Part shown: positions 1 to 64,000 of the stretch, piece after piece | Numbering within the stretch: the stretch's first letter is position 1 | Layout of the letters: every line of letters begins with the position of its first letter | Assembly (NCBI RefSeq): GCF_003399445.1 | Contig: NZ_QUQO01000002.1 | Span: forward strand, 248,001 to 312,000 | DNA from: Parvularcula marina | GTDB taxonomy: Bacteria; Pseudomonadota; Alphaproteobacteria; Caulobacterales; Parvularculaceae | Direction: 5' to 3' | DNA: 64,000 bases | Notes under the pieces: generated by a model | Database searches by the model: none | What the model was told of the DNA's origin: nothing | What the model saw: only the letters and a program-made list of their open reading frames with translations | Position numbers and translations under genes: made by a program

Positions 1-36
1 CGTTTGATCGGTGAAGTCAGGAGACCTGCCATCGCG
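1..36 (+). promoter_or_regulatory. 3' end of a cobalamin riboswitch (cut by window edge)
   Basis: The stretch AGTCAGGAGACCTGCC at about 15-30 matches the strongly conserved 3' strand of the adenosylcobalamin riboswitch (AGYCAGGAGACCTGCC type). The 5' part, including the B12 box, would lie before position 1. It sits about 165 nt upstream of a TonB-dependent receptor with BtuB features. The remaining leader (37-198) is GC-rich with short hairpins and would be the expression platform. The expected effect is repression of the receptor when B12 is abundant. The element is partial, so this rests on the conserved tail and the gene context. Confidence 0.7.
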
Positions 37-198
37 TCGTTCGCCCGGGGAGCGGGATCACTCCGGCAGGGCAGGAACGTTTGTTTCCTCCGTAACGGCA
101 TCATTTGCCCATCGTCGTGTCGGCTCAAACCGGCGGGGCTGATATGTCGTTTTGGCCTTTCCCGTTCGGCGGCGGTAAGGGGTTAAGAGGAAGTCCTC

Positions 199-2067
199 GT
201 GAAAAACCTGTTATCAACCAGTGTCGTTCTGGCCCTTCTCTGGACAAGCGTCTCTGCAGAAGAGGCGGATACGGATGTTATTACTGTCTCCGGTCTTCGG
301 GCCCAATCGCCAGCCGATGTGACGGCAAGCATCAGCGTGCTCGATGAAGAGCAGTTGCGCCTGCGCGATGCGCCGTTCCTGGCCGATAGCCTGCGGGCCG
401 TGCCGGGGCTTGGCGTGTCCCGTTCCGGTGCGGCGGGGGGGCTCACCCAGATCCGCCTGCGCGGGGCGGAAGCAAACCACACGCTCGTGCTCCTCGATGG
501 GATCGAAATTTCCGACCCCGTCACGGGCGAGACCGATTTCGGTCTGTGGTCGGGGCTCGATCTTTCGCGGATTGAAATCGCCCGCGGGGAGCAATCCGCC
601 CTCTATGGGTCGGATTCGATCGGCGGCGTGATCGCACTGTTCTCGGGCAGCGAAGACGGCCTTAGGGCCGCCGTTGAAGCCGGCTCCCGCCAGACGGCGC
701 GCGGCATGATCTCGGCGAGCCACAACGCAGGGCGAGGCTATGTCGGGGCCAGCCTGACAGGCTTCACAACAGAAGGCGTTGATACATCCGGCTCGACCGG
801 CGAGGAGGATGGCAGTGACAGCTTTGCCGGCCTCATCCGTGCCGGGATCGAATTCGGTGAGGGATGGTCCGGCAATCTGCTCCTGCGCGCCGCCAGCTCG
901 ACTGTCGAAAATGACAGCGATACGGATTTCGATGGTCTCCTTGAAGACACGCTTGATGAAACGGAAACCGACCAATTGACATTTGGCGGCCGTGTCGGCG
1001 GTGATCTCATCGGCCTCAATCACCAGTTCCGCGTGGGATATACGGAAATCGTCCGCGAGAACACGGATAATGGTGTCTATACAGATGAGACGACAGGCGA
1101 GCGGACCAAACTCTCTTATTCACCGTCAAAAGAATGGCGGTCAGGAGATGTGACGCACCGCCTCACCGGTCTCATCGATCATGAGGCTGAGGATTACGAA
1201 CGCAAGGATACCGATATCGCCTTTGGCGATCCCAATCAGCGTCAGGAGTTCACAAGCCTCGGCGTGGCGGGCGAGTATCTGCTGACCGCCGGGCGGCTGA
1301 CGCTTAATGCGTCGGCACGTCATGACGATAATGATGGCCAGTTTGAAGACGCGACGACGTGGCGGCTCGGCGCGGCATGGCGAACGGATCGTCTGGGGCG
1401 CTTCCGGGTCAGTGCTGGTGAGGGCATCAAAAACCCAACCTTCACGGAGCTTTTCGGTTTTTATCCCGGCAGCTTTGTTGGCAATCCGGATCTGAAACCA
1501 GAGCAATCCTTCAGCTATGAGCTTGGCTGGGACCAGGACTTTGCGAGGGGCTCGATGTCAGCAGTCTATTTTGCTGCTGAGCTCGAGGATGAGATCTATA
1601 CGGCCTTTAATCCTGATTTCACCTCAACGGCTATCAACCGTGTAGGGAAGAGTGAGAGAAGCGGGATTGAACTGTCCGGCCAATACGCCGTGAGCGATGC
1701 GGTTGCGATCTATCTCTCCGGCACGACAACGCAGTCGGAAAGCGATGACGGCGAGGATGAAATCAGGGTGCCTAACTGGACGGCCAGCTTTGGCGCGTCA
1801 TGGGAAAGCCCATCAAAGCCGGGCTTTGTCGTGACGGGCGCGCTTGATGCGGTCGGAGAGCAGGATGATTTCGATTTCGGTAGCTTCCCCTCCCGCCGCG
1901 TGACGCTTGATTCTTACGTGCTGGCATCCGCGACCTTACGCTATCCGTTGACGGATCATCTGTCCTTCACCTTGCGTGGAGACAATCTCTTTGATGAAGA
2001 GGTGACGGATGTCTTCGGTTATCGAGGGCCCGGTGCCGGGCTTTACGCCGGCTTCCGCATCGACTGA
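199..2067 (+). CDS. btuB: TonB-dependent vitamin B12 receptor (BtuB-like)
   Basis: 622 residues, a normal length for BtuB. The N-terminus (about residues 1-20) is a Sec signal peptide ending in VSA. A TonB-box-like DVITVSG follows at about 25-31. Then comes the plug domain, with typical LRAVPGLGVSRSG, IRLRGAEANHTLVLLDGIE and EIARGEQSALYGSDSIGGVI segments. The rest is a 22-strand-type barrel with acidic loops, ending in an aromatic-rich terminal strand. The product would import cobalamin across the outer membrane using TonB energy. The riboswitch tail just upstream supports B12 rather than siderophore as substrate. The last 25 bp overlap the convergent ligase gene. No btuF/C/D transporter genes follow. 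Confidence 0.85.
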   Translation: MKNLLSTSVVLALLWTSVSAEEADTDVITVSGLRAQSPADVTASISVLDEEQLRLRDAPFLADSLRAVPGLGVSRSGAAGGLTQIRLRGAEANHTLVLLDGIEISDPVTGETDFGLWSGLDLSRIEIARGEQSALYGSDSIGGVIALFSGSEDGLRAAVEAGSRQTARGMISASHNAGRGYVGASLTGFTTEGVDTSGSTGEEDGSDSFAGLIRAGIEFGEGWSGNLLLRAASSTVENDSDTDFDGLLEDTLDETETDQLTFGGRVGGDLIGLNHQFRVGYTEIVRENTDNGVYTDETTGERTKLSYSPSKEWRSGDVTHRLTGLIDHEAEDYERKDTDIAFGDPNQRQEFTSLGVAGEYLLTAGRLTLNASARHDDNDGQFEDATTWRLGAAWRTDRLGRFRVSAGEGIKNPTFTELFGFYPGSFVGNPDLKPEQSFSYELGWDQDFARGSMSAVYFAAELEDEIYTAFNPDFTSTAINRVGKSERSGIELSGQYAVSDAVAIYLSGTTTQSESDDGEDEIRVPNWTASFGASWESPSKPGFVVTGALDAVGEQDDFDFGSFPSRRVTLDSYVLASATLRYPLTDHLSFTLRGDNLFDEEVTDVFGYRGPGAGLYAGFRID

Positions 2068-3338
2068 CGGGCGCGGGTCTGAATCCGTTCCCTGATCGAA
2101 TCGATCGGGGATGCTTTGACGGGAGGGATGTCCGTCATGTGCCGGACCGAATGGGCCAGCACGAGAAGGATGAGATATCCCTCCCACATTTCCAGCGACA
2201 CACTCGCGCCGCCAATGCCGAAGATAATCAGCGACATGGTGGCATAACGGCTGAATTCCCGCCGCCAGGGTTCGGCCTTCCGATCAAGTGATGTTCGGAA
2301 GGCGGCAAAGAACCCGGTGACCCAGATCCCCAGATAGATGATGAGCCCGGCAAAGCCGGTCCCGCCCAGCACCTCGAAATAGATCGAGTGCGCAGCTCGC
2401 GGCTGGCGGTCCGAGACTGTGGCGGCGACGTTTGCGTCATAAGGCGCCCGGAGGCCGGCGCCGGTCAGCGGGTTCTCAGTTGCGAGCTCCCAGTTGATCA
2501 CCCACGCATCGATCCGGCCCTGAAAGCTCTGATCCTCCGCAGCCTCACTGATACTTACCATGCGGTCGATCCAGTCACCCGGTGCGGAGAGGAAGATGCC
2601 GAGCGCCATGATGACGCCTGCGGCACCAATCAGGAATTTGTGCCGCGACTGCCACCAGTAGAGTGCGCCGAAGACGACGAGACAGATGAAGGCGCCGCGC
2701 GAATAGGTGCCGATGATGGCGACGATGGTCAGGGCAAAGACGGCCCAACTTCCCATCCTGACGAGGCGATGCGTCGCCTGATTGGCGACATAGAGCAGCA
2801 TCGGCAGGAAGGTCGCCATGGCGATGCCGATATGGTTGTTGTCGTAGAGGACCGTGCGCTCGAGCCCGAAATAGAGGTTCTGCCCAGCCGTCAGCAGGGT
2901 GAAGACCCCGCCTTTGACGCCATAGAACCCCATGATCAGGACGACGACCCAGAGCAGGGCAGTAAACCGTAGGCGGTCGGTGACCGCGACCGAACAGATC
3001 ACAACGAACAGCATCACCTTCCAGAACCGGTCAAAGGCGACGGCGGAGGCGGCGGGCGACAGGCTCATCCATTGCGACAGGAATATCCAGAAGAGGAAGA
3101 GCAACAGAAAACTGAGGAGCCAGCTCATCCTCAGGCGGAAAAGCTCGCCATGCAGCAGGAGCGACAGGATCGCGATCGCGGTGATCGGCGGTTGCAGCGA
3201 CAGGGTACTGGCTGTCCACGCGGCATTCTGCGGGGAGGCAATAGTAAACCATGCCCAGAGCAGGACACCTGCAAAGGGGTAACGGAACACGGCGAGAAGC
3301 GTGATCCCCAGGAATACCAGGAGGAGGATGTCCCTCAT
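2043..3338 (-). CDS. O-glycosylation ligase / Wzy-like polymerase, exosortase-A-system type
   Basis: 431-residue multi-pass membrane protein. The N-terminal region (MRDILLLVFLG, then a hydrophobic stretch with LLWAWFTIASPQ) looks like DUF5935, which in known proteins precedes the Wzy/O-antigen-ligase domain of the family named putative O-glycosylation ligase, exosortase A system-associated. The central part has the ligase-like periplasmic loop with GRIDAWVINWELATENPLTGAGL followed by HSIYFEVLGGTGFAGLIIY. The likely role is transfer or polymerisation of lipid-linked glycans at the periplasmic face of the inner membrane. No exosortase, EpsH or PEP-CTERM gene is visible nearby, so the system would be encoded elsewhere. 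It converges on btuB with a 25 bp overlap. Confidence 0.65.
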   Translation of the reverse strand: MRDILLLVFLGITLLAVFRYPFAGVLLWAWFTIASPQNAAWTASTLSLQPPITAIAILSLLLHGELFRLRMSWLLSFLLLFLFWIFLSQWMSLSPAASAVAFDRFWKVMLFVVICSVAVTDRLRFTALLWVVVLIMGFYGVKGGVFTLLTAGQNLYFGLERTVLYDNNHIGIAMATFLPMLLYVANQATHRLVRMGSWAVFALTIVAIIGTYSRGAFICLVVFGALYWWQSRHKFLIGAAGVIMALGIFLSAPGDWIDRMVSISEAAEDQSFQGRIDAWVINWELATENPLTGAGLRAPYDANVAATVSDRQPRAAHSIYFEVLGGTGFAGLIIYLGIWVTGFFAAFRTSLDRKAEPWRREFSRYATMSLIIFGIGGASVSLEMWEGYLILLVLAHSVRHMTDIPPVKASPIDSIRERIQTRARQSMRKPA

Positions 3339-3411
3339 GCGCAGGCGCTCGCAAAACTCATGCCCTCATTTAGCATGAAGCATGCAAACACGGCATTACC
3401 GCGGCGGAAGT

Positions 3412-4113
3412 TCAGGACTTTTCTGCGACGTGAACCGGCATCCAGCCTTCAAGCGTGCTGATCTGAACTCGTTCGAGAACGCCGACGCGGACCCCATCAA
3501 AGACATATTGAACGGCAAGGGCCATCAGCAGCATGCCGAGCAGGCGAGAAATCGTGTTCATGCCGGTCCGACCAAGCGCGCTCGCGATCCGCGATGAGAA
3601 GATCATGATGATGATGCCGATACACAGGCAGAGCAGCATGGAGAGGATAACCGCGGTCCGGGTCAGCATCAGATCTGCAGCTGCAACCCCTTGCGGGTTC
3701 ATCAGAAGCATGATGGTCGCGATCGCGCCCGGGCCTGCCAGCATCGGCATGGCGAGCGGGAAGAAGGCGACGTTATCTCGTGAGGAAGCCTTCGGGCCGG
3801 GGCGTTTGGCTTCCATCTCGCCATCGGGATCAAAGAACATCCGAAAGCCGATCAGGAACAGGAGCATGCCGCCCGCTGCCCGGAACGCGGCGATGTCGAT
3901 GCCCAGATGCTCCAGCATGAAGCTACCGAAAAAGCCGAAGACGAACAGGATGCCAGCTGCGATCAGCGCGGCCTGAATCGCCGTCAACCGCTGGGAAGCG
4001 GAAGTCTCACTATGCGTCAGTGCCGCAAAAAGCGGGGCCACCATGATCGGGTCGATCACGATGAACAGAGTGACGAAAGAAGCAAAGAAGACCGAGACGA
4101 AACCGGCGTCCAT
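3412..4113 (-). CDS. MarC family integral membrane protein
   Basis: 233 residues with about six membrane segments. The order is typical of MarC/UPF0056: an N-terminal helix with LFIVIDPIMVAPLF, a central AFRAAGGMLLFLIGFRMF segment, the FPLAMPMLAGPGAI signature, and a C-terminal GTGMNTISRLLGMLLMALAVQYVFDG-like segment. An AGGATC ribosome-binding site lies upstream of the ATG. MarC proteins sit in the inner membrane. Despite the name they are not an established multidrug determinant, and their transport role is unknown. It is on the same strand as the ligase gene, with a gap of about 70 bp. Confidence 0.85.
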   Translation of the reverse strand: MDAGFVSVFFASFVTLFIVIDPIMVAPLFAALTHSETSASQRLTAIQAALIAAGILFVFGFFGSFMLEHLGIDIAAFRAAGGMLLFLIGFRMFFDPDGEMEAKRPGPKASSRDNVAFFPLAMPMLAGPGAIATIMLLMNPQGVAAADLMLTRTAVILSMLLCLCIGIIIMIFSSRIASALGRTGMNTISRLLGMLLMALAVQYVFDGVRVGVLERVQISTLEGWMPVHVAEKS

Positions 4114-4240
4114 TTGAATAGATCCTGATTGTTGGGAGCGGGCGCCCTCTGCGCCCGGTTACAGCCGGGGTCAAGTGGGCGTCGGCAGTGAATCGCGATT
4201 ATTGTCATCGCGCCGTATCGAGATAGGTAGGGAACGATGA

Positions 4241-4909
4241 GTGAAAAGGGGCAGCGGGATGACTGGCGAAAATGAGACGACTGAAGAGGGCGCGGTAAAA
4301 ACGTCTGAGGCGACGCGCGAAGACATCAAGAATCTCAATAAGGTCGACAGGATCTTCATCCGGCTGAATGTCCTCAACACCATCCTTGCTGTCGCGGGCG
4401 TATTCACCGGCGCCGTTGCTCTTTATGCGGCAATGGTCGAATCCGATGCGGTCAAGAAACAGTCCGCCGCCGCCGTCTGGCCCTTTGTCCAGTTCTCGAC
4501 ATCCGACTACACGAATGAGGAAGGCGTCTATTTCGCCATGCACCTGACCAATGTCGGGGCGGGCCCTGCACAAATCAAAAGCGTGCGGATCAAACTGGCC
4601 GGGGAGTATCGTGAAGACTGGCGCGATGCGGTCAGCGGCATGCTGCCCGATCAGAAAGTGTCCTTCGGTACGAGTTTCGCGACCAATCGGGTGATGCGCC
4701 CAGGTGATGATGTGACAATGATCGAGACGCTTGATCCAGTCCTGCAGAAAGCCTTCGTTGAGGCGACGCTCGATCCTGAGAATGAGTTCGCTTATTGCTA
4801 TTGCTCGATCTTTGACGATTGCTGGCTCGCCGACAGCACGAAAGACATTCAGAATCCGGAACAGGTGAAATCCTGCCCCGATTTTGGTGATGATGCCTTT
4901 CGGAACTGA
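4241..4909 (+). CDS. hypothetical protein with one membrane helix
   Basis: Not recognised. 222 residues if the GTG at 4241 is used. An ATG at 4259, preceded by AAGGGG seven bases upstream, may be the true start and gives 216 residues. An acidic N-terminal segment is followed by a single transmembrane helix at about residues 45-65 (VLNTILAVAGVFTGAVALYAAM). A soluble domain follows, with a beta-rich appearance (FVQFSTSDYTNEEGVYFAMHLTNVGAGPA, KSVRIKL). Several cysteines lie near the C-terminus in YCYCSIFDDCW. The segment NVGAGPAQIKSVRI resembles small beta-sandwich domains in other membrane-anchored hypotheticals, but no function can be assigned. It stands alone and converges on mutL, with six bases between the genes. 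Confidence 0.7.
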   Translation: MKRGSGMTGENETTEEGAVKTSEATREDIKNLNKVDRIFIRLNVLNTILAVAGVFTGAVALYAAMVESDAVKKQSAAAVWPFVQFSTSDYTNEEGVYFAMHLTNVGAGPAQIKSVRIKLAGEYREDWRDAVSGMLPDQKVSFGTSFATNRVMRPGDDVTMIETLDPVLQKAFVEATLDPENEFAYCYCSIFDDCWLADSTKDIQNPEQVKSCPDFGDDAFRN

Positions 4910-4915
4910 TGCGGG

Positions 4916-6790
4916 TTATTTGCGGCCGAATAATCGTTCGATGTCGGAGAGTTTGAGCTCGACATAAGTCGGCCGGCCATGATTGCATTGACCGGAATGC
5001 GGGGTCGCTTCCATCTGACGGAGGAGGTGGTTCATCTCTTCACCGGTCAGGCGGCGTCCCGCACGGATCGAGCCGCGGCAGGCCATGTTCCCGCAAATGT
5101 CACCCAGCCGTTCTTTCAGCGCCGTGCTCTCATCGAGATTGGCTAGGTCCGCCGCGATATCCTTCACGAGCCCGACGACATCTCCCTGACCGAAAAGGGC
5201 CGGGACTTCACGAACGAGGATTGCCCCTTCGCCGAAGGCTTCGATCTGCAGGCCGAGGGCATCGAGTTCTTCCGTCCGGGCAGAGATCAGCTCGGCTTCT
5301 TCCTGCGGCAAGTCGATGACTTCGGGGATGAGGAGACGCTGGCGGGGGACTGTGCCCTCGGCCATGTGGCGCTTCATTTCCTCATAGACAAGCCGTTCAT
5401 GCGCCGCATGCTGATCGACAATGACGATCCCGTCCGCTGTCTGCGCCACGATATAGGTTTCGTGAAGCTGGGCGCGGGCCGCGCCGAGCGGATGATCGGA
5501 TGTGGCGGGCGCGACAGATTCGGCTTCTATCCGGGATGTCGGGGCGGCAGTGGCCGTAAAGGCTGACTGGGCTTCAGCGAGGCCAGCCTGCATTGGACGC
5601 TGGACGAATTGCCGGTCGACCGTGGCGCGATGCGGCTGAGGCAGGAAAGAAGGGGCGCCCTGCTGTTCGTCCTCCATCCGCTCGGGCTGGATAGAGGAAA
5701 GGGCGCTTGCCGCAACGGTGGTTAAGGCGCGATGACCTGCCTCCATCAGGGCGGCACGCAGGCCAGATACGATCAGCCCACGGATGGATGGCGCATTGCG
5801 GAAGCGAACCTCCGTCTTGGCGGGGTGCACGTTCACATCGACATCATCAAAGGGCAGGTCGATGAACATGGCGAGCAGTGGGTGCCGGTCCCGCGCAAGG
5901 AAATCCGCATAGGCGCCCCTGACGGCTCCAACCATCAGCCGGTCTTTGACGGGCCGTCCGTTGACGAAAAGATATTGCCGGTCGGGCTGTCCCCGGTTGA
6001 AGGTCGGCACCCCGGCAAAGCCGGTCAGCCGCGCGCCATCGCGCTCGAAATCAAGCGGCAGGGCATTGTCGCCGAATTCGCGTCCCATGATTGCCGCAAG
6101 GCGATTAAGGTGACCCTCCGTACCCGGCGGTTCTGCCGGAAAGGCAAATCGCTTTCGGCCATCAGCCTCGAGAGAGAAGGCAATGTCAGGCCGTGCCATC
6201 GCAAGGGCCTTGAGCGTATCCGAGACGGCGCGGGTCTCGGCCATTTCGGATTTGAGAAATTTGAGCCGTGCGGGTGTGGCGTAGAAAAGGTCGCGAACCT
6301 CAACGCGCGTGCCATGACCGGGGAAGGCGCCGGGGCGCACTTCATCGAGCTCACCGCCCGCACATGACAGCTCCCAGCCTTCATCGCCTTTCGCCCGCGA
6401 CGTCAGCGTCAGCCTCGCCACGGCGCCGATGGAGGGGAGCGCTTCGCCCCTGAATCCCATGGTCGCGATATGGAGGAGATCGTAATCACCCGCATCGTCG
6501 GGTTCGAGTTTGGAAGTCGCGTGCCGTTCCAGCGCGAGCTGGAGGGAGTCTGCATCCATGCCGCAGCCATTATCCGTCACGCGGATCAGGGATTTGCCGC
6601 CATGCTCGATCGCCACATCAATGCGCGTCGCACCGGCATCGATCGCATTCTCCACCAGTTCTTTGAGCGCCGCCGATGGCCGCTCGATGACTTCACCGGC
6701 GGCGATCCTGTTGATCGCGGTCGGGGACAGTTTGCGGATGACGGGGCGCAGCGACTGAGTGCGCGGTGCAGCTTGGGCAGTGTTGGACAT
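4916..6790 (-). CDS. mutL: DNA mismatch repair protein MutL
   Basis: 624 residues. The N-terminal GHKL ATPase has [20 protein letters not shown] with the catalytic Glu, VTDNGCGMD, and HATSKL plus [10 protein letters not shown]. The transducer domain carries [13 protein letters not shown] and [13 protein letters not shown]. After a variable linker (about residues 340-430), the C-terminal dimerisation/endonuclease domain contains [12 protein letters not shown], which fits the DQHA(X)2E(X)4E metal-binding endonuclease motif, followed by CRGSIRAGR and CNHGRPT. This is therefore a nicking-type MutL rather than the MutH-dependent E. coli type, as expected for alphaproteobacteria. It acts after MutS to direct strand removal. 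No mutS is nearby. Confidence 0.95.
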
Positions 6791-6851
6791 TCCCTAATCG
6801 TAGCGCGACTCAACCAAGAGCCCACGTGCAAATTCTGCACATCATCGGGCG

Positions 6852-7091
6852 TTACGCCGTCTCGGACTGATGCGGCATAGGCGCGTGGTGGTGGTAATGC
6901 GGTCGCGGGGCCGCACCGGCCTTCGCCCACAGCTTTTCGTGCAGCGTATAGGCGAAGGTCTGGATCAGCGGCTCGACCATCCCGATCCCGAGCGCCACGG
7001 CCCAGCTGCCGGTCAGCGCATAGGCGACCCCGATCGCCACGATGAAATGCATGGCGCCATAGGTGAGCGGTTTGAGGGCGGTGACAGACAT
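6852..7091 (-). CDS. DUF2061 family small membrane protein
   Basis: 79 residues with two hydrophobic helices. LKPLTYGAMHFIVAIGVAYALTG and an acidic GMVEPLIQTFAYTLHEKLW segment match the DUF2061 pattern (K-x-x-T-y, then iE-x-x-k-x-x-y-y-x-H-E). The C-terminal tail is rich in His and Pro. An AGGA lies upstream of the ATG. The function of the family is unknown and it is predicted to sit in the inner membrane. It lies just upstream of mutL on the same strand, 61 bp away, and could be cotranscribed. Confidence 0.7.
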   Translation of the reverse strand: MSVTALKPLTYGAMHFIVAIGVAYALTGSWAVALGIGMVEPLIQTFAYTLHEKLWAKAGAAPRPHYHHHAPMPHQSETA

Positions 7092-7503
7092 GAGCCATCC
7101 TTATTGCGAACTATTCTCAATTAAGGACTGGGGGCGTTTCAGGCAACCTCCAGCTATCGAAAAGGGTCATCGGGAAAATCGATGGAGACAGGAAAAAGGG
7201 CGGGGCCTGGTGGCTATGAGTGAGAACCAGAACCCCGCCAGTCGTGACCGTCACCAGAATGGGTAAGATGGACGGCCTGTTCGATGGCGACAGATCGGGG
7301 TCGTGTCGCTCTCGGCACCCATAATGGCGATCATTCGGGCGGGTGCCGGGCAGCGAAACGAAGCAAATCCGCCTCCTATGACACTGGCAATCTGCGCTGT
7401 CCTCATCACCTTAACCTGACGATTAGCTGTCGAATTGCTGATATCTGGCCGTTTTTCTCATCTTCGAGAGGGATGGAAGTTTTTATTGCTAAACAGTAAC
7501 GCC
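7092..7503. other. intergenic stretch with no recognised gene
   Basis: About 410 bases between the divergent DUF2061 and regulator genes. Short open frames here lack convincing ribosome-binding sites and resemble no family. I see no tRNA, known small-RNA signature or terminator. The 3' end runs into the inverted repeat at 7504-7545. It probably holds the promoters of both neighbours. Confidence 0.4.
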
Positions 7504-7545
7504 GCAAACCTGATCATTCAGCTTTCCGCCGTTGATCAGGTTTGC
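7504..7545. repeat. 13-bp perfect inverted repeat upstream of a CadC-type regulator
   Basis: GCAAACCTGATCA (7504-7516) is repeated exactly in reverse complement at 7533-7545, with a 16-base spacer. The right arm lies 53 bases before the GTG start of the winged-helix regulator. There is no T-tract, so it is not a normal intrinsic terminator. A dimeric operator site, possibly autoregulatory, or an RNA hairpin in the leader are both possible. Confidence 0.6.
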
Positions 7546-7598
7546 ATTTCGCCGCAGTTTTTTGTGCTGAGACAGAAAAGGCTGTGAGGGAGATCGCT

Positions 7599-8288
7599 GT
7601 GAACGAGGAAAAGGAGGGCCTGACGTCCTGCTTTCATCATGCCCCGTTCGTGCTGGGGGAATGGACGGTTTATCCGTCCCGCAACCAGCTTAGACGAGCG
7701 GAAGAGACGGTCAGTCTTCAGCCCAAGGTCATGAACCTCCTCTGCACTCTGGCGGGCGCAGGCGAAGAGACGATTTCCCGCAACCAGCTCATCGATAAGG
7801 TATGGAACGGGCTTCATGTCTCCGACGCTGCGATCGACCGAGCGGTCTACAGTCTGCGCCGGACTCTCGGCGATTCGGCGACGGCCCCCCGCTATATCGA
7901 GACGGTCCGCAAAAAGGGGCTTCGCTTGATTATCACTCCGGCGGAAGTTGCTAGCGAGCCGAAGCCGGTCGAGGTGCAGGTGACGACAACTTCTGTGCCC
8001 ATGGAGCTGAATCTCGCCGGGTTCTCGCTCGGCTCACTCGTTCAGATGACGAGTTGGCGTCAGGCTGCAGTGATGCTTGGGACAATCGTCTGTGTGTTGA
8101 CTTTCTGGAGCATCATCAACAACCCGATCATCTTTCCGGCATCAGGTGGATTGAACTCTGCAGAAGCTCCGTCAGAGAGTCCCTCTATGAAGGCAGAGGA
8201 AGAGGATTGCGCCAAGCAGGTTCTGCTGGCTGACATGTCTGATCTGAATGCCGATTGCTCACCGCAATCGAACGTCATGTTCAGATAG
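7599..8288 (+). CDS. CadC/ToxR-type membrane-anchored winged-helix transcriptional regulator
   Basis: 229 residues from a GTG at 7599, chosen because GAGGGA lies eight bases upstream. The in-frame TTG at 7542 falls inside an inverted repeat. Residues about 15-112 form an OmpR/PhoB-type winged helix: LQPKVMNLLCTL, ISRNQLIDKVW, SDAAIDRAVYSLRRTLGD and YIETVRKKGLRL. There is no receiver domain. One transmembrane helix lies at about 155-173. The remaining 55-residue tail would be periplasmic and has two cysteines (EDCAK and ADCSP), as in CadC/ToxR proteins where a disulfide can tune activity. The sensory domain is far shorter than in CadC. The signal and targets are unknown. Confidence 0.8.
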   Translation: MNEEKEGLTSCFHHAPFVLGEWTVYPSRNQLRRAEETVSLQPKVMNLLCTLAGAGEETISRNQLIDKVWNGLHVSDAAIDRAVYSLRRTLGDSATAPRYIETVRKKGLRLIITPAEVASEPKPVEVQVTTTSVPMELNLAGFSLGSLVQMTSWRQAAVMLGTIVCVLTFWSIINNPIIFPASGGLNSAEAPSESPSMKAEEEDCAKQVLLADMSDLNADCSPQSNVMFR

Positions 8289-8299
8289 GTAGGCGAGCC

Positions 8300-10297
8300 T
8301 CAAATATCGAGTTCGTCGAGGGCGAAGCTCGCATTCTCCTGAATGAACTGGAAGCGCGGTTCAGCTTTACGGCCCATCAGCCGGTCGATTAGAGCATTCG
8401 CATCCGGCGTATCTTCATCGGGCAGATAGACGCGAGCGAGGGTGCGCGTCGCGGGGTCCATCGTCGTCGTCTTGAGGTCGGCGGCATTCATTTCGCCCAA
8501 GCCCTTGAACCGGCCGACATCAACTTTGGCACCTTTGCGGAATTCGCTGGCAAGCTTTTTGTCCCTGTCCGCATCATCCAGCGCATAGACCGTCTTGCCG
8601 CCTTGGCTGAGGCGGTAAAGCGGCGGCTGGGCGAGGAAGAGGCGACCCGCTGAGAGAAGCTGGGGCATCGAGACCTGAAAGAAGGTGATGAGGAGGGCAG
8701 CGATATGCGCGCCGTCGACGTCAGCGTCGGTCATGATGATGATCTTATCGTAGCGCAGATCATCAAGATCGAATTTCGAGCCGAGCCCCACGCCGAGCGC
8801 TGTCGTGATGTCGGAAATTTCCTGATTGCCAGCGATCTTGTCGCGGCTTGAGGAGGCAACGTTGAGGATCTTGCCGCGAAGGGGGAGGATCGCTTGCGTC
8901 TCCCGGCGGCGTGCCTGTTTGGCCGAGCCACCAGCCGAGTCACCCTCGACTAGGAACAGTTCCGTACCCGTCCGGTCTTTCGCCGAACAATCGGCAAGCT
9001 TGCCGGGCAGGCGCAGCTTCTTCATGGCGGAGGCGCGCTGCACCTCCTTTTCCTTGCGGCGGCGGATGCGCTCATCAGCGCGGTCGATGACCCATTCAAG
9101 AAGCTTGTCGGCCTGCTTGGCATTGCCTGCGAGCCAGTGGTCAAAGGCCGGGCGGATCGCCGCTTCGGTCAGCTTCTGGGCTTCGGCAGTGGCCAGCTTG
9201 TCTTTGGTTTGACCCTGGAATTCAGGGTTCGAAACAAAGACGGAGAGAAGTGCGCCGGCGGTGCCGAGCACGTCTTCTGCCGTGATGTTCTGCGCCTTCT
9301 TGTTGTTGGTCAGGTCCGCATAGGCCTTGAGCCCGCGGGACAATGCCGCGCGCAGGCCCTGCTCATGCGTGCCGCCTTCCGGGGTCGGAATGGTGTTGCA
9401 GTAGGAATTGGTGAAGCCATCAGCGATCTGCCCGCCCGGCGTCTGGAAACCAGCGCCGCCCCAGACGACAGCCCATTCGACCGTGCCGTGACCGCCTTCT
9501 TTTTCGACCTTACCGGCAAAAATTTCGTCCGTAACCGTTGGTTTGCCGCCAACGACATGGGCCAGATAATCCTTCAGCCCGTTGGTGAAGTGGAAGGTCT
9601 CTTTCTCCGGCGTCTTGTCGCCTTCGGGAATGATAGCCGGGTCACAAGACCAGCGGATCTCAACGCCGCCGAAAAGATAGGCTTTCGACCGCGTCATCCG
9701 GAAGAGACGCGCAGGTTTGAAAGCCGCGCCCTTGCCGAAAATCTCAGGGTCCGGATGGAAAGTCACCGACGTGCCCCGGCGGTTCGGCGCGTCACCGACT
9801 TTTTTCAGTGTCGAGGTCGGCAGGCCCTTGGAGAATGTCTGACGGTAAAGCGTGCGGCTTCGCGCGACTTCAACCGTCATGTCATCGGAAAGGGCGTTGA
9901 CGACCGAGATGCCGACCCCGTGCAGGCCGCCCGACGTCGCATAGGCTTTGTTCGAGAACTTCCCGCCCGAGTGGAGCGTCGTCATGATGACTTCGAGGGC
10001 GGGCTTTTTATATTTCGGGTGCTTGTCGATCGGGATGCCGCGGCCATTGTCGATGACGGTCAGATGGCCTTCTGCGTTGAGATTTACCTCGATACGTGTG
10101 GCGTGACCGGCGACGGCTTCGTCCATTGCGTTGTCGAGGACTTCCGCAAAGAGGTGGTGCAGAGCGCGTTCATCCGTACCCCCGATATACATGCCTGGCC
10201 GTTTCCTGACCGGCTCAAGCCCCTCAAGGACCTCGATATCCTTCGCGGAGTAATCGCTGTCGGAGAAAAGATCGGCTTTACGCTGGGGACGGGACAT
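8300..10297 (-). CDS. parE: DNA topoisomerase IV subunit B
   Basis: 665 residues from the ATG at 10297, which has AGAGG nine bases upstream. A longer open frame to 10357 adds 20 residues without family support. GHKL ATPase signatures are GLEPVRKRPGMYIGGTDERALHH, DNAMDEA, DNGRGIPID, GLHGVGISVVNALS and QTFSKG. The TOPRIM part has LFLVEGDSAGGSAKQARRR, PLRGKILNV and IIIMTDADVDGAHI. The C-terminus carries RFKGLGEMNAADLKTTTMDP. The lack of the large GyrB insertion and the presence of parC in the same window support ParE over GyrB. The enzyme decatenates daughter chromosomes with ParC, whose gene is at 16024. Confidence 0.93.
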   Translation of the reverse strand: MSRPQRKADLFSDSDYSAKDIEVLEGLEPVRKRPGMYIGGTDERALHHLFAEVLDNAMDEAVAGHATRIEVNLNAEGHLTVIDNGRGIPIDKHPKYKKPALEVIMTTLHSGGKFSNKAYATSGGLHGVGISVVNALSDDMTVEVARSRTLYRQTFSKGLPTSTLKKVGDAPNRRGTSVTFHPDPEIFGKGAAFKPARLFRMTRSKAYLFGGVEIRWSCDPAIIPEGDKTPEKETFHFTNGLKDYLAHVVGGKPTVTDEIFAGKVEKEGGHGTVEWAVVWGGAGFQTPGGQIADGFTNSYCNTIPTPEGGTHEQGLRAALSRGLKAYADLTNNKKAQNITAEDVLGTAGALLSVFVSNPEFQGQTKDKLATAEAQKLTEAAIRPAFDHWLAGNAKQADKLLEWVIDRADERIRRRKEKEVQRASAMKKLRLPGKLADCSAKDRTGTELFLVEGDSAGGSAKQARRRETQAILPLRGKILNVASSSRDKIAGNQEISDITTALGVGLGSKFDLDDLRYDKIIIMTDADVDGAHIAALLITFFQVSMPQLLSAGRLFLAQPPLYRLSQGGKTVYALDDADRDKKLASEFRKGAKVDVGRFKGLGEMNAADLKTTTMDPATRTLARVYLPDEDTPDANALIDRLMGRKAEPRFQFIQENASFALDELDI

Positions 10298-10387
10298 CGG
10301 ACCTCTGGAACGAAGGGGGAACAGTACAAACTGCTCCTCTAGCCTGTTCGTTAGCACCCGCCAAGGGCGGGGAATTCAGAAAGATAT

Positions 10388-10777
10388 TCAGCTTCGGGGC
10401 CGGGCGGGCGGCCGGTAACGCGGATGGGTGTCGAGACGGCTGAGTTTACGCGGGATCGCGGGTGCCGTGTGCTGACGGCTTTCTTCCTCGTCCTCTTTAT
10501 CCTCATCATCGTCTTCGTCATGCCCATTCGGGTCAGTTTCCTCGATCTCCTTGCGAAACCGCTTGGGGATGATTTTGCCGGTTTTCTCAAAAATCTTGTC
10601 CAGCCAGCCCCATTTGCGCCGCGCTTTTTTGAGAAGTTTCTTCGCTGTCTTGTTGGTGCTGACGACGAGAACAGTGCCGATAATCAAAAAGATCCAGCCC
10701 AAAGGCAGGGGCAGGGGGAATAGAACGAGCCCCACGAGGATCATGACGATCCCGATCAGAAAGAGAATAAGTTTCAT
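10388..10777 (-). CDS. PGPGW-type small transmembrane protein
   Basis: 129 residues from the ATG at 10777. The N-terminal half is hydrophobic (LILFLIGIVMILVGLVLFPLPLP, then GWIFLIIGTVLVV) and resembles the putative transmembrane PGPGW family, here with a PLPLGW variant. It is followed by a basic amphipathic segment (KKLLKKARRKWGWLDKIF) and a very acidic, low-complexity C-terminal tail. A longer frame to 10831 is possible but has no better start signal. It is upstream of parE on the same strand. Function unknown. Confidence 0.6.
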   Translation of the reverse strand: MKLILFLIGIVMILVGLVLFPLPLPLGWIFLIIGTVLVVSTNKTAKKLLKKARRKWGWLDKIFEKTGKIIPKRFRKEIEETDPNGHDEDDDEDKEDEEESRQHTAPAIPRKLSRLDTHPRYRPPARPRS

Positions 10778-11054
10778 CAATCGGTCCCAACAACCGCGCC
10801 AACTGTGGCACGAGGGGTCGCCCAAACACAAGCGTTGGCGGGTTGAGCTGGCCTGTTGCGGGTTGGATTATTCTCTCGGTCTCGGAATGTGAAGGGCAGT
10901 TGGCCGAAATGGCCAAGCCAGCCTTGGACAAAAGGCACCGTCAAAATGCCTGAGGGCCGTATGATCTGGCACGTCGCTCATCATCTTTTCTGGCGGTTCA
11001 GAGCATGGCAAGGCATCGTTTCGGCCACCTGCTGAACAAAGGACATATTTCTCG

Positions 11055-12119
11055 ATGAAACAGGCAGACGGTTTGTCCTTCGCCTCTCCCTATCCGGCCC
11101 TGAAGGTGGATCAGGAACGGGAAATCCTGACACGGACGGCTTTGCGTCCCTATCGGGCTGCCGGATATGTCATCCGGAAGGATCGTTTCGGGGAGAAGAC
11201 CCTCATCCATAATTACGGGCACGGCGGGTGCGGGGTCACGCTGTCTTGGGGCTGCGCTAAAGAGGCTGCCGATCTTCTTAAAGACGTGAAGGGCGAGGAC
11301 ATCGCGATCATCGGCGGCGGCGTCATCGGCTTGACGACGGCACGTGTCCTCCAGCAGCGCGGCGCGAAGATTACGGTCTATGCGGAGGAGTATTCACCCG
11401 ACACGACGTCCGATGTGGCGGGCGCCCTGTGGTTTCCTGTTACGCTTTATGATGAGGATGTGGCGACGACAGACTTCCTCTCGCGGTTCCGCAAAGCGGC
11501 GCGTCACGCCTATGAGGTCTTCACCTCACTTCGGGATGATCCGCGTTATGGGGTGTACCCCATGCGCTTTTTTGAACTTGCGGATGAAACCAAAACAGAA
11601 GGCTGGCCCGACCGCGTCGAAGGCAATGATCTTTATCCAGGCTTCACAAGGGTTTCGGAGGAGGAAGCTTTCGGCTTCCCCGATGCTCTGCGCTATGAAG
11701 CCTTGATGATCGATCCGTCCGTCTTCCTGCCTGCCCTCATGGAAGATATCCGTCAGGATGGCGGTGAATTCGTGACACGCAAATTTGCGAGCAGGGACGA
11801 ACTCTCGGGTCTGCCAGAGCCGGTTCTCGTCAATTGCACGGGATATGGCGCGCGGGCGCTTTTCGGGGATGAGGAACTGGTTCCCGTCCGGGGCCAGCTT
11901 ACGCTTCTCGAAGGCCAGCCGGCGATTGATTACGGCTACGCACTGGGACGGGGCGACAGCGAATATCTCTATATGTTTCCGCGCCGAAAGAGTATCGTTC
12001 TGGGCGGCTCAAAACAGGTCGGCAATGACAGTCTGGCCATTGACGGGAGCGCCCGGAGCCGCATGCTGGAAGGGCATAGCGAAATTGCCGAACGGATCGT
12101 CCGGCAGCCAAAAGAATAA
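11055..12119 (+). CDS. D-amino-acid-oxidase-like FAD oxidoreductase with permuted motif order
   Basis: 354 residues. The dinucleotide fold IAIIGGGVIGLTTARVL starts only at about residue 83. Before it lie LRPYR (30-34) and HNYGHGGCGVTLSWGCA (52-68). In animal and yeast D-amino-acid oxidases these two motifs are C-terminal, and the Arg of the RP motif binds the substrate carboxylate. Here the C-terminus ends after YLYMFPRRKSIVLGGSKQVGN and LEGHSEIAERI, which is exactly the block that precedes the RP motif in normal enzymes. The motif order is therefore circularly permuted while all FAD and substrate motifs are kept. The expected reaction is oxidative deamination of a D-amino acid to the 2-oxo acid with H2O2. 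No signal peptide is visible. Two small membrane-protein genes follow. Confidence 0.8.
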   Translation: MKQADGLSFASPYPALKVDQEREILTRTALRPYRAAGYVIRKDRFGEKTLIHNYGHGGCGVTLSWGCAKEAADLLKDVKGEDIAIIGGGVIGLTTARVLQQRGAKITVYAEEYSPDTTSDVAGALWFPVTLYDEDVATTDFLSRFRKAARHAYEVFTSLRDDPRYGVYPMRFFELADETKTEGWPDRVEGNDLYPGFTRVSEEEAFGFPDALRYEALMIDPSVFLPALMEDIRQDGGEFVTRKFASRDELSGLPEPVLVNCTGYGARALFGDEELVPVRGQLTLLEGQPAIDYGYALGRGDSEYLYMFPRRKSIVLGGSKQVGNDSLAIDGSARSRMLEGHSEIAERIVRQPKE

Positions 12120-12138
12120 GACCCTGAAAGGGAGCGCC

Positions 12139-12501
12139 ATGGCAGAGAGAACTTATAAGACGTTCACGGATTTCTTTCCCTATTACCTGCGTGAACATGC
12201 AAAGCCGGGGACTCGTCAGTTCCACTATGTTGGCACGGCACTTGTTATCCTGATTGCCCTTTGGGCAGTTTTTTCAGGCACCTGGTGGGCGCTGTTCCTG
12301 ATGCCGGTTGCGGGATATTTCTTCGCCTGGGTCAGCCATGCCTTTGTCGAGCGGAACAAGCCGGCGACGTTCACCTATCCCCTCTGGTCGTTGGCCGCCG
12401 ATTTTCGCATGTTTTTCCTTGCTGTCTCCGGGCGGCTGGGCCCGCATCTTGAGGCGGCAGGCGTGAGAACCGGCAGCGAAGCCGACAGCCCGGCTGCATG
12501 A
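12139..12501 (+). CDS. DUF962/Mpo1-like membrane protein
   Basis: 120 residues with start codon at 12139 after GGGAG. The sequence has the DUF962 pattern: FFPYYLREHAKPGTRQFHYVGT near the N-terminus, two or more hydrophobic helices, and YFFAWVSHAFVERNKPATF followed by YPLWSLAADFRMF. The conserved His residues (in REHAKP, FHYVGT and SHAFVE) match yeast Mpo1, an iron-dependent dioxygenase acting on 2-hydroxy fatty acids in the membrane. Whether the bacterial relatives share that activity is not established. It lies 19 bp after the flavoenzyme and overlaps the next gene by 4 bp, so it is probably in one operon with both. Confidence 0.75.
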   Translation: MAERTYKTFTDFFPYYLREHAKPGTRQFHYVGTALVILIALWAVFSGTWWALFLMPVAGYFFAWVSHAFVERNKPATFTYPLWSLAADFRMFFLAVSGRLGPHLEAAGVRTGSEADSPAA

Positions 12502-12863
12502 GCCTCTTGAGCGGCCGGACCGGCCGGGCACACATAGCGGGCGGCCTGTTTCTTCTGCTCGTTCTTATCGCGCTCTATGTTCGCGACGACATTATCCGGC
12601 CCTTCGGCGGGGACATCCTCGTCGTCATCTTCCTCTATTTTGCCTTGCGGGCTGTCACGAACTGGCCGCGCGCCACCTCGGCTCTTACGGTTCTCGCGTT
12701 CGCCGTCGCCATCGAGATCAGTCAGGGGCTGGGGCTCGTCGAGCGCCTCAATCTCGATGGCAATCCGCTGGCGAGTGTAATTCTGGGGGCGACCTTCGAT
12801 CCTATGGATCTATTGGCCTATTCGATCGGGGCGGCGCTGGCATTTCTGGCTGACCGCACCTGA
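12498..12863 (+). CDS. DUF2809 family membrane protein
   Basis: 121 residues with four predicted membrane helices. The segments [45 protein letters not shown] and [18 protein letters not shown] fit DUF2809. Relatives are small inner-membrane proteins resembling VanZ-like folds, with no known role. The ATG overlaps the stop of the DUF962 gene (ATGA), implying translational coupling. Confidence 0.75.
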
Positions 12864-12933
12864 AAGACTTGCGCGGCGCGCGCGGTCGGCCCATCTCGTG
12901 CGTTCTGATTTACTGCATGCTAAGAGCGCCGAC

Positions 12934-13809
12934 ATGACCAGTTCGAAAAACAATACCGTCACCATTTCTGCTCCATCGGGCGATGTGAAGATCGGCAATC
13001 ATCTGCCCTTCATGCTGTTCGCTGGCCCTTGCGCCATGGAGAGCCGCGACCACGCGATTGAAGTCTCAAGCGCGATTAAGGAGATCACGGACGATCTAGG
13101 GATCGGCTTTGTCTACAAGACGAGCTTTGACAAGGCGAACCGGACCTCGCTTTCCTCAAAACGCGGCGTTGGCCTTAATGATGCGCTGCCGGTGTTCGCC
13201 GAAGTCAAGGAACGGCTCGGCGTGCCGGTGCTGACGGACATTCATGAGCGCAGCCAATGTGCGCCCGTCGGCGAAGTCGTCGATGTCCTGCAGATCCCGG
13301 CCTTCCTCTGCCGTCAGACGGATCTGCTGATCGCGGCGGCTGAAACGGGCCGCGTCATCAAGATCAAAAAGGGCCAGTTCCTTGCGCCTTGGGACATGAA
13401 GAATGTTGTCTCCAAAGTGACGGATTCCGGCAACCCCAACGTGCTCATCACCGAGCGCGGGGCGAGCTTTGGTTATAATACGCTGGTTACGGATTTCCGC
13501 GGTGTACCGACGATGGCGCGCGATACCGGCGCGCCGATCATCTTCGATGCGACCCATTCCGTCCAGCAACCGGGTGGTCAGGGCGGCACATCCGGCGGTC
13601 AGCGCGAGATGGTCCCGACCCTCGCTCGGGCAGCCGTTGCGGTCGGGGTGGCTGGTATCTTTGCCGAAACCCATCCGGATCCGGACAAAGCGCCTTCCGA
13701 TGGGCCGAACATGATCCCGCTGCATCTCTTGCGCGGCTTCCTTGAAGAGCTGATCGAGCTCGACCGGGTCGCAAAGGCACGTAAGAACCTGCACTGGTTC
13801 GCGGAGTAA
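12934..13809 (+). CDS. kdsA: 3-deoxy-8-phosphooctulonate (KDO-8-P) synthase
   Basis: 291 residues from the ATG at 12934; an in-frame GTG at 12898 would add 12 unlikely residues. It condenses phosphoenolpyruvate with D-arabinose 5-phosphate in KDO synthesis for lipopolysaccharide. Family segments are [92 protein letters not shown] and [21 protein letters not shown]. Cys33 in AGPCAMES is the metal ligand of class II synthases (Asn in the E. coli class I enzyme), so this should be the metal-dependent form. Other KDO and LPS genes are not in the window. Confidence 0.95.
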
Positions 13810-13813
13810 GCGA

Positions 13814-14356
13814 TTGGCACGCCCGGGGCTTCTGTCTGCCCTGATCCTGTGGGGCGCATCCGCCATCACGCTTGTTACGGTCGCAGTGCTCGCCGTGACA
13901 GGATCGGAGACAAAAGCCCCGCCTGCGGAAGAAACCCTTCCTATAATTCCCGTTGCCTTGCCGGAAATGCCAGACGGCAAACAATTCGAATGCCTGGCGC
14001 TCGCCATCTATCATGAGGCGCGGTCGGAGCCAGGACCTGGGCCGCGCGCAGTCGGGCACGTTGTCCTCAATCGGGTGGAAGATACGCGCTTTCCTGATAC
14101 GGTGTGCAAGGTCGTCAAACAGGGAGGCGAAACGCCGCCCTGCCAGTTTAGCTGGTGGTGCGACGGCAAGCCCGACCGGCCCATCTATCCCCGCCTTTAT
14201 GAACGTTCGAGGATTCTCGCATTTCTTCTGCTGACGGAGGAAGATGAAGACCCGACCGAAGGAGCAGTCTTCTTTCACGCAGATTATGTGACGCCATATT
14301 GGGTGGGTTCATTCGACCGGACGGCGGAGATCGGCCGGCATTATTTTTATAAATAG
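13814..14356 (+). CDS. SleB-like cell wall hydrolase, membrane-anchored
   Basis: 180 residues from a TTG with GGAG seven bases upstream, only four bases after kdsA. An N-terminal helix (about 8-28) acts as anchor or signal. The catalytic domain has the Hydrolase_2/SleB signature: CLALAIYHEARSEPGPGPRAVGHVVLNRV, where the Glu is the presumed catalytic residue, FPDTVCKVV, and CQFSWWCDGKPD. A C-terminal segment with FFHADYVTPYW is typical. Relatives cleave peptidoglycan glycan strands (lytic transglycosylase type), originally in spore cortex. In Gram-negatives they act in the periplasm on the wall. It is probably cotranscribed with kdsA and the next gene. Confidence 0.8.
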   Translation: MARPGLLSALILWGASAITLVTVAVLAVTGSETKAPPAEETLPIIPVALPEMPDGKQFECLALAIYHEARSEPGPGPRAVGHVVLNRVEDTRFPDTVCKVVKQGGETPPCQFSWWCDGKPDRPIYPRLYERSRILAFLLLTEEDEDPTEGAVFFHADYVTPYWVGSFDRTAEIGRHYFYK

Positions 14357-14367
14357 GGGAGGGTGAG

Positions 14368-15972
14368 ATGATCAGAGTTAGCGGCCTCATTGCGGCAATA
14401 TTGATTCTGCATGGCTGTTCAGCAGAAGAACAATCCTCTCCTGTCCCTGCGCCTACAAAAGCAGAGGCCGCTTCTACAATCTATGATCAGCGTCGGGATG
14501 ACTGGCGCATCGGGGCCGTCACTTATCAGATCTTTGTTGACCGTTATGTGCCTGCCGAAAATCTCGACGCCAAGCGGGCGCTTTATGCGCCGCCCAAAAT
14601 CCTGAAGGAGTGGTCCGACCAGCCAGCACGGGGCGAGCCTGTCCCAGAGGCCGGGATTTGGACGCATGAGCTGTCCTTCTGGGGCGGCGATCTGAACAGT
14701 ATCCGGACGAAAGTCGGATATCTTGAGGCGCTAGGCGTCGATGTCGTCTATCTCAACCCGATCCACCTTGCGCCCTCGAACCACAAATATGATGCGATCA
14801 GCTATACGGAGCTGTCGCCCGAATATGGCACATTTGAGGATCTGACCGCGCTGGCCGACGACATTCACGAAGCCGATATGCGGCTCGTCATTGATGGCGT
14901 CTTCAACCATATGGGCCGCCGGTCGGAATGGTTTCTTGCGGCCATGGAGGATGAGAACAGTCCCTATCGCGGCTGGTTCACGATCGGCGAGGAATACCAG
15001 AACGGCTATGTCGGCTGGTGGGGGATCGCCAATCTGCCGGAGCTGAACTGGGAGAACCCGGTCGTACGGGCGCGCATTGTTGACGATGAAGACTCTGTTG
15101 TCCGGAAATGGTTCGACTACGGCATAGATGGTTGGCGGCTAGATGTCGCAACCGAGCTGGGTTTTGACAATCTGACCGCCATCACCAGCGCGGCGCATGA
15201 GGAAAAGGCTGGCAGTCTCGTCATCGGGGAGGTCTGGTCCTATCCGGAGAAATGGACCGGGGCACTTGACGCTGTCATGAATTTCCCCATGCGGGAGATG
15301 ATGTTCCGTTATACCGCTGGCGAGGTGACGGGTGCCCGTTTCGGCGAAGTGGTCGAGGAGATGGCCGAGGATGCCGGGCTCGATCCACTGCTACGAAGCT
15401 GGATCCTGCTCGACAATCACGACACGCCACGCCTGAAAACACTGTATCCGGATGAAGAGGACCGCGCCTTCCTGCAGGCACTGCAATTCACCCTGCCGGG
15501 GGCGCCGCTCCTTTATTATGGTGTCGAAGCCGGGATGTCTGGCGGGCATGATCCTGAGAGCCGCGGGCCCATGGACTGGGAAGGGGCGAGCCCGGACAAT
15601 CCTGAATTCGCGCGGCTCCAACAGTTGATCGAACTGCGTGAAGAGACCCCGGCTTTGCGGATCGGTGATTTCCGGGCGCTCGAAATGGAGGAGCTTCTCG
15701 CCTTCCTGCGGGTCACCGACCACTATGCCGAGACGGTGCTGGTGGTGGCGAACAATAAGGGCGTGCCGGTGACCGAGACCTTCCTCCTGCGCGAAGGCTC
15801 CATCATGAATGGCGAGGAATTCGAGGATCAACTGACGGGCGAGGTCATCAAAAGCGAATCGGCCGTGATGTCGGTGACCGTGCCCCCCATGACGGTGCGC
15901 ATCCTCAAGCCCAAGCTCTGGCGCGAACATACCGAGCGGACAGGGCACAGCCCGTATAAAAATGTGCCCTAG
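14368..15972 (+). CDS. GH13 alpha-amylase family glycosidase, lipoprotein
   Basis: 534 residues. The N-terminus is a lipoprotein signal with lipobox LHGC (Cys17), so the enzyme is expected on a membrane face in the periplasm or at the surface. The GH13 barrel regions are present in order: VDVVYLNPI, DGVFNHMG (about 176-183), GWRLDVATE with the nucleophile Asp259, LVIGEVW with the acid/base Glu288, and LLDNHDTPR with the third acidic residue Asp352. The Asn-rich NHKYDAISYTELSPEYGT loop is typical of neopullulanase/cyclomaltodextrinase or amylase subfamilies. The likely substrate is an alpha-glucan or maltodextrin, and specificity cannot be decided. It lies 11 bp after the wall hydrolase. No maltose transporter or regulator is adjacent. 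Confidence 0.85.
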   Translation: MIRVSGLIAAILILHGCSAEEQSSPVPAPTKAEAASTIYDQRRDDWRIGAVTYQIFVDRYVPAENLDAKRALYAPPKILKEWSDQPARGEPVPEAGIWTHELSFWGGDLNSIRTKVGYLEALGVDVVYLNPIHLAPSNHKYDAISYTELSPEYGTFEDLTALADDIHEADMRLVIDGVFNHMGRRSEWFLAAMEDENSPYRGWFTIGEEYQNGYVGWWGIANLPELNWENPVVRARIVDDEDSVVRKWFDYGIDGWRLDVATELGFDNLTAITSAAHEEKAGSLVIGEVWSYPEKWTGALDAVMNFPMREMMFRYTAGEVTGARFGEVVEEMAEDAGLDPLLRSWILLDNHDTPRLKTLYPDEEDRAFLQALQFTLPGAPLLYYGVEAGMSGGHDPESRGPMDWEGASPDNPEFARLQQLIELREETPALRIGDFRALEMEELLAFLRVTDHYAETVLVVANNKGVPVTETFLLREGSIMNGEEFEDQLTGEVIKSESAVMSVTVPPMTVRILKPKLWREHTERTGHSPYKNVP

Positions 15973-16023
15973 ACAGGGAATGAGAGGACTTCCCCCCGGG
16001 CGCCAATCTGCCTAATCGGGTGT

Positions 16024-18294
16024 ATGGCCAAACGACCGACGAAAACGCCGCCGCCGCGCGACGTCCCCGAAAACATTTTCAATGAACCCATGACCGAGGC
16101 GCTGTCGCGGCGCTATCTTGCTTATGCGCTGTCGACGATTACGTCGCGGGCGCTGCCCGATGTGCGGGACGGGCTCAAGCCTGTGCACCGGCGCATCCTC
16201 TATGCGATGCGGCAGATGAAGCTCAATTCCGATGGTAGCTACCGGAAGTCCGCGAAGGTTGCGGGCCAGGTGATGGGCGATTTCCACCCGCATGGTGACC
16301 AGGCAATCTATGACGCCATGGTGCGGCTGGTGCAGGACTTTTCCGTCCGTATCCCGCTGATCGACGGGCAGGGGAATTTCGGCAATATCGACGGCGATAA
16401 TGCGGCGGCCATGCGGTACACGGAATGTCGTTTGACCCAAGCCGCTGAGATGCTGCTGGATGGCATCGACAATGACACGGTCGATTTCCGGGAGACCTAT
16501 GACGGAGAAGGGCGAGAGCCGGTCGTTCTGCCCGCTGCTTTCCCGCATCTTCTCGCCAATGGTTCTGCCGGGATCGCGGTAGGCATGGCGACCAATATCC
16601 CGCCGCATAACGTGGCCGAGCTGATCGATGCTTCCGTACACCTTATCAAGACGCCGAATGCGCGCACCGAGACCCTCCTCAATTATGTGAAGGGGCCGGA
16701 CCTGCCGACGGGCGGTGTCTGTGTCGAGCCGCAGGAGAATATTGTCGAGGCCTATGCGACGGGCCGTGGCGGTTTCCGCATTCGCGCGAAATGGGAGACA
16801 GAGGATCTGGGGCGCGGGCGCTACCAGATCGTCGTCACGGAAATTCCGTACCAGATCCAGAAATCACGGCTGGTCGAGCGTATTGCTGAGCTGATCCAGA
16901 CGCGCAAATTGCCGATCCTTACCGATGTGCGCGATGAGAGCGCCGAGGATATCCGCCTCGTGCTGGAGCCCAAGACCGGCAATATCGATCCGCAGATTGT
17001 CATGGAAACCCTCTTCAAGCTGACAGATCTTGAAAGCCGGATTTCGCTCAACATGAACGTCATCGGCGCCGATGGCGCGCCGCGCGTTCTGGGCTTGCGC
17101 GACTGTCTTCAGGCTTTCCTTGATCACCGAAAGGAAGTGCTGGTTCGCGGCACCCGTTTCCGTCTCGACAAGATCGCGCACCGGCTGGAAGTCCTTGATG
17201 GTTTCCTGATCGCCTATCTCAATCTTGATGAGGTGATCCGCATCATTCGGTATGAGGATCATCCCAAAGAAGAGCTGATGAAGACGTTCAGCCTCTCGGA
17301 CGTGCAGGCTGAAGCAATCCTCAACATGCGGCTCCGCTCGCTACGCAAGCTCGAAGAGATGGAAATCAAGACCGAGCACAAGGCACTCAAAGCCGAGCAA
17401 AAAGACTTGAGGGCCCTACTCAAATCGGATGACCTTCAATGGAAGAAGATCACCGAGCAGCTTAAGGAAACCAGAAAAGCCTTCGATCCCAAATTTGACC
17501 TCGGCCGTAGGCGGACAGAATTGGCCGATGCGCCCGCCGAGATGGAGGTCAATCTCGATGACCTCATCGAGAAAGAGCCGGTCACAGTTGTCATTTCGGA
17601 TAAGGGATGGGTGCGGGCCCTCAAGGGGCATGTCGAAGACCTCTCCACCGTCAAATACAAGGACGGGGACAAAGGGCGCTTTGCGCTTCATGCCCAGACG
17701 ACGGACAAGGTCATGCTGTTTGCGACCAACGGGAAATTCTTCACGCTCGATGTGAAGGATCTGCCCGGCGGGCGCGGGCATGGCGAGCCGTTCCGCCTGA
17801 TGATCGATCTGGGGAATGAGCACGATCTGGCGCAGATCTTCCTTTATCAGGGTGGGCGTATGCTGCTTGTGGCCTCATCTGCCGGACACGGATTGTTTGT
17901 TAAAGAGGATGATGTGCTGGCCACGACCAAAAAGGGCAAACAGGTACTGAATCCTGCGCAGGGCGCTGAAGCGCAGGTTGCTCGCATCATCGATGGCGAG
18001 CCCGGAGAGGATGGCTGGATCGCCGCTGTCGGCACCAACCGTAAGCTGATCATCTTCCCGGCCAGTGAACTGCCCATCATGTCGCGCGGCAAGGGCGTCC
18101 AGCTTCAGAAATATTCAGGCGGGGCGACGCTCTCCGATGCCAAATATTTCACGCAGGAAGAGGGCCTGACCTGGACCGACAAGGCCGGGCGCAGCCAGAT
18201 CGAGGCGGGCTGGCATGACTGGACTGGCAAGCGGGCGCAGGCCGGCAAGATCGTCCCCAAGGGCTTCCCGCGGTCCAATAATTTCGGCGCCTGA
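16024..18294 (+). CDS. parC: DNA topoisomerase IV subunit A
   Basis: 756 residues. The breakage-reunion domain has YLAYALSTITSRALPDVRDGLKPVHRRILYAM, GQVMGDFHPHGDQAIYDAMVRL, DGQGNFGNIDGDNAAAMRYTE with catalytic Tyr132, and FPHLLANGSAGIAVGMATNIPPHN. A coiled coil follows (about 435-500), then a short beta-pinwheel C-terminal domain without the GyrA box, which supports ParC. The position equal to E. coli ParC Ser80 is Gln (HGDQAIYD), while the position equal to Glu84 is Asp. It forms the decatenating tetramer with ParE, encoded at 8300 on the other strand, so the two subunits are not in one operon. Confidence 0.93.
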   Translation: MAKRPTKTPPPRDVPENIFNEPMTEALSRRYLAYALSTITSRALPDVRDGLKPVHRRILYAMRQMKLNSDGSYRKSAKVAGQVMGDFHPHGDQAIYDAMVRLVQDFSVRIPLIDGQGNFGNIDGDNAAAMRYTECRLTQAAEMLLDGIDNDTVDFRETYDGEGREPVVLPAAFPHLLANGSAGIAVGMATNIPPHNVAELIDASVHLIKTPNARTETLLNYVKGPDLPTGGVCVEPQENIVEAYATGRGGFRIRAKWETEDLGRGRYQIVVTEIPYQIQKSRLVERIAELIQTRKLPILTDVRDESAEDIRLVLEPKTGNIDPQIVMETLFKLTDLESRISLNMNVIGADGAPRVLGLRDCLQAFLDHRKEVLVRGTRFRLDKIAHRLEVLDGFLIAYLNLDEVIRIIRYEDHPKEELMKTFSLSDVQAEAILNMRLRSLRKLEEMEIKTEHKALKAEQKDLRALLKSDDLQWKKITEQLKETRKAFDPKFDLGRRRTELADAPAEMEVNLDDLIEKEPVTVVISDKGWVRALKGHVEDLSTVKYKDGDKGRFALHAQTTDKVMLFATNGKFFTLDVKDLPGGRGHGEPFRLMIDLGNEHDLAQIFLYQGGRMLLVASSAGHGLFVKEDDVLATTKKGKQVLNPAQGAEAQVARIIDGEPGEDGWIAAVGTNRKLIIFPASELPIMSRGKGVQLQKYSGGATLSDAKYFTQEEGLTWTDKAGRSQIEAGWHDWTGKRAQAGKIVPKGFPRSNNFGA

Positions 18295-18359
18295 CAGGCG
18301 GGGTGCAGGGCCGCTGTTTTTCCTCTAAAATGGCGGCCTCATCATTCCGGGGGCGTAAG

Positions 18360-18848
18360 ATGAAATCCTGTATCGCCATTTTCAGCACATTCGTTCTGGC
18401 CGCTTGCGCGAGCGGCGCGCCAAACCTGCCACTCGGGCCGGATCAGCGGACCGCCGAGGATGGCCCTCTCGCCCAGACCGAGGACTGGAAGGACTGGGGG
18501 CCAGAGGAGAACCAGCGAGCACGAGAGCAGGGGCTCGAAGGCAAACGCCTCGACACGGCAGAGATTTCGGCTGTCCTGCGCGGACGGGTGCTGCGCGGCT
18601 GTTATCCTGACGGCACGCCTTTCGCCGAGGCGCTGGATAGTGACGGGCAGTTCTATGACGCGACTAACAACAACCAACTCCTCGGCACCTATACGATTGC
18701 CAATAACCAGCTCTGTTTCCGCTACCCTGAGCGCGCGCAAGCTGGCCAGCCGGATAGCTGCTTCACCGTCTTCTCGCGCGGGCAAGATCTCGATTTCTAC
18801 ACGCCCGACCTGCGCAGCCGTGCGGCGACAACCGATTGCGATGGCTGA
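18360..18848 (+). CDS. hypothetical lipoprotein
   Basis: 162 residues from the ATG at 18360, which follows a GGGGG run; an upstream in-frame GTG at 18303 is unlikely. The signal peptide ends in lipobox LAAC. The mature part has a Pro/Asp-rich linker and then a small globular domain: DTAEISAVLRGRVLRGCYPDGTPFAEALDSDGQFYD, LLGTYTIANNQLCFRYP, and a final segment with two more cysteines. The pattern (activation or disulfide pairs, G-x-Y, N-x-L-C-F-R-Y) is common in small alphaproteobacterial lipoproteins, but I cannot name the family. It stands alone between parC and the MipA-like gene. Confidence 0.7.
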   Translation: MKSCIAIFSTFVLAACASGAPNLPLGPDQRTAEDGPLAQTEDWKDWGPEENQRAREQGLEGKRLDTAEISAVLRGRVLRGCYPDGTPFAEALDSDGQFYDATNNNQLLGTYTIANNQLCFRYPERAQAGQPDSCFTVFSRGQDLDFYTPDLRSRAATTDCDG

Positions 18849-18937
18849 CCCCGCGACATCGCGGCTGAATGTGGTAAGCAAGTTGAGGTGAGGGGGCCGC
18901 GAGGGGCCATCCCGCAAGATGAGTGAAGGAGTCGAAG

Positions 18938-19732
18938 ATGACCCATTTTCGTGCGGGCGCGCTGCTGGCTGCGCTATCCGGCCTGATGGTTTCTCCTGCC
19001 TTTGCGCAGGAAGAGACACCAACACGGGCCATCGGCGCAGGGGTTGGGATTGTCTCTGAACCTTATGCGGAACTTGAAGACGACTATCGGCTCTTCCCTG
19101 TGCCGCTCCTCTATCTCGATGGCGGGCGGATTTCGGTCTCGGGCACCTCAGCCAGCCTGATGGTCTTCAAGTCGGATCGCTGGGAAGCGGCGGCCACGGC
19201 GGAATACCGCTTCAACGGCTATGAAGCTGATGACAGCCCGGTTTTCGAAGGCATGGATGACCGCAACGGCACACTCGAGGCGGGTGGCTGGATTGCCTAT
19301 AATATCGACGAGACGGTCTATCTCACCGGTTACGCCGTGCATGACGTGCTCGACGAGCATGGCGGGTTCGAGTTGCGCGGTCAGGCGGCGTGGTCCTGGA
19401 ACCCGCATGTTGCGACCAATGTGACACCGTTCCTCGGCATTGCGTTCCGGTCCGAGGAGCTCAGCGATTACTATTACGGCGTCCTGCCGGGTGAGGCGAT
19501 GACGATCACCAATTTCAACGGCGGCACCGGCACTTTCGTGCGCAATGCCTATGCGCCGGGCGAAACACTGACGCCTTACGCCGGGATTTCGGTGCGGCAG
19601 GCATTGTCCTCGTCATGGGCAGTGTTCTTCTCCGCGCGGCATGAATTCCTGCCGGATGAGGTCGAAGACAGCCCGCTGGTTGACGATGACGGCCGGTCTT
19701 ATGCGGGGCTCGCGCTCGGCCGCCTGTTCTGA
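18938..19732 (+). CDS. MipA/OmpV family outer membrane protein
   Basis: 264 residues from the ATG at 18938 with GAAGGAG upstream. A clear signal peptide ends in FAQ (about residue 23). The mature protein alternates short beta strands and turns, starting with GAGVGIVSEPYAE and LFPVPLLYLDGGRISVSG, and it ends with the RSYAGLALGRLF strand, as in MipA/OmpV barrels. MipA was found as a scaffold for murein-synthesising enzymes in E. coli. Most relatives are simply outer-membrane proteins of unknown ligand. A single gene with its own leader. Confidence 0.8.
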   Translation: MTHFRAGALLAALSGLMVSPAFAQEETPTRAIGAGVGIVSEPYAELEDDYRLFPVPLLYLDGGRISVSGTSASLMVFKSDRWEAAATAEYRFNGYEADDSPVFEGMDDRNGTLEAGGWIAYNIDETVYLTGYAVHDVLDEHGGFELRGQAAWSWNPHVATNVTPFLGIAFRSEELSDYYYGVLPGEAMTITNFNGGTGTFVRNAYAPGETLTPYAGISVRQALSSSWAVFFSARHEFLPDEVEDSPLVDDDGRSYAGLALGRLF

Positions 19733-19807
19733 TCGTAAGCCGCCCGTTGCACCATCGGGTCAGTTGCGCCATGAGCCATGGCTCTCTGGCTCGCGACAGG
19801 AACGGAC

Positions 19808-21502
19808 ATGGCTCGCATTCTCATCACTTCGGCGCTGCCCTACATCAATGGCATCAAGCATCTGGGGAACCTTGTCGGCTCCATGCTGCCAGCCGATGTC
19901 TATGCCCGGTACTGCCGGGCGCGCGGACATGAAGTCGCCTATATCTGCGCAACCGATGAGCATGGCACGCCAGCGGAACTGGCTGCGCGGAAAGCCGGCC
20001 AGGATGTCGCCGCCTATTGCGCCGAGCAGCACGAGATCCAGAAGGCGGCCGGCGAGGGCTTTGGGCTTTCCTACAATCACTTTGGCCGCTCTTCGAGCGA
20101 GGCCAATCACGAGCTGACCCAGCATTTCGCCGCGCGGCTGGAGGCCGAAGGCTTTATCGAAGAGCGCACCGACCGGCAGGTCTATTCGCCTACGGATGGA
20201 CGCTTCCTGCCGGACCGCTATGTCGAGGGCACCTGTCCCAATTGCGGTTTTGAGAAAGCGCGCGGCGACCAGTGTGATAATTGCGGCAAGCTGCTCGATC
20301 CGACTGACCTGATTGATCCTTATTCCGCCGTGTCCGGCGCAAAGGATATCGAGGTGCGGGACACGCGGCATCTCTATCTGCTGCAGTCGAAACTCGAGGG
20401 CGAAGTGCGCGCCTGGGTCGACAGCCACCCTGACTGGCCGCTGCTGACCCGGTCCATCGCCAAAAAATGGCTAGATGAGGGTCTGCGTGATCGGGCCATC
20501 ACACGCGATCTCGAATGGGGTGTGCCCGTCAATCGCGAAGGCTTCGAGAACAAAGTTTTCTATGTCTGGTTCGATGCGCCCATCGAATATATCGCCGCGA
20601 CGAAAGAATGGGACGCAGGTGGCTGGGAGCGTTGGTGGCGCACCGATCAGGGGGCGGATGATACCCGCTATGTCCAGTTCATGGGCAAGGACAATGTCGC
20701 CTTCCACACTGTCTCTTTCCCCTGCACCCAGATCGGCAGCCGGGAGCCGTGGAAGAAAGTCGATACGCTGAAAAGCCTGAACTGGCTGACATGGTACGGG
20801 GGTAAGTTTTCGACTTCTGAAGGCCGCGGCATCTTCATGGATGCAGCACTCGAAATCATGCCCGCCGATGCGTGGCGCTGGTATCTGATGGCCAATGCCC
20901 CCGAAAGCGATGACACCGCCTTCACGCTCGAGAATTTTGCCGGTGCGGTGAACAAGGATCTCGCCGATGTCTTGGGTAATCTCGTCAATCGGGTGACGCG
21001 GTTTAATGCGTCACGCTTTGAAGGCGTCGTGCCTGATGGCGGAACGGTCGGCGAAACCGAAGAAGCGCTTTATACGGAGCTTGATCGTCGCATTGAGGCC
21101 TATACCGGCCATCTTGAAGCGATTGATTTCCGCAAGGCCTTTGCTGAGCTGCGCGCGATCTGGGTCTCGGGGAATGAATATCTTCAGGTTGCCGCGCCTT
21201 GGACGGCCTTCAAGACCGATCCGGAGAAGGCAGCAGTCGGCGTGCGCACCGCGCTCAACCTGATCCAGCTGATTGCCGAGCTGTCCGCGCCGGTGATTCC
21301 GTTCACGGCTGCGAAAATCCTCTCGATTTTCGGCCGCGAAGGCGAAGAGGCCCCGGCATGGCCCGAAGGGAAAGCCCAGGATCTGCTCTCACGGCTTGGA
21401 GTCGGGATGCCGATTGAAGCTCCGGATGTTCTCTTCAAGAAGGTCGAAGATGAAGATCTTGCCGCTTGGTCAGAGCGATTCGGCGCACCCAAAGACGCCT
21501 GA
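19808..21502 (+). CDS. metG: methionyl-tRNA synthetase
   Basis: 564 residues from the ATG at 19808, preceded by GGAACGGAC. It charges tRNA-Met. The N-terminal Rossmann fold has [11 protein letters not shown], where the class I HIGH motif reads HLGN. A zinc knuckle is formed by CPNC (143, 146) and CDNC (156, 159). The second catalytic loop is [12 protein letters not shown] (KFSTS at 333-337) in place of KMSKS. An anticodon-binding helical domain follows, and the C-terminal tRNA-binding EMAP-like extension is absent. This is the archaeal/spirochaete-like bacterial subtype. A strong hairpin terminator follows. Confidence 0.95.
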
Positions 21503-21533
21503 TTCGGTCCGGCGCAGAGTTTCGGACATGAAA

Positions 21534-21561
21534 AAACCCGCCGGCTTGAACCGGCGGGTTT
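21534..21561. terminator. bidirectional intrinsic terminator between metG and a convergent gene
   Basis: Perfect 11-bp stem AAACCCGCCGG / CCGGCGGGTTT with a 6-base loop. It is flanked by an A-run on the left and T-rich sequence on the right, so it can work on both strands: for metG (+) and the small membrane protein (-). Confidence 0.85.
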
Positions 21562-21588
21562 CTTGTATCTAACGGTTAAGTGTGCGGC

Positions 21589-21948
21589 TTAGCGCTGCAC
21601 AACCGATTTGACACCGTGAATGACGGCAACGCCAACCAGCATGACGGCGTAGTAGCCGACGAGCGTTTTGACGGTCATCGCCATCAGCTCCATCCAGCTT
21701 TCTTTGCCTTCAGCATCCCAGTTGGACCATGCGAAACGGTTTTCGTTGTCCAGCACGTCCCAGAGGAACAGCGCGAGTGCGACAAGCAGCAAGCCTTGGC
21801 CGGCACGGCCAAAAACGCTTGTCCATTTCGGCATGGTCAGGCCAACGGCCAGCGCCGCAACAGCCATGATCCCCAGAACGACCCAGTCCTTGCTGGAAAC
21901 GACAGATTCTACCGAACCAGACAGGTCCGACCAGATTTGTTCAAACAT
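21589..21948 (-). CDS. hypothetical membrane protein
   Basis: Not recognised. 119 residues with three likely membrane helices: about 24-40 (WVVLGIMAVAALAVGLTMP), 50-66 (GLLLVALALFLWDV) and 92-110 (GYYAVMLVGVAVIHGV). The loop between helices two and three is hydrophilic and rich in Trp and Asn. The start is at a plain ATG, and the gene ends against the shared terminator. It stands alone. A real gene is likely because of the hydrophobic pattern and the terminator placement. Confidence 0.65.
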   Translation of the reverse strand: MFEQIWSDLSGSVESVVSSKDWVVLGIMAVAALAVGLTMPKWTSVFGRAGQGLLLVALALFLWDVLDNENRFAWSNWDAEGKESWMELMAMTVKTLVGYYAVMLVGVAVIHGVKSVVQR

Positions 21949-22109
21949 GTGATAACCCCACAGAATTGATACCCTCGAGTCTCTCTTAACAAATTCTTAA
22001 GGCTCGTGCACCCCGTTTCGGTGGAATTATTGCGACATCTCACTGGTGTTGTGCGGCGCAATATATCGTGTCATTTTAGTGCTCAGTGGACGGCACGCGT
22101 TCTGCGCGG

Positions 22110-23141
22110 TCAGGCAATGACGTCCTTGCGCTGATCGTCCATGCCCATGGAAAGGATCAGCGGGTCTTCTTTCTGGCGAGCGATGAAGTCCGCCTTCGAG
22201 GTCAGGCCGCCCCATTCGCATTCGATCATGGCTTGCGCTGTTGCGCCGCCAAGCGTCGTACCCGGACCAAGCAGGATCACGACATCGGGCGCAAATTCAT
22301 GCAGTCCTGTGATCACCGCGCGGGTGAAGTCATAGGTCTGCGTGACCTGCTCTCCGAACGTATAGTCCCACAGCGTCTCAATCGGGGTCGCCTTCGACAG
22401 CCAGACATGGCCGCGTCCATCGATCATGGGTGTTTCAGGCTGGCCGAAAAGAGAAGGCGGCAGCGCCGATTTTCCCCGTGCGGAGTTTCCTTCTAGCAGC
22501 GGGGTATGAAATGCCGCATGATTGGCGAGCCGCATCGGGTAGCGGTCCTGAATGAGGGGTAGGCGGCTTTCCGCTTCCTTCAGCGCGAGCTCCATGCCTG
22601 CCAGCACCAGCATCCCGCCGAGCCGGATCGAGACATGCAGGTCCGGGATGTCTTTGACGAGAGCGAGGAGTTCCTCCCGCTTGCCGGGTATCTCCCGCCA
22701 GTCGCCATCCACGAAAGGATAGATCAGCTGACCGCCGATCAGATCCTCCTGCATGATCGTGCCCATGGTGTTGACGACCTCAAACCCCTGATCGCCATCA
22801 AGCGCGCCGCCGCAGGCAAGGGCGGTGTACCAGCCCATGGAATTACCAGTAACGGCAACAATGTCGAAGGCCTCCCGGTCAATCGCCAGATAATCCGCAT
22901 AGGAACAGGCATAGATGAGCCCTGAGGCGTTATCGCCGCGAGTGAACTTCGACAGCGTGAATCGCTCGGCGCCATCAAGTTCTGCAAGGCTCGTCTGGTC
23001 GCGTTCAGCGCGCTGGGCATCAAAACCCGAGAGCAGGTTGAGGCGGCTCTCATGGTGGTGGTGGAAATAGCCAAGTTCAGCGGCGTTATAGACCCCGCGG
23101 CCGGGCGCAACGACGAGAGCAGTGCGTTTCGTCTTGCTCAT
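22110..23141 (-). CDS. acyl-carrier-protein S-malonyltransferase-like protein
   Basis: 343 residues. It has an acyltransferase (FabD-like) fold: VVAPGRGVYN at the N-terminus in place of FPGQG, AVTGNSMGWYTALACGGAL with the nucleophile-elbow Ser101, and LANHAAFHTPLL containing the expected catalytic His. Normal FabD has GHSLGE at the elbow, so the GNSMG form and the missing PGQG Gln suggest different substrate handling. Its ATG overlaps the stop of the upstream E1 gene by 4 bp, so it is translationally coupled to it. No fatty-acid synthesis genes (acpP, fabG, fabF) are nearby. It probably transfers or hydrolyses an acyl group from the E1/GcdH pathway rather than loading malonyl-ACP. Confidence 0.7.
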   Translation of the reverse strand: MSKTKRTALVVAPGRGVYNAAELGYFHHHHESRLNLLSGFDAQRAERDQTSLAELDGAERFTLSKFTRGDNASGLIYACSYADYLAIDREAFDIVAVTGNSMGWYTALACGGALDGDQGFEVVNTMGTIMQEDLIGGQLIYPFVDGDWREIPGKREELLALVKDIPDLHVSIRLGGMLVLAGMELALKEAESRLPLIQDRYPMRLANHAAFHTPLLEGNSARGKSALPPSLFGQPETPMIDGRGHVWLSKATPIETLWDYTFGEQVTQTYDFTRAVITGLHEFAPDVVILLGPGTTLGGATAQAMIECEWGGLTSKADFIARQKEDPLILSMGMDDQRKDVIA

Positions 23142-25366
23142 TTCGCGTCTCCCTTGGCCAGCGCGAGGGCGGCAGAAATGATGCCGTCGCGGTCAGGCAT
23201 GGTCGCGCCATAGGCGGGACCGGTCGCGATATAGCTGTCGGTGGCGACCAGCCGGGCGGTCGCAAGGTCTGTTTCTTCTTTCAGCAGCGTGGTGAGGGCT
23301 TCGCTGTGCGAGCCCTGCTCGCGGCATTCGTCAACGATCAGTACACGGTTGTGACCTTTGAGCGCGTCGAGCAAGCTGTCTTTCGGCAGGGGCGAGAGCC
23401 AGCGCAGATCGATGACGGTTGCAGCAATGCCGTGCTCGTCTTGAAGGACTTTCTGCGCCTGCTGCGAGAGATAGGTGCCGTTCGCAAAACTGACGATAGC
23501 GAGGTCCTTGCCCTCGCCGTGCACGCCCACCTCACTAAGACCGATGATGTCGGTACTGTCAGGCGCCGGATAATCAAACATCCATCCGCCATCGCCCTTT
23601 TCGTGAAGGTCACGGACCATATAAAGCGCGATGGGCTCGAGGAAGACGACGAGACGCTGCTCTTCCCGTGCGAGCCGCACGCATTCCCTTAGCATCAGGA
23701 CGGCATCGCGGCCATTGGACGGGCAGGCAAGGATAAGGCCGGGGATATCCCGGATCGCGGCAACTGTGTTCTCATTGTGGAAGTGCCCGCCGAAGCCCCG
23801 CTGATAGCCGAGCCCGGCAATGCGGATGACCATGGGGTTCGTGAACTGACCATTCGAGAAGAAGGAGAGGCTCGCGGCTTCCGCGCGGAGCTGGTCGATG
23901 GCGTTGTGCAGATAGGCGAGGAACTGGATCTCCGGCATCGGTAACAGGCCATTATGCGCCATGCCGATGCCAAGCCCGAGGATCGACTGCTCATCAAGCA
24001 GGGTATCGATCACCCGTGTGCGGCCGAAGCGGTCCTGCAGGCGTTGGGTGACGCCATAGACGCCGCCCTTTTTGCCAACATCTTCCCCGGCAAGGACGAT
24101 TTCCTCATGGGCGAGCATGAGGTCCGTCATCGCCAGATTGATAAGTTTTGCCATATGCTGCGGCTCACCGAGGGCACGGACATCGCTCTTGCCAAGGAGC
24201 TTTTCGCGGTCCGTCTTGCTGGTCTCCCGTGCCGGTGCGCAGGTGCGTCTGGGCGGGATGAGGCTCGCCATGACGTCATCTGCCGTCTTCAGCTTCGGCC
24301 GGGCGATGACATGCTCGGCGGCGCGTTCGACACGGGTGCTGACACCGCGATAGGTGGTGAGGATCTCTTCCGCACTCATGATCCCTTCACGGATCAGGCG
24401 GGCGGCGGTGGAGAGAAGGGGGTCTTTGGCTTCCTCCGCCTCGATCTGCTTGGCGGACATGTAGGCGGTCTGGGCATCGGCCCCGGCATGACCATAAAGG
24501 CGCACGCAGCCCATATGCAGGAAGGCCGGTTTCCTCTGTCTACGGACGTAAGCTGCGGCCTCGGCGGCGACAGCATGAGTCTCGGCGACATCAAGACCGT
24601 TACAACGGAAATATTTGAGCGCGGGCCGCGCACGGACCGAGGCTTCGACCCAGCCGCCCGGCGTGCGCGTCGATATGCCGATGCCATTGTCTTCACAAAC
24701 GAACAAGAGCGGCATGGGCGAATTCTGATAGGCCGACCAGCAGGCGGTGTTGATCGCACCTTGCGCTGTCGAATGGTTGAGCGAGGCATCGCCAAAGCTG
24801 ACCATGACGATGGAATCATCCGCAAGCTGCTGATGTTCCGGCCTGAGGCGCTCGGCAACCCCGATGGAATAGGCGGCGCCCACCGCTTTGGGCAGATGTG
24901 AAGCGATGGTCGATGTCTGGGGCGGAATGAACAGCGTCTTCGAGCCGAGCACCTTGTGTCGCCCGCCAGAGATGGGATCCTCCGCTGACGCTGTAAAGCT
25001 GAGCAGCATGTCCCAGAGCGGCGTGCTGCCGGGCACCTGCCGCGAGCGGGCGATCTGGAAGGCGGCATCCCGGTAATGAAGGAACGCCATGTCATCAGGC
25101 CGCAGCGCACAGGCAATCCCGGCATTCCCTTCGTGCCCGGAGGAGCCGATCGTGTAGAACCCTTCGCCGCGGGCCTGCAGCTTGCGGGACATGCGGTCGA
25201 GATGCCGGCTGAGAAGCTGGATATGGAAGAGCTCAACCAGCTCTTCTTTTGTCAGCCCGGCTTCTGCGAGGCCGAAATTGTTTGCCGAGGCGGGAAGCTC
25301 TCCCGCCTCGATGCGGTTCAGGAAATTCGTGTGGACGATTTCCGCGCGGTCAGTGAGGGTGCTCAA
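23138..25366 (-). CDS. 2-oxoacid dehydrogenase E1, fused alpha and beta subunits
   Basis: 742 residues, the sum of the normal E1-alpha and E1-beta. The N-terminal half has the thiamine diphosphate site ([17 protein letters not shown] to [10 protein letters not shown]) and [12 protein letters not shown]. The C-terminal half has the transketolase-like pyrimidine domain ([36 protein letters not shown]) and the C-terminal domain ([13 protein letters not shown]). This layout resembles branched-chain 2-oxoisovalerate dehydrogenase E1 in single-chain form. It would decarboxylate a 2-oxo acid onto lipoamide of an E2. No E2 (lipoyl transferase) or E3 is adjacent, so these must come from elsewhere. The start overlaps the gcdH stop and the stop overlaps the acyltransferase start. 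Confidence 0.85.
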
Positions 25367-26595
25367 AAGAAGGCCTGCAGACCAGTCTGGGCACGGCCCA
25401 GAATCAGGGCGTGCACGTCATGGGCCCCTTCATAGGTGTTGACGGTTTCAAGATTCATCAGGTGACGCATCACCTGGAATTCCTCCGAAATACCATTGCC
25501 GCCATGCATGTCGCGGGCGAGACGGGCTATGTCGAGCGCCTTGCCGCAATTGTTCCGCTTGATGAGGGAAATCATTTCCGGCGCGGCATTCGCCTCATCC
25601 ATCAGGCGGCCAACGCGTAAAGCGGCCTGCAGCCCGAGCGTGATGTCGGTCTGCATGTCGGCGAGTTTCTTCTGATAGAGCTGTGTCTGGGCGAGGGGTT
25701 TGTTGAACTGCTTGCGGTCAAGGCCGTATTGGCGAGCCGCGTGCCAGCAGAATTCTGCGGCGCCCATTGCGCCCCAGGCAATGCCGTAGCGCGCGCGATT
25801 AAGACAGCCGAAGGGACCTTTCAGTCCCTGTACGTTCGGCAGAAGCGCGTCTTCGCCGACCTCGACGCCGTCCATGACGATCTCACCGGTAACTGAGGCG
25901 CGGAGCGAAAGCTTGCCGCCGATCTTCGGGGCGGAGAGACCCTTCATGCCTTTTTCAAGGACGAAGCCTCGGATCTTGCCGTCATGCGCGTCGGACTTTG
26001 CCCAGACGACAAAGACATCCGCAATCGGAGAATTGGTGATCCACATTTTGGAGCCCGACAGCCGGTAGCCGCCATCGATCTTCTCGGCGCGGGTTTTCAT
26101 CCCGGCGGGGTCGGAGCCTGCATCGGGTTCGGTCAGGCCGAAACAGCCTATCAGCGTGCCGCTCGACAGGCCGGGGAGGTATTTCCTGCGCTGCTCTTCC
26201 GAGCCGTACGCATAGATCGGATACATGACGAGTGAGGACTGCACCGACATCATTGAGCGGTAGCCTGAATCGATCCGCTCGATCTCGCGGGCAACCAGTC
26301 CGTAGGCGACATAACCGGCACCGGCGCCGCCATATTCTTCGGGCAGGGTGACGCCGAGAAGGCCCGTCTCGCCCATCAGGGGGAATAGGCCCGCATCGAC
26401 GGTTTCATCGGAGAAGGCGTTGATGACGCGCGGCGCGAGCGTATCTTTCGCAAAGCCCGCAGCCGTGTCACGGATCAGTCGTTCCTCATCGGTCAACTGG
26501 TCTTCGAGCCGGAACGGATCGTCCCAGTTAAAGGTGCTGAGATCGGGGCGGTCCTTTTCCTTCAGGGCCGGGGTCTCATTGGTGCCATCTGCCAT
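25363..26595 (-). CDS. gcdH: glutaryl-CoA dehydrogenase-type acyl-CoA dehydrogenase
   Basis: 410 residues from the ATG at 26595, with GGAG seven bases upstream. It has the acyl-CoA dehydrogenase domain order. The subgroup fits glutaryl-CoA dehydrogenase: [51 protein letters not shown], and a C-terminal block [22 protein letters not shown] with [18 protein letters not shown], in which Glu389 is the expected catalytic base. The reaction is FAD-linked oxidation and decarboxylation of glutaryl-CoA to crotonyl-CoA in lysine/tryptophan breakdown. It is the first gene of a coupled three-gene operon with a fused E1 and an acyltransferase-like gene. Confidence 0.88.
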
Positions 26596-26771
26596 CATCA
26601 CTCTCCCGTCTTTCGCCGCGCCGGTCGCGCTCCGCGAAAGCTGTCTTTTTGCGTTATTTCGCGTGCTCTTGGAACGGTCTGACGCACAAGCCAACCCCTC
26701 TCAAGCGGGCGGTCGCGGCATGCAGATTTCTGGCGCAGGGAAGGGCGCGACTGGCAGAATCGGCTCGAAAC

Positions 26772-27929
26772 CTATTCGGCCTTGCCTGCGCCGCCCATGC
26801 CCTCGACCCAGAGCGTCCGGGTCGGATAGGCGAAGTCCGCATTCAGTTCCTCAAACAGCCTGTGGATGCCCAGCAGGATCTCCTGCTTTTCGTCCATGAA
26901 GATGTTATACTCAGGGGACTGAACGTAGAAGACCAGCTCGAAGACAATCGCGCTGTCGCCGTAGGTGGCCATATGCGCGCGATCAAAGCGGCAGAGGTCG
27001 CGCGGATCGATCAGATCGCGCAGACGGCCGGGCAGGGCCTCCAGCGTCTCGCGGGAGGTCTGATAGGTCACTCCGAGCGAGAGGACGACGCGGCGCTCAG
27101 CCATGCGTTTGAAGTTCTGGATCTCATTTGAGAGGAGCGAGTCATTCGAGACGACGAGCTGTTCACCGGAGAGCGCGCGCACCCGCGTTGTCTTGAGGCC
27201 GATCCGCTCCACATTCCCCATCAGGCCGTTCCAAACGATGAAGTCACCCTTCACAAAGGGTTTGTCGAGAATGATCGAAAGGCTGGCGAAAAGATCCTTG
27301 AAGAGGTTTTGGGCTGCAAGGGCGATGGCGATACCGCCGACCCCGAGACCTGCGATCAGCGCGCCTACATCCTGACCGAGATTCTGCAGGATGGTGATCA
27401 GCGCAATGGCGAAAATCGCGAAATTCGCGAAAAGGCCAATCAGGGACTGGGCATTGCGCAACGTGCCTGTGTCTGAGCTGTGCTTCTCCATCATCCCTTC
27501 GAGCAGGGCTTTAACGACGACACGTCCCCAGAACGCCCCTTGCAGAACGAAGAGGACCATAAAGCTCGACATCAGGATGGTGTGCCAGCGCTCGCTCAAC
27601 TCGATGCCGACAAAGGGAATGGTGACCACGAAAGACAGCACAAGGAGGAAAAGGCTGTTCGTTGCGGAGATCAGATGCCCGACAATGTTGCGGAAGGAAT
27701 TTGCCGGCCGGCTATCGTTCTTGAAAAGCCCGGCGACGATCGCGCGCAGGAAGCGCAAGCCGACGAAAAGCAGGACGGCAGCCGTCGTCCAAATGGCCCA
27801 GATCGTGCCATCGGCCATCAGCCATTCAAAAAATTCTGTAACGGACGTCATCATCTGATCGAGCATGTCGAGTCCCATATCGCTGAAACTGCGCTGCGGC
27901 CTATCGCGCACTGCGAATTCAAACAACAT
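26772..27929 (-). CDS. MscS family mechanosensitive channel
   Basis: 385 residues with AGGA upstream of the ATG. About four N-terminal membrane helices precede the conserved MscS pore/beta region: VGALIAGLGVGGIAIALAAQNLFKDLFASLSIILDKPFVKGDFIV, then GNVERIGLKTTRVRALSGEQLVVSNDSLLSNEIQNF. A C-terminal alpha/beta domain follows. It is longer than E. coli MscS (286) because of the extra N-terminal helices, as in many alphaproteobacterial paralogues. It would open on membrane tension to release solutes after osmotic downshift. It is divergent from the aminotransferase gene and upstream of gcdH on the same strand, with a gap of 176 bp. Confidence 0.9.
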   Translation of the reverse strand: MLFEFAVRDRPQRSFSDMGLDMLDQMMTSVTEFFEWLMADGTIWAIWTTAAVLLFVGLRFLRAIVAGLFKNDSRPANSFRNIVGHLISATNSLFLLVLSFVVTIPFVGIELSERWHTILMSSFMVLFVLQGAFWGRVVVKALLEGMMEKHSSDTGTLRNAQSLIGLFANFAIFAIALITILQNLGQDVGALIAGLGVGGIAIALAAQNLFKDLFASLSIILDKPFVKGDFIVWNGLMGNVERIGLKTTRVRALSGEQLVVSNDSLLSNEIQNFKRMAERRVVLSLGVTYQTSRETLEALPGRLRDLIDPRDLCRFDRAHMATYGDSAIVFELVFYVQSPEYNIFMDEKQEILLGIHRLFEELNADFAYPTRTLWVEGMGGAGKAE

Positions 27930-28012
27930 GATTGCGTCCTGCCCCCTTGCCCGGTCTACAGTGAGGCATAATGCATGCGGGGCAGGTCAGGTTCCCGGCA
28001 AATGAGGCTCAG

Positions 28013-29212
28013 ATGACATCGCTCATACTTTCTCCCCGGCTCGAGGCGATGGCGCCTTCCGCGACCATGGCGGTCACGCAGAAGGCGCGGGACCTGAAAG
28101 CGCAAGGCCGCGACGTGATCGCACTCTCGGTCGGTGAGCCTGATTTCGACACGCCCGCCCATATTCGCGAAGCGGCGAAACGAGCCATTGATGAAGGCGA
28201 GACCCGCTATACGGCTGTCGATGGCACCACAGCGCTAAAAGCTGCAATCGCGCGAAAGTTCAGCCGGGATCACGGGCTCGACTATGCAGATGATGCCATC
28301 ATGGCAACCAGCGGGGGTAAGTTTCTGATCTTCGCGGCGATGCTGGCGACCCTACGGGAGGGGGATGAGGTCATCATCCCGGCGCCTTACTGGGTCAGCT
28401 ATCCGGATATTGTCCGGCTCGCGGGCGGGGTGCCGGTGATTGTCGAGACAAAGGCGAGCGAAGGGTTCGTGCCTTCGGCCGAGGCGCTGGAAGCTGTGAT
28501 CACGGAGAAGACCCGCTGGCTCTTTCTCAACTCACCGAACAATCCGACCGGGGCGGTCATCCCGAAGGCGCGGCTGGCCGAGATCGGCGAGATGCTGCTG
28601 CGTCACCCGCATGTCTGGGTGCTGACGGATGATATCTATGAGCATTTATCCTATGGCGAGGCGGTGACGACGCTGCCGGCTGTCGTGCCCGCGCTCAAGG
28701 AGCGCACGCTGATCGTCAATGGTGCCTCAAAAGCCTATGCCATGACAGGCTGGCGGCTGGGTTTCGGCGCGGGGCCCGTGCCGCTGATGGCAGCAATGCG
28801 TAAGCTGGCCGGGCAGGCGACGTCCAACCCATCCTCGGTGACGCAAGCTGCAGGCGTGGCCGCACTCAATGGCGATCACGGATTTCTCGATGAGTGGCGG
28901 TCAGTATTTCAGGCGCGCCGCGATTTAGTCTTCTCAAAGCTCAACGATATGGGGCTCGACTGCCCGACGCCCGGCGGCGCGTTCTATGTCTTTCCGAGCT
29001 GCAAATCCGTGCTCGGCAGACAAGGCCCCGGCGGCGAGATCGGCACTGATGGAGATTTCTGCCTGCAGCTTCTCGAAGAGACAGGCGTTGCCGCCGTGCC
29101 GGGCACGGCCTTCGGTGCGCCGGGGCATTTCCGCGTCTCTTATGCGACGGATACCGCGGCGCTCGAGACATCGATGGACCGTCTGGCACAGTTTGTCACA
29201 GGGCTTGGATAA
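28013..29212 (+). CDS. aspartate aminotransferase-type PLP enzyme
   Basis: 399 residues from the ATG at 28013 after GAGG. Fold type I aminotransferase, class Ib: LSVGEPDFDTPAHI, TRYTAVDGTTALK, FLNSPNNPTGAV, DDIYEHLSY, and the PLP lysine in NGASKAYAMTGWRLGF, followed by FRVSYATD near the C-terminus with the substrate-binding Arg. Known relatives act on aspartate, and some also on prephenate or aromatic substrates. The family is AspC/AatA-like and cytosolic. A single gene, divergent from mscS. Confidence 0.9.
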   Translation: MTSLILSPRLEAMAPSATMAVTQKARDLKAQGRDVIALSVGEPDFDTPAHIREAAKRAIDEGETRYTAVDGTTALKAAIARKFSRDHGLDYADDAIMATSGGKFLIFAAMLATLREGDEVIIPAPYWVSYPDIVRLAGGVPVIVETKASEGFVPSAEALEAVITEKTRWLFLNSPNNPTGAVIPKARLAEIGEMLLRHPHVWVLTDDIYEHLSYGEAVTTLPAVVPALKERTLIVNGASKAYAMTGWRLGFGAGPVPLMAAMRKLAGQATSNPSSVTQAAGVAALNGDHGFLDEWRSVFQARRDLVFSKLNDMGLDCPTPGGAFYVFPSCKSVLGRQGPGGEIGTDGDFCLQLLEETGVAAVPGTAFGAPGHFRVSYATDTAALETSMDRLAQFVTGLG

Positions 29213-29322
29213 GCGGCGCGGACTATCGATTTTTCCGATGGGCCCTACTGCCGAAGTCAATTTGAATGCTTCGGTGAGACGCCTATATCCGATTCATCGA
29301 ATACATGGAGAGGAGCACTACA

Positions 29323-29766
29323 ATGTCTTCTGATATCGCAAAATCTCTCACCCGCGTTCTGGGCAACAGCTATGTTCTTTACGTCAAAACCCACAGCTAT
29401 CACTGGAATGTGACGGGTCCGAACTTTCACGCCCTGCACAATCTGTTCGAGGAACAGTACCGCCAGATCTGGGCGAGCCTCGATGACATCGCCGAGCGCA
29501 TCCGCGCTCTTGATGAATATGCGCCGGTCTCGGCCCGCGTGATGGCGGAAGCCGCCAATATCGAGGAATCCGACAATGGCGTGCCGTCCTCGCAGGTCAT
29601 GCTGAAGAACCTCGTCGCCGACCAGACACTCTGGATCAAAGATGCCGAGGAAGCCCTCGAAGCGGCTTCCGAAGAGGGCGACACCGGCACAGAAGATCTG
29701 CTGGCGCCGCTGATTTCCGCGCATGAGAAAATGCGCTGGATGCTGAAAAGCTCGCTGGCGGATTGA
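29323..29766 (+). CDS. dps: Dps family DNA-binding ferritin-like protein
   Basis: 147 residues from the ATG at 29323, with GGAGAGGAG upstream; the earlier frame start at 29305 overlaps that site. Ferroxidase-centre ligands are in YHWNVTGPNFHALHNLFEEQY and in the SLDDIAERIRAL segment, as in Dps dodecamers. The product oxidises Fe(II) with H2O2 and stores iron, protecting DNA. It lacks a long basic N-terminal tail, so strong DNA binding is uncertain. A hairpin with a T-tract follows and overlaps the start of the next gene. Confidence 0.92.
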   Translation: MSSDIAKSLTRVLGNSYVLYVKTHSYHWNVTGPNFHALHNLFEEQYRQIWASLDDIAERIRALDEYAPVSARVMAEAANIEESDNGVPSSQVMLKNLVADQTLWIKDAEEALEAASEEGDTGTEDLLAPLISAHEKMRWMLKSSLAD

Positions 29767-29809
29767 GCCGGCAAAAGCGGGAAGGCTTGACTTCCCCGTG
29801 AAAAATGAG

Positions 29810-29845
29810 ACGGGCGAAGAGATGACTTCTCTCCGCCCGTTTTTT
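29810..29845 (+). terminator. intrinsic terminator of dps, inside the start of the next gene
   Basis: ACGGGCG (29810-29816) pairs with CGCCCGT (29834-29840), then one A-C mismatch, then AGAGA with TCTCT around a 5-base loop, followed by six T residues. The ATG of the DMT transporter begins at 29822, inside the left arm. The T-tract encodes the Phe-Phe of its residues 7-8. Confidence 0.8.
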
Positions 29846-30751
29846 CTATGTGCGCTTGGCGTTTTCTTCGGCTCAGTCCTTGATGCAACCGTCAAGGCGA
29901 TCGCGGCCGATACGCCCGTCCTCACGCTGACAGCATGGCGGTTCCTGTTTGGCGCCGTCATCGTGCTCAGCATATATCTGGCTCGGGGCGGCGGTATGCC
30001 GACGGCAGCCGCGATCCGGTTTCACACAATGCGGGGGGCGGTCTATTCAATCACCGTCCTGAGCTTTTTCTCGGCCCTGGCGATCCTGCCACTCGCGATG
30101 GCAACCGTGATCGGTTTTACCGCCGCGCTGATGGTCGCGCCGGTCGCGCGGCTGATCCTGAAAGAACGGATGAACAGGACAGCAGTACTGGCCGCGCTGA
30201 TCGGTTTTGCAGGCGTCGCGCTGACCGCGACGGGCTTTGGCGGTACGGAGATTGAGCCTCAGGCGCGGTGGCTCGGGGTTGTCTTCGCGCTCGTGGCCGC
30301 TGTGACTTACGCGATGACGCTCGTCCTGATCCGGTTACGGGCGCAGACCGAGGATTCGGTGACCATCGTCATGTTCTCGAATGTCGTTGCGGCAGTGTTC
30401 ACATGGATTGTGCTGATCGGTGCGGCGCTGGTCATGAGGGACGGCCCGCCGGTCTGGCCGGGAGCGGCAGGTCTGCCGGCCCTCGGATTGCTCGCGGTGA
30501 TCGGTGTTTCTGTCTGGCTACTGATGACCTTTGCCTATTCGAGCGCGGAAGCCGGAAGGCTCGCGCCATTCGAATATACAGCGCTCGTCTGGAGCGCGTT
30601 GTTCGGCGCATTCTTTTTCGGGGAGGTGCCGGGATTGCGGCTCTATGCAGGGGCGGCGATCATCATCGGGGCCTGCCTGCTGGTCGCGTTCGAAACGCAT
30701 TTCACCGCTCGCAGGGAAGCAAGACTCCCCGCGAGCGATATCCTTGAATAG
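29822..30751 (+). CDS. EamA/DMT family transporter
   Basis: 309 residues from the ATG at 29822. The alternative in-frame GTG at 29798 adds eight residues. About ten membrane helices form two EamA repeats. The first begins with FFLCALGVFFGSVLDATVKAIA and includes TAWRFLFGAVIVLSI. The second has VVFALVAAVTYAMTLVLIRL and ends in YTALVWSALFGAFFFGEVPG plus IIIGACLLVAFE. This is a drug/metabolite or amino-acid exporter type, and the substrate cannot be predicted. Its start lies within the dps terminator hairpin, so it is expressed either by read-through or from an internal promoter. It converges on the NtrC-type gene, nine bases away. Confidence 0.8.
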   Translation: MTSLRPFFLCALGVFFGSVLDATVKAIAADTPVLTLTAWRFLFGAVIVLSIYLARGGGMPTAAAIRFHTMRGAVYSITVLSFFSALAILPLAMATVIGFTAALMVAPVARLILKERMNRTAVLAALIGFAGVALTATGFGGTEIEPQARWLGVVFALVAAVTYAMTLVLIRLRAQTEDSVTIVMFSNVVAAVFTWIVLIGAALVMRDGPPVWPGAAGLPALGLLAVIGVSVWLLMTFAYSSAEAGRLAPFEYTALVWSALFGAFFFGEVPGLRLYAGAAIIIGACLLVAFETHFTARREARLPASDILE

Positions 30752-30760
30752 AGGCGCTGT

Positions 30761-32263
30761 TTAAGACGCGCGTTTGACCTCGATGCCCTGCTCCTGAACC
30801 TTGCGGTAGAGGGTCGAGCGGCCAATGCCGAGACGGCGGGCGACTTCCGACATCTGGCCATCATATTTCTCGATCGCCATAGCGATGAGGTCGCGTTCAA
30901 TTTCAGCCAAATTCCGCAGATGACCTTCCTGATCAAGCAGGTGGACGGCTTCGCTCGGCTGATAGCCGACCGGTTCGTCTTCCTGCATCGTATCGTGCAC
31001 AGGCGGCGTCTCGAAAGTTTCTTCCATCTCGAAGGCGTCGTCTTCATGCGGCGGCGGAACGTCAGTGACACCTGCCGCTTCGAACTGGGCCGAGAGCATC
31101 GGGAAATCATTCGGCGTCAGCCATACCCCGTCAGAAAGAACAACGGCCCGGAAGACCGTGTTCTCAAGCTGGCGGACATTGCCCGGCCAGTCATAAGCGG
31201 TCAGCACTTCCATTACCTGATGCTGCATGCCGCGGACCTTGCGGCCTTCGGAAGCATTATAGTGCTCAATGAAATGCTTGATCAGCGCAGGGACGTCTTC
31301 GCGGCGCGCGCGCAGGGGCGGCGTTTCAATCGGGAAGACGTTGAGGCGGTAGAAGAGGTCTTCACGGAACCGGCCCGCCCGAACTTCCTCTTCAAGGTTC
31401 CGGTTGGTCGCAGAGATCACGCGGACATCGACCTTGACGGGTTTCTTGGCGCCGACCGGATCAACTTCTCCTTCCTGCAGGACGCGGAGGAGTTTGACTT
31501 GGGCTTCAAGTGGCAGCTCACCGACCTCATCGAGGAAGATCGTGCCGCCATTGGCTTCCTGGAACTTGCCGGCATGTTTGCCGACAGCGCCCGTAAAGGC
31601 GCCTTTCTCATGGCCAAAGAGGACGCTCTCAACGAGATTTTCGGGCAGGGCACCGCAGTTGACTGTGACGAACGATTGGCCGGCGCGGTCAGATTCGCCC
31701 TGAATTGCGCGGGCGATCATTTCCTTGCCCGTCCCACTTTCGCCAGTGATCAGGATCGGGATGTTCGACGTCGCAGCCCGCTCGCCCATCTTGGCAACGG
31801 CTTTGAGGGCAGGGCTGTCACCGATGAGGTCGGAGAAGTTCATCGTGCCGTCATTCTTCATCCGCAGGCGGCGGACTTCACCGCGCAGCGTTTTGACTTC
31901 CAGCACCTGTTTAAGGGAGACGATAACCCGTTCGGGGCTGGCCGGTTTGACGAAGAAGTCATTGGCGCCCGCCTGCATCGCCTCGACCACCGTGTCGATT
32001 GAGCCCTTGCCCGTCAGGACGATGACGGGAAGATCCTCGCGGAAACGGCGAAGCTCTTCAAGGGTTTCAAGGCCCGACATGTTCGGCATCATCAAATCAA
32101 GGAGCATGACCCCGACAGATGCGCCTTCTGAGCTGCGCAGCAGGTCGATCGCATGCTGGCCGTCTGGCGCAGTGGCGACGAAATAGCCCGCACGCTCACA
32201 CACACCCTGCATCAGGCGGCGGTGGACGGGGTCGTCATCAACGATCAGGACGGTTTGCGGCAT
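30761..32263 (-). CDS. NtrC-family sigma-54-dependent response regulator
   Basis: 500 residues from the ATG at 32263, with AAGGGA upstream; the open frame extends further but without family match. The receiver domain (1-115) has LIVDDDP, phosphoacceptor Asp56 in LLDLMMPNMSG, and the T-x-x and K of VLTGKGS and FVKPAS. The sigma-54 AAA+ domain has Walker A GESGTGKE (about 174-181), the sigma-54 contact loop GAFTGA (221-226) and FLDEVGELP. A C-terminal Fis-type helix-turn-helix (EVARRLGIGRSTLYRKVQEQGIEV) completes it. An acidic, Glu/Pro-rich linker lies before the helix-turn-helix. No histidine kinase gene is adjacent, so the partner and target promoters are unknown. Confidence 0.9.
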   Translation of the reverse strand: MPQTVLIVDDDPVHRRLMQGVCERAGYFVATAPDGQHAIDLLRSSEGASVGVMLLDLMMPNMSGLETLEELRRFREDLPVIVLTGKGSIDTVVEAMQAGANDFFVKPASPERVIVSLKQVLEVKTLRGEVRRLRMKNDGTMNFSDLIGDSPALKAVAKMGERAATSNIPILITGESGTGKEMIARAIQGESDRAGQSFVTVNCGALPENLVESVLFGHEKGAFTGAVGKHAGKFQEANGGTIFLDEVGELPLEAQVKLLRVLQEGEVDPVGAKKPVKVDVRVISATNRNLEEEVRAGRFREDLFYRLNVFPIETPPLRARREDVPALIKHFIEHYNASEGRKVRGMQHQVMEVLTAYDWPGNVRQLENTVFRAVVLSDGVWLTPNDFPMLSAQFEAAGVTDVPPPHEDDAFEMEETFETPPVHDTMQEDEPVGYQPSEAVHLLDQEGHLRNLAEIERDLIAMAIEKYDGQMSEVARRLGIGRSTLYRKVQEQGIEVKRAS

Positions 32264-32443
32264 CGGAATTTCCCTTGGCAGAATAAGCAACTGAGGCCCT
32301 ATGCCTAACGCCTTGCGGTAAATATGCGGTGAAACCGTCCCGAAATGATGCGCCTTTAAGTTAGGGGAGTTGAAATTGTTGAACTTGTCGCCGAGCAGAT
32401 TATGACTATGCGCAAATTCGATTGAGCTGAGGAGCAGCCCCCA

Positions 32444-32671
32444 ATGTCCACGCCTGAGAGCACCGCCTCCCATTATCCCTCTGACAATCACCGCAAGATG
32501 TATAAGGGCATGATGTCCTTTGGCTTTGGTGTCGGCCTGCCGGTCGGCGGGGCGATTGCCATGTTTGTGGCCCTGCTTCTACTGGATGCCGGCATTTTCG
32601 TGTCGTTATTTCTGTCCTTCCTGACATGGCTTGGTCTTTACGGGATCTCCAAGTCCTTCTTCATGCACTAG
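32444..32671 (+). CDS. small membrane protein upstream of pntAA
   Basis: 75 residues with one long or two short hydrophobic helices (FGFGVGLPVGGAIAMFVALLLLDAGIFVSLFLSFLTWLGLYGI). The N-terminus is hydrophilic with HYPSDNHRKMY. Small proteins at this position, just before the transhydrogenase genes in alphaproteobacteria, are often labelled aa3-type cytochrome oxidase subunit IV, but I see no clear signature of that family, so the link is only positional. It lies 99 bases before pntAA and may be cotranscribed. Confidence 0.55.
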   Translation: MSTPESTASHYPSDNHRKMYKGMMSFGFGVGLPVGGAIAMFVALLLLDAGIFVSLFLSFLTWLGLYGISKSFFMH

Positions 32672-32770
32672 CATCCCGTATACGCGATTTTCTGCTGTTT
32701 CCCCCTCGCCGCACGCGAGCGACTCCGGTAAGCCCCCTCGGCATTTGCCTGTTTCTGCCGGAGGAAGCCC

Positions 32771-33967
32771 ATGAAAATTGCCGTTCTCAAGGCCAAAAAG
32801 GATCCGCGGGTCGGGGCCACGCCTGAAACGGTGAAGAAGCTCGCGGCCCTCGGCGCGGAGGTCTCAATCGAGACCGGCGCCGGTGAGGCTGCCGGTTTCT
32901 CCGATGCCGCCTATCAGGAGATGGGGGCCTCGACCGGTGAAGCCGAGAGCGTTCTTTCCGGGGCGGATATCGTCGTCGTTTCTTCCCCGCCGGGTAAATC
33001 CAAACTCGCCAGCATGGGCCGCGGCGCCAAACTGATCGGTCTTCTCGATCCGTGGGAAGAGCAGGAGCGGCTGGCGGACTATGCCGGGGCCGGTGTCGAT
33101 GCCTTTGCCATGGAGCTGTTGCCGCGGATCACGCGGGCGCAGTCGATGGATGTGCTCTCCAGCCAGGCAAACCTTGCCGGCTACAAGGCAGTGGTCGATG
33201 CGGCACATGAATATGGCCGCGCCTTTCCGATGATGATGACGGCCGCAGGTACGGTCGCGCCGGCGAAAGTATTCGTCATGGGGGCAGGCGTTGCGGGCCT
33301 TCAGGCGATTGCGACCGCCAAACGCCTTGGCGCTGTGGTCTCCGCTACCGATGTCCGCGCAGCGGCCGGTGAGCAGGTAGAGAGCCTCGGCGGCACTTTC
33401 ATCTTCGTGAAAGAAGCGATGGAAGAGGGCGAGGGCAAAGGCGGCTACGCCAAGGAGCTGACGCCCGAGCAGCAGCAGGCCCAGAAAGATCTCGTCGCTG
33501 AGCATCTGAAGAAAATGGACATCGTCATCACGACGGCGCTGATCCCCGGCCGCCCGGCACCGAAACTGCTGACGACAGAGATGGTGACGTCGATGCGCCC
33601 CGGCGGCGTGGTCGTCGACTTGGCCGCCCCTCGCGGCGGCAATGTTGAGGGCGGTGACGGCGAAGAAGCCTTCACGCTCGGGGCGACGAAAGTCCTTGCG
33701 CCGAAGAATATCCTTGCTGGCCTGCCCGGCGAAGCCAGCAATCTTTATGCCCGGAACCTCCTCAATTTCATCACCCTGATCACCGACAAAGAAGAAAAAC
33801 AGGTCGCGGTCGATTGGGAGGATGAGATCGTCCGCGGGATCGCACTGACCCGCGACGGGCAGATCGTGCACGAACAGTTTGGCGGCAGTCCACCGATTCA
33901 AAGTCTTCCCGTTGAGGAAGTCGCTGAGGATTCCGAGCCAGAAATCATCGATGAAGGGGATGCCTGA
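32771..33967 (+). CDS. pntAA: NAD(P) transhydrogenase alpha subunit, soluble part
   Basis: 398 residues. Domain I of proton-translocating transhydrogenase, related to alanine dehydrogenase: [16 protein letters not shown] at the N-terminus, [29 protein letters not shown], the NAD-binding [29 protein letters not shown], and [30 protein letters not shown]. It binds NAD(H) in the cytosol. The alpha subunit is split into two polypeptides here (this and PntAB), the usual alphaproteobacterial layout. The acidic C-terminal tail ends two bases before pntAB. Confidence 0.95.
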
Positions 33968-33969
33968 TC

Positions 33970-34464
33970 ATGGCCTTTCAGGAAGAAGAACAAGTCGCTG
34001 AACACCTCACCGGCAAGGAAGCTGCCGAACAGGCGAAGATTGCCGCGGAGGAACTCCGTCAGGCATCTGAAACCCTGAACGATGCTGCGATGCAGGCCGA
34101 AGAGGCGAGCCGTCAGGTTCATGACCTCGTCTCGCCGCTCGAAGCACTCGCCTCGCAGGCGCATGTCTCCGAATGGGTGTTCCTTGGGGCGATCTTCGTC
34201 CTTGCGGTTTTCGTCGGCTATTATGTCGTCTGGTCGGTAACCCCGGCGCTTCACACGCCGCTGATGTCGGTTACCAATGCGATTTCCTCCGTGGTCATCG
34301 TTGGCGCGCTGATCGCGGTCGGCGCGGATATCACCCAGAGCCCGACCGGCACGTTGAGCCGCTTTCTGGGCATTGTCGGGGTGGCGCTGGCCAGCGTGAA
34401 CATATTTGGTGGCTTCCTCGTGACCCAGCGAATGCTGGCCATGTATAAAAAGAAGGGGAGCTAA
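33970..34464 (+). CDS. pntAB: NAD(P) transhydrogenase alpha subunit, membrane part
   Basis: 164 residues with a long hydrophilic N-terminal region (about 1-65, helical and rich in Ala/Glu) not seen in minimal PntAB. The membrane domain follows: [44 protein letters not shown], then [16 protein letters not shown]. The second segment carries the His and the NAIS sequence of the proton path. The start sits two bases after pntAA, indicating coupled translation. Confidence 0.93.
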
Positions 34465-34470
34465 GCCCCT

Positions 34471-35883
34471 ATGAATAACGATCTCACCGCCATTCTCTAT
34501 ATCGTCGCCGGTATCTTCTTCATCCTGGCGCTCCGTGGGCTGAGCAGCCCGGTCACAGCCCGGGGCGGTAATCGTTTCGGCATGATCGGCATGGGCATTG
34601 CGATCTTTGCGACCCTGTTCTCGAGCCGTTTCCTTGGCGATGCCGGCCTTGGCGGCTGGTTCTGGGTGATTGTCGCAGTCGTGGCAGGTGCCATCCCCGG
34701 GGCGATTATCGCCCGGCGAGTCGCGATGACCTCGATGCCGCAGCTTGTGGCTTTTTTCCATGCGCTGGTTGGCCTTGCCGCCGTGCTGATTGCGTGGTCG
34801 GCCTTCCTTGCGCCGCGCGCCTACGGCATTGGTGAGCCCGGCGCGATTGAGGGCAGGGCCATTGTCGAGATGGCGCTCGGTGTTTTCATCGGTGCCGTGA
34901 CCTTCTCAGGCTCGCTCATAGCCTTTGCCAAGCTCGATGGCCGCATGTCGGGCAAGCCGATCCTGTTGCCCGCCCGGCACCTCATTAATATCGGCCTTGC
35001 CGTTGCCTCACTGGTGCTGGTTATCATGCTGGTCTCAGGCGCGCAGAGCCCGATGCTGTTCCTCCTCCTGACCCTGATCGCGATTGCGCTCGGCTTCCTC
35101 CTGATCATTCCGATCGGCGGGGCGGACATGCCGGTGGTCGTCTCCATGCTGAACTCCTATTCGGGCTGGGCGGCTGCCGGGATTGGCTTCACGCTCGAGA
35201 ATATGGCGTTGATCATCACCGGGGCGCTGGTCGGCTCCTCTGGGGCGATCCTCAGCTACATCATGTGCAAGGCGATGAACCGCAGCTTCATCTCGGTGAT
35301 CCTTGGTGGCTTTGGCGGCGATGATGCCGCCGCCGCTGGCGGGGATGGCGAAGAGCGCCCGGTCAAACAGGGTAGTGCGGATGATGCGGCTTTCATCATG
35401 AAGAATGCCGGCAAAGTCATCATCGTGCCCGGCTACGGGATGGCAGTCGCGCAGGCCCAGCACGCGCTTCGCGAGATGGCCGACCTCCTCAAACATGAGG
35501 GCGTCGATGTGAAATATGCGATCCACCCAGTCGCGGGTCGGATGCCGGGGCACATGAACGTCCTCCTTGCCGAGGCGAATGTGCCCTATGATGAGGTGTT
35601 CGAGCTTGAGGACATCAACTCGGAATTCTCGACCGCCGATGTCGCCTTCGTGATCGGCGCCAATGACGTTACCAACCCGGCGGCGAAGACCGACAAGACC
35701 TCCGCGATTTACGGCATGCCGATCCTTGATGTCGAAAATGCCGGCACGGTCCTCTTCGTCAAGCGGGGGATGTCGTCAGGCTATGCAGGTGTACAGAACG
35801 AGCTCTTCTTCCGTGACAACACGATGATGCTGTTCGGCGATGCCAAGAAAATGTGCGAGGACATCGTCAAAGCGATGGATTGA
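34471..35883 (+). CDS. pntB: NAD(P) transhydrogenase beta subunit
   Basis: 470 residues. About eight or nine membrane helices (residues 1-270) include LPQLVAFFHALVGLAAVL-type and MPVVVSMLNSYSGWAAAGIGF segments. A cytosolic NADP-binding domain follows: KVIIVPGYGMAVAQAQHAL, YAIHPVAGRMPGHMNVLLAEANVPYDEV, VAFVIGANDVTNPAAKTD, YGMPILDVE and VKRGMSSGYAGVQNELFF. With PntAA/AB it uses the proton gradient to reduce NADP+ by NADH. It lies six bases after pntAB. Confidence 0.95.
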   Translation: MNNDLTAILYIVAGIFFILALRGLSSPVTARGGNRFGMIGMGIAIFATLFSSRFLGDAGLGGWFWVIVAVVAGAIPGAIIARRVAMTSMPQLVAFFHALVGLAAVLIAWSAFLAPRAYGIGEPGAIEGRAIVEMALGVFIGAVTFSGSLIAFAKLDGRMSGKPILLPARHLINIGLAVASLVLVIMLVSGAQSPMLFLLLTLIAIALGFLLIIPIGGADMPVVVSMLNSYSGWAAAGIGFTLENMALIITGALVGSSGAILSYIMCKAMNRSFISVILGGFGGDDAAAAGGDGEERPVKQGSADDAAFIMKNAGKVIIVPGYGMAVAQAQHALREMADLLKHEGVDVKYAIHPVAGRMPGHMNVLLAEANVPYDEVFELEDINSEFSTADVAFVIGANDVTNPAAKTDKTSAIYGMPILDVENAGTVLFVKRGMSSGYAGVQNELFFRDNTMMLFGDAKKMCEDIVKAMD

Positions 35884-35885
35884 CG

Positions 35886-36119
35886 TCAGTGATGGTGGTG
35901 ATGCGGCTCAGTGTTCAGGCTGCCGCATTTGCCGCATTTGACGACAACGCCATGGGCATCGTGATGGGCGACATTGACGAGGAGTTTCGTCTTGCACCGC
36001 CCGCAGCGATAGGTCTCGTCCCCGCCACCCTCGCGCGCCGGAGATCCCGCCGTATGCTGAAGGACATCCGTGCCTTCTACCTGTTTCTCGTCGAGCAGGA
36101 TCATGTCGAATTGCGGCAT
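35886..36119 (-). CDS. small zinc-ribbon protein with His-rich tail
   Basis: 77 residues from the ATG at 36119, chosen for GGAG seven bases upstream. Two CxxC pairs (YRCGRCKTKL and VKCGKCGSLN), about 20 residues apart, form a zinc-ribbon-type knuckle. Between them is VAHHDAHG, and the chain ends in TEPHHHHH. The N-terminal part is MILLDEKQVEG with no membrane helix. The family is not recognised. The His cluster suggests metal binding beyond the structural zinc. It converges on pntB with two bases between the stops. Confidence 0.65.
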   Translation of the reverse strand: MPQFDMILLDEKQVEGTDVLQHTAGSPAREGGGDETYRCGRCKTKLLVNVAHHDAHGVVVKCGKCGSLNTEPHHHHH

Positions 36120-36340
36120 TGTGTGGCTCCGTTTATTTTTACGGTGAGAACTATACTGCATGCCGGGAGAGGGCGCATATCAAAATCTCATCCCCGCTTG
36201 CTCTGGTTTGCCCATCCCTCCGCACATGCCTGGCCTGGATCAAGTCCGGACTAAACTCCGGCGGGCATCTGGTTTCGGGTGGGGTGGTTGGATTCATCGT
36301 TGCGCGCTTTGAAAATGAGAGACCAGCGCCTCAGAGGCAG

Positions 36341-36609
36341 ATCCCCGCCTTCGCGGGGATGAGCGGGTTGAGAGAAGAGCTTGAGATGGCGGAACCTGCG
36401 TCCCCTCTCCCCGGAACCGGGGAGAGGGTCAGGGTGAGGGGCTCTATGGTCAGTGTACACATCCAGCACACCCTCACCCGGCATTGCTGACGCAATGCCG
36501 ACCTCTCCCTTACCAAGAGAGAGGTGGAGATCGCTTTTATCCCTCCAACCGGGGCGACAGTGTATGAGTGAAAAACGCATGCCCACTATCCCGCGCTCGG
36601 CCGAGCGCG
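36341..36609. repeat. mosaic of intergenic palindromic repeats
   Basis: Several hairpins lie in this gene-free stretch between 36120 and 36735: ATCCCCGC..GCGGGGAT (36341-36360), a 12-bp stem CCCTCTCCCCGG / CCGGGGAGAGGG with an AA loop (36403-36428), CGGCATTGC / GCAATGCCG (36479-36500), ACCTCTC..GAGAGGT (36501-36525), and a perfect 18-bp palindrome at 36592-36609. The first two match widespread dispersed bacterial palindromes whose chance translations contain IPAKAGI and LTLTLSP. Short open frames here are products of the repeats, not genes. Confidence 0.7.
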
Positions 36610-36735
36610 CTAACGGAACGAGAAAATCCCTTCCCAATGCGACCACATCTGTAATCTTGTCACAGGCAGGCTTTTCCCTTATCGTGCTTCGATAACACTC
36701 CCATCATGGGGATGGGGCGGCTGGGGAGCTGGGAA

Positions 36736-37170
36736 ATGCTTGAAAAACATCAACAACGCGGGAATTCGTCATCGGCGATGCTGATGATCGTCCTGTTCGT
36801 CGCGGTCATCGCGGCGGGCGTCTGGGCGGTCTACACCTATGGCGAGGGCCATGTGATCATTGACGGCCGGACCGTCAGCGAGCTCGAGCCTTGGGAGATT
36901 ATCGGCGGCGTGATCGCCGGGGTCATCGCTCTGATCGTGGGGCTGACCGTTGGGCTGATCGGCCTCATCATCGGGCTTGTCGCCATGGTGATTTCGATCG
37001 TTCTCGGCCTGATCGGCGTCATGGCCGGGCTGTTCATCACCATCGGTACACTGCTCGGGCCGTTCCTCCTGCTGGCCGCGATTATCCTCTTGATGCGCCG
37101 GAACAAACAGGCAGCAGGCGCCGAAGCCGCATGGTGCCCTGAGCACGGGGCGGACTGCAATGGTCACTGA
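36736..37170 (+). CDS. hypothetical membrane protein
   Basis: Not recognised. 144 residues from the ATG at 36736. One helix near the N-terminus (about 15-32, MLMIVLFVAVIAAGVWAVYTY) is followed by a short acidic stretch with DGRTVSELEPWEII. Then comes a long, Gly/Ile-rich hydrophobic block (about 58-118), probably two or three helices with GLIGLIIGLVAMVISIVLGLIG repeats. The tail is hydrophilic and has CPEHGADCNGH, with two Cys and two His that could bind metal. A strong terminator follows at 37227. It stands alone. Confidence 0.65.
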   Translation: MLEKHQQRGNSSSAMLMIVLFVAVIAAGVWAVYTYGEGHVIIDGRTVSELEPWEIIGGVIAGVIALIVGLTVGLIGLIIGLVAMVISIVLGLIGVMAGLFITIGTLLGPFLLLAAIILLMRRNKQAAGAEAAWCPEHGADCNGH

Positions 37171-37226
37171 CAGGGCTGCCAGAAACACAAAAAACAAGGG
37201 TTGAGGAAACGCCCCAGGGGCAGCCG

Positions 37227-37260
37227 AAGGCCGGGTTCAGACCTTGAACCCGGCCTTTTT
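37227..37260 (+). terminator. intrinsic terminator
   Basis: Perfect 13-bp stem AAGGCCGGGTTCA / TGAACCCGGCCTT with a 5-base loop, continuing into five T residues. It ends the membrane-protein transcript before clpB. Confidence 0.9.
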
Positions 37261-37338
37261 CGTGACCATCTCACAAGCATCAGGGGGTTGCCGATTTCCG
37301 GGACTCCCATCTCTTTGATGCTCACCTGAGGTCATGAC

Positions 37339-40008
37339 ATGAATTTTGAGAAGTATACCGACCGTGCCAAGGGCATGGTTCAGGCGGCGCAGACAATTGC
37401 GATCCGCGACAATCACCAGCAGATCACCCCGCATCACCTGTTAAAGGCGCTGCTCGATGACAGCGAGGGCCTGGCGGCGAACCTTATTCGCCATGCCGGC
37501 GGCCAGCCGGCGACGGCGCTGCAGCTGACCGATGCGGCGCTGGCCAAGCTGCCCCGCGTTGAGGGGGCGAATGCTCAAGTCTATATGGCGCAGCCTACCG
37601 CCAAGATCTTTCAGCGCTCAGAGGAAATCGCCAAGAAGGCCGGGGACTCTTATGTCACCGCCGAGCGGATGCTTATCGCCCTCGCGATGGAAGGTGAGAC
37701 AGCAGAGAGCCTGAAGAAAGCCGGCGCCACGCCGCAGAACCTCAACGCCGCCGTCAATGACATCCGCAAAGGCCGGACAGCTGATAATGCATCGGCCGAG
37801 CAGGCCTATGATGCGCTGAAACGCTATGCCCGCGACCTGACCGAAGCCGCGCGTGACGGCAAGCTCGACCCGATTATCGGGCGGGATGAGGAAATTCGCC
37901 GCGCGATGCAGATCCTGTCGCGCCGTACCAAGAACAATCCGGTCCTCATCGGGGAGCCCGGTGTCGGTAAGACTGCCATCGCCGAAGGGCTCGCTTTGCG
38001 CATCGTAAATGGCGATGTGCCCGAGAGCCTGAAGGACAAGCAGCTCCTCGCGCTTGATATGGGCGCGCTGATCGCTGGGGCGAAATATCGTGGCGAATTC
38101 GAAGAACGCCTCAAAGCCGTCTTGCAGGAAGTCACTGCTGCGGAAGGGGGGATCATCCTCTTCATTGACGAGATGCACACGCTTGTCGGCGCCGGGAAAA
38201 CCGATGGCGCAATGGACGCTTCGAACCTTCTGAAGCCTGCGCTGGCGCGCGGGGAGCTTCACTGTATCGGCGCAACGACGCTCGATGAATACCGTAAATA
38301 TGTTGAGAAGGACGCAGCCCTTGCCCGCAGGTTCCAGGCCGTGATGGTCAGTGAGCCGACGGTCGAGGACACGATCTCGATCCTGCGCGGCCTGAAAGAA
38401 AAATATGAGCTGCATCACGGGGTGCGGATCGCCGACTCGGCGATTGTATCCGCCGCAACGCTCAGTAACCGGTATATCACTGACCGTTTTTTGCCCGATA
38501 AGGCGATCGACCTTGTTGACGAGGCAGCCTCGCGTCTACGCATGGCGGTTGATTCAAAACCGGAAGAACTCGACGCGCTTGACCGTCAAATCATCCAGAT
38601 GAAGATCGAGCGCGAGGCGCTGAAAAAAGAAGATGACGCCGCCTCGATAGACCGGCTTGAAAAACTGGAGGCGGACCTTGCCGATCTCGAAGAGAAATCG
38701 GCTGAGCTGACGGCCCGCTGGCAGGCAGAAAAAGAGGCGCTGGCGTCGACCACTCAAGTGAAGGAAGCGCTCGACCGCGCGCGTCAGGAACTGGCCGATG
38801 CGGAGCGCCGAGGTGATCTCGGCCGGGCGTCTGAAATCAAATACGGCATGATCCCTGATCTTGAGAAAAAGCTCGATGCAGCAGAGAATGCTCAGGACAA
38901 GGAAGGTGTCAATTCCGGCCTTGTCCAAGAGGTCGTTGATTCCGAAACCATCGCGCAGGTCGTCTCGAAATGGACCGGCATTCCGGTCGACAAAATGCTC
39001 GAGGGCGAGCGCGAAAAGCTCCTCAAGATGGAGGATGTGCTGCATACTCGCGTGATTGGGCAGGACGAGGCGGTGCGCGCCGTCTCAGCTGCCGTGCGCC
39101 GGGCGCGGGCAGGGCTTCAGGATCCGAACCGGCCGCTGGGCTCGTTCCTGTTCCTCGGGCCGACCGGGGTCGGGAAAACCGAGCTGACGAAAGCGCTAGC
39201 CGCGTTCCTTTTTGATGACGACACCGCGATTGCGCGGATCGACATGTCGGAATTCATGGAGAAACACTCCGTGGCCCGCCTGATCGGTGCGCCTCCCGGT
39301 TATGTCGGGTATGAAGAAGGGGGTGTGCTGACCGAAGCGGTTCGGCGCCGACCCTATCAGGTGGTCCTGTTCGATGAGGTAGAAAAGGCGCACCCGGAGG
39401 TGTTCAACGTGCTCCTGCAGGTACTCGATGACGGGCGGCTGACCGATGGTCAGGGCCGGGTGGTCGATTTCAAGAACACGATCATCATTCTGACGTCGAA
39501 CCTCGGCTCTGAACTGATGACGGGTCTCGGCGAGGAAGAGGATGTCGAAAGCGTGCGCGGGCCGGTGATGAATGCCGTGCGGGCGGCGTTCCGGCCGGAA
39601 TTTCTCAACCGGCTTGATGAGATCATCCTCTTCTCACGGCTCAAGCGGGCGCAAATGGGTGCGATTGTCGATATCCAGATCGCGCGGCTACAGAAACTGC
39701 TCAATGACCGGAAGATCCGGATTGGGCTTGATGACGCGGCCCGGCACTGGCTTGCCGAGGCAGGCTATGATCCGGCCTTCGGCGCGCGGCCTCTCAAGCG
39801 CGTGATCCAGAAGACGGTGCAAGATCCGTTGGCGGAGCATATTCTGGCCGGAGACATCCATGACGGCGAGGTGCTCCATCTCTCCGCCAATGAGACGGGG
39901 CTGACGCTGAATGGCGAGCAGATCACCTCGCGCGATGTCTTCAAGCTGGGCGATGAGCCCGGCGCGTTCAGTCGGTCACAACCGGGAGAAGGTACGCTCC
40001 TTAACTGA
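37339..40008 (+). CDS. clpB: ATP-dependent disaggregase ClpB
   Basis: 889 residues. N-domain repeats (1-150) are followed by AAA-1 with Walker [10 protein letters not shown] and Walker [16 protein letters not shown] coiled-coil middle domain spans about 400-530 ([23 protein letters not shown] and similar), the mark of ClpB as opposed to ClpA/ClpC. AAA-2 has [54 protein letters not shown] and the C-terminal [11 protein letters not shown]. ClpB rescues aggregated proteins with DnaK. The region before the ATG has a loose CTTGAA-N17-CCATCT resemblance to a heat-shock promoter, but it overlaps the preceding terminator and I do not rely on it. A strong terminator follows. Confidence 0.97.
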
Positions 40009-40063
40009 CGGTAATGTTGATCCGCTTACGGATACAATTCGTGACATAATTCCACAAGACAGG

Positions 40064-40098
40064 GCTGGCGGGAGTGAACATGCTCCCGCCAGCTTTTT
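40064..40098 (+). terminator. intrinsic terminator of clpB
   Basis: Perfect 11-bp stem GCTGGCGGGAG / CTCCCGCCAGC with an 8-base loop, followed by TTTTT. It lies about 55 bases after the clpB stop and just before the EF-hand lipoprotein gene. Confidence 0.9.
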
Positions 40099-40113
40099 AT
40101 TTGGAGTTCCCTT

Positions 40114-40698
40114 ATGTCCCATGTCCGCCGCGCCGCGTTCCTCACCGTGTTCTCCGCCTGCCTGCTCACCGCTTGCGCGGGGCCGGGCGGGCCGGGACCG
40201 AGGGGCGGTGGTCCCGGCGGGGGTCAGCCGCCCGGTGCAAGGGGCGCCCTTGCTGAACTTGATGGTGCCTACATCGCCCAGCCCATCGCGCTGGTGCTGG
40301 CAGGCTATGATGCCGATCATGACGGGTCGCTGACGCGCGCCGAACTCAGCGAAGGAGCCGCAAGCGAATGGGTGCGGATGGACCGGAATGCGGACAGTAC
40401 CGTCTCACTGATCGAGCTGTCGGCATGGGCGGATACCTATCTTGGCAGTGCGACGGCAAGGCCGAGCCAGCTCTCCTTTGATCGCGATGGCAGCGGCAGT
40501 ATCAGCAGCCGGGAGGTGATGACCCAGCTCGAAGCGGAATTTGCCACCGCCGACAAGAATGGCGACGGCGTCGTCACGCGAGGTGAACTCATCCGTCAGC
40601 TGAACTTACCATCCCAACAGATGGGAGGCCGAGGCGGTCCGGGGGGCGGCAGGCCACGTGGCAATGGCGGTCCCGGCGGCGGACAGGCGCCGCGCTAG
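40114..40698 (+). CDS. EF-hand lipoprotein
   Basis: 194 residues. The lipobox is LTAC (Cys21). A Gly/Pro-rich linker (about 22-45) and a Gly/Arg/Pro-rich C-terminal tail (about 168-194) flank the globular part. Four EF-hand-like loops can be seen at about Asp66 (DADHDGSLTRAE), Asp90 (DRNADSTVSLIE), Asp123 (DRDGSGSISSRE) and Asp147 (DKNGDGVVTRGE). Most have the D-x-D/N-x-D-G spacing and a Glu at position 12, so calcium binding is likely. Location: inner or outer membrane, facing the periplasm or exterior. Its role is unknown. Confidence 0.8.
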   Translation: MSHVRRAAFLTVFSACLLTACAGPGGPGPRGGGPGGGQPPGARGALAELDGAYIAQPIALVLAGYDADHDGSLTRAELSEGAASEWVRMDRNADSTVSLIELSAWADTYLGSATARPSQLSFDRDGSGSISSREVMTQLEAEFATADKNGDGVVTRGELIRQLNLPSQQMGGRGGPGGGRPRGNGGPGGGQAPR

Positions 40699-40770
40699 TC
40701 GAGCCGAGCTTCTCTTGTTTCCGGCCTTCTCCTCCCCTAATGCTTTTATTTGCGTGGGAGTGCCGGGGGC

Positions 40771-41799
40771 ATGTGGGAAAGTATCAAGTCGCTGATCGTT
40801 GATTCGGGCCAGCCGCACGGATTCAATGCCGACTTCCTCCAGAACATGATTGCCGAAGGGGCGGGGACCGTCATCGGGATCGTCATCTCGGTCGCAATCG
40901 CAGTTCATCTCGACCGCCAGCGCGAAAGCAGCCGCTATCGCGACCAGCGTGGCCGGGCGGTGACCCGCTGGGTCAAAAACCACACCGACATGGTTGAAAA
41001 TCTGCGCGCGGAATTCATGCATGGCGAAGGCGAGACCCATCGGCGTCGGCGCGCTGAAATGGTCGACGGGGCGAGCCGGGACGCGCGCGACATCCGCGAT
41101 GACTATGCCTCAGCGCTCGATCGCGCGGCGATTGGCGATGTCTTCGAGCTCTACATGGCGGCGCTGCATGCGCTGTCCGTCGGGCTCAACGATCCACAGA
41201 TCCTTCAGGACACGATCGAAGAACGCCATATGGCGGCAACTGCCGCCCTCAAATCGCTGGTGCAGAAAGCGGGTGCCCGGCGGGCTATCCTGCAGACGGA
41301 GCCGATTTTCGGTGAAGTCCAGCTGCAGGTACCCTTGCATGAGGCGTCATCTACCCAAGATGATAGTAAGAGTGCTAAAGCCGTCACGCCGCCCCGCCTG
41401 CTGGTACGCCGTGATGACCTTGAGGCACCGGTGATCAGTTTCAAGGATCAGGACAGAGGGAAGGAATATTCAGACATGCATATGACGACAACGGATAATG
41501 TGCCCGGCCGTGAGAACAGCGAAGCGCTCGGCGTTGTGGCCGGTGAGGCCATTCTCGGCGTGAATATCTTCCGCGATCTCTTTGCCGGGATCCGCGATAT
41601 TATCGGCGGCCGCTCAGGCGGTTATCAGAAAGCGCTGCGCGAGGCGCGCGACCATGCGATGGCCGACATGGCCGAAGAAGCAAAGGCGTTGGGCGCCGAT
41701 GCGGTCATTGGAATTGATGTCGATTACGAAGCCATCGACACGCAAAAAGGCTCCATGCTGATGGTTTCCTGCAACGGTACGGCTGTACGCCTGCGCTGA
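40771..41799 (+). CDS. membrane protein fused to a YbjQ-type heavy-metal-binding domain
   Basis: 342 residues from the ATG at 40771. A transmembrane helix at about 30-48 ([17 protein letters not shown]) is followed by a basic and then a helical region (50-200) that I do not recognise. The last 107 residues, beginning [21 protein letters not shown] and containing [11 protein letters not shown] and [16 protein letters not shown], match the YbjQ/UPF0145 family, which is normally a separate small protein. At 41476 an in-frame ATG has AGGGAAGGA about ten bases upstream, so the YbjQ domain may also be made alone. YbjQ proteins form pentamers, with metal binding suggested but unproved. Confidence 0.7.
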
Positions 41800-41809
41800 G
41801 GAGATCATC

Positions 41810-42478
41810 ATGCTGCTCAAAGGCAAGACAGTCATCGTCACGGGCGCGGGCGGCGCGCTGGGTCAGGCGGCGGTGAAGACCGTCGAGGAACTCGGCGGAC
41901 GAGTCATCGAGTTTGATCTTTCCTTCCGGGATGAGGATGCCTCCCGCTCACGCTTCGAGATCGACCTGACCGACCGGGCGGCGGTTAAGGAGACGGTCTC
42001 ACGGATCGGCGATTTCGATGCCGTCCTCAATATCGCGGGCGGCTTTGCCATGGGACATGACGCCGCTGGCGGCGATGATGAGGACTGGGCGCAGATGTTC
42101 CGCCTCAATGTCGAGACCTGCCGCAACATGGTGAAGGCTGCCGTCCCGGTACTGAAGAAAACAAAAGGCGCCATGGTCAATGTCGGCGCCTATGCGGCGC
42201 TTTCGGGCAAGCCCCAGATGGGCGCCTATGTTGCCTCTAAGGCGGTGGTGATGCGGTTGACCGAAACCCTCGCCGAAGAGCTGCGCGGGGAGGGCGTCAA
42301 TGTGAATGCCGTCCTGCCGACAATCCTCGACACTAAGGCAAACCGCGAGGCGATGCCCGATGCGGATCCTGACAACTGGGTGTCACCGGACCATCTCGCT
42401 GCCGTCATGTGTTTTCTGATCTCGGAGACAGCAAAAGACGTGCACGGCGCATTACTGCCGGTACGCGGCCTTTCCTGA
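41810..42478 (+). CDS. SDR family oxidoreductase
   Basis: 222 residues, ten bases after the YbjQ fusion. It has a classical short-chain dehydrogenase fold: TGAGGALGQA (about 11-20) for cofactor binding, NIAGG, and YVASK with Tyr140 and Lys144. The Ser expected thirteen residues before the Tyr is Ala127 (VGAYAALSG). This resembles dihydropteridine-reductase-like members that work without it. The Asp after the second strand (EFDL) suggests NAD(H). The substrate is unknown. The 3' end overlaps the convergent hypothetical gene by 27 bp. Confidence 0.8.
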   Translation: MLLKGKTVIVTGAGGALGQAAVKTVEELGGRVIEFDLSFRDEDASRSRFEIDLTDRAAVKETVSRIGDFDAVLNIAGGFAMGHDAAGGDDEDWAQMFRLNVETCRNMVKAAVPVLKKTKGAMVNVGAYAALSGKPQMGAYVASKAVVMRLTETLAEELRGEGVNVNAVLPTILDTKANREAMPDADPDNWVSPDHLAAVMCFLISETAKDVHGALLPVRGLS

Positions 42479-42970
42479 GGCCATTTCCGGCGCGGCGGGC
42501 GTCTCATCTTCGCAAAGCTCCAGCGGACGGGGCCTGTCCGGTGCAGGGGCCGCGCCGCAGGGCGCGGTAATCTCCATCCCATGAGCGGAGAAGAGCCCGG
42601 CGATCAGCCCGCCCAGCTCCCGCAGGCCCGAATGGGCAAAGGACCGGGCGATCCAGCTGAGATGTGATTGCTCTGTCTCCTGCCGCCCGTCACCGGCAGC
42701 GGAGAGGAACTGCAGCAGGGAGACTTCATTCGGCGTCATCAGCCCGCAGCAGACCTGCCGGAGCTGGACCGGTCTGCGTGCCGAGAGACCGAGCAGCTCC
42801 ATGAAGGAGCGGAAGAGCCGGCTCGCATTTATCGCGTCGGCGCCGAAGGCCTGCTGATAGGTGAAGAGATGCGTATTTGGGCGGCCAAGCACGGCATGGC
42901 GCAGGCCCTTGAGGGCCAGATGGCTGCCGCAGCCAAGCGTTGCGGCGGTCTGGGACTGTTCAGGCAACAT
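42452..42970 (-). CDS. hypothetical protein
   Basis: Not recognised. 172 residues. GGAG lies six bases upstream of the ATG, which supports a real gene in spite of the 27 bp overlap with the SDR gene. The N-terminal half is rich in Leu and Gly (LKGLRHAVLGRPNTHLFTYQQAFGADAI). The middle has CCGLMTPNEVSLLQFLSAAGDG, and the C-terminal part has WIARSFAHSGLRELGGLIAGLF followed by a Pro-rich tail. Helical character with two adjacent Cys. No membrane helix or motif to suggest a role. Confidence 0.6.
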   Translation of the reverse strand: MLPEQSQTAATLGCGSHLALKGLRHAVLGRPNTHLFTYQQAFGADAINASRLFRSFMELLGLSARRPVQLRQVCCGLMTPNEVSLLQFLSAAGDGRQETEQSHLSWIARSFAHSGLRELGGLIAGLFSAHGMEITAPCGAAPAPDRPRPLELCEDETPAAPEMASGKAAYRQ

Positions 42971-43114
42971 GGGGTCTCCTCACCGATTCGAGTCTGACCA
43001 TACCGCTATTGAGAATAAGTCGCAATTACAATTCGGCAAAATGCCGGTTTTCCTTGGACGCGAGGCGGCCTACGAGAGCGCCGACCGGCCCGGAGAAGAA
43101 TAAAGGAGACCGCC

Positions 43115-44176
43115 ATGAGCGATGATATCCACACGGAGAAACAAGGCGCATGGGGGGTAATTACCCTGACCCGGGAGAAGGCACTCAATAGCCTGACGCA
43201 AGACATGTGCGAGGTGATCGATCGCGCGCTCATCGACTGGGCGGCAGATGACGAGGTCCGCGCAGTGCTGGTCGAGGGCGAGGGGGAGAAGGCATTCTGT
43301 GCAGGCGGGGATATCCGCTGGCTCAATGATACCGGCAAGGACGACCCTGAGCTGGCGGCTCGGTTCTTTCGGACAGAGTACCGGATGAACACGCGGATCG
43401 CGCAATTCAAGAAACCCTACGTCGCGTTGATGGACGGCATCTGCATGGGCGGCGGGGTCGGCATATCGAACCAGGCAAGCCATCGCGTCGCGACGGGCCG
43501 GACCCTCTGGGCTATGCCCGAATGCGGCATCGGCCTGATCCCTGATGTCGGGGCGAGCTATTTCCTGCCGCGCCTGCCGAGCGGGATGGGGAACTATCTG
43601 GCCTATACCGGTACGCGGCTGAAGGGTGCGGACTGCCTGACGGCGGGGGTGGCAGCCCATGTTATCGCCGAAGATAATCTGCCGGGTGTACGGAACGATC
43701 TCCTCAGCCTCGATCTTGCCGGAGATGCAGGCGCGACGATCTCGGCGATCCTCGATGGCGCGGCGAACCGCCGACCGGGCGATCTCATCGAGATGCTCGA
43801 CATGATCCGTACCTATTTCGAGCGGGTTGAATCTGTGCCGGCGCTGCTGCGGCAGCTGCGGGATGAACATGAGGGTTTTGGCGCGCATTGCCTCGACCGG
43901 ATCGCCCACGGCAGCCCGACGAGCCTTCTTCTGACCCATGAGCTTTTAGCCGGTGCACCGGACGATTTTGCCAGCTGTATCTCTCGCGAGTTCAATGTGA
44001 CCGCGAATATTCTGACCGGCCACGACTTCTATGAAGGGGTGCGCGCACAGGTGATCGATAAGGACCGGCGGCCGAAATGGGAACCTGAGAAACTTTCAGA
44101 GGTCTCAGAAGACGTGATCAAAGGGTATTTCGAAGCGCCTGCTGGCGGGCCGCTCGATCTTTCAGGGATCTCGTAA
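43115..44176 (+). CDS. 3-hydroxyisobutyryl-CoA hydrolase-like enoyl-CoA hydratase family protein
   Basis: 353 residues with AAAGGAG upstream. It has the crotonase fold with the oxyanion-hole segments AFCAGGDIRWL and GICMGGGVGISNQASHRVATG, then MPECGIGLIPDVGASYFLPRLP, where the Glu and Asp match the catalytic acids of 3-hydroxyisobutyryl-CoA hydrolases. The C-terminal extension (REFNVTANILTGHDFYEGVRAQVIDKDRRPKW) is that of the ECH_2 subgroup. It would release 3-hydroxyisobutyrate in valine breakdown. That fits functionally with the fused E1 at 23138, though they are in separate operons. Confidence 0.85.
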   Translation: MSDDIHTEKQGAWGVITLTREKALNSLTQDMCEVIDRALIDWAADDEVRAVLVEGEGEKAFCAGGDIRWLNDTGKDDPELAARFFRTEYRMNTRIAQFKKPYVALMDGICMGGGVGISNQASHRVATGRTLWAMPECGIGLIPDVGASYFLPRLPSGMGNYLAYTGTRLKGADCLTAGVAAHVIAEDNLPGVRNDLLSLDLAGDAGATISAILDGAANRRPGDLIEMLDMIRTYFERVESVPALLRQLRDEHEGFGAHCLDRIAHGSPTSLLLTHELLAGAPDDFASCISREFNVTANILTGHDFYEGVRAQVIDKDRRPKWEPEKLSEVSEDVIKGYFEAPAGGPLDLSGIS

Positions 44177-44294
44177 GAGTTGCCACATCTTGGCCCCATA
44201 TTGGGCGATAAAGTCTTAATATTAGCGCGGAGATGCCTTGGATGGCGCGCATCACTCCCTCGTCACCCGTTAAGGGTAAGACGACAGGAGACCT

Positions 44295-44831
44295 ATGATG
44301 ATCAATGTACTGACTGTGGCGGCGGTTAGCGCCCTTGCTTTTTCTACTCAGGATATTTCTGCAACGACGGACCTCGAAATTGAGGCCCCCGTTGATTTGA
44401 CGGCGGAACAGACCGTCGATGTCGAACTCACCGGCGAGATCCTCAAGACCGATCTTGAAGTCATCGCCAAAACCGAATTCGAAGCGGCTGACGCCAATGG
44501 CGACATGACAGTCACCGAAGAAGAATTCGTGACTGCGGGCCTTGAAGCCGAAGGTGCCATCGATCCGATGGCGGAAGTGCTCGAAGGTGAAATCCAGGGC
44601 GAAATCGATGGCGACATGGCCACCGAAGAAGTCCAGCCGACGGCCGCGGAATATCTACGCACCCGCTTTGCGGCGATCAGTCAGGGCGATGGCGAGCTGA
44701 CCGGTGTCGAGCTTGAAACTGCTCTCGAAGAAGAATTCGCCGCTGCCGACGAAGACGGTGACGAAGTCCTCACCGGCGCTGAAGTCAAGACTTTTGCTTC
44801 GCTGCGTAAAGGCAAGACCAACCTTCAGTAA
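44295..44831 (+). CDS. secreted acidic EF-hand protein
   Basis: 178 residues with GGAG upstream. A short signal-like hydrophobic segment (about 3-17) precedes a very acidic mature part. Two good EF-hand loops are seen: DANGDMTVTEEE (about 68-79) and DEDGDEVLTGAE near the C-terminus. The middle carries less regular acidic repeats (VLEGEIQGEIDGDMATEE). It is likely a calcium-binding protein of the periplasm or exterior. The target is unknown. A terminator follows. Confidence 0.75.
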   Translation: MMINVLTVAAVSALAFSTQDISATTDLEIEAPVDLTAEQTVDVELTGEILKTDLEVIAKTEFEAADANGDMTVTEEEFVTAGLEAEGAIDPMAEVLEGEIQGEIDGDMATEEVQPTAAEYLRTRFAAISQGDGELTGVELETALEEEFAAADEDGDEVLTGAEVKTFASLRKGKTNLQ

Positions 44832-44860
44832 GCTGTCAGAGACTGCTTCTCTCATTGGGA

Positions 44861-44890
44861 AAGGCGGCGCCATTCGGTGCCGCCTTTTTT
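44861..44890. terminator. intrinsic terminator between convergent genes
   Basis: Stem AAGGCGGCGCC / GGTGCCGCCTT (11 pairs with one G-U) with a 4-base loop, followed by six T residues. It serves the EF-hand gene and overlaps the 3' end of the minus-strand membrane gene. Confidence 0.85.
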
Positions 44891-45287
44891 ATTTGCCCAG
44901 CGTGCCGAGCGTATCCTCGCGCCGCAGCAGGAAGAGAAGGAGGAAGGCGGCTGCCACCGGGACCGCGGCCCAGAAGAGGTGGTTCACGCTGTCATAGGGG
45001 TTCAGCAGCTGCTTGTAGCTGAGTGCCGTGCCGAGCGAATGGGTGACGAGCCAGAAGCCGTAAGACCAGAATTTCGCGATCCCGAGGACGAAGCCGAGAA
45101 GCGCGACGGCCTGGATCGCGCCGATCACATAGGAGCCGACCTCGGGCATGGCCTCGACGAGATAGAAGTGCTTCCAGATGGCGACCGTGGTCTCCGGGTG
45201 GAGGAATTTCTCGACGACCCAGACGGCGAGAAAGGCACTGAGCGCATAGCGCAGGATGGCAAGAGCTGGTTTCAGATTTGACGGCAT
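44889..45287 (-). CDS. hypothetical DoxX-like membrane protein
   Basis: 132 residues with four predicted helices: about 8-25, 50-70, 72-90 and 108-125. Segments such as LRYALSAFLAVWVVEKFLHPETTVAIWKHFY resemble the DoxX-like group, but the match is loose. It diverges from ftsZ, with about 150 bases between them that may hold both promoters. Confidence 0.6.
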   Translation of the reverse strand: MPSNLKPALAILRYALSAFLAVWVVEKFLHPETTVAIWKHFYLVEAMPEVGSYVIGAIQAVALLGFVLGIAKFWSYGFWLVTHSLGTALSYKQLLNPYDSVNHLFWAAVPVAAAFLLLFLLRREDTLGTLGK

Positions 45288-45369
45288 GAAAAGTCCCCAA
45301 CGGTTTTCTTTTTTCTTCGTACCGGCATCAAAAAAGTTACGCGGAATTTCTCGCGCTTTAGGGGTGCGG

Positions 45370-45385
45370 TTAACGAAGGGGTAAC
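45370..45385 (+). promoter_or_regulatory. possible CtrA-type site upstream of ftsZ
   Basis: TTAA-N7-GTAAC lies 55-70 bases before the ftsZ ATG. It differs by one base from the CtrA consensus TTAA-N7-TTAAC, which controls ftsZ in Caulobacter. A further TTTAACC follows at about 45401. One mismatch in a short motif is weak evidence. Confidence 0.35.
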
Positions 45386-45439
45386 CGTTATGACTGATCC
45401 TTTAACCAAGGTTTCCATTAGTGCCGCGACGAGGGTCAT

Positions 45440-47056
45440 ATGCCGCTAAATTTCTCAGCTCCGGATCTTACCGAACTCACCCCGCGTATCAGCGTGATCG
45501 GGGTTGGTGGGGCAGGCGGTAACGCGGTCAACAACATGATCGATGCCCAGCTGGAAGGCGTCGAGTTCATCGTGGCGAACACAGACGCGCAGGCTGTCGG
45601 CCTCGCCAAGGCGTCACACAAGATCCAGCTGGGTGCGGGCACGACGAAGGGCTTGGGCGCAGGTTCGATCCCCGATGTAGGCCGTCAGGCCGCGGAAGAA
45701 TCCCTCGAAGAGCTGATGGCGCTGCTTGATGGCTCGAACATGCTCTTCATCACCGCCGGCATGGGCGGCGGCACCGGCACGGGCGCAGCCCCGGTCATCG
45801 CCAAAGCAGCGCGTGAGCGAGGTATCCTGACGGTCGGTGTCGTCACCAAGCCGTTCCAGTTCGAAGGCGCCCGCCGTATGCGGACCGCTGAGGCTGGGAT
45901 CGAAGAGCTGCAAGACAAAGTCGATACGCTCCTGATCATCCCGAACCAGAACCTCTTCCGCCTTGCTGACGAGAACACGACCTTTGCTGATGCGTTTGCG
46001 ATGGCCGACCAGGTGCTCCATCAAGGCGTGCGCGGCATCACCGATTTGATGATCGTCCCCGGCCTCATCAATCTCGACTTTGCTGACGTCCGCTCCGTGA
46101 TGAGCGAGATGGGGAAAGCGATGATGGGTACAGGCGAAGCTTCCGGCGCCGAGCGCGCAAGCCAGGCTGCTGCCGCTGCAATTTCCAACCCGCTGCTCGA
46201 TGAGACCTCGATGAAAGGCGCCAAGGGCGTTCTCATCAACATCACCGGCGGGCTCGACATGAAACTCTTCGAAGTTGACGAGGCCGCTAACCGCGTCCGC
46301 GCCGAAGTTGATCCGGATGCGAATATTATCGTTGGCTCGACCTTCTCTCAGGAACTCGAAGGCACGATGCGCGTCTCGGTCGTGGCGACGGGAATTGAGC
46401 GGGCTGAGGAAATCTCCCGCCCGGTGATCACGCGCACAGTGAGGGCCGAGGAAAAAAAGCCAGTTGAGGCCGAGGCGCCAGCCCGTGTTGCTGCGCCGAC
46501 GCCTGCTCCGGTTGCTGCTGAGAAAGTTGAAGAGAAGACCATGATTGAGCTGGCTGATGCCGCGCCGATCATTGAGCCGACACTGCCGGAAATTGTCGCC
46601 CCTGCGGCCCAAAAGGTCGAAGTGAGTGTGCCGGCTCCCGCAGCTGCTCAGCCCAAGCCGCAGGCGCCGATGACATCCGTGCCGATGGCTGCAAAAGAGC
46701 CGCCGAAGCCGCAAAAGCCGGTCGCGCGCCGTGAACTGACGCCTGATGATGTCAGCCGCCGTGCCGAGAATCCGGTCGGCGATGTGCATGAGCGTATCCG
46801 CCGTATGCTGACCGAAGATGACACCGTCACGCTTCGCCCCAGCCAGCCCCCGCGTCAGCCGCAGGCTAATCCTTTCCGCAAGACGGGGGCTTCGACCATT
46901 GGCACGGCGCTCAACGCGCTGAAGGAAACCTTCGTGGCTAAGACTGGTCACGCGGACGAGCAACCGCCGCGCCGCAAGATGGCCAAGGACGCGTTTGCGA
47001 CGGATGACGAGGAAGATCTCGAAATCCCGGCTTTCCTGCGCCGCTCCGGCCGCTGA
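45440..47056 (+). CDS. ftsZ: cell division protein FtsZ
   Basis: 538 residues. GTPase core: [19 protein letters not shown], and the tubulin signature GGGTGTG (109-115), then [11 protein letters not shown] and [12 protein letters not shown]; the core ends near 330. A long Pro/Ala-rich linker (about 335-520) precedes the conserved C-terminal peptide [11 protein letters not shown] that binds FtsA and other membrane anchors. It polymerises into the division ring. It is not next to ftsQ, ftsA or murein genes: the neighbours are a membrane protein (divergent) and rpiA. A second ftsZ in the dcw cluster elsewhere cannot be excluded. The hairpin GCCCCTT / AAGGGGC at 47066-47085 lies after the stop, without a T-tract. 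Confidence 0.95.
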
Positions 47057-47106
47057 GCCGCAAGAGCCCCTTCCACAAAAGGGGCAGTCGGCGCTAGGGA
47101 GCGGCG

Positions 47107-47805
47107 ATGAGCACATCACAAAAAGAACGGGCGGCGCTGGCCGCCCTTGAACTTGTCCGGGACGGCATGACGATCGGCCTTGGCACAGGCTCGACGGCTG
47201 CCTTCTTTATCGAAGGGCTAGGCCGAAAGATCCGCGAAGAGGGCCTTGAGATCGAGGCGATCCCGACCTCTCAGGCGAGCGACGCGCTGGCCCGCAAGGC
47301 GGGTATCGAGCTGATCATTCCCGATGAGACGACTGTCATCGATCTCGATGTCGATGGCGCCGATGAAGTCTCCGCCGAGGGGCATTTGATCAAAGGCGGC
47401 GGCGCGGCGCTGCTGCGCGAGAAGATCATCGCGCGGGCAGCAAAACAGTTCGTTGTCATCGCTGATGAGAGCAAAAGCGTCACCGAGCTTGGTGCTTTCC
47501 CGTTGCCGATTGAGATCGAGCAATTCGGCTTTGCCCTGACGGTTCGGGCCTTACGCGACATGCTTGCCGGTGAAGGGCATGAAGGCGTCGAGCTGTCCTT
47601 GCGTCATAACGAAGAGGGCAGCTTCGTTCTCTCCGATGGCGGCAATTTCATTGTCGATGCAAAGCTGGGGCGTATCCGTGAGCCGGTCGCGCTTGAAAGT
47701 GCGCTCAACATGATCCCGGGCGTCGTTGATTGCGGCCTCTTTATCGGCATGGCCGATCAGGTGATCATCGGCACCGCGGATGGTATCGACACCCGCCGCT
47801 ATTAG
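47107..47805 (+). CDS. rpiA: ribose-5-phosphate isomerase A
   Basis: 232 residues. Signatures are GLGTGSTAAFFIEGLG, PTSQASDALA, DLDVDGADEVSAEGHLIKGGGAALLREKI, VVIADESKSV and MIPGVVDCGLFIGMADQVIIG. These include the catalytic Asp and Glu of the DGADE region and the KGGG loop. It interconverts ribose 5-phosphate and ribulose 5-phosphate in the pentose phosphate pathway. It lies 50 bp after ftsZ on the same strand. Confidence 0.95.
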   Translation: MSTSQKERAALAALELVRDGMTIGLGTGSTAAFFIEGLGRKIREEGLEIEAIPTSQASDALARKAGIELIIPDETTVIDLDVDGADEVSAEGHLIKGGGAALLREKIIARAAKQFVVIADESKSVTELGAFPLPIEIEQFGFALTVRALRDMLAGEGHEGVELSLRHNEEGSFVLSDGGNFIVDAKLGRIREPVALESALNMIPGVVDCGLFIGMADQVIIGTADGIDTRRY

Positions 47806-47835
47806 TTTCCGCCTCGGCGTCCAGGGAGGCCCGTT

Positions 47836-48363
47836 ATGACCGACACCCCTAAAACCCCCTTTGAAGAGCTCAAGGCTGCGATCCATGATTATGGCGAAGC
47901 GGCGATGGAGAACCTCGTGCGCTGCCGGGCGTTGGGGCATGCGATCTCGGATGGGTTTCTTGAATATCTCGGCGTGACGGAGGATTGCGTCTCTCTCGTG
48001 CCGCCGCATGGGCCATTCGATCCGCGCAAGGATTATGGTGACAAGGCATTTTCCTTCTCAGAAGCGCCGGTGATCCGGCTGGAGCCAATCGTCTTCGGGC
48101 TCTGTATCACCGTGCCGCATGAGGAGGATTCAGGGAAATTATGGCTGCGGGTCATCATCAAGATGGCCGTATCGGGTGGCGTCTTCGACGTCTTTGTCGG
48201 TCACCAGCCGCTGATCCGCGTGCCGCTCAATTTCGAGGGTGCGTTGAAACCGGTTTATGATGCCATAAAAGAAGAGCTCCTGTCGGTATTCGCTCAGGAG
48301 CTCGCCGTATTCAATGATTCGCGGTATGCGGAGGGCATCGGTTTCGTGCCCCCCGAGAAGTAA
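47836..48363 (+). CDS. hypothetical protein
   Basis: Not recognised. 175 residues with GGAGG upstream of the ATG and a short gap after rpiA. No signal peptide or membrane helix. It looks globular and mixed alpha/beta: AIHDYGEAAMENLVRCRALGHAISDGFLEYLG, then PVIRLEPIVFGLCITVPHEEDSGKLWLRVIIKMAV, and a C-terminal helical segment. Probably a cytosolic protein, cotranscribed with rpiA. Confidence 0.65.
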   Translation: MTDTPKTPFEELKAAIHDYGEAAMENLVRCRALGHAISDGFLEYLGVTEDCVSLVPPHGPFDPRKDYGDKAFSFSEAPVIRLEPIVFGLCITVPHEEDSGKLWLRVIIKMAVSGGVFDVFVGHQPLIRVPLNFEGALKPVYDAIKEELLSVFAQELAVFNDSRYAEGIGFVPPEK

Positions 48364-48369
48364 GCCTTG

Positions 48370-48882
48370 TTACTCTGCAGCCGCTGCGCGGAAGGAAGCG
48401 CAATCTTCCGCAAAGGCGGCGAAGGCCTGATCAGCTGTAGGCAGGTGCACGCGGACGCGGTCTTTTTTGCCAAGCTCGAATTCGACAAGCTGGCCCTGCA
48501 CGACGGCGTTGAAGACCTTCGCGGCCACTGATTTTGACCGCGGCCATGCAGCTTTTGCAGCCGGAAGATAGGTCCAATCACGCTCATCAGCGAGTTCTCC
48601 ATCAATGAAGAGCTTGCCGGTCCAGATCCGTGCACGGGAGGTTTTCACATCCTCAATGCCATCAAAATCGATCGCCTCGACAGCGAAGATCGCGGAGAGC
48701 TTATCGCCGGCACATTGCAGCATGACGCCGGGCTTGCTCTGGTCTTCGGGACGAACCGAAGAGGCGGCAGGCTTGTCATCGATGATCTTCAGATCACGCT
48801 GCCAGTCGACCTGTGTTGTAGGATCCTGCGCGCCCATGCCTGTAACCAGGAAAGCGGCGGCGACGAAAAAAGGTGTTCCCAT
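48370..48882 (-). CDS. hypothetical secreted protein
   Basis: 170 residues from the ATG at 48882, with GGGGAGA upstream. A signal peptide ends near GMGAQ (about residue 19). The mature part has WQRDLKIIDDKPAASS, a Cys in LQCAGDKLSAIFAVEA, ARIWTGKLFIDGELADERDWTYLPAAKAAWP, and a Cys near the C-terminus. The two Cys could pair in the periplasm. I do not recognise the family. It converges on the 47836 gene, with six bases between them. Confidence 0.65.
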   Translation of the reverse strand: MGTPFFVAAAFLVTGMGAQDPTTQVDWQRDLKIIDDKPAASSVRPEDQSKPGVMLQCAGDKLSAIFAVEAIDFDGIEDVKTSRARIWTGKLFIDGELADERDWTYLPAAKAAWPRSKSVAAKVFNAVVQGQLVEFELGKKDRVRVHLPTADQAFAAFAEDCASFRAAAAE

Positions 48883-49036
48883 CGGTATTCTCCCCACATG
48901 AGAGTTTCAAACATCCCAAGACCACCAAGGATATAGGCATCAATTTGCCGTTTATCAATATGGCGGACGCATCCATTTGCCCCTTAGCCGGTGTCCGCTA
49001 CAGATCAACCCTAATGAACACGGAGGCTTCAGGCCC

Positions 49037-50404
49037 ATGAGTTACGATTATGATCTTTTCGTCATCGGCGCAGGATCGGGCGGCGTGCGGGCCGCAAACC
49101 GGGCCGCGCAGGCCGGCGCGAAGGTCGGGATTGCCGAGGAACGCGAGACCGGTGGCACTTGCGTGCTACGCGGCTGCGTGCCGAAAAAGCTCATGGTCTA
49201 TGCGAGCCAGTTCTCGGACCTTTTCAAGGACGCCAAGGGCTATGGCTGGACGATCGGGGACAGCGAATTTGACTGGCCGACCCTGCGCGACACGATCCAG
49301 GCGGAGCTCAAACGCCTGACCGGTCTCTATAATGAAGGGTTGGCAGGCAACGGGGTCGAGCGCATCCCGCATCGCGCGGTGGTCAAGGATCCGCATACGG
49401 TTCATATCGTTGAGGAAAACCGCGATGTGACGGCAGAGAAAATCCTCGTCGCCGTCGGCGGGCGCCCAAGCCTTGATCGCGCGGCAGACCCGGACCGCAT
49501 TGGCATCGTCTCGGATGATGTCTTCCATCTGGAAGAATTCCCCAAGCGGCTGGTCGTCGCGGGCGGTGGATATATCGCGCTTGAATTCGCGCATGTTTTT
49601 GCCCGTCTGGGGGCGGAGGTGACGCTGGTTTATCGCGGGCAGACGCTGCTTCGGAATTTTGATGCCGGAATTTCTGCGCGGGTTGAGAGTGATCTTGCGC
49701 TCGCCGGCATCCGTTATATCCCCGAGACAGTCTTCACACGGCTCTGGGAAGAGGGCGGCGAGAAGCATGTCGAGCTGATCACGGGCGAAGTCATCGATTG
49801 CGACCAGATCCTCTGGGCGATTGGCCGCACGCCGAATACGGAAGGATTGGGGCTCGATCTTGCTGGCGTTGAAATGGGGCCGAAAGGCGAGATCCTGACG
49901 GATGACGATTACCGCACCAATGTTGAAAGCATCTTTGCCCTCGGCGATGTGACGGACCGGGAGAACCTGACGCCGGTCGCGATCCGTGAGGCGATGGCGC
50001 TGGTCTCAACCCAGTTCAAGGATACGCCGAAACGGATGGAATATGATTTCATTCCCAAAGCGGTCTTCACGCAGCCGCCGGTCGGCACGGTCGGCCTCTC
50101 CGAGAAAGAGTGCCTTGCACGCGGTCTCGATATCGAAGTCTATGAGACCGATTTCCGGGCCATGCGGAACATTCTTGCCGGAAATGATGAGCGTTTCTAC
50201 GCCAAGATGATTGTCGAGAAGGGATCTGAGAAAGTGCTTGCCCTGCATATGGTCGGAGCCGATGCGCCGGAGATGATCCAGCTCGCGGCGGTGGCGATCA
50301 AGGCCGGGCTTACCAAGACGCAGTTCGATGAGACCTGCGCGGTCCACCCGACAGCGGCGGAGGAGCTGGTGACACTCGCCCGCAAACGGCCGGGACAGGC
50401 ATAA
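49037..50404 (+). CDS. gor: glutathione-disulfide reductase
   Basis: 455 residues from the ATG at 49037, with CGGAGG upstream; the frame to 48977 adds 20 unlikely residues. Class I flavin disulfide reductase: FAD GAGSGGVRAA, the redox disulfide CVLRGCVPKK (Cys42, Cys47), the NADPH site VVAGGGYIALEFAHVFARLG followed by a basic segment, IFALGDVTDRENLTPVA, and the dimer-interface HPTAAEEL with the active-site His. Absence of a lipoamide-type motif and the RGCVPKK form favour glutathione over dihydrolipoamide. It keeps glutathione reduced with NADPH. Confidence 0.93.
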   Translation: MSYDYDLFVIGAGSGGVRAANRAAQAGAKVGIAEERETGGTCVLRGCVPKKLMVYASQFSDLFKDAKGYGWTIGDSEFDWPTLRDTIQAELKRLTGLYNEGLAGNGVERIPHRAVVKDPHTVHIVEENRDVTAEKILVAVGGRPSLDRAADPDRIGIVSDDVFHLEEFPKRLVVAGGGYIALEFAHVFARLGAEVTLVYRGQTLLRNFDAGISARVESDLALAGIRYIPETVFTRLWEEGGEKHVELITGEVIDCDQILWAIGRTPNTEGLGLDLAGVEMGPKGEILTDDDYRTNVESIFALGDVTDRENLTPVAIREAMALVSTQFKDTPKRMEYDFIPKAVFTQPPVGTVGLSEKECLARGLDIEVYETDFRAMRNILAGNDERFYAKMIVEKGSEKVLALHMVGADAPEMIQLAAVAIKAGLTKTQFDETCAVHPTAAEELVTLARKRPGQA

Positions 50405-50805
50405 TGGCACCGACGCCCGGCTATTCAGGCAAACCGCTTTACCAGAAGCTGGGCCTGAAGCCGGGCATGACTTGTCTGACGATGGCGGCGCCCGATCATT
50501 ATTCCGACCTCGTCGACGGGGTGGAGGGCGTGACCTTCAGCACACGGGCGAAAGCGGCCGACGTCGTTCATCTCTTCTGCAAGGATCTGAAGACGCTGGA
50601 AGCCAAAGCCGAGCCGTCTCTGGCGCGGGTGAAAGAGGGCGGCATGCTGTGGGTCAGCTGGCCCAAGAAGTCCTCACCTCTTTATAAGGATGTGACGGAG
50701 GACGACCTTCGACGGGTGATCCTGCCGACCGGCTGGGTCGATGTGAAGGTCTGCGCCGTCGATAATGACTGGTCGGGGCTCAAATTCCTCAAGCGGAAGA
50801 GCTGA
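50404..50805 (+). CDS. DUF3052 family protein
   Basis: 133 residues. It starts YSGKPLYQKLGLKPGMTCL and has DVVHLFCKDLKTLEAKAEPSLARVKEGGMLWVSWPKKSS and LPTGWVDVKVCAVDNDWSGLKFL, the DUF3052 pattern. Cytosolic, function unknown. Its ATG shares one base with the gor stop (TAATG), so translation is coupled. Confidence 0.8.
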   Translation: MAPTPGYSGKPLYQKLGLKPGMTCLTMAAPDHYSDLVDGVEGVTFSTRAKAADVVHLFCKDLKTLEAKAEPSLARVKEGGMLWVSWPKKSSPLYKDVTEDDLRRVILPTGWVDVKVCAVDNDWSGLKFLKRKS

Positions 50806-50808
50806 GCC

Positions 50809-53034
50809 TTACCAGTTCGCAACCCAGGCGCCGAGGATGTTCGAGCGCTCATCTGTCCACGGATGCTTTCCGTCCGAGGTAAGAGGCTTCCAACCGCCAT
50901 TTGCAAGAAGCGGCAGAAGATCAGTGTCATGCCGGGCCAGTGCCACAACGCGGGTCGGGGCGGCAAAGGTCTCAAGTGGATTGTCGACACGGGATTTCTT
51001 CTCGATAGCGACCCAGCCTTCAGCCCCGGCGATGCGGCCGATGATCGGCCCCAGATTAAGGTGCCGGTTCGAGATATGGATCGCAAGAACGCCGTCGTCT
51101 GTCGTCCGTGACATGAACATGGAAAGCGCTTCGCGGGTCAGAAGGTGAGCGGGCACCGCATCTGAGCTGAAGGCATCGAGCAGCATGAAGCCGTAAGTGC
51201 CTTCCTGGGCATCCGCGACGGTCAGGCGGCCATCCCCCATGACGATTTCCGAATTTCCGCCGCAGGCGGAGAGAAAGTTGAAGAGTGCCGGATTGCGCGC
51301 AATCTCAACAACGACCGGGTCAATCTCATAGAACACACCGCGCTGTGACGGGTCCATGGCGCAGGCAACTGATCCCACCCCAAGGCCGACAACACCAACA
51401 GGCGAGCGTTCCTTATAGGATGAGAAGACTTCGCCAATCGGGGAGGTGGCATGATAATATGTGATCGGCGTCGGGCGGCCCTGATCTTCAAGACGCTGGG
51501 CGCCATGAACGGTCGTGCCGTGAATGAGAACGCGAAGATGCTCCGTCTGCGATACACGGTGAACGCCAAAGAAGCTGCGCTCAGTCAGGAGCGTCTGCTT
51601 ACCCATGAAGGGCGCGGCGATAGCAGCGGCGGCAAGGCTTGCCACGCAAGCCAGTGCGATCGAGCGGCTGCCCCGGGCGAGGATCAGGAGGATCAGCGGT
51701 ACAAAGAGGAAAAGCTGGGCCGAGAATTGCTGGACGTCGCCCTTGTCATGGCCTGACATCATCGAGCCGATGACGACACTGCCCATCGCGATTGTCGTGA
51801 ATATCCCAACACGGATCAGCCCGCCCGATACCCCTTTGGGTAAGGTCAAAAGGACGAGCGCCATGATCAGCGGGAACTCAACGACGCTAGAGAAGAGGAG
51901 CGGCGCAAGGATCGCATTGAAAGCGCCGCCAATGACACCGCCTAGCGACATGATGAAGTAAAATTCTGTCAGCCGCGATTTGGGCGGGCGGGAGGCCGCC
52001 AGCGTGCCGTGGCAATAGAGCGCGGCGGCACCAAGCGCTGCCAGCGCGATCCCGATCTCGATCAGGATCGGCCAGCTCGTCGCAAAGACGGTGAGGAGGA
52101 CGAGCCCTGCTGCAACTGGCAGCACGATCCCGGCCATCCGGGTAAAGAGAGCTTCGCGTGCACCGAAAGCAATGATGAAACTGCCGATATAAAGGATCAG
52201 CGGCGGCGACCATAAGAACGGCGCAGATGCGACATCGGTCGAGATATGGGAGGTCGTCCCCACAAGAAGCGAAGAAGGCAGGAAGGCAAGCGCCAGCCAG
52301 CGCAGGCGCTCTGTCATCGTGCCAGCGGGTGCAGTGCTTGTTGCGCTCTCGTGATGCTCTGTCGTCTGTGCGGTACGTGAGCGTGCCGCAACGATCAGGC
52401 CACAGACGATAAGTCCGGTAGACGCGATGGCGTATCCGGCCGCCCAGATCCAGCCTTGGGTGGTCACCCCGATCAGCGGCTCGAGCACGACCGGATAGGC
52501 AACAAGGCCGATCAGTGAGCCGATGTTTGATGCGCCATAGAGGAAGTAGGGGTCTTCAGCGTCTTTCTCGCCCGAATGGCCGTACCAGTGCTGAAGAAGC
52601 GGCGACGTCGCCGAAATCGCAATGAAGACCGGCGCGATCGAGACTGCGAATGTGCCCATCAGCCAGACAAGCGGATTGCCTTCATTGGGGGCGCCCAGCA
52701 CCCCTGAAAGCCCGATCGGCAGGGTCAGCCCGGCAAGCACAAGCACCGCGCCATGCACCGCGACCTGATGGCGGAGCGGCACGAAGCGGGCCAGCGCATG
52801 CGCATAGGCATATCCAGCCAGAAGCGCGGTCTGAAAGCAGACTAGCGAGACATTCCAAACGGACGGCGTGCCGCCGAGTAGCGGGGTCGCAAGCTTCGCA
52901 AAAAGCGGCTGAACGAGGAAAATCAGCGCCGCACTGGTCAGAATAGTTGCAATAAAGGGCAGGCGGCCTGCCAGAATCCGGGCCCCGCGAGGGGAGGAAA
53001 GTACGGCATCCTGCCGGACAGAGGTGGTCGACAT
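50809..53034 (-). CDS. membrane protein fused to a spermidine-synthase-like domain
   Basis: 741 residues from the ATG at 53034; a TTG at 53043 is possible. About twelve hydrophobic helices (residues 25-480) with an MFS-like arrangement lead into a cytosolic methyltransferase-type domain: PVGVVGLGVGSVACAM for S-adenosylmethionine or its decarboxylated form, FYEIDPVVVEIA with the acidic residue, and FMLLDAFSSDAVPAHLLTREAL. Fusions of this type are widespread and annotated as fused MFS/spermidine synthase. Their substrate is unproved. The usual Asp of the polyamine site is not obvious, so true spermidine synthesis is doubtful. Confidence 0.75.
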   Translation of the reverse strand: MSTTSVRQDAVLSSPRGARILAGRLPFIATILTSAALIFLVQPLFAKLATPLLGGTPSVWNVSLVCFQTALLAGYAYAHALARFVPLRHQVAVHGAVLVLAGLTLPIGLSGVLGAPNEGNPLVWLMGTFAVSIAPVFIAISATSPLLQHWYGHSGEKDAEDPYFLYGASNIGSLIGLVAYPVVLEPLIGVTTQGWIWAAGYAIASTGLIVCGLIVAARSRTAQTTEHHESATSTAPAGTMTERLRWLALAFLPSSLLVGTTSHISTDVASAPFLWSPPLILYIGSFIIAFGAREALFTRMAGIVLPVAAGLVLLTVFATSWPILIEIGIALAALGAAALYCHGTLAASRPPKSRLTEFYFIMSLGGVIGGAFNAILAPLLFSSVVEFPLIMALVLLTLPKGVSGGLIRVGIFTTIAMGSVVIGSMMSGHDKGDVQQFSAQLFLFVPLILLILARGSRSIALACVASLAAAAIAAPFMGKQTLLTERSFFGVHRVSQTEHLRVLIHGTTVHGAQRLEDQGRPTPITYYHATSPIGEVFSSYKERSPVGVVGLGVGSVACAMDPSQRGVFYEIDPVVVEIARNPALFNFLSACGGNSEIVMGDGRLTVADAQEGTYGFMLLDAFSSDAVPAHLLTREALSMFMSRTTDDGVLAIHISNRHLNLGPIIGRIAGAEGWVAIEKKSRVDNPLETFAAPTRVVALARHDTDLLPLLANGGWKPLTSDGKHPWTDERSNILGAWVANW

Positions 53035-53196
53035 CTGGCTCAAGCCCTTCCGCGTAATAGGGTAAACCTATCGGAAAGGCGTTGTGGAACCGTGAACCCG
53101 GACGCGAATGTTAAGCTCTTTTTGCGTGAATGATTGCCCCCGGGGCTTCTTTCCCATACCGTAGCGCCAAGTTTAGGTGGGTTCCGGGGCAATATC

Positions 53197-54480
53197 ATGA
53201 CGTCAGAAGTCGTGTTGATGAACAGGCAGGCAGTGGCCATGGCCGCTGACAGTGCTGTCACCATCTCAGGGCCGAACTATCTCAAGACCTATCAGAGCGT
53301 GGACAAGCTGTTCCCGCTGGTCCCGGATCAGCCGATCGGGGTCATGATCTATAACAATGCCGAGCTGATGGGCATGCCGTGGGAGACCGTGATCTCGGTC
53401 TATCGTGACCAGGCGGCGGGCAAGAATTTCGACACGGTCGACGCCTATGCGCGCGACTTCATCTCTTTCCTGTCGAACAATCCGGACCTCTTCCCGCAGG
53501 ACCATCAGGACCGCGAATTCTGCAAGCACATCGCTGTCGTGATGAGCATCATCGCCAGTGATTTCGACTATCATGTCGAGCATTTCCGCCAGTCCCAGGC
53601 AGGCAATTTGCGCGACCATGTCTCGGCGATCTTCGAATTCACGGTGAACCAGCTTTATGTGGATTACCGGACCAATCTCGATGAATCGCCACGGGGGGAG
53701 CTTGCCTGTTTCCCACGCGGGACGGCTGACCAGATCAACCGCCGCTATGCCGGGCCGATCAAGGAAATCATCGAAAGCCTGATTGCTTCGCTGCATGCCG
53801 ATTATGGCTCGCTCACAGTCTCCGAAACGACGCGTCGCCAGCTTGAGGAGATCGCGGTCTTCTCGGTGATCAAGGACGCCTTCTTCGAACATTATACGGG
53901 GGTGGTCTTTGCCGGCTTCGGCCGCCGCGAGACCTTCCCCTCCATGCGCAGCTATCTTTGCTCGACCGTCATCATGGGCACGATGAAGCACCGTCAGGAC
54001 CGCTCGAGGGATATGACCGCCGATGCCGGGCCGGTTATCCAGCCTTTCGCGCAGGACCGGATGATCCGCACCTTCCTGACCGGCATGGATCAGGGCCTTC
54101 GCTATTTCCTCTTCGGCGAGACGCTGCGGCTCTCCATGCATCTGGTGACGGATGTTGTAGGGCAGGCCCCGGGCCTGTCGGACGAACAGCGCCAACGGCT
54201 CTTCGCGCAATATTCAGAAAACAATCTCGGCGCCGCCATTCAGGCCTTTTTCTCGTCGATCGACGAGTACCAGTTCCGCTCGCATACCGGGCCGATCCTC
54301 AGGGCCATTGGCAGCCTGCCGAAGAAAGAGCTGGGCGAGACCGCTGCCTCGCTCATCAAGCTCAACAGCTTCCAGCAAAAGGTCATGCACTCGGTCGAGA
54401 CCGTGGGCGGACCGATCAGCCTTGCTACCATCACGCGCAATGAAGGCCTCGTGATGGGCAAGGAACGCGCGGATCTATAG
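53197..54480 (+). CDS. proteasome beta-subunit-like (Ntn-hydrolase-type) protein of unknown function
   Basis: 427 residues from the ATG at 53197. The N-terminus reads M-TSEVVLMNRQAVAMAADSAVT. After loss of Met, Thr is residue 1, Asp is residue 17 and AADS-x-x-T fits the proteasome beta/HslV alignment exactly. A Lys in SVDKLFPL (residue 36) matches the catalytic Lys33 with a small insertion, and PIGVMIYNNAELMG follows, like the GxAG-type strand. The chain is far longer than HslV (about 175), Anbu (about 250) or beta subunits. The C-terminal 200 residues are helical and unrecognised, ending GPISLATITRNEGLVMGKERADL. It would be a cytosolic N-terminal-threonine hydrolase. The next gene follows by 16 bases. 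No ATPase gene is nearby. Confidence 0.75.
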   Translation: MTSEVVLMNRQAVAMAADSAVTISGPNYLKTYQSVDKLFPLVPDQPIGVMIYNNAELMGMPWETVISVYRDQAAGKNFDTVDAYARDFISFLSNNPDLFPQDHQDREFCKHIAVVMSIIASDFDYHVEHFRQSQAGNLRDHVSAIFEFTVNQLYVDYRTNLDESPRGELACFPRGTADQINRRYAGPIKEIIESLIASLHADYGSLTVSETTRRQLEEIAVFSVIKDAFFEHYTGVVFAGFGRRETFPSMRSYLCSTVIMGTMKHRQDRSRDMTADAGPVIQPFAQDRMIRTFLTGMDQGLRYFLFGETLRLSMHLVTDVVGQAPGLSDEQRQRLFAQYSENNLGAAIQAFFSSIDEYQFRSHTGPILRAIGSLPKKELGETAASLIKLNSFQQKVMHSVETVGGPISLATITRNEGLVMGKERADL

Positions 54481-54496
54481 GAGAAGGACGGACATC

Positions 54497-54934
54497 ATGA
54501 GCAAAGACCGTTTGTCCGATATCTGGAACGGATTTTCCCAGCGCAGCTCGCTCGATCTCTCGGGCACGAGCGTCGATGACACGCTGCGCCCCTCGCGCCG
54601 GGACCAGAGCTTTGAGCGCTCCTACCGGTTGCCAGAGCAGACAACCGACGGGCAGGCGACGCCGGGGCACGACCCTGTCGCTGCCGCACTGACCGCGATG
54701 CATACCGAGATGCAGGCGACTGCCAAAGCCGGTAAGGGCCGCCAGCGCCAGCAAATGGTGGCGCCGCATCACTCCACGCCGCCCGAAAGCGCGCTGGAGC
54801 GCACGCTGCTCTCTGATATCTCTTTCACCAAGGCTAAGGTCTCGCGGCGGGGCGGGGATTATCTGAGCTATGCCACCGAGCGGCAGGCCGAGTGGCAGCG
54901 CCGTAAGCGGAAGAAATTCCTCGGAATTTTCTGA
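54497..54934 (+). CDS. hypothetical partner of the proteasome-like gene
   Basis: Not recognised. 145 residues. GGAGAAGGACGG precedes the ATG and the gap to the upstream stop is 16 bases, so the two are surely in one transcript. The sequence is hydrophilic, rich in Ser, Arg and Gln, and probably disordered in large part. It has SLDLSGTSVDDTL near the N-terminus and a basic C-terminus RQAEWQRRKRKKFLGIF. There is no signal peptide. It may be a substrate, adaptor or regulator of the upstream enzyme. This is inference from position only. Confidence 0.65.
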   Translation: MSKDRLSDIWNGFSQRSSLDLSGTSVDDTLRPSRRDQSFERSYRLPEQTTDGQATPGHDPVAAALTAMHTEMQATAKAGKGRQRQQMVAPHHSTPPESALERTLLSDISFTKAKVSRRGGDYLSYATERQAEWQRRKRKKFLGIF

Positions 54935-54937
54935 TCG

Positions 54938-55738
54938 TTAGAGCGGCAGTGCCGGCCAGATCCGTTGCAGGATGAAAACCGCTGCAATGGCGCCTGCGAG
55001 CCAGGGGCCAAAGCGGATCTCTGTTGCGCCGTCGAGCCGGCCTTTCCCCATCAATAGTGCGCCGATCAGGGCGCTTGAGGCGGCGAGCGCGAGCATGATG
55101 GGCAGTACGTAGGGGCCTGTAAACGCCGCCCCCGCACCGAGCAGTTTGGCGTCCCCACCCCCAAGGCCCTCGCGTCCCCGCAAAAGCCGGTAGAGGGCGG
55201 CGAGCGCGGCAAGGCATCCCCAGCCGATGACCCAGCCGAGAATGGCGTCCTGCGCTGTCACGAAAATGCCGAATGCGCCTGCACCAAGTCCGAGGGTGAG
55301 CAGCGGCAGGGTCAGCGCATCGGGCAGATAGCCGGTGCGCGCATCAATTGCTGCCATGGCGATCAGAAGCAGGAAAAAGGCGAGTGATGCGCCTGCCATG
55401 AGGGGGCTGGCAAACAGCAATGCCGAAATGACCCCTGCGAAAAGACCTAGCGATTCGACGATGGGGTAGAAGCGGGGGATCGGCGTCTCGCAATGACGGC
55501 ACCGGCCGCGCGCGAAGAGATAGCCAAGGATCGGGATCAGCTCGACGGGCCGCAGCCGCGTCTTGCAGGATGGACAGTGAGAGGGCGGCCAGGCGAGTGA
55601 CAGCGTCTGGTCTTCACCCTCGCTCTCAACCAGCCCCCATATCTGCGGCCCGCGATGGATAACGACGCCGAGAAAACTACCAAGCAGCAGCCCAAGCCCC
55701 GCAAATCCGATCAGGAGAATCACTCCCATCATATCCAT
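54938..55738 (-). CDS. prepilin peptidase (A24 family)
   Basis: 266 residues. N-terminal LLLGSFLGVVIHR, the zinc-binding cysteines CPSC and CRHC (about 55-83), and the two catalytic aspartates in AAIDARTGYLPD and GGGDAKLLGAGAAF, embedded in about seven helices. It cleaves and N-methylates type IV prepilins and type II secretion pseudopilins in the inner membrane (PilD/GspO). gspC and gspD lie 6 kb away on the other strand, which favours a GspO role. Confidence 0.88.
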   Translation of the reverse strand: MDMMGVILLIGFAGLGLLLGSFLGVVIHRGPQIWGLVESEGEDQTLSLAWPPSHCPSCKTRLRPVELIPILGYLFARGRCRHCETPIPRFYPIVESLGLFAGVISALLFASPLMAGASLAFFLLLIAMAAIDARTGYLPDALTLPLLTLGLGAGAFGIFVTAQDAILGWVIGWGCLAALAALYRLLRGREGLGGGDAKLLGAGAAFTGPYVLPIMLALAASSALIGALLMGKGRLDGATEIRFGPWLAGAIAAVFILQRIWPALPL

Positions 55739-55809
55739 CTCAAACTGCAGAATATTTCCTCCGTCTTGCGCACTATTTGCGCATTATGAGCAGTGCTGAA
55801 CAAGTCGTG

Positions 55810-55854
55810 CTGTCATGGAACTGTCTTATTGTCATTGGCCTGTCACATTGTCAC
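55810..55854 (+). promoter_or_regulatory. tandem Pho boxes (PhoB sites)
   Basis: CTGTCAT (55810) and CTGTCTT (55821) are spaced by 11 bases, as are TTGTCAT (55829) and CTGTCAC (55840). A further half-site TTGTCAC starts at 55848. The Pho box consensus is two CTGTCAT-type repeats with 4-base spacers, so this is two boxes in tandem, 19 bases apart. TATAAA at 55863-55868 can serve as the -10 element, 8 bases past the last half-site. Induction of the lipoprotein gene under phosphate starvation is expected. Confidence 0.8.
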
Positions 55855-55914
55855 GCAATTGTTATAAAAAGACCGTTTACCGACAAATATTTTCAGATTT
55901 TCCCCCTTGCCAGT

Positions 55915-55931
55915 CTTTCATGTCATGAAAG
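55915..55931. promoter_or_regulatory. 17-bp palindrome in the lipoprotein leader
   Basis: CTTTCATG-T-CATGAAAG is an exact palindrome about 90 bases upstream of the lipoprotein ATG and 46 bases past the -10 candidate. It has no T-tract. A second operator or an RNA hairpin in the 5' leader are possible; neither is proved. Confidence 0.5.
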
Positions 55932-56021
55932 TGTGAAATTGCCTCCCTATGAGCGCGGGGTGAGGTCGTGGGGCCTCTATGAATCTTATTGTACCTGCAA
56001 TCTGCCTTAGGGGGCAAAAGC

Positions 56022-58991
56022 ATGAAAATGATCTCTTCTCTTCGCGGTGGGCTTCTCCTGACCAGCGCCTGTGCGGTTCTCGCGGCCTGTTCAGGCAGCG
56101 GTAGTGTCGAAAATACCGGTAACACCGGTTCTGTCACCATCAATCCGGGTAATGGCGGCGGTGGCGGCCAGACGACGGCTGATGGCGCTGTTGATTTCAC
56201 GACGCAGCTCTGCCCCGATGGCACGACTGAAGGTACACGGACTGTTGGCGGTGTCGACATCACGGCCTGTATTATTCCGGCTGGCACTCTGCTCACCGAT
56301 ACCACGCTCGAAGCTGGCAATGCTTACGCTCTCGACGGCACGGTCTTCGTTGGTAACTCGACCTTCAGCGCCGCGACCGGTATTGCTCCGGGCACGCAGG
56401 TTACGCTGAACATCGAACCCGGCGTCATTGTCTTCGGCCTCAATGGTGAAGACGCTCTGGTCGTCTCCCCGGGGTCGCAGATCAACGCTGTTGGCTCGCC
56501 GAGCCAGCCGATCATCTTTACTTCAGCCGCTGACCTGATCGATGCCGATCAGGACGGCACGGACCTCAGCGCCATGGAAGCGGCTTCTGATGGTGTCTCT
56601 GGCGGTTCCTCCACGGCTCGCGGCCAGTGGGGCGGCATTGTCATCAACGGCCTCGCACCGATCAACGATTGTGAAGACGGGACTGTGGACCCGGTTGTCA
56701 GCCCTGAGCTCTGCGTCAAAGACGGCGAAGGCGGCTCTGGTCTTTATGGCGGCAGCAACCCGGCCGATAATTCCGGTACGTTGCAATTTGTCCGCGTCCA
56801 GTATGCTGGCTTCCTTTTCTCGACCGATGACGAGCTTAACGGCATAGCCTTCCAGGGCGTCGGCAACATGACGACGGTCGATAATATTCAGGTCCACAAC
56901 AATGCTGATGACGGCGTCGAGTTCTTCGGCGGGACGGTCAACGCGACCCACGTCGTCGTGACCGGTGCTGGTGATGACTCGATCGACTGGACCGATGGCT
57001 GGCAGGGTAACATCCAGTATGCCCTCGTCGTGCAAACGCCGGGCGACGCCAACCGTGGCTTCGAAGGTGACAACCGTGGTAACGACAACGCGATCCGTCC
57101 GCAGTCGATGCCGAATATCGCCAACTTCACGCTGACCACCGACTTCGGCAACAATGTTCCGGGTCCGGACGCCAATGGTGACGGCCCGGATGATGGCGCC
57201 AAGCTTCGCGAAGGCACCGGCGGCTTCCTGGCCAACGGTATCATCGTCGGCTTCCAGGGGCAGGGCATCGATTTTGACGTCCCGGGTGATTTTACGCCTG
57301 CCAACCCAGCTGAAGTTGATCCGCGCCCGACGCTCGACTCGATCTTCCTCGCTGACAACAACGGCGGTGCTTTCGACAGCGCTGGACGCACGCTGGCTGC
57401 GATGAACATCGTCGAAGCGGCTGGCTCCACGCTCAACGGTGTCTTCTCAGGCAGCGCTGAACAGGCTGTTGCAGCTGCAGACCTCAGCGGTCTCGCTGGC
57501 ATTGATAATGTTGATTACATCGGCGCCTTCTCGGACAGCGAAACGGCGATTTCCAACTCCTGGCTCGCTGGCTGGACGCTGGTTTCCAACGCGATCCCGG
57601 ATGCGGCAAATGCTGCTTGCCCGACTGGCACGACGCTCAGCTCCAACCCGGTTCCGGCCGGCCGTTCGGAAGCCCGCGTTTGCACGCTGCCGACCGTTGT
57701 CTCTGCTGACACGCGTCTCGTTGGCGGGAATCTCTACGAGCTTGACGGCTCTGTCTTCGTCGGCACCGATGCTGGTCCTGACGCTTCCAGCCCGTTCGGC
57801 GGCGCGGTTCAGGTCGCTCTGACCATTGATCCGGGTGTCACGCTTTACGGTCTTAACGGTGAAGATGCGCTGATCGTCACACGCGGTAGCCAGCTCTTCT
57901 CGAATGGCACCGAAGGCGCACCAGTCGTCATGACCTCGCTTGCTGACCTCAACGGCACCGCAACCGCGACAACTCGCGGTCAGTGGGGCGGCGTTGTGAT
58001 CAACGGTCGTGCCCCGATCAACGACTGTGAAGTTGGGACAGTCGATCCGGTTGCGAACCCGGAACAGTGTGAGAAAGACGGCGAGGGTGGCTCTGGCCTC
58101 TTCGGCGGTAACGAGCCGACCGACAATTCGGGCCGTCTCACCTACACGCAGGTTCGTTATGCTGGCTTCCTCTTCTCGACGGATGACGAGCTGAACGGTA
58201 TCGCCTTCCAGGGCGTTGGTTCGGATACGGAAGTTGACTACATCCAGGTTCACAACAACTCGGATGACGGCGTCGAATTCTTCGGCGGCACCGTCAATGC
58301 CAAGCACGTTGTGATCACCGGCGCAGGCGATGACTCGATCGACTGGACCGATGGCTGGACCGGTAACATCCAGTACGCCATCGTTGTTCAGACCGAAGGC
58401 GACGCCAACCGCGGCTTCGAGGGTGACAACCGTGGCAACGACAACGCGATCGAGCCGCAGTCCAACCCATGGATCCGGAACTTCACGCTGACTACCAACT
58501 TTGGTGGTTCTGTTCCTGGCCCGGATGCAAATGGCGATGGCCCGGATGACGGCATGAAACTCCGTGAAGGGACCGCTGGTCAGATGTCGAACGGTGTTGT
58601 TGTCGGCTTCGACGGTGAAGGTCTCGACTTCGACGCCCCGGCTGACTTCACGCCGACCTACCCGGTCGAAACCGGTCCGCGTCCGACCGTCCTGTCGACC
58701 TACCTTGCCAACAATGGCGACGACGGCGACGGCAATGTCGATCTCGGCGACAGCGAAACGATCTTCAACGCTGACTCCGAAAACGTTGCAGAAGACGTCG
58801 CCAACCCGCTCGTTGCTGACAGCGACGGCACCAGCGCAACGCTGATCCTGCAAGCGCCGAACGCGCTCGCCATCACGCCGGTCAACACCGATCGTCCGTC
58901 CGCTCCGGGCTTCTTCGATACGGTCGATTACATCGGCGCCATCCGTGACGATGCCGACAACTGGTATGTCGGCTGGACCTTCAGCCTGTAA
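56022..58991 (+). CDS. large duplicated beta-helix-type surface lipoprotein (ElpS-like candidate)
   Basis: 989 residues from the ATG at 56022. The lipobox is LAAC (Cys23), followed by a Gly/Asn/Thr linker. Two long repeats, about 64-523 and 533-989, carry the same core segments in the same order, including RGQWGGIVING, YAGFLFSTDDELNGIAFQGV, VHNNADDGVEFFGGTVNA, GAGDDSIDWTDGW and GFEGDNRGNDNA. Repetitive G-V-x-V strands suggest a right-handed beta-helix. It lies after tandem Pho boxes and before a TonB receptor and type II secretion genes. This is the setting of Caulobacter ElpS, a lipoprotein released under phosphate starvation with increased alkaline phosphatase activity. Homology to ElpS was not tested. 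Codon use is more biased to C-ending codons than in neighbouring hypotheticals, suggesting strong expression. Confidence 0.8.
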   Translation: MKMISSLRGGLLLTSACAVLAACSGSGSVENTGNTGSVTINPGNGGGGGQTTADGAVDFTTQLCPDGTTEGTRTVGGVDITACIIPAGTLLTDTTLEAGNAYALDGTVFVGNSTFSAATGIAPGTQVTLNIEPGVIVFGLNGEDALVVSPGSQINAVGSPSQPIIFTSAADLIDADQDGTDLSAMEAASDGVSGGSSTARGQWGGIVINGLAPINDCEDGTVDPVVSPELCVKDGEGGSGLYGGSNPADNSGTLQFVRVQYAGFLFSTDDELNGIAFQGVGNMTTVDNIQVHNNADDGVEFFGGTVNATHVVVTGAGDDSIDWTDGWQGNIQYALVVQTPGDANRGFEGDNRGNDNAIRPQSMPNIANFTLTTDFGNNVPGPDANGDGPDDGAKLREGTGGFLANGIIVGFQGQGIDFDVPGDFTPANPAEVDPRPTLDSIFLADNNGGAFDSAGRTLAAMNIVEAAGSTLNGVFSGSAEQAVAAADLSGLAGIDNVDYIGAFSDSETAISNSWLAGWTLVSNAIPDAANAACPTGTTLSSNPVPAGRSEARVCTLPTVVSADTRLVGGNLYELDGSVFVGTDAGPDASSPFGGAVQVALTIDPGVTLYGLNGEDALIVTRGSQLFSNGTEGAPVVMTSLADLNGTATATTRGQWGGVVINGRAPINDCEVGTVDPVANPEQCEKDGEGGSGLFGGNEPTDNSGRLTYTQVRYAGFLFSTDDELNGIAFQGVGSDTEVDYIQVHNNSDDGVEFFGGTVNAKHVVITGAGDDSIDWTDGWTGNIQYAIVVQTEGDANRGFEGDNRGNDNAIEPQSNPWIRNFTLTTNFGGSVPGPDANGDGPDDGMKLREGTAGQMSNGVVVGFDGEGLDFDAPADFTPTYPVETGPRPTVLSTYLANNGDDGDGNVDLGDSETIFNADSENVAEDVANPLVADSDGTSATLILQAPNALAITPVNTDRPSAPGFFDTVDYIGAIRDDADNWYVGWTFSL
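56211..57590 (+). repeat. first copy of a large internal duplication
   Basis: This 460-codon unit is repeated at 57618-58988. At protein level most positions in the central 250 residues are identical by eye, and DNA is closely similar in stretches such as the one encoding GFEGDNRGNDNAI. Confidence 0.8.
57618..58988 (+). repeat. second copy of a large internal duplication
   Basis: 457-codon partner of 56211-57590, in direct orientation. The edges differ more than the core, so the duplication is not very recent or the ends have diverged. Confidence 0.8.
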
Positions 58992-58999
58992 CAAACCGA

Positions 59000-59030
59000 T
59001 CCGGGGACGGTCATTCCGTCCCCGGATTTT
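59000..59030 (+). terminator. hairpin between the lipoprotein and receptor genes
   Basis: Perfect 11-bp stem TCCGGGGACGG / CCGTCCCCGGA with a 5-base loop and TTTT after it, nine bases past the lipoprotein stop. The receptor ATG is 50 bases further on. It may reduce read-through so that lipoprotein is made in excess. Confidence 0.8.
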
Positions 59031-59079
59031 CGGGTCTCAAGTTTACGAATTCGCCCGAGAGGGCATTTAGAGGTAGGTC

Positions 59080-61710
59080 ATGAACAAATTTGGTAAAACG
59101 GCGCCATCGGCGCTTCTTGCCCTAGCGATGTGCGGCATTGCCGGCACCGCAGTGGCGCAGGAAGACGAAGGTGACGTCATCGTCGTCCGGGGCGCGCTCG
59201 TCCCCGACGAGAAACAGAACACGGCGGAAATTTCGAGCCTTCTCGACGCTGAGGATTTCGAACGCCAGGGTGACTCCGATATCGCTTCCGCACTCAAGCG
59301 CGTAGCCGGTCTCTCGATCACCGATGGCAAGTTCCCGGTCGCTCGCGGCCTAAACGAACGCTATTCCTCCGCGACGCTGAACGGCGTGCCGATCCCGTCG
59401 CCTGAGCCGCTGCGCCGTGCAGCACCGCTCGACATCGTGCCCACACGGATCCTTGCCGGATCGCTCGCCCAGAAGACCTATTCGCCGGAATACTCCGCTG
59501 AATTCGGTGGTGCGGCGATCGATCTGCGTACCGTTGGTGTGCCGAATGAAAGCTTTGTGTCGCTGAAAATCGGCATGGAAGTTGACACCGAGACGACGCT
59601 CCGTGAAGGCTATTTCTACGATGGCTCGGACACGGACGTTCTTGGTTTCGATGATGGCCTGCGGAACCTGCCGGGTATTGCAGACCGCGCCGTGCGCGAA
59701 GGCGTCGACGCTGTCGGTCAAATCGCCCTCGACACCGCTTTCGAGCAGGACAAGACGCTTCTGATCACTGAAGGCGACGTGCCGGTCAATGGCAGCTTCT
59801 CTGCCAGCGTTGGCCTCATCATCGCGGATACGGCAAATTATCGCATCGGTACGACGACGCATGTCGGTTACTCGAATGAGTGGCAGTTCCGTGATGCCTT
59901 CGAGAACCGGACGGAAGGCACCAACCTTCTGAACAACTCGAACTCGGTCACCTCCGATTACGACGAGACCCGCCAGGAAATCGGCGTCAATGCCTTCAAC
60001 ACGACGGGCATCGAATTCGGCAATGGCGATCACGAGATTGCGCTGACGACTTACCTTCTGCGCAGCTCGCTGAAGTCGGCCAAGATCACGTCGGACACGG
60101 ATAATGACGTGACCCAGAACGAGATCCGCCGCGAATCGACGAGCTGGCTCGAGCGTGAAGTCTGGCAGGGGCAACTCAACGGCACACACCTGTTCGCCGA
60201 TATGAAAGACCTCGAATTTGCATGGCGCGTCGCTTACGGCGAAGCATCCCGCGAAGAGCCTTACAATCGCCAGACCTACCGCATTCTGAGCCCGACCAGC
60301 GGGAACTATCTCTATGCGGAAGGTGAAGCTGACGAGAACACGATCAAGTTCTCCGAGCTTCAGGACGAAAACTTCTATTTCGCAGGTGACTTCACCCTGC
60401 CATTCGATGTTTTTGGCCGCACTTCAGAGCTCCGCTTCGGCGGTAGCTACCGGGACAATTCCCGCTCGACACTGCGTCGTGACTTCGACTTCCGCTCACC
60501 GCAGACCGGCGCCACCGGCGTCATCTCGGCCAGCCCGGAACTCGCCGCCTCGCGTATCGACCTCATCTATTCGGATGTGGTTCTCGCCTCGAACATCATC
60601 AACATCTCGGCCCGTGCCGGTCGTCTCTTCCCGGATGCGTCTGAAGCTTCCATGGAAGTGACTGCGGCCTATGCCCTCGCTGATGTTCAGCTTAACGACT
60701 ATCTGCGCGCTTCGGTCGGCGTCCGTTATGAAGACTCATCAGAAGAGACTTCGGTCACGCTGACCACGGCGAATGGCGGTACCCAGTCTTTCGATCCGCT
60801 TGAGGAAGAATACTTCCTGCCGGCGGTGACGCTGACCTGGAACCCGTTCGGCAACATCCAGGTCCGTGGTGCTTACTCCCAGACGATCACCCGTCCGCAG
60901 TTCCGCGAATTGGCCGTGGCTGACTTTGTTGACCCGAACCTTGGCATCACGCTGACTGGTAACCCGTTCCTCGTGAACTCCGAGATCGACAACTATGACG
61001 TTCGCGCTGAATGGTACTTTGCCCGTAACGAGTTCCTGACGGTTGGCCTGTTCTACAAGGACATCACCAACCCGATTGAGCAGTACCAGACGGGCCGGGA
61101 AGCCAACACGACCTCGTTCCTCAATGCGCCGTCTGCTGAAGTTTACGGTGTGGAGGTCGAGTTCGAGAAGAAATTCCCGCTCGATGAATGGTTCGACGGT
61201 GAGCAGTGGTATGGCAAGGAACTCTTCTTCGCCACCAACTACACCTGGTCGGAATCTAAGGTCAGCGCCGATGGCATCGTGACGATCGCCCGGAACTCTC
61301 AAGGCATGTTCGTGCCGGATACGGGCGACGCTGCTGGCCGGATCACCGATGGCCGGAAGCTGCAAGGTCAGTCCGATCACCTGTTCAACCTGCAACTCGG
61401 CATCGAGAACATCGACACCGGCACCAAGCTGACGGGTCTCGTCAACTATGCCAGCGAGCGCGTTCTCTTCGCGGAGACGGTTGGCGGCACGGGCCCGGCC
61501 GTTCTTGAACAGCCGCCGGTCTCCTTCGACCTCGTTTTCAGCCAGGACGTCGAATTCATGAGCGCTGATTATGGCCTCGGGATCTCGGTCAAGAACATCC
61601 TGGGCGAGGACTATTCGGCCTATCGGGAAGACATTTCCGGCGCCGATGCCCCGTTCCTTGAATATGACCGCGGCACCAAGTTCTCGATCAGCCTCAGCCG
61701 CGACTTCTAA
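59080..61710 (+). CDS. TonB-dependent receptor linked to the Pho-regulated lipoprotein
   Basis: 876 residues with AGAGGT upstream of the ATG. The signal peptide ends in VAQ (about 27). A TonB-box-like DVIVVRG segment is followed by a plug with ALKRVAGLSITDGKFPVARGLNERYSSATLNGVPIPSPEPLRRAAPLDIVP. The large barrel ends in TKFSISLSRDF with the terminal Phe. The plug type, with RGLNERY and the short N-terminus, is common in Caulobacter- and Sphingomonas-type receptors that import polymers or phosphate-related compounds. It is likely to share the Pho-controlled transcript with the lipoprotein and may use ligands prepared by it. The substrate is not known. Confidence 0.85.
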   Translation: MNKFGKTAPSALLALAMCGIAGTAVAQEDEGDVIVVRGALVPDEKQNTAEISSLLDAEDFERQGDSDIASALKRVAGLSITDGKFPVARGLNERYSSATLNGVPIPSPEPLRRAAPLDIVPTRILAGSLAQKTYSPEYSAEFGGAAIDLRTVGVPNESFVSLKIGMEVDTETTLREGYFYDGSDTDVLGFDDGLRNLPGIADRAVREGVDAVGQIALDTAFEQDKTLLITEGDVPVNGSFSASVGLIIADTANYRIGTTTHVGYSNEWQFRDAFENRTEGTNLLNNSNSVTSDYDETRQEIGVNAFNTTGIEFGNGDHEIALTTYLLRSSLKSAKITSDTDNDVTQNEIRRESTSWLEREVWQGQLNGTHLFADMKDLEFAWRVAYGEASREEPYNRQTYRILSPTSGNYLYAEGEADENTIKFSELQDENFYFAGDFTLPFDVFGRTSELRFGGSYRDNSRSTLRRDFDFRSPQTGATGVISASPELAASRIDLIYSDVVLASNIINISARAGRLFPDASEASMEVTAAYALADVQLNDYLRASVGVRYEDSSEETSVTLTTANGGTQSFDPLEEEYFLPAVTLTWNPFGNIQVRGAYSQTITRPQFRELAVADFVDPNLGITLTGNPFLVNSEIDNYDVRAEWYFARNEFLTVGLFYKDITNPIEQYQTGREANTTSFLNAPSAEVYGVEVEFEKKFPLDEWFDGEQWYGKELFFATNYTWSESKVSADGIVTIARNSQGMFVPDTGDAAGRITDGRKLQGQSDHLFNLQLGIENIDTGTKLTGLVNYASERVLFAETVGGTGPAVLEQPPVSFDLVFSQDVEFMSADYGLGISVKNILGEDYSAYREDISGADAPFLEYDRGTKFSISLSRDF

Positions 61711-61738
61711 GCGACTGATCTGACTAAAATTTCAGGGG

Positions 61739-61765
61739 GAGGCGGTCCGTTCGGGCCGCCTCTTT
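61739..61765 (+). terminator. intrinsic terminator of the receptor gene
   Basis: Stem GAGGCGGTCC / GGGCCGCCTC (10 pairs, one G-U) with a 4-base loop, followed by TTTCCTT. It separates the receptor from gspC, which has its own leader of about 130 bases. Confidence 0.7.
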
Positions 61766-61893
61766 CCTTATGCGCCGCAGGATTAGTGTTAATCAGGTCT
61801 CAATGAGACCCGTGTAGTTCAGTAAACTATGGCTTGCTGTCACTATCCGTGACAGAAAAAGCCGCCAGTTTCAGGGGGGTAGAGTAGCCTGTC

Positions 61894-62748
61894 ATGGCAG
61901 GGCGTGTAGCGATGGATGGAGCGGAAAGCGCCGCGGTTCCCAATGCAGGGGCCGGGGAGACTTCCCGGAAAACGGACAGCCGCCTGCCGCGGCTGGTGGT
62001 CACCGGCGGACTGGTTGTCCTGCTGGCGGTCCTGTTCGTCCGATTTGTCTATTCGCTGATCACCCCCTTGCCGCATCCGCCCGCAACACCGCCCGCGATT
62101 GCTGAGAGCGGCCCGCAGACAGACCTCACCATTTTCAGCCGCTTTGATCCCTTCGAGGGCAATGTGCCCGCGCCCGAAGCCGCGCCGATCGAGACGGCGG
62201 AGGAAACCCGCCTCAATCTCAAACTGTTCGGCACATTCCTCGGCGATACGCCCTCCGCCATTGTGCAGGGAACGGATAATCGTCAGGGCGTCTATTTCCT
62301 TGGCGATGAGATCACCAGCGGCGTGACGATCCGCGAGATCCGCCCCAACCAGATCCTGCTTGATCGCCGGGGCGCGCTTGAGACCCTGACGCTTGAGAAC
62401 CGGGACGCGGGGCCGTCTGGTGGGTCCATGAGAGGCACCGCACCGCGCCTGCCGGGCGGGGTGAATACTGGCTCCCTCGGTGAGCTCGCCGATATCGTCC
62501 GCATCCAGCCGGGCCCGGACGGGCGGGGCTTTCTTCTTTACGCCGGGCGCAAGCCGGAGCTGTTCGCAGCCTCCGGGCTGCAGGACGGCGATCATCTCAT
62601 CTCCATCGACGGGGAGAGGCTTCACGGGAATATGAGCCGGCTTTCGAGCCTGCCGATCCTGCTGGCCAGTGAACCCGTCATTGTCACCGTCGAGCGCGCT
62701 GGCACGCCGCTTGAAGTGGAAATCGATCTGACAGGATTAACGCCATGA
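61894..62748 (+). CDS. gspC: type II secretion system protein C
   Basis: 284 residues (a start at 61912 is possible). One membrane helix at about 33-57. The homology region follows (about 95-175), with RLNLKLFGTFLGDTPSAIVQG and GVYFLGDEITSGVTIREIRPNQILLDRRGALETL. A PDZ-like C-terminal domain (about 200-280) has LFAASGLQDGDHLISIDGERLHGNM. GspC links the inner-membrane platform to the secretin. Its stop overlaps the gspD start (ATGA). Confidence 0.9.
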   Translation: MAGRVAMDGAESAAVPNAGAGETSRKTDSRLPRLVVTGGLVVLLAVLFVRFVYSLITPLPHPPATPPAIAESGPQTDLTIFSRFDPFEGNVPAPEAAPIETAEETRLNLKLFGTFLGDTPSAIVQGTDNRQGVYFLGDEITSGVTIREIRPNQILLDRRGALETLTLENRDAGPSGGSMRGTAPRLPGGVNTGSLGELADIVRIQPGPDGRGFLLYAGRKPELFAASGLQDGDHLISIDGERLHGNMSRLSSLPILLASEPVIVTVERAGTPLEVEIDLTGLTP

Positions 62749-64000
62749 CCATCCGACCGATCATCTCCGGCCTCGCCGCCGCACTGCTTCTGGGCGTCTC
62801 GAGCCCGGCTCTTGCCGCCATTCAGCAAGGGGGCGGCTCCCAGCTTAACTATGAAGGGGCGGACCTTGCCGCCTTTGCCCGCGATGTCGCATTCCGCACG
62901 AACCGCGCCTTCGTCATCGATCCGCGCCTGTCGGGCCGGGTGAACATCATCTCGCCGCCGGGCCTGACCTTGAGTGAGGATGAGGTCTGGGAAGTCTTTC
63001 TCGCGACCCTGCAGGTCAATGGCTATGCCGCCGTGCCGATCGGTGAACGCGAGTATCGCATCGTGCCGTCAGGGCAGGCGATCCGCGATGGCAGTAATGC
63101 AAACCAGCCTGCAGGGGGCGGTTCGACCGTCACGCGAGTTGTCCGTTTGCGGAATGTTGCAGCGGCGACAGCGGCGGCGAACCTGCGCGGGATCGCCGGG
63201 GAGACAGGGCTTGTCACCCCGATCACGGAAAGCAATTCGCTGATCATCGTCGATAATGCCTCCAACATGGCGCGGCTCCTCTCGGTCGTTGACAGTATCG
63301 ATGTCGATGACTCAATCGTCCGCACCGTGCAGATCAAGAATGCGGCAGCCAATCAGGTGGCGGCCACGTTGCAGAGTATGCTCTCGCGCAATAATGCGGC
63401 GGGTCAGCCCGCAGGTGTCAGTGTCGTTGCTGTCGATGCGAACAACACGGTCCTGCTGCGCGGCGATGCGGCTTCGGTCAATCGCCTCCTGCCGGTGATT
63501 GAACAGCTCGATACCGCTACCTTGAGCGATGTCACCCTCGATACGATCTATCTTAATCATGCGGATGCGGAAGAAATCGTCCCGATCATCCAGCAGCTTC
63601 TCAATGAGCGCCCCACTGCGCAAGGCGGAGGCGAGGGGGCAAATGCGCGCCCGGCCACGGCGATGGGCTCATCGGTTGCCTTCCACAAGGGCACCAATGC
63701 GCTGATCGTCAATGGCTCGCCCGAGACCCAGCGCATGGTCCGCTCCATCGTCAACCGGCTTGATATCCGCCGGCCGCAGGTTCTGATCGAAGCGGTCGTG
63801 GTTTCGGTCTCCGATAACACCGCGCGGGAGCTGGGTGTTCAGTATGTATCAGGCGGCGGGGATATTCCTCTGTCTGCGGCCAGTTTCGGCGCGACCTCTC
63901 CCAATGTGATCAGTGCGGCGGGTGCGGCGCTCTTTCTTGCCGATAATCAGGCGGGTGAGACGCAGACAACGACGCAGGTGATCGATGGCGTTGTCGTGAC
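62745..64000 (+). CDS. gspD: type II secretion system secretin GspD (5' part, cut by window end)
   Basis: No stop codon before the window end; 418 codons are visible. The signal peptide ends near ALAA (about 24). The N0 domain begins SQLNYEGADLAAFARDVAFRTNRAFVIDPRLSGRVNIISPPGLTL. N1-N3 repeats follow (TVTRVVRLRNVAAATAAANLRG, and DTIYLNHADAEEIVPIIQQLL). The secretin core starts with RRPQVLIEAVVVSVSDNTARELGVQY. The complete protein would form the outer-membrane pore. Its ATG overlaps the gspC stop. Confidence 0.93.
   Translation, partial: MTIRPIISGLAAALLLGVSSPALAAIQQGGGSQLNYEGADLAAFARDVAFRTNRAFVIDPRLSGRVNIISPPGLTLSEDEVWEVFLATLQVNGYAAVPIGEREYRIVPSGQAIRDGSNANQPAGGGSTVTRVVRLRNVAAATAAANLRGIAGETGLVTPITESNSLIIVDNASNMARLLSVVDSIDVDDSIVRTVQIKNAAANQVAATLQSMLSRNNAAGQPAGVSVVAVDANNTVLLRGDAASVNRLLPVIEQLDTATLSDVTLDTIYLNHADAEEIVPIIQQLLNERPTAQGGGEGANARPATAMGSSVAFHKGTNALIVNGSPETQRMVRSIVNRLDIRRPQVLIEAVVVSVSDNTARELGVQYVSGGGDIPLSAASFGATSPNVISAAGAALFLADNQAGETQTTTQVIDGVVV

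Follow-up and report, generated by a model that had tools for sequence, protein, structure and literature searches.

The window analysed here, a stretch of 64,000 nucleotides from contig NZ_QUQO01000002.1 of Parvularcula marina, carries a conserved two-gene unit in which gene A encodes a proteasome-like protein whose threonine set includes an N-terminal Thr and gene B, just downstream, encodes a small basic protein. Fold searches, an invariant catalytic triad and the downstream pairing uphold the core of a preliminary description of this DNA, which had read A as an N-terminal-threonine, proteasome-like protein in a two-gene unit. On fold and family together it is virtually certain that A is a proteasome-like protein with the threonine set, and the A–B unit is very probably real. 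Our proposal for how the pair works is more guarded: A would be a stand-alone threonine hydrolase, and the role of B, its dedicated partner, would be to control or feed it, a reading of the two proteins as active and interacting that we moderately favour. The fold is known, having been described in 2021; the pairing, and two lineages in which A is linked to ubiquitin-like genes, are new as far as we found.

Predicted fold and putative catalytic residues of A

Proteasome beta subunits and HslV share a catalytic set of Thr1, Asp17 and Lys33. Gene A starts with ATG at 53197 and its protein opens Met-Thr, as read from the sequence; the counterparts of the other two residues lie within AADSAVT (Asp18, the 17th residue counted from Thr) and SVDKLFPL (Lys37, the 36th), just where the preliminary description had reported a Thr directly after Met, an Asp at 17 within AADSxxT and a Lys at 36. 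The features of the unit are as follows.

53197..54480, + strand: gene A, 427-aa proteasome-like (Ntn-hydrolase fold) protein (open reading frame, phrog_5990 match, structural model, homologues)
53200..53202, + strand: Thr2 codon, predicted nucleophile (proteasome Thr1); Thr in 73/73 homologues; in the model, residue 2 superposes on the first residue of the matched proteasome chain
53248..53250, + strand: Asp18 codon (proteasome Asp17); Asp in 72/72 readable rows
53305..53307, + strand: Lys37 codon (proteasome Lys33); Lys in 72/72 readable rows
53497..53871, + strand: helical insertion 1, residues ~101–225, after H1/H2; model helices 101–133, 142–158, 176–202 and 210–225
54091..54384, + strand: long helices 299–396, H3/H4 region; model helices 299–322, 329–373 and 376–396
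54403..54411, + strand: Val403-Gly404-Gly405, aligned by hand with proteasome Ser169-Gly170-Gly171; V, G and G each in 73/73
54480..54487, + strand: GGAGAAGG, ribosome-binding-site-like sequence ahead of gene B
54497..54934, + strand: gene B, 145-aa hydrophilic basic partner (open reading frame, tblastn relatives after A, dN/dS)
54902..54931, + strand: RKRKKFLGIF, basic-plus-hydrophobic C-terminal tail of B; such an ending in 43/47 B proteins of loci L032–L079

Invariance of the three residues had been singled out beforehand as a check, and it holds throughout the alignment of 73 diverse homologues used to count conservation, one of which (L070) is masked at Asp18 and Lys37 and leaves 72 readable rows there; the equivalence of the triad is assigned by sequence alignment. 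Thr directly follows the start codon in 169/169 homologous loci (ATG 152, TTG 10, GTG 7), a count that includes near-copies and comprises matches beginning at query residue 1, with two disrupted copies (L030 and L031), one partial copy (L099) and the short loci L001–L017 left out. A therefore has no propeptide. A GG.(V/I)D segment of the family also aligns to archaeal proteasome beta in HMMER comparisons.

The surroundings of the triad depart from those of proteasomes. The position of the oxyanion Gly47 is Tyr or Phe in 72/73 homologues (paired by hand, with which an hhalign alignment agrees), and the next position is Gly in 47/73 and Asn in 20/73, A of the window being among the latter; the Ser129 position is Gln in 62/73 and the Ser169 position Val in 73/73, both paired by hand. 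Peptidase activity of A should therefore not be assumed. We predict with high confidence that A is catalytic.

An AlphaFold2 model of A (pLDDT 93.0, pTM 0.89) aligned in VIA-align to 1j2q_H, the proteasome beta subunit of A. fulgidus, with Z 17.4, rmsd 3.3 and 16% identity over 187 aligned residues (target 202; model residues 2..427 on chain residues 1..195), residue 2 of A superposing on chain residue 1. Z was at least 8 for 998 of 1000 Foldseek-preselected chains, and Foldseek itself gave E 3.2e-5 to the yeast 20S proteasome and 4.6e-4 to Anbu; in BFVD it returned no match at E <= 0.001, the best being a phage protein labelled ‘proteasome beta type-2’ (E 1.4e-3). The preliminary description had staked its reading on an Ntn-hydrolase fold, and the predicted structure indeed matches 20S proteasome beta subunits.

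That description had also noted about 200 extra helical residues, which are present, and had placed them after a catalytic domain formed by residues 1–230, which is not where the model has them: the core strands fall in segments 4–52, 234–284 and 407–423, and the helices are inserted between these, helices 299–396 lying between strands 280–284 and 407–413. The model further contains helices 62–73 and 81–93. Insertion sites after H1/H2 and at H3/H4 have been described for proteasome homologues as a third and a fourth site (PMC8665760), and in the model the insertions 101–225 and 299–396 of A fall at these two sites.

Relatives and distribution of A

As a single query A had no match in Pfam, NCBIfam, PADLOC or PDB sequences, and a single-protein scan of viral sequences found no relative; the family link therefore required profiles and structure. 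The profile of phrog_5990, a family label without a function, matches A of the window at E 4.7e-76 and all 22/22 members of the first alignment, and A belongs to it. Of the 22 homologues, three weakly match a phage ‘peptidase HslV family’ PHROG and three have a Pfam Proteasome hit, at E 0.0063 for the strongest; the best PDB match of the A-family profile is an archaeal proteasome beta subunit (E 0.0066).

Relatives of A span several bacterial phyla, phages, satellites and plasmids. They were found in 14/289 genomes of the Alphaproteobacteria, the class of the window (source genome counted), in 10 plasmid records and in 13 phage records, nine of these from Streptococcus phages or satellites. 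Scanning a single genome for each species with a profile yielded at least 461 relatives in 590 candidate stretches, of which the best 80, forming 78 loci, were used; none of those best 80 is archaeal. Viral contigs held 176 relatives by profile scan, and 80 were kept. In the Parvularculaceae A has near-core status, with a homologue in 59/62 genomes, 40/42 high-quality genomes and 9/9 genera (the 59 including one genome, G1036, with a divergent copy only and another, G1031, with pieces only), and it is rare in one other order (12/377 genomes). A branch of proteasome-like proteins thus stands near the core of one bacterial family and also rides on phages, satellites and plasmids.

Divergent copies with 29–43% identity are a second copy in one genome (G1038:C15) and the sole copy found in another (G1036:C1). 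Two tandem copies of equal length, 2.8 kb apart and with identical displayed ends, occur in one genome (L213:6172-10357). On two plasmids the frame ends early (L030:8001-9074 and L031:8001-8756), and A can therefore be lost on those plasmids.

Elsewhere in the source genome, two further genes match Pfam Proteasome (L226:1465-2037 and L227:1363-2100), the products of which we take to be HslV and Anbu, respectively; A is therefore the third proteasome-like protein of this genome. Directly upstream of the Anbu-like gene, on the same strand, lies a gene for a 343-aa protein that looks to us like a member of the alpha-E family. HslV and Anbu resemble A as bacterial proteasome-like proteins but are about half its length, and as single sequences the genome’s own HslV and Anbu showed weak similarity to A, with hhalign probabilities of 2.8 and 33.8, respectively. 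Compared with 20S proteasome beta subunits, A shares the predicted fold and the Thr1/Asp17/Lys33 set, but it lacks a propeptide, has ~240 extra residues that are mostly helical insertions, and carries the changed Gly47, Ser129 and Ser169 positions.

Fuchs, Alva and Lupas (2021) reported 22 new proteasome-like clusters, among them the proteasome homologues with multiple insertions (PMI); PMI-4, with HDY66466.1 as representative, comprised 501 sequences at nr90 from many phyla, Euryarchaeota and phages (PMC8665760). Like A, PMI-4 combines a proteasome-like core and the triad with insertions after H1/H2 and between H3/H4, spans many phyla and phages, and has no known AAA+ partner. PMI-3 shares both insertion sites, and Table 1 of that paper gives it without phages. 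By architecture and spread, A is most likely a PMI-4 member; of the ‘uncharacterised class’ in the preliminary description, the first word stands and the notion of a class not yet recognised is not supported, given PMI-4 and phrog_5990. That paper reports no genomic context suggestive of a specific function, whereas A is followed by a partner ORF. Our search, with most subscription papers and bioRxiv preprints outside its scope, found no published characterisation of PMI-4 or of a downstream gene.

We also considered whether A is a connectase. Connectases are proteasome-like, carry a helical insertion and are ligases, not proteases; they lack H1/H2, have a two-helix insertion at S3/S4 and are listed solely for Euryarchaeota (PMC8665760). 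A does not fit this description, as its model has helices 62–73 and 81–93 and insertions elsewhere than S3/S4.

A small gene downstream of A

Gene B begins 16 bases past the stop codon of A and encodes a hydrophilic, basic protein (pI 10.05, GRAVY -0.96), as the preliminary description had it. Its product had no Pfam, PADLOC or PHROG match and one NCBIfam match far below the cut-off; PHROG likewise had no match for seven B proteins, that of the window and six short ones. By tblastn, relatives of B follow A in 43 loci, including the window’s own (L001) and a partial one (L099), and in the other 41 the match starts 7–56 nt past the stop of A. When ORFs were read directly, a B-type ORF stood next to A in 48/48 of loci L032–L079, although three (L073, L075 and L076) are very divergent; among 47 B proteins picked by script from these loci, a DRLKQIW-type start is shared by 44 and the basic-plus-hydrophobic end by 43. 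Of 524 pairs from loci L032–L079, 339 could be scored, with a median dN/dS of 0.26, and B is under purifying selection. In a joint single-chain model of A and B, B was mostly below pLDDT 60, with one helix at 83–86. As a sequence family, B is linked to A within the Parvularculaceae and their close relatives; beyond these, tblastn found no relatives.

Outside the window’s clade, the slot after A is mostly filled by short ORFs of unrelated-looking sequence. Under a lax definition (an ORF of 30–210 aa starting -35 to +60 nt from the stop of A), one follows A in 109/111 non-redundant loci and follows 463/772 other long genes from the same loci, a high baseline of 60%. Under a strict definition, which adds an ATG start and a ribosome-site motif, the counts were 78/111 for A and 87/772 for the control genes, and the difference recurred in loci L032–L079 (31/35 versus 19/328), loci L080–L109 (16/27 versus 21/247) and viral loci (31/49 versus 47/197). 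Since the A loci share ancestry, P values for this enrichment are overstated. A later set of 13 regions, which had played no part when the pattern was noticed, contained 10 with a recognisable A. With the search interval widened slightly, to -45 to +75 nt, a small ORF (at least 30 aa) followed A in seven of these 10, weakly in two (L213 and L224), and was absent in three (L214, L215 and L216). On the proposed check of whether a gene like that at 54497 always adjoins A, such a gene follows A as a sequence family in the Parvularculaceae and their close relatives, and elsewhere the ORFs look unrelated or, in those three later loci, none was found.

The short B forms are mostly 35–75 aa (median pI of the set 9.8), and four of these ORFs are annotated CDSs in public records. 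Of 19 pairs of short forms, 10 gave dN/dS of 0.06–0.40, eight were saturated and one was identical. In three loci without a clear B (L025, L103 and L214), the C-terminus of A is longer and rich in basic residues, which is perhaps a fusion. As far as we found, the pairing of A with a short, mostly basic, fast-diverging downstream ORF is new, and its frequency across bacteria, plasmids and phages suggests a dedicated two-part machine.

Two types of pair can be distinguished. A with a C-terminal KRKHYF-like tail accompanies a short B in 59 loci, and tailless A accompanies a long B in 49, the window’s type. Five further loci comprise four that on reading have variant A tails with short B (L096, L120, L160 and L179) and an exception with tailless A and a B candidate of only 31 aa (L089). 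Tailless A proteins form one clade on the tree, that of the window, so the split in tail and B length is one event. Because the long B that accompanies the missing A tail ends in basic-plus-aromatic residues, the sequences suggest that B may have taken over a docking element that was once part of A.

Genomic surroundings and possible roles

The explanation that we favour builds on the predicted fold, triad conservation, gene pairing, purifying selection on B and the two A/B types; from there we infer Met removal, catalysis, the assembly state, A–B binding and control by B. The start Met of A would be removed and Thr2 would become the nucleophile, with Asp18 and Lys37 completing the triad. Formation of the usual ring is probably prevented, or the ring reshaped, by the two large helical insertions, and A would therefore need no ATPase. 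B, which is probably translated from the mRNA of A, would dock on A through short segments within an otherwise flexible chain and control or feed it as an inhibitor, activator or adaptor. Binding of B to A we consider probable, and we give regulation or feeding of A by B an even chance. If A is active without an ATPase, the pair would be a model of a proteasome-like enzyme controlled by a small flexible protein, and B, as a frequent neighbour, offers a handle on A as a candidate regulator, adaptor or substrate.

The main rival to regulation or feeding is that B is a substrate or peptide modifier, cleaved by A or joined to another protein via a Thr ester in the manner of connectase. An invariant triad within an altered Gly47/Ser129/Ser169 neighbourhood speaks for this, as do the precedent of connectase, itself a ligase of the proteasome-like kind that bears a helical insertion (PMC8665760), the small, hydrophilic and mostly basic B usually encoded directly past A, and the conjugation enzymes beside A in some lineages. 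A recognition motif would be expected, however, and by eye the B types share no obvious one and diverge fast; the S3/S4 insertion site of connectase also differs from the two sites of A. We therefore regard this rival as unlikely. That A is a catalytically dead scaffold, its fold and triad kept for structural reasons, fits the replaced Gly47, Ser129 and Ser169 positions but sits poorly with Thr2, Asp18, Lys37 and the start-Thr junction being kept in every readable aligned homologue; proteasome alpha subunits, which are inactive, are unlike A in triad retention, and we hold this reading to be improbable. Most improbable of all is that the downstream ORFs are chance frames or mere neighbours unlinked to A: the lax baseline and the three later loci without an ORF speak for it, but strict enrichment in three subsets, purifying selection, the B-type ORF beside A in every one of loci L032–L079 and the four annotated short CDSs speak against it.

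A phage-defence or superinfection-exclusion cassette, in which B-inhibited A is freed on infection and cuts an essential or phage protein, has some appeal given that A occurs on plasmids, on phage satellites and in records of phages and prophages, and given its small, fast-evolving partner. When 148 of 197 listed neighbours in viral loci were scanned against PHROG, 241 families were matched, and among the first 25 of these repressors and regulators lead (phrog_4 in 12, phrog_8 in 10), and Q, endolysins, holin and integrase appear further down; repressor- and lysis-side phage regions are frequent sites of prophage cargo. In a Porphyromonas phage (L023:4001-5245), A lies inside the module of structural genes, flanked by methyltransferase and neck genes, and this placement differs from the repressor- or lysis-side positions common elsewhere. 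The near-core status of A in the Parvularculaceae (59/62 genomes, 40/42 of high quality) argues against a cassette, as does PADLOC: A and B had no match in the 2023 release at E up to 10, and among the 25 of 85 PADLOC families listed none occurred in more than three of 141 neighbours from 20 genome loci outside L032–L079. The same 141 neighbours matched 153 Pfam families, of which the 25 listed are headed by short-chain dehydrogenases (7), glycosyltransferases (6) and HSP70 (5). We consider a defence cassette rather unlikely overall; for the mobile copies, involvement in phage conflict is plausible, and it is a poorer fit to near-core status in the Parvularculaceae.

Ubiquitin-like conjugation genes lie within a few kb of A in seven loci, namely L025, L096, L103, L105 and three on Rhizobium plasmids (L028–L030), where relatives of Multi_ubiq/Prok-E2_E, ThiF and DUF6527 occur (Pfam names checked in L025 and L028):

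L025:4374-6799; L096:6494-8910; L103:6400-8817; L105:6478-8881: Multi_ubiq fused to Prok-E2_E, ThiF E1, DUF6527
L028:10699-14207: Rhizobium conjugation genes, additionally a JAB domain and a ClpP-like protein

Six of these seven A proteins are on the tree, where they imply at least two separate changes; the first group (L025, L096, L103 and L105) is nearest the window’s clade, subject to rooting. Bacterial ubiquitin-like systems of the BIL/Bub kind are the subject of published work. A link to ubiquitin as a general rule for A was rejected: Prok-E2_E scored above the cut-off in 5/398 Pseudomonadota genomes, with A in 0/5 of them (a search without a positive control), and it occurred in 1/24 A-bearing genomes searched, on another contig. 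The link is a feature of two lineages. It is conceivable, though we hold it improbable, that PMI-type A and B form the proteolytic arm of bacterial ubiquitin-like tagging, with B replacing the ATPase as loader or gate and, in the two co-located lineages, proteins tagged by the neighbouring Multi_ubiq/Prok-E2_E/ThiF systems as targets of A. Were this so, it would be an ATPase-free, ubiquitin-proteasome-like pathway distinct from Pup, and a tag-and-cut pathway in bacteria could be tested directly in the two lineages.

As judged by eye, no ATPase recurs widely beside A: a crude P-loop pattern matched 18/1027 neighbours, one look-alike pair (L054 and L057) among them. Among the ORFs of the window read by eye, no alpha-subunit or HslU-type ATPase gene was recognised beside A, a further difference from 20S proteasome beta and HslV, and the earlier remark that no HslU- or Mpa-type ATPase is adjacent holds, the sole AAA+ protein seen among ORFs overlapping 40000–60000 being a non-adjacent ClpB-like one (37339–40008). 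Further along the window, a gene at 55989–58991 encodes a predicted lipoprotein-like protein of 1000 aa with two long internal repeats and is followed by a TonB-receptor-like gene at 59080–61710, both recognised by eye.
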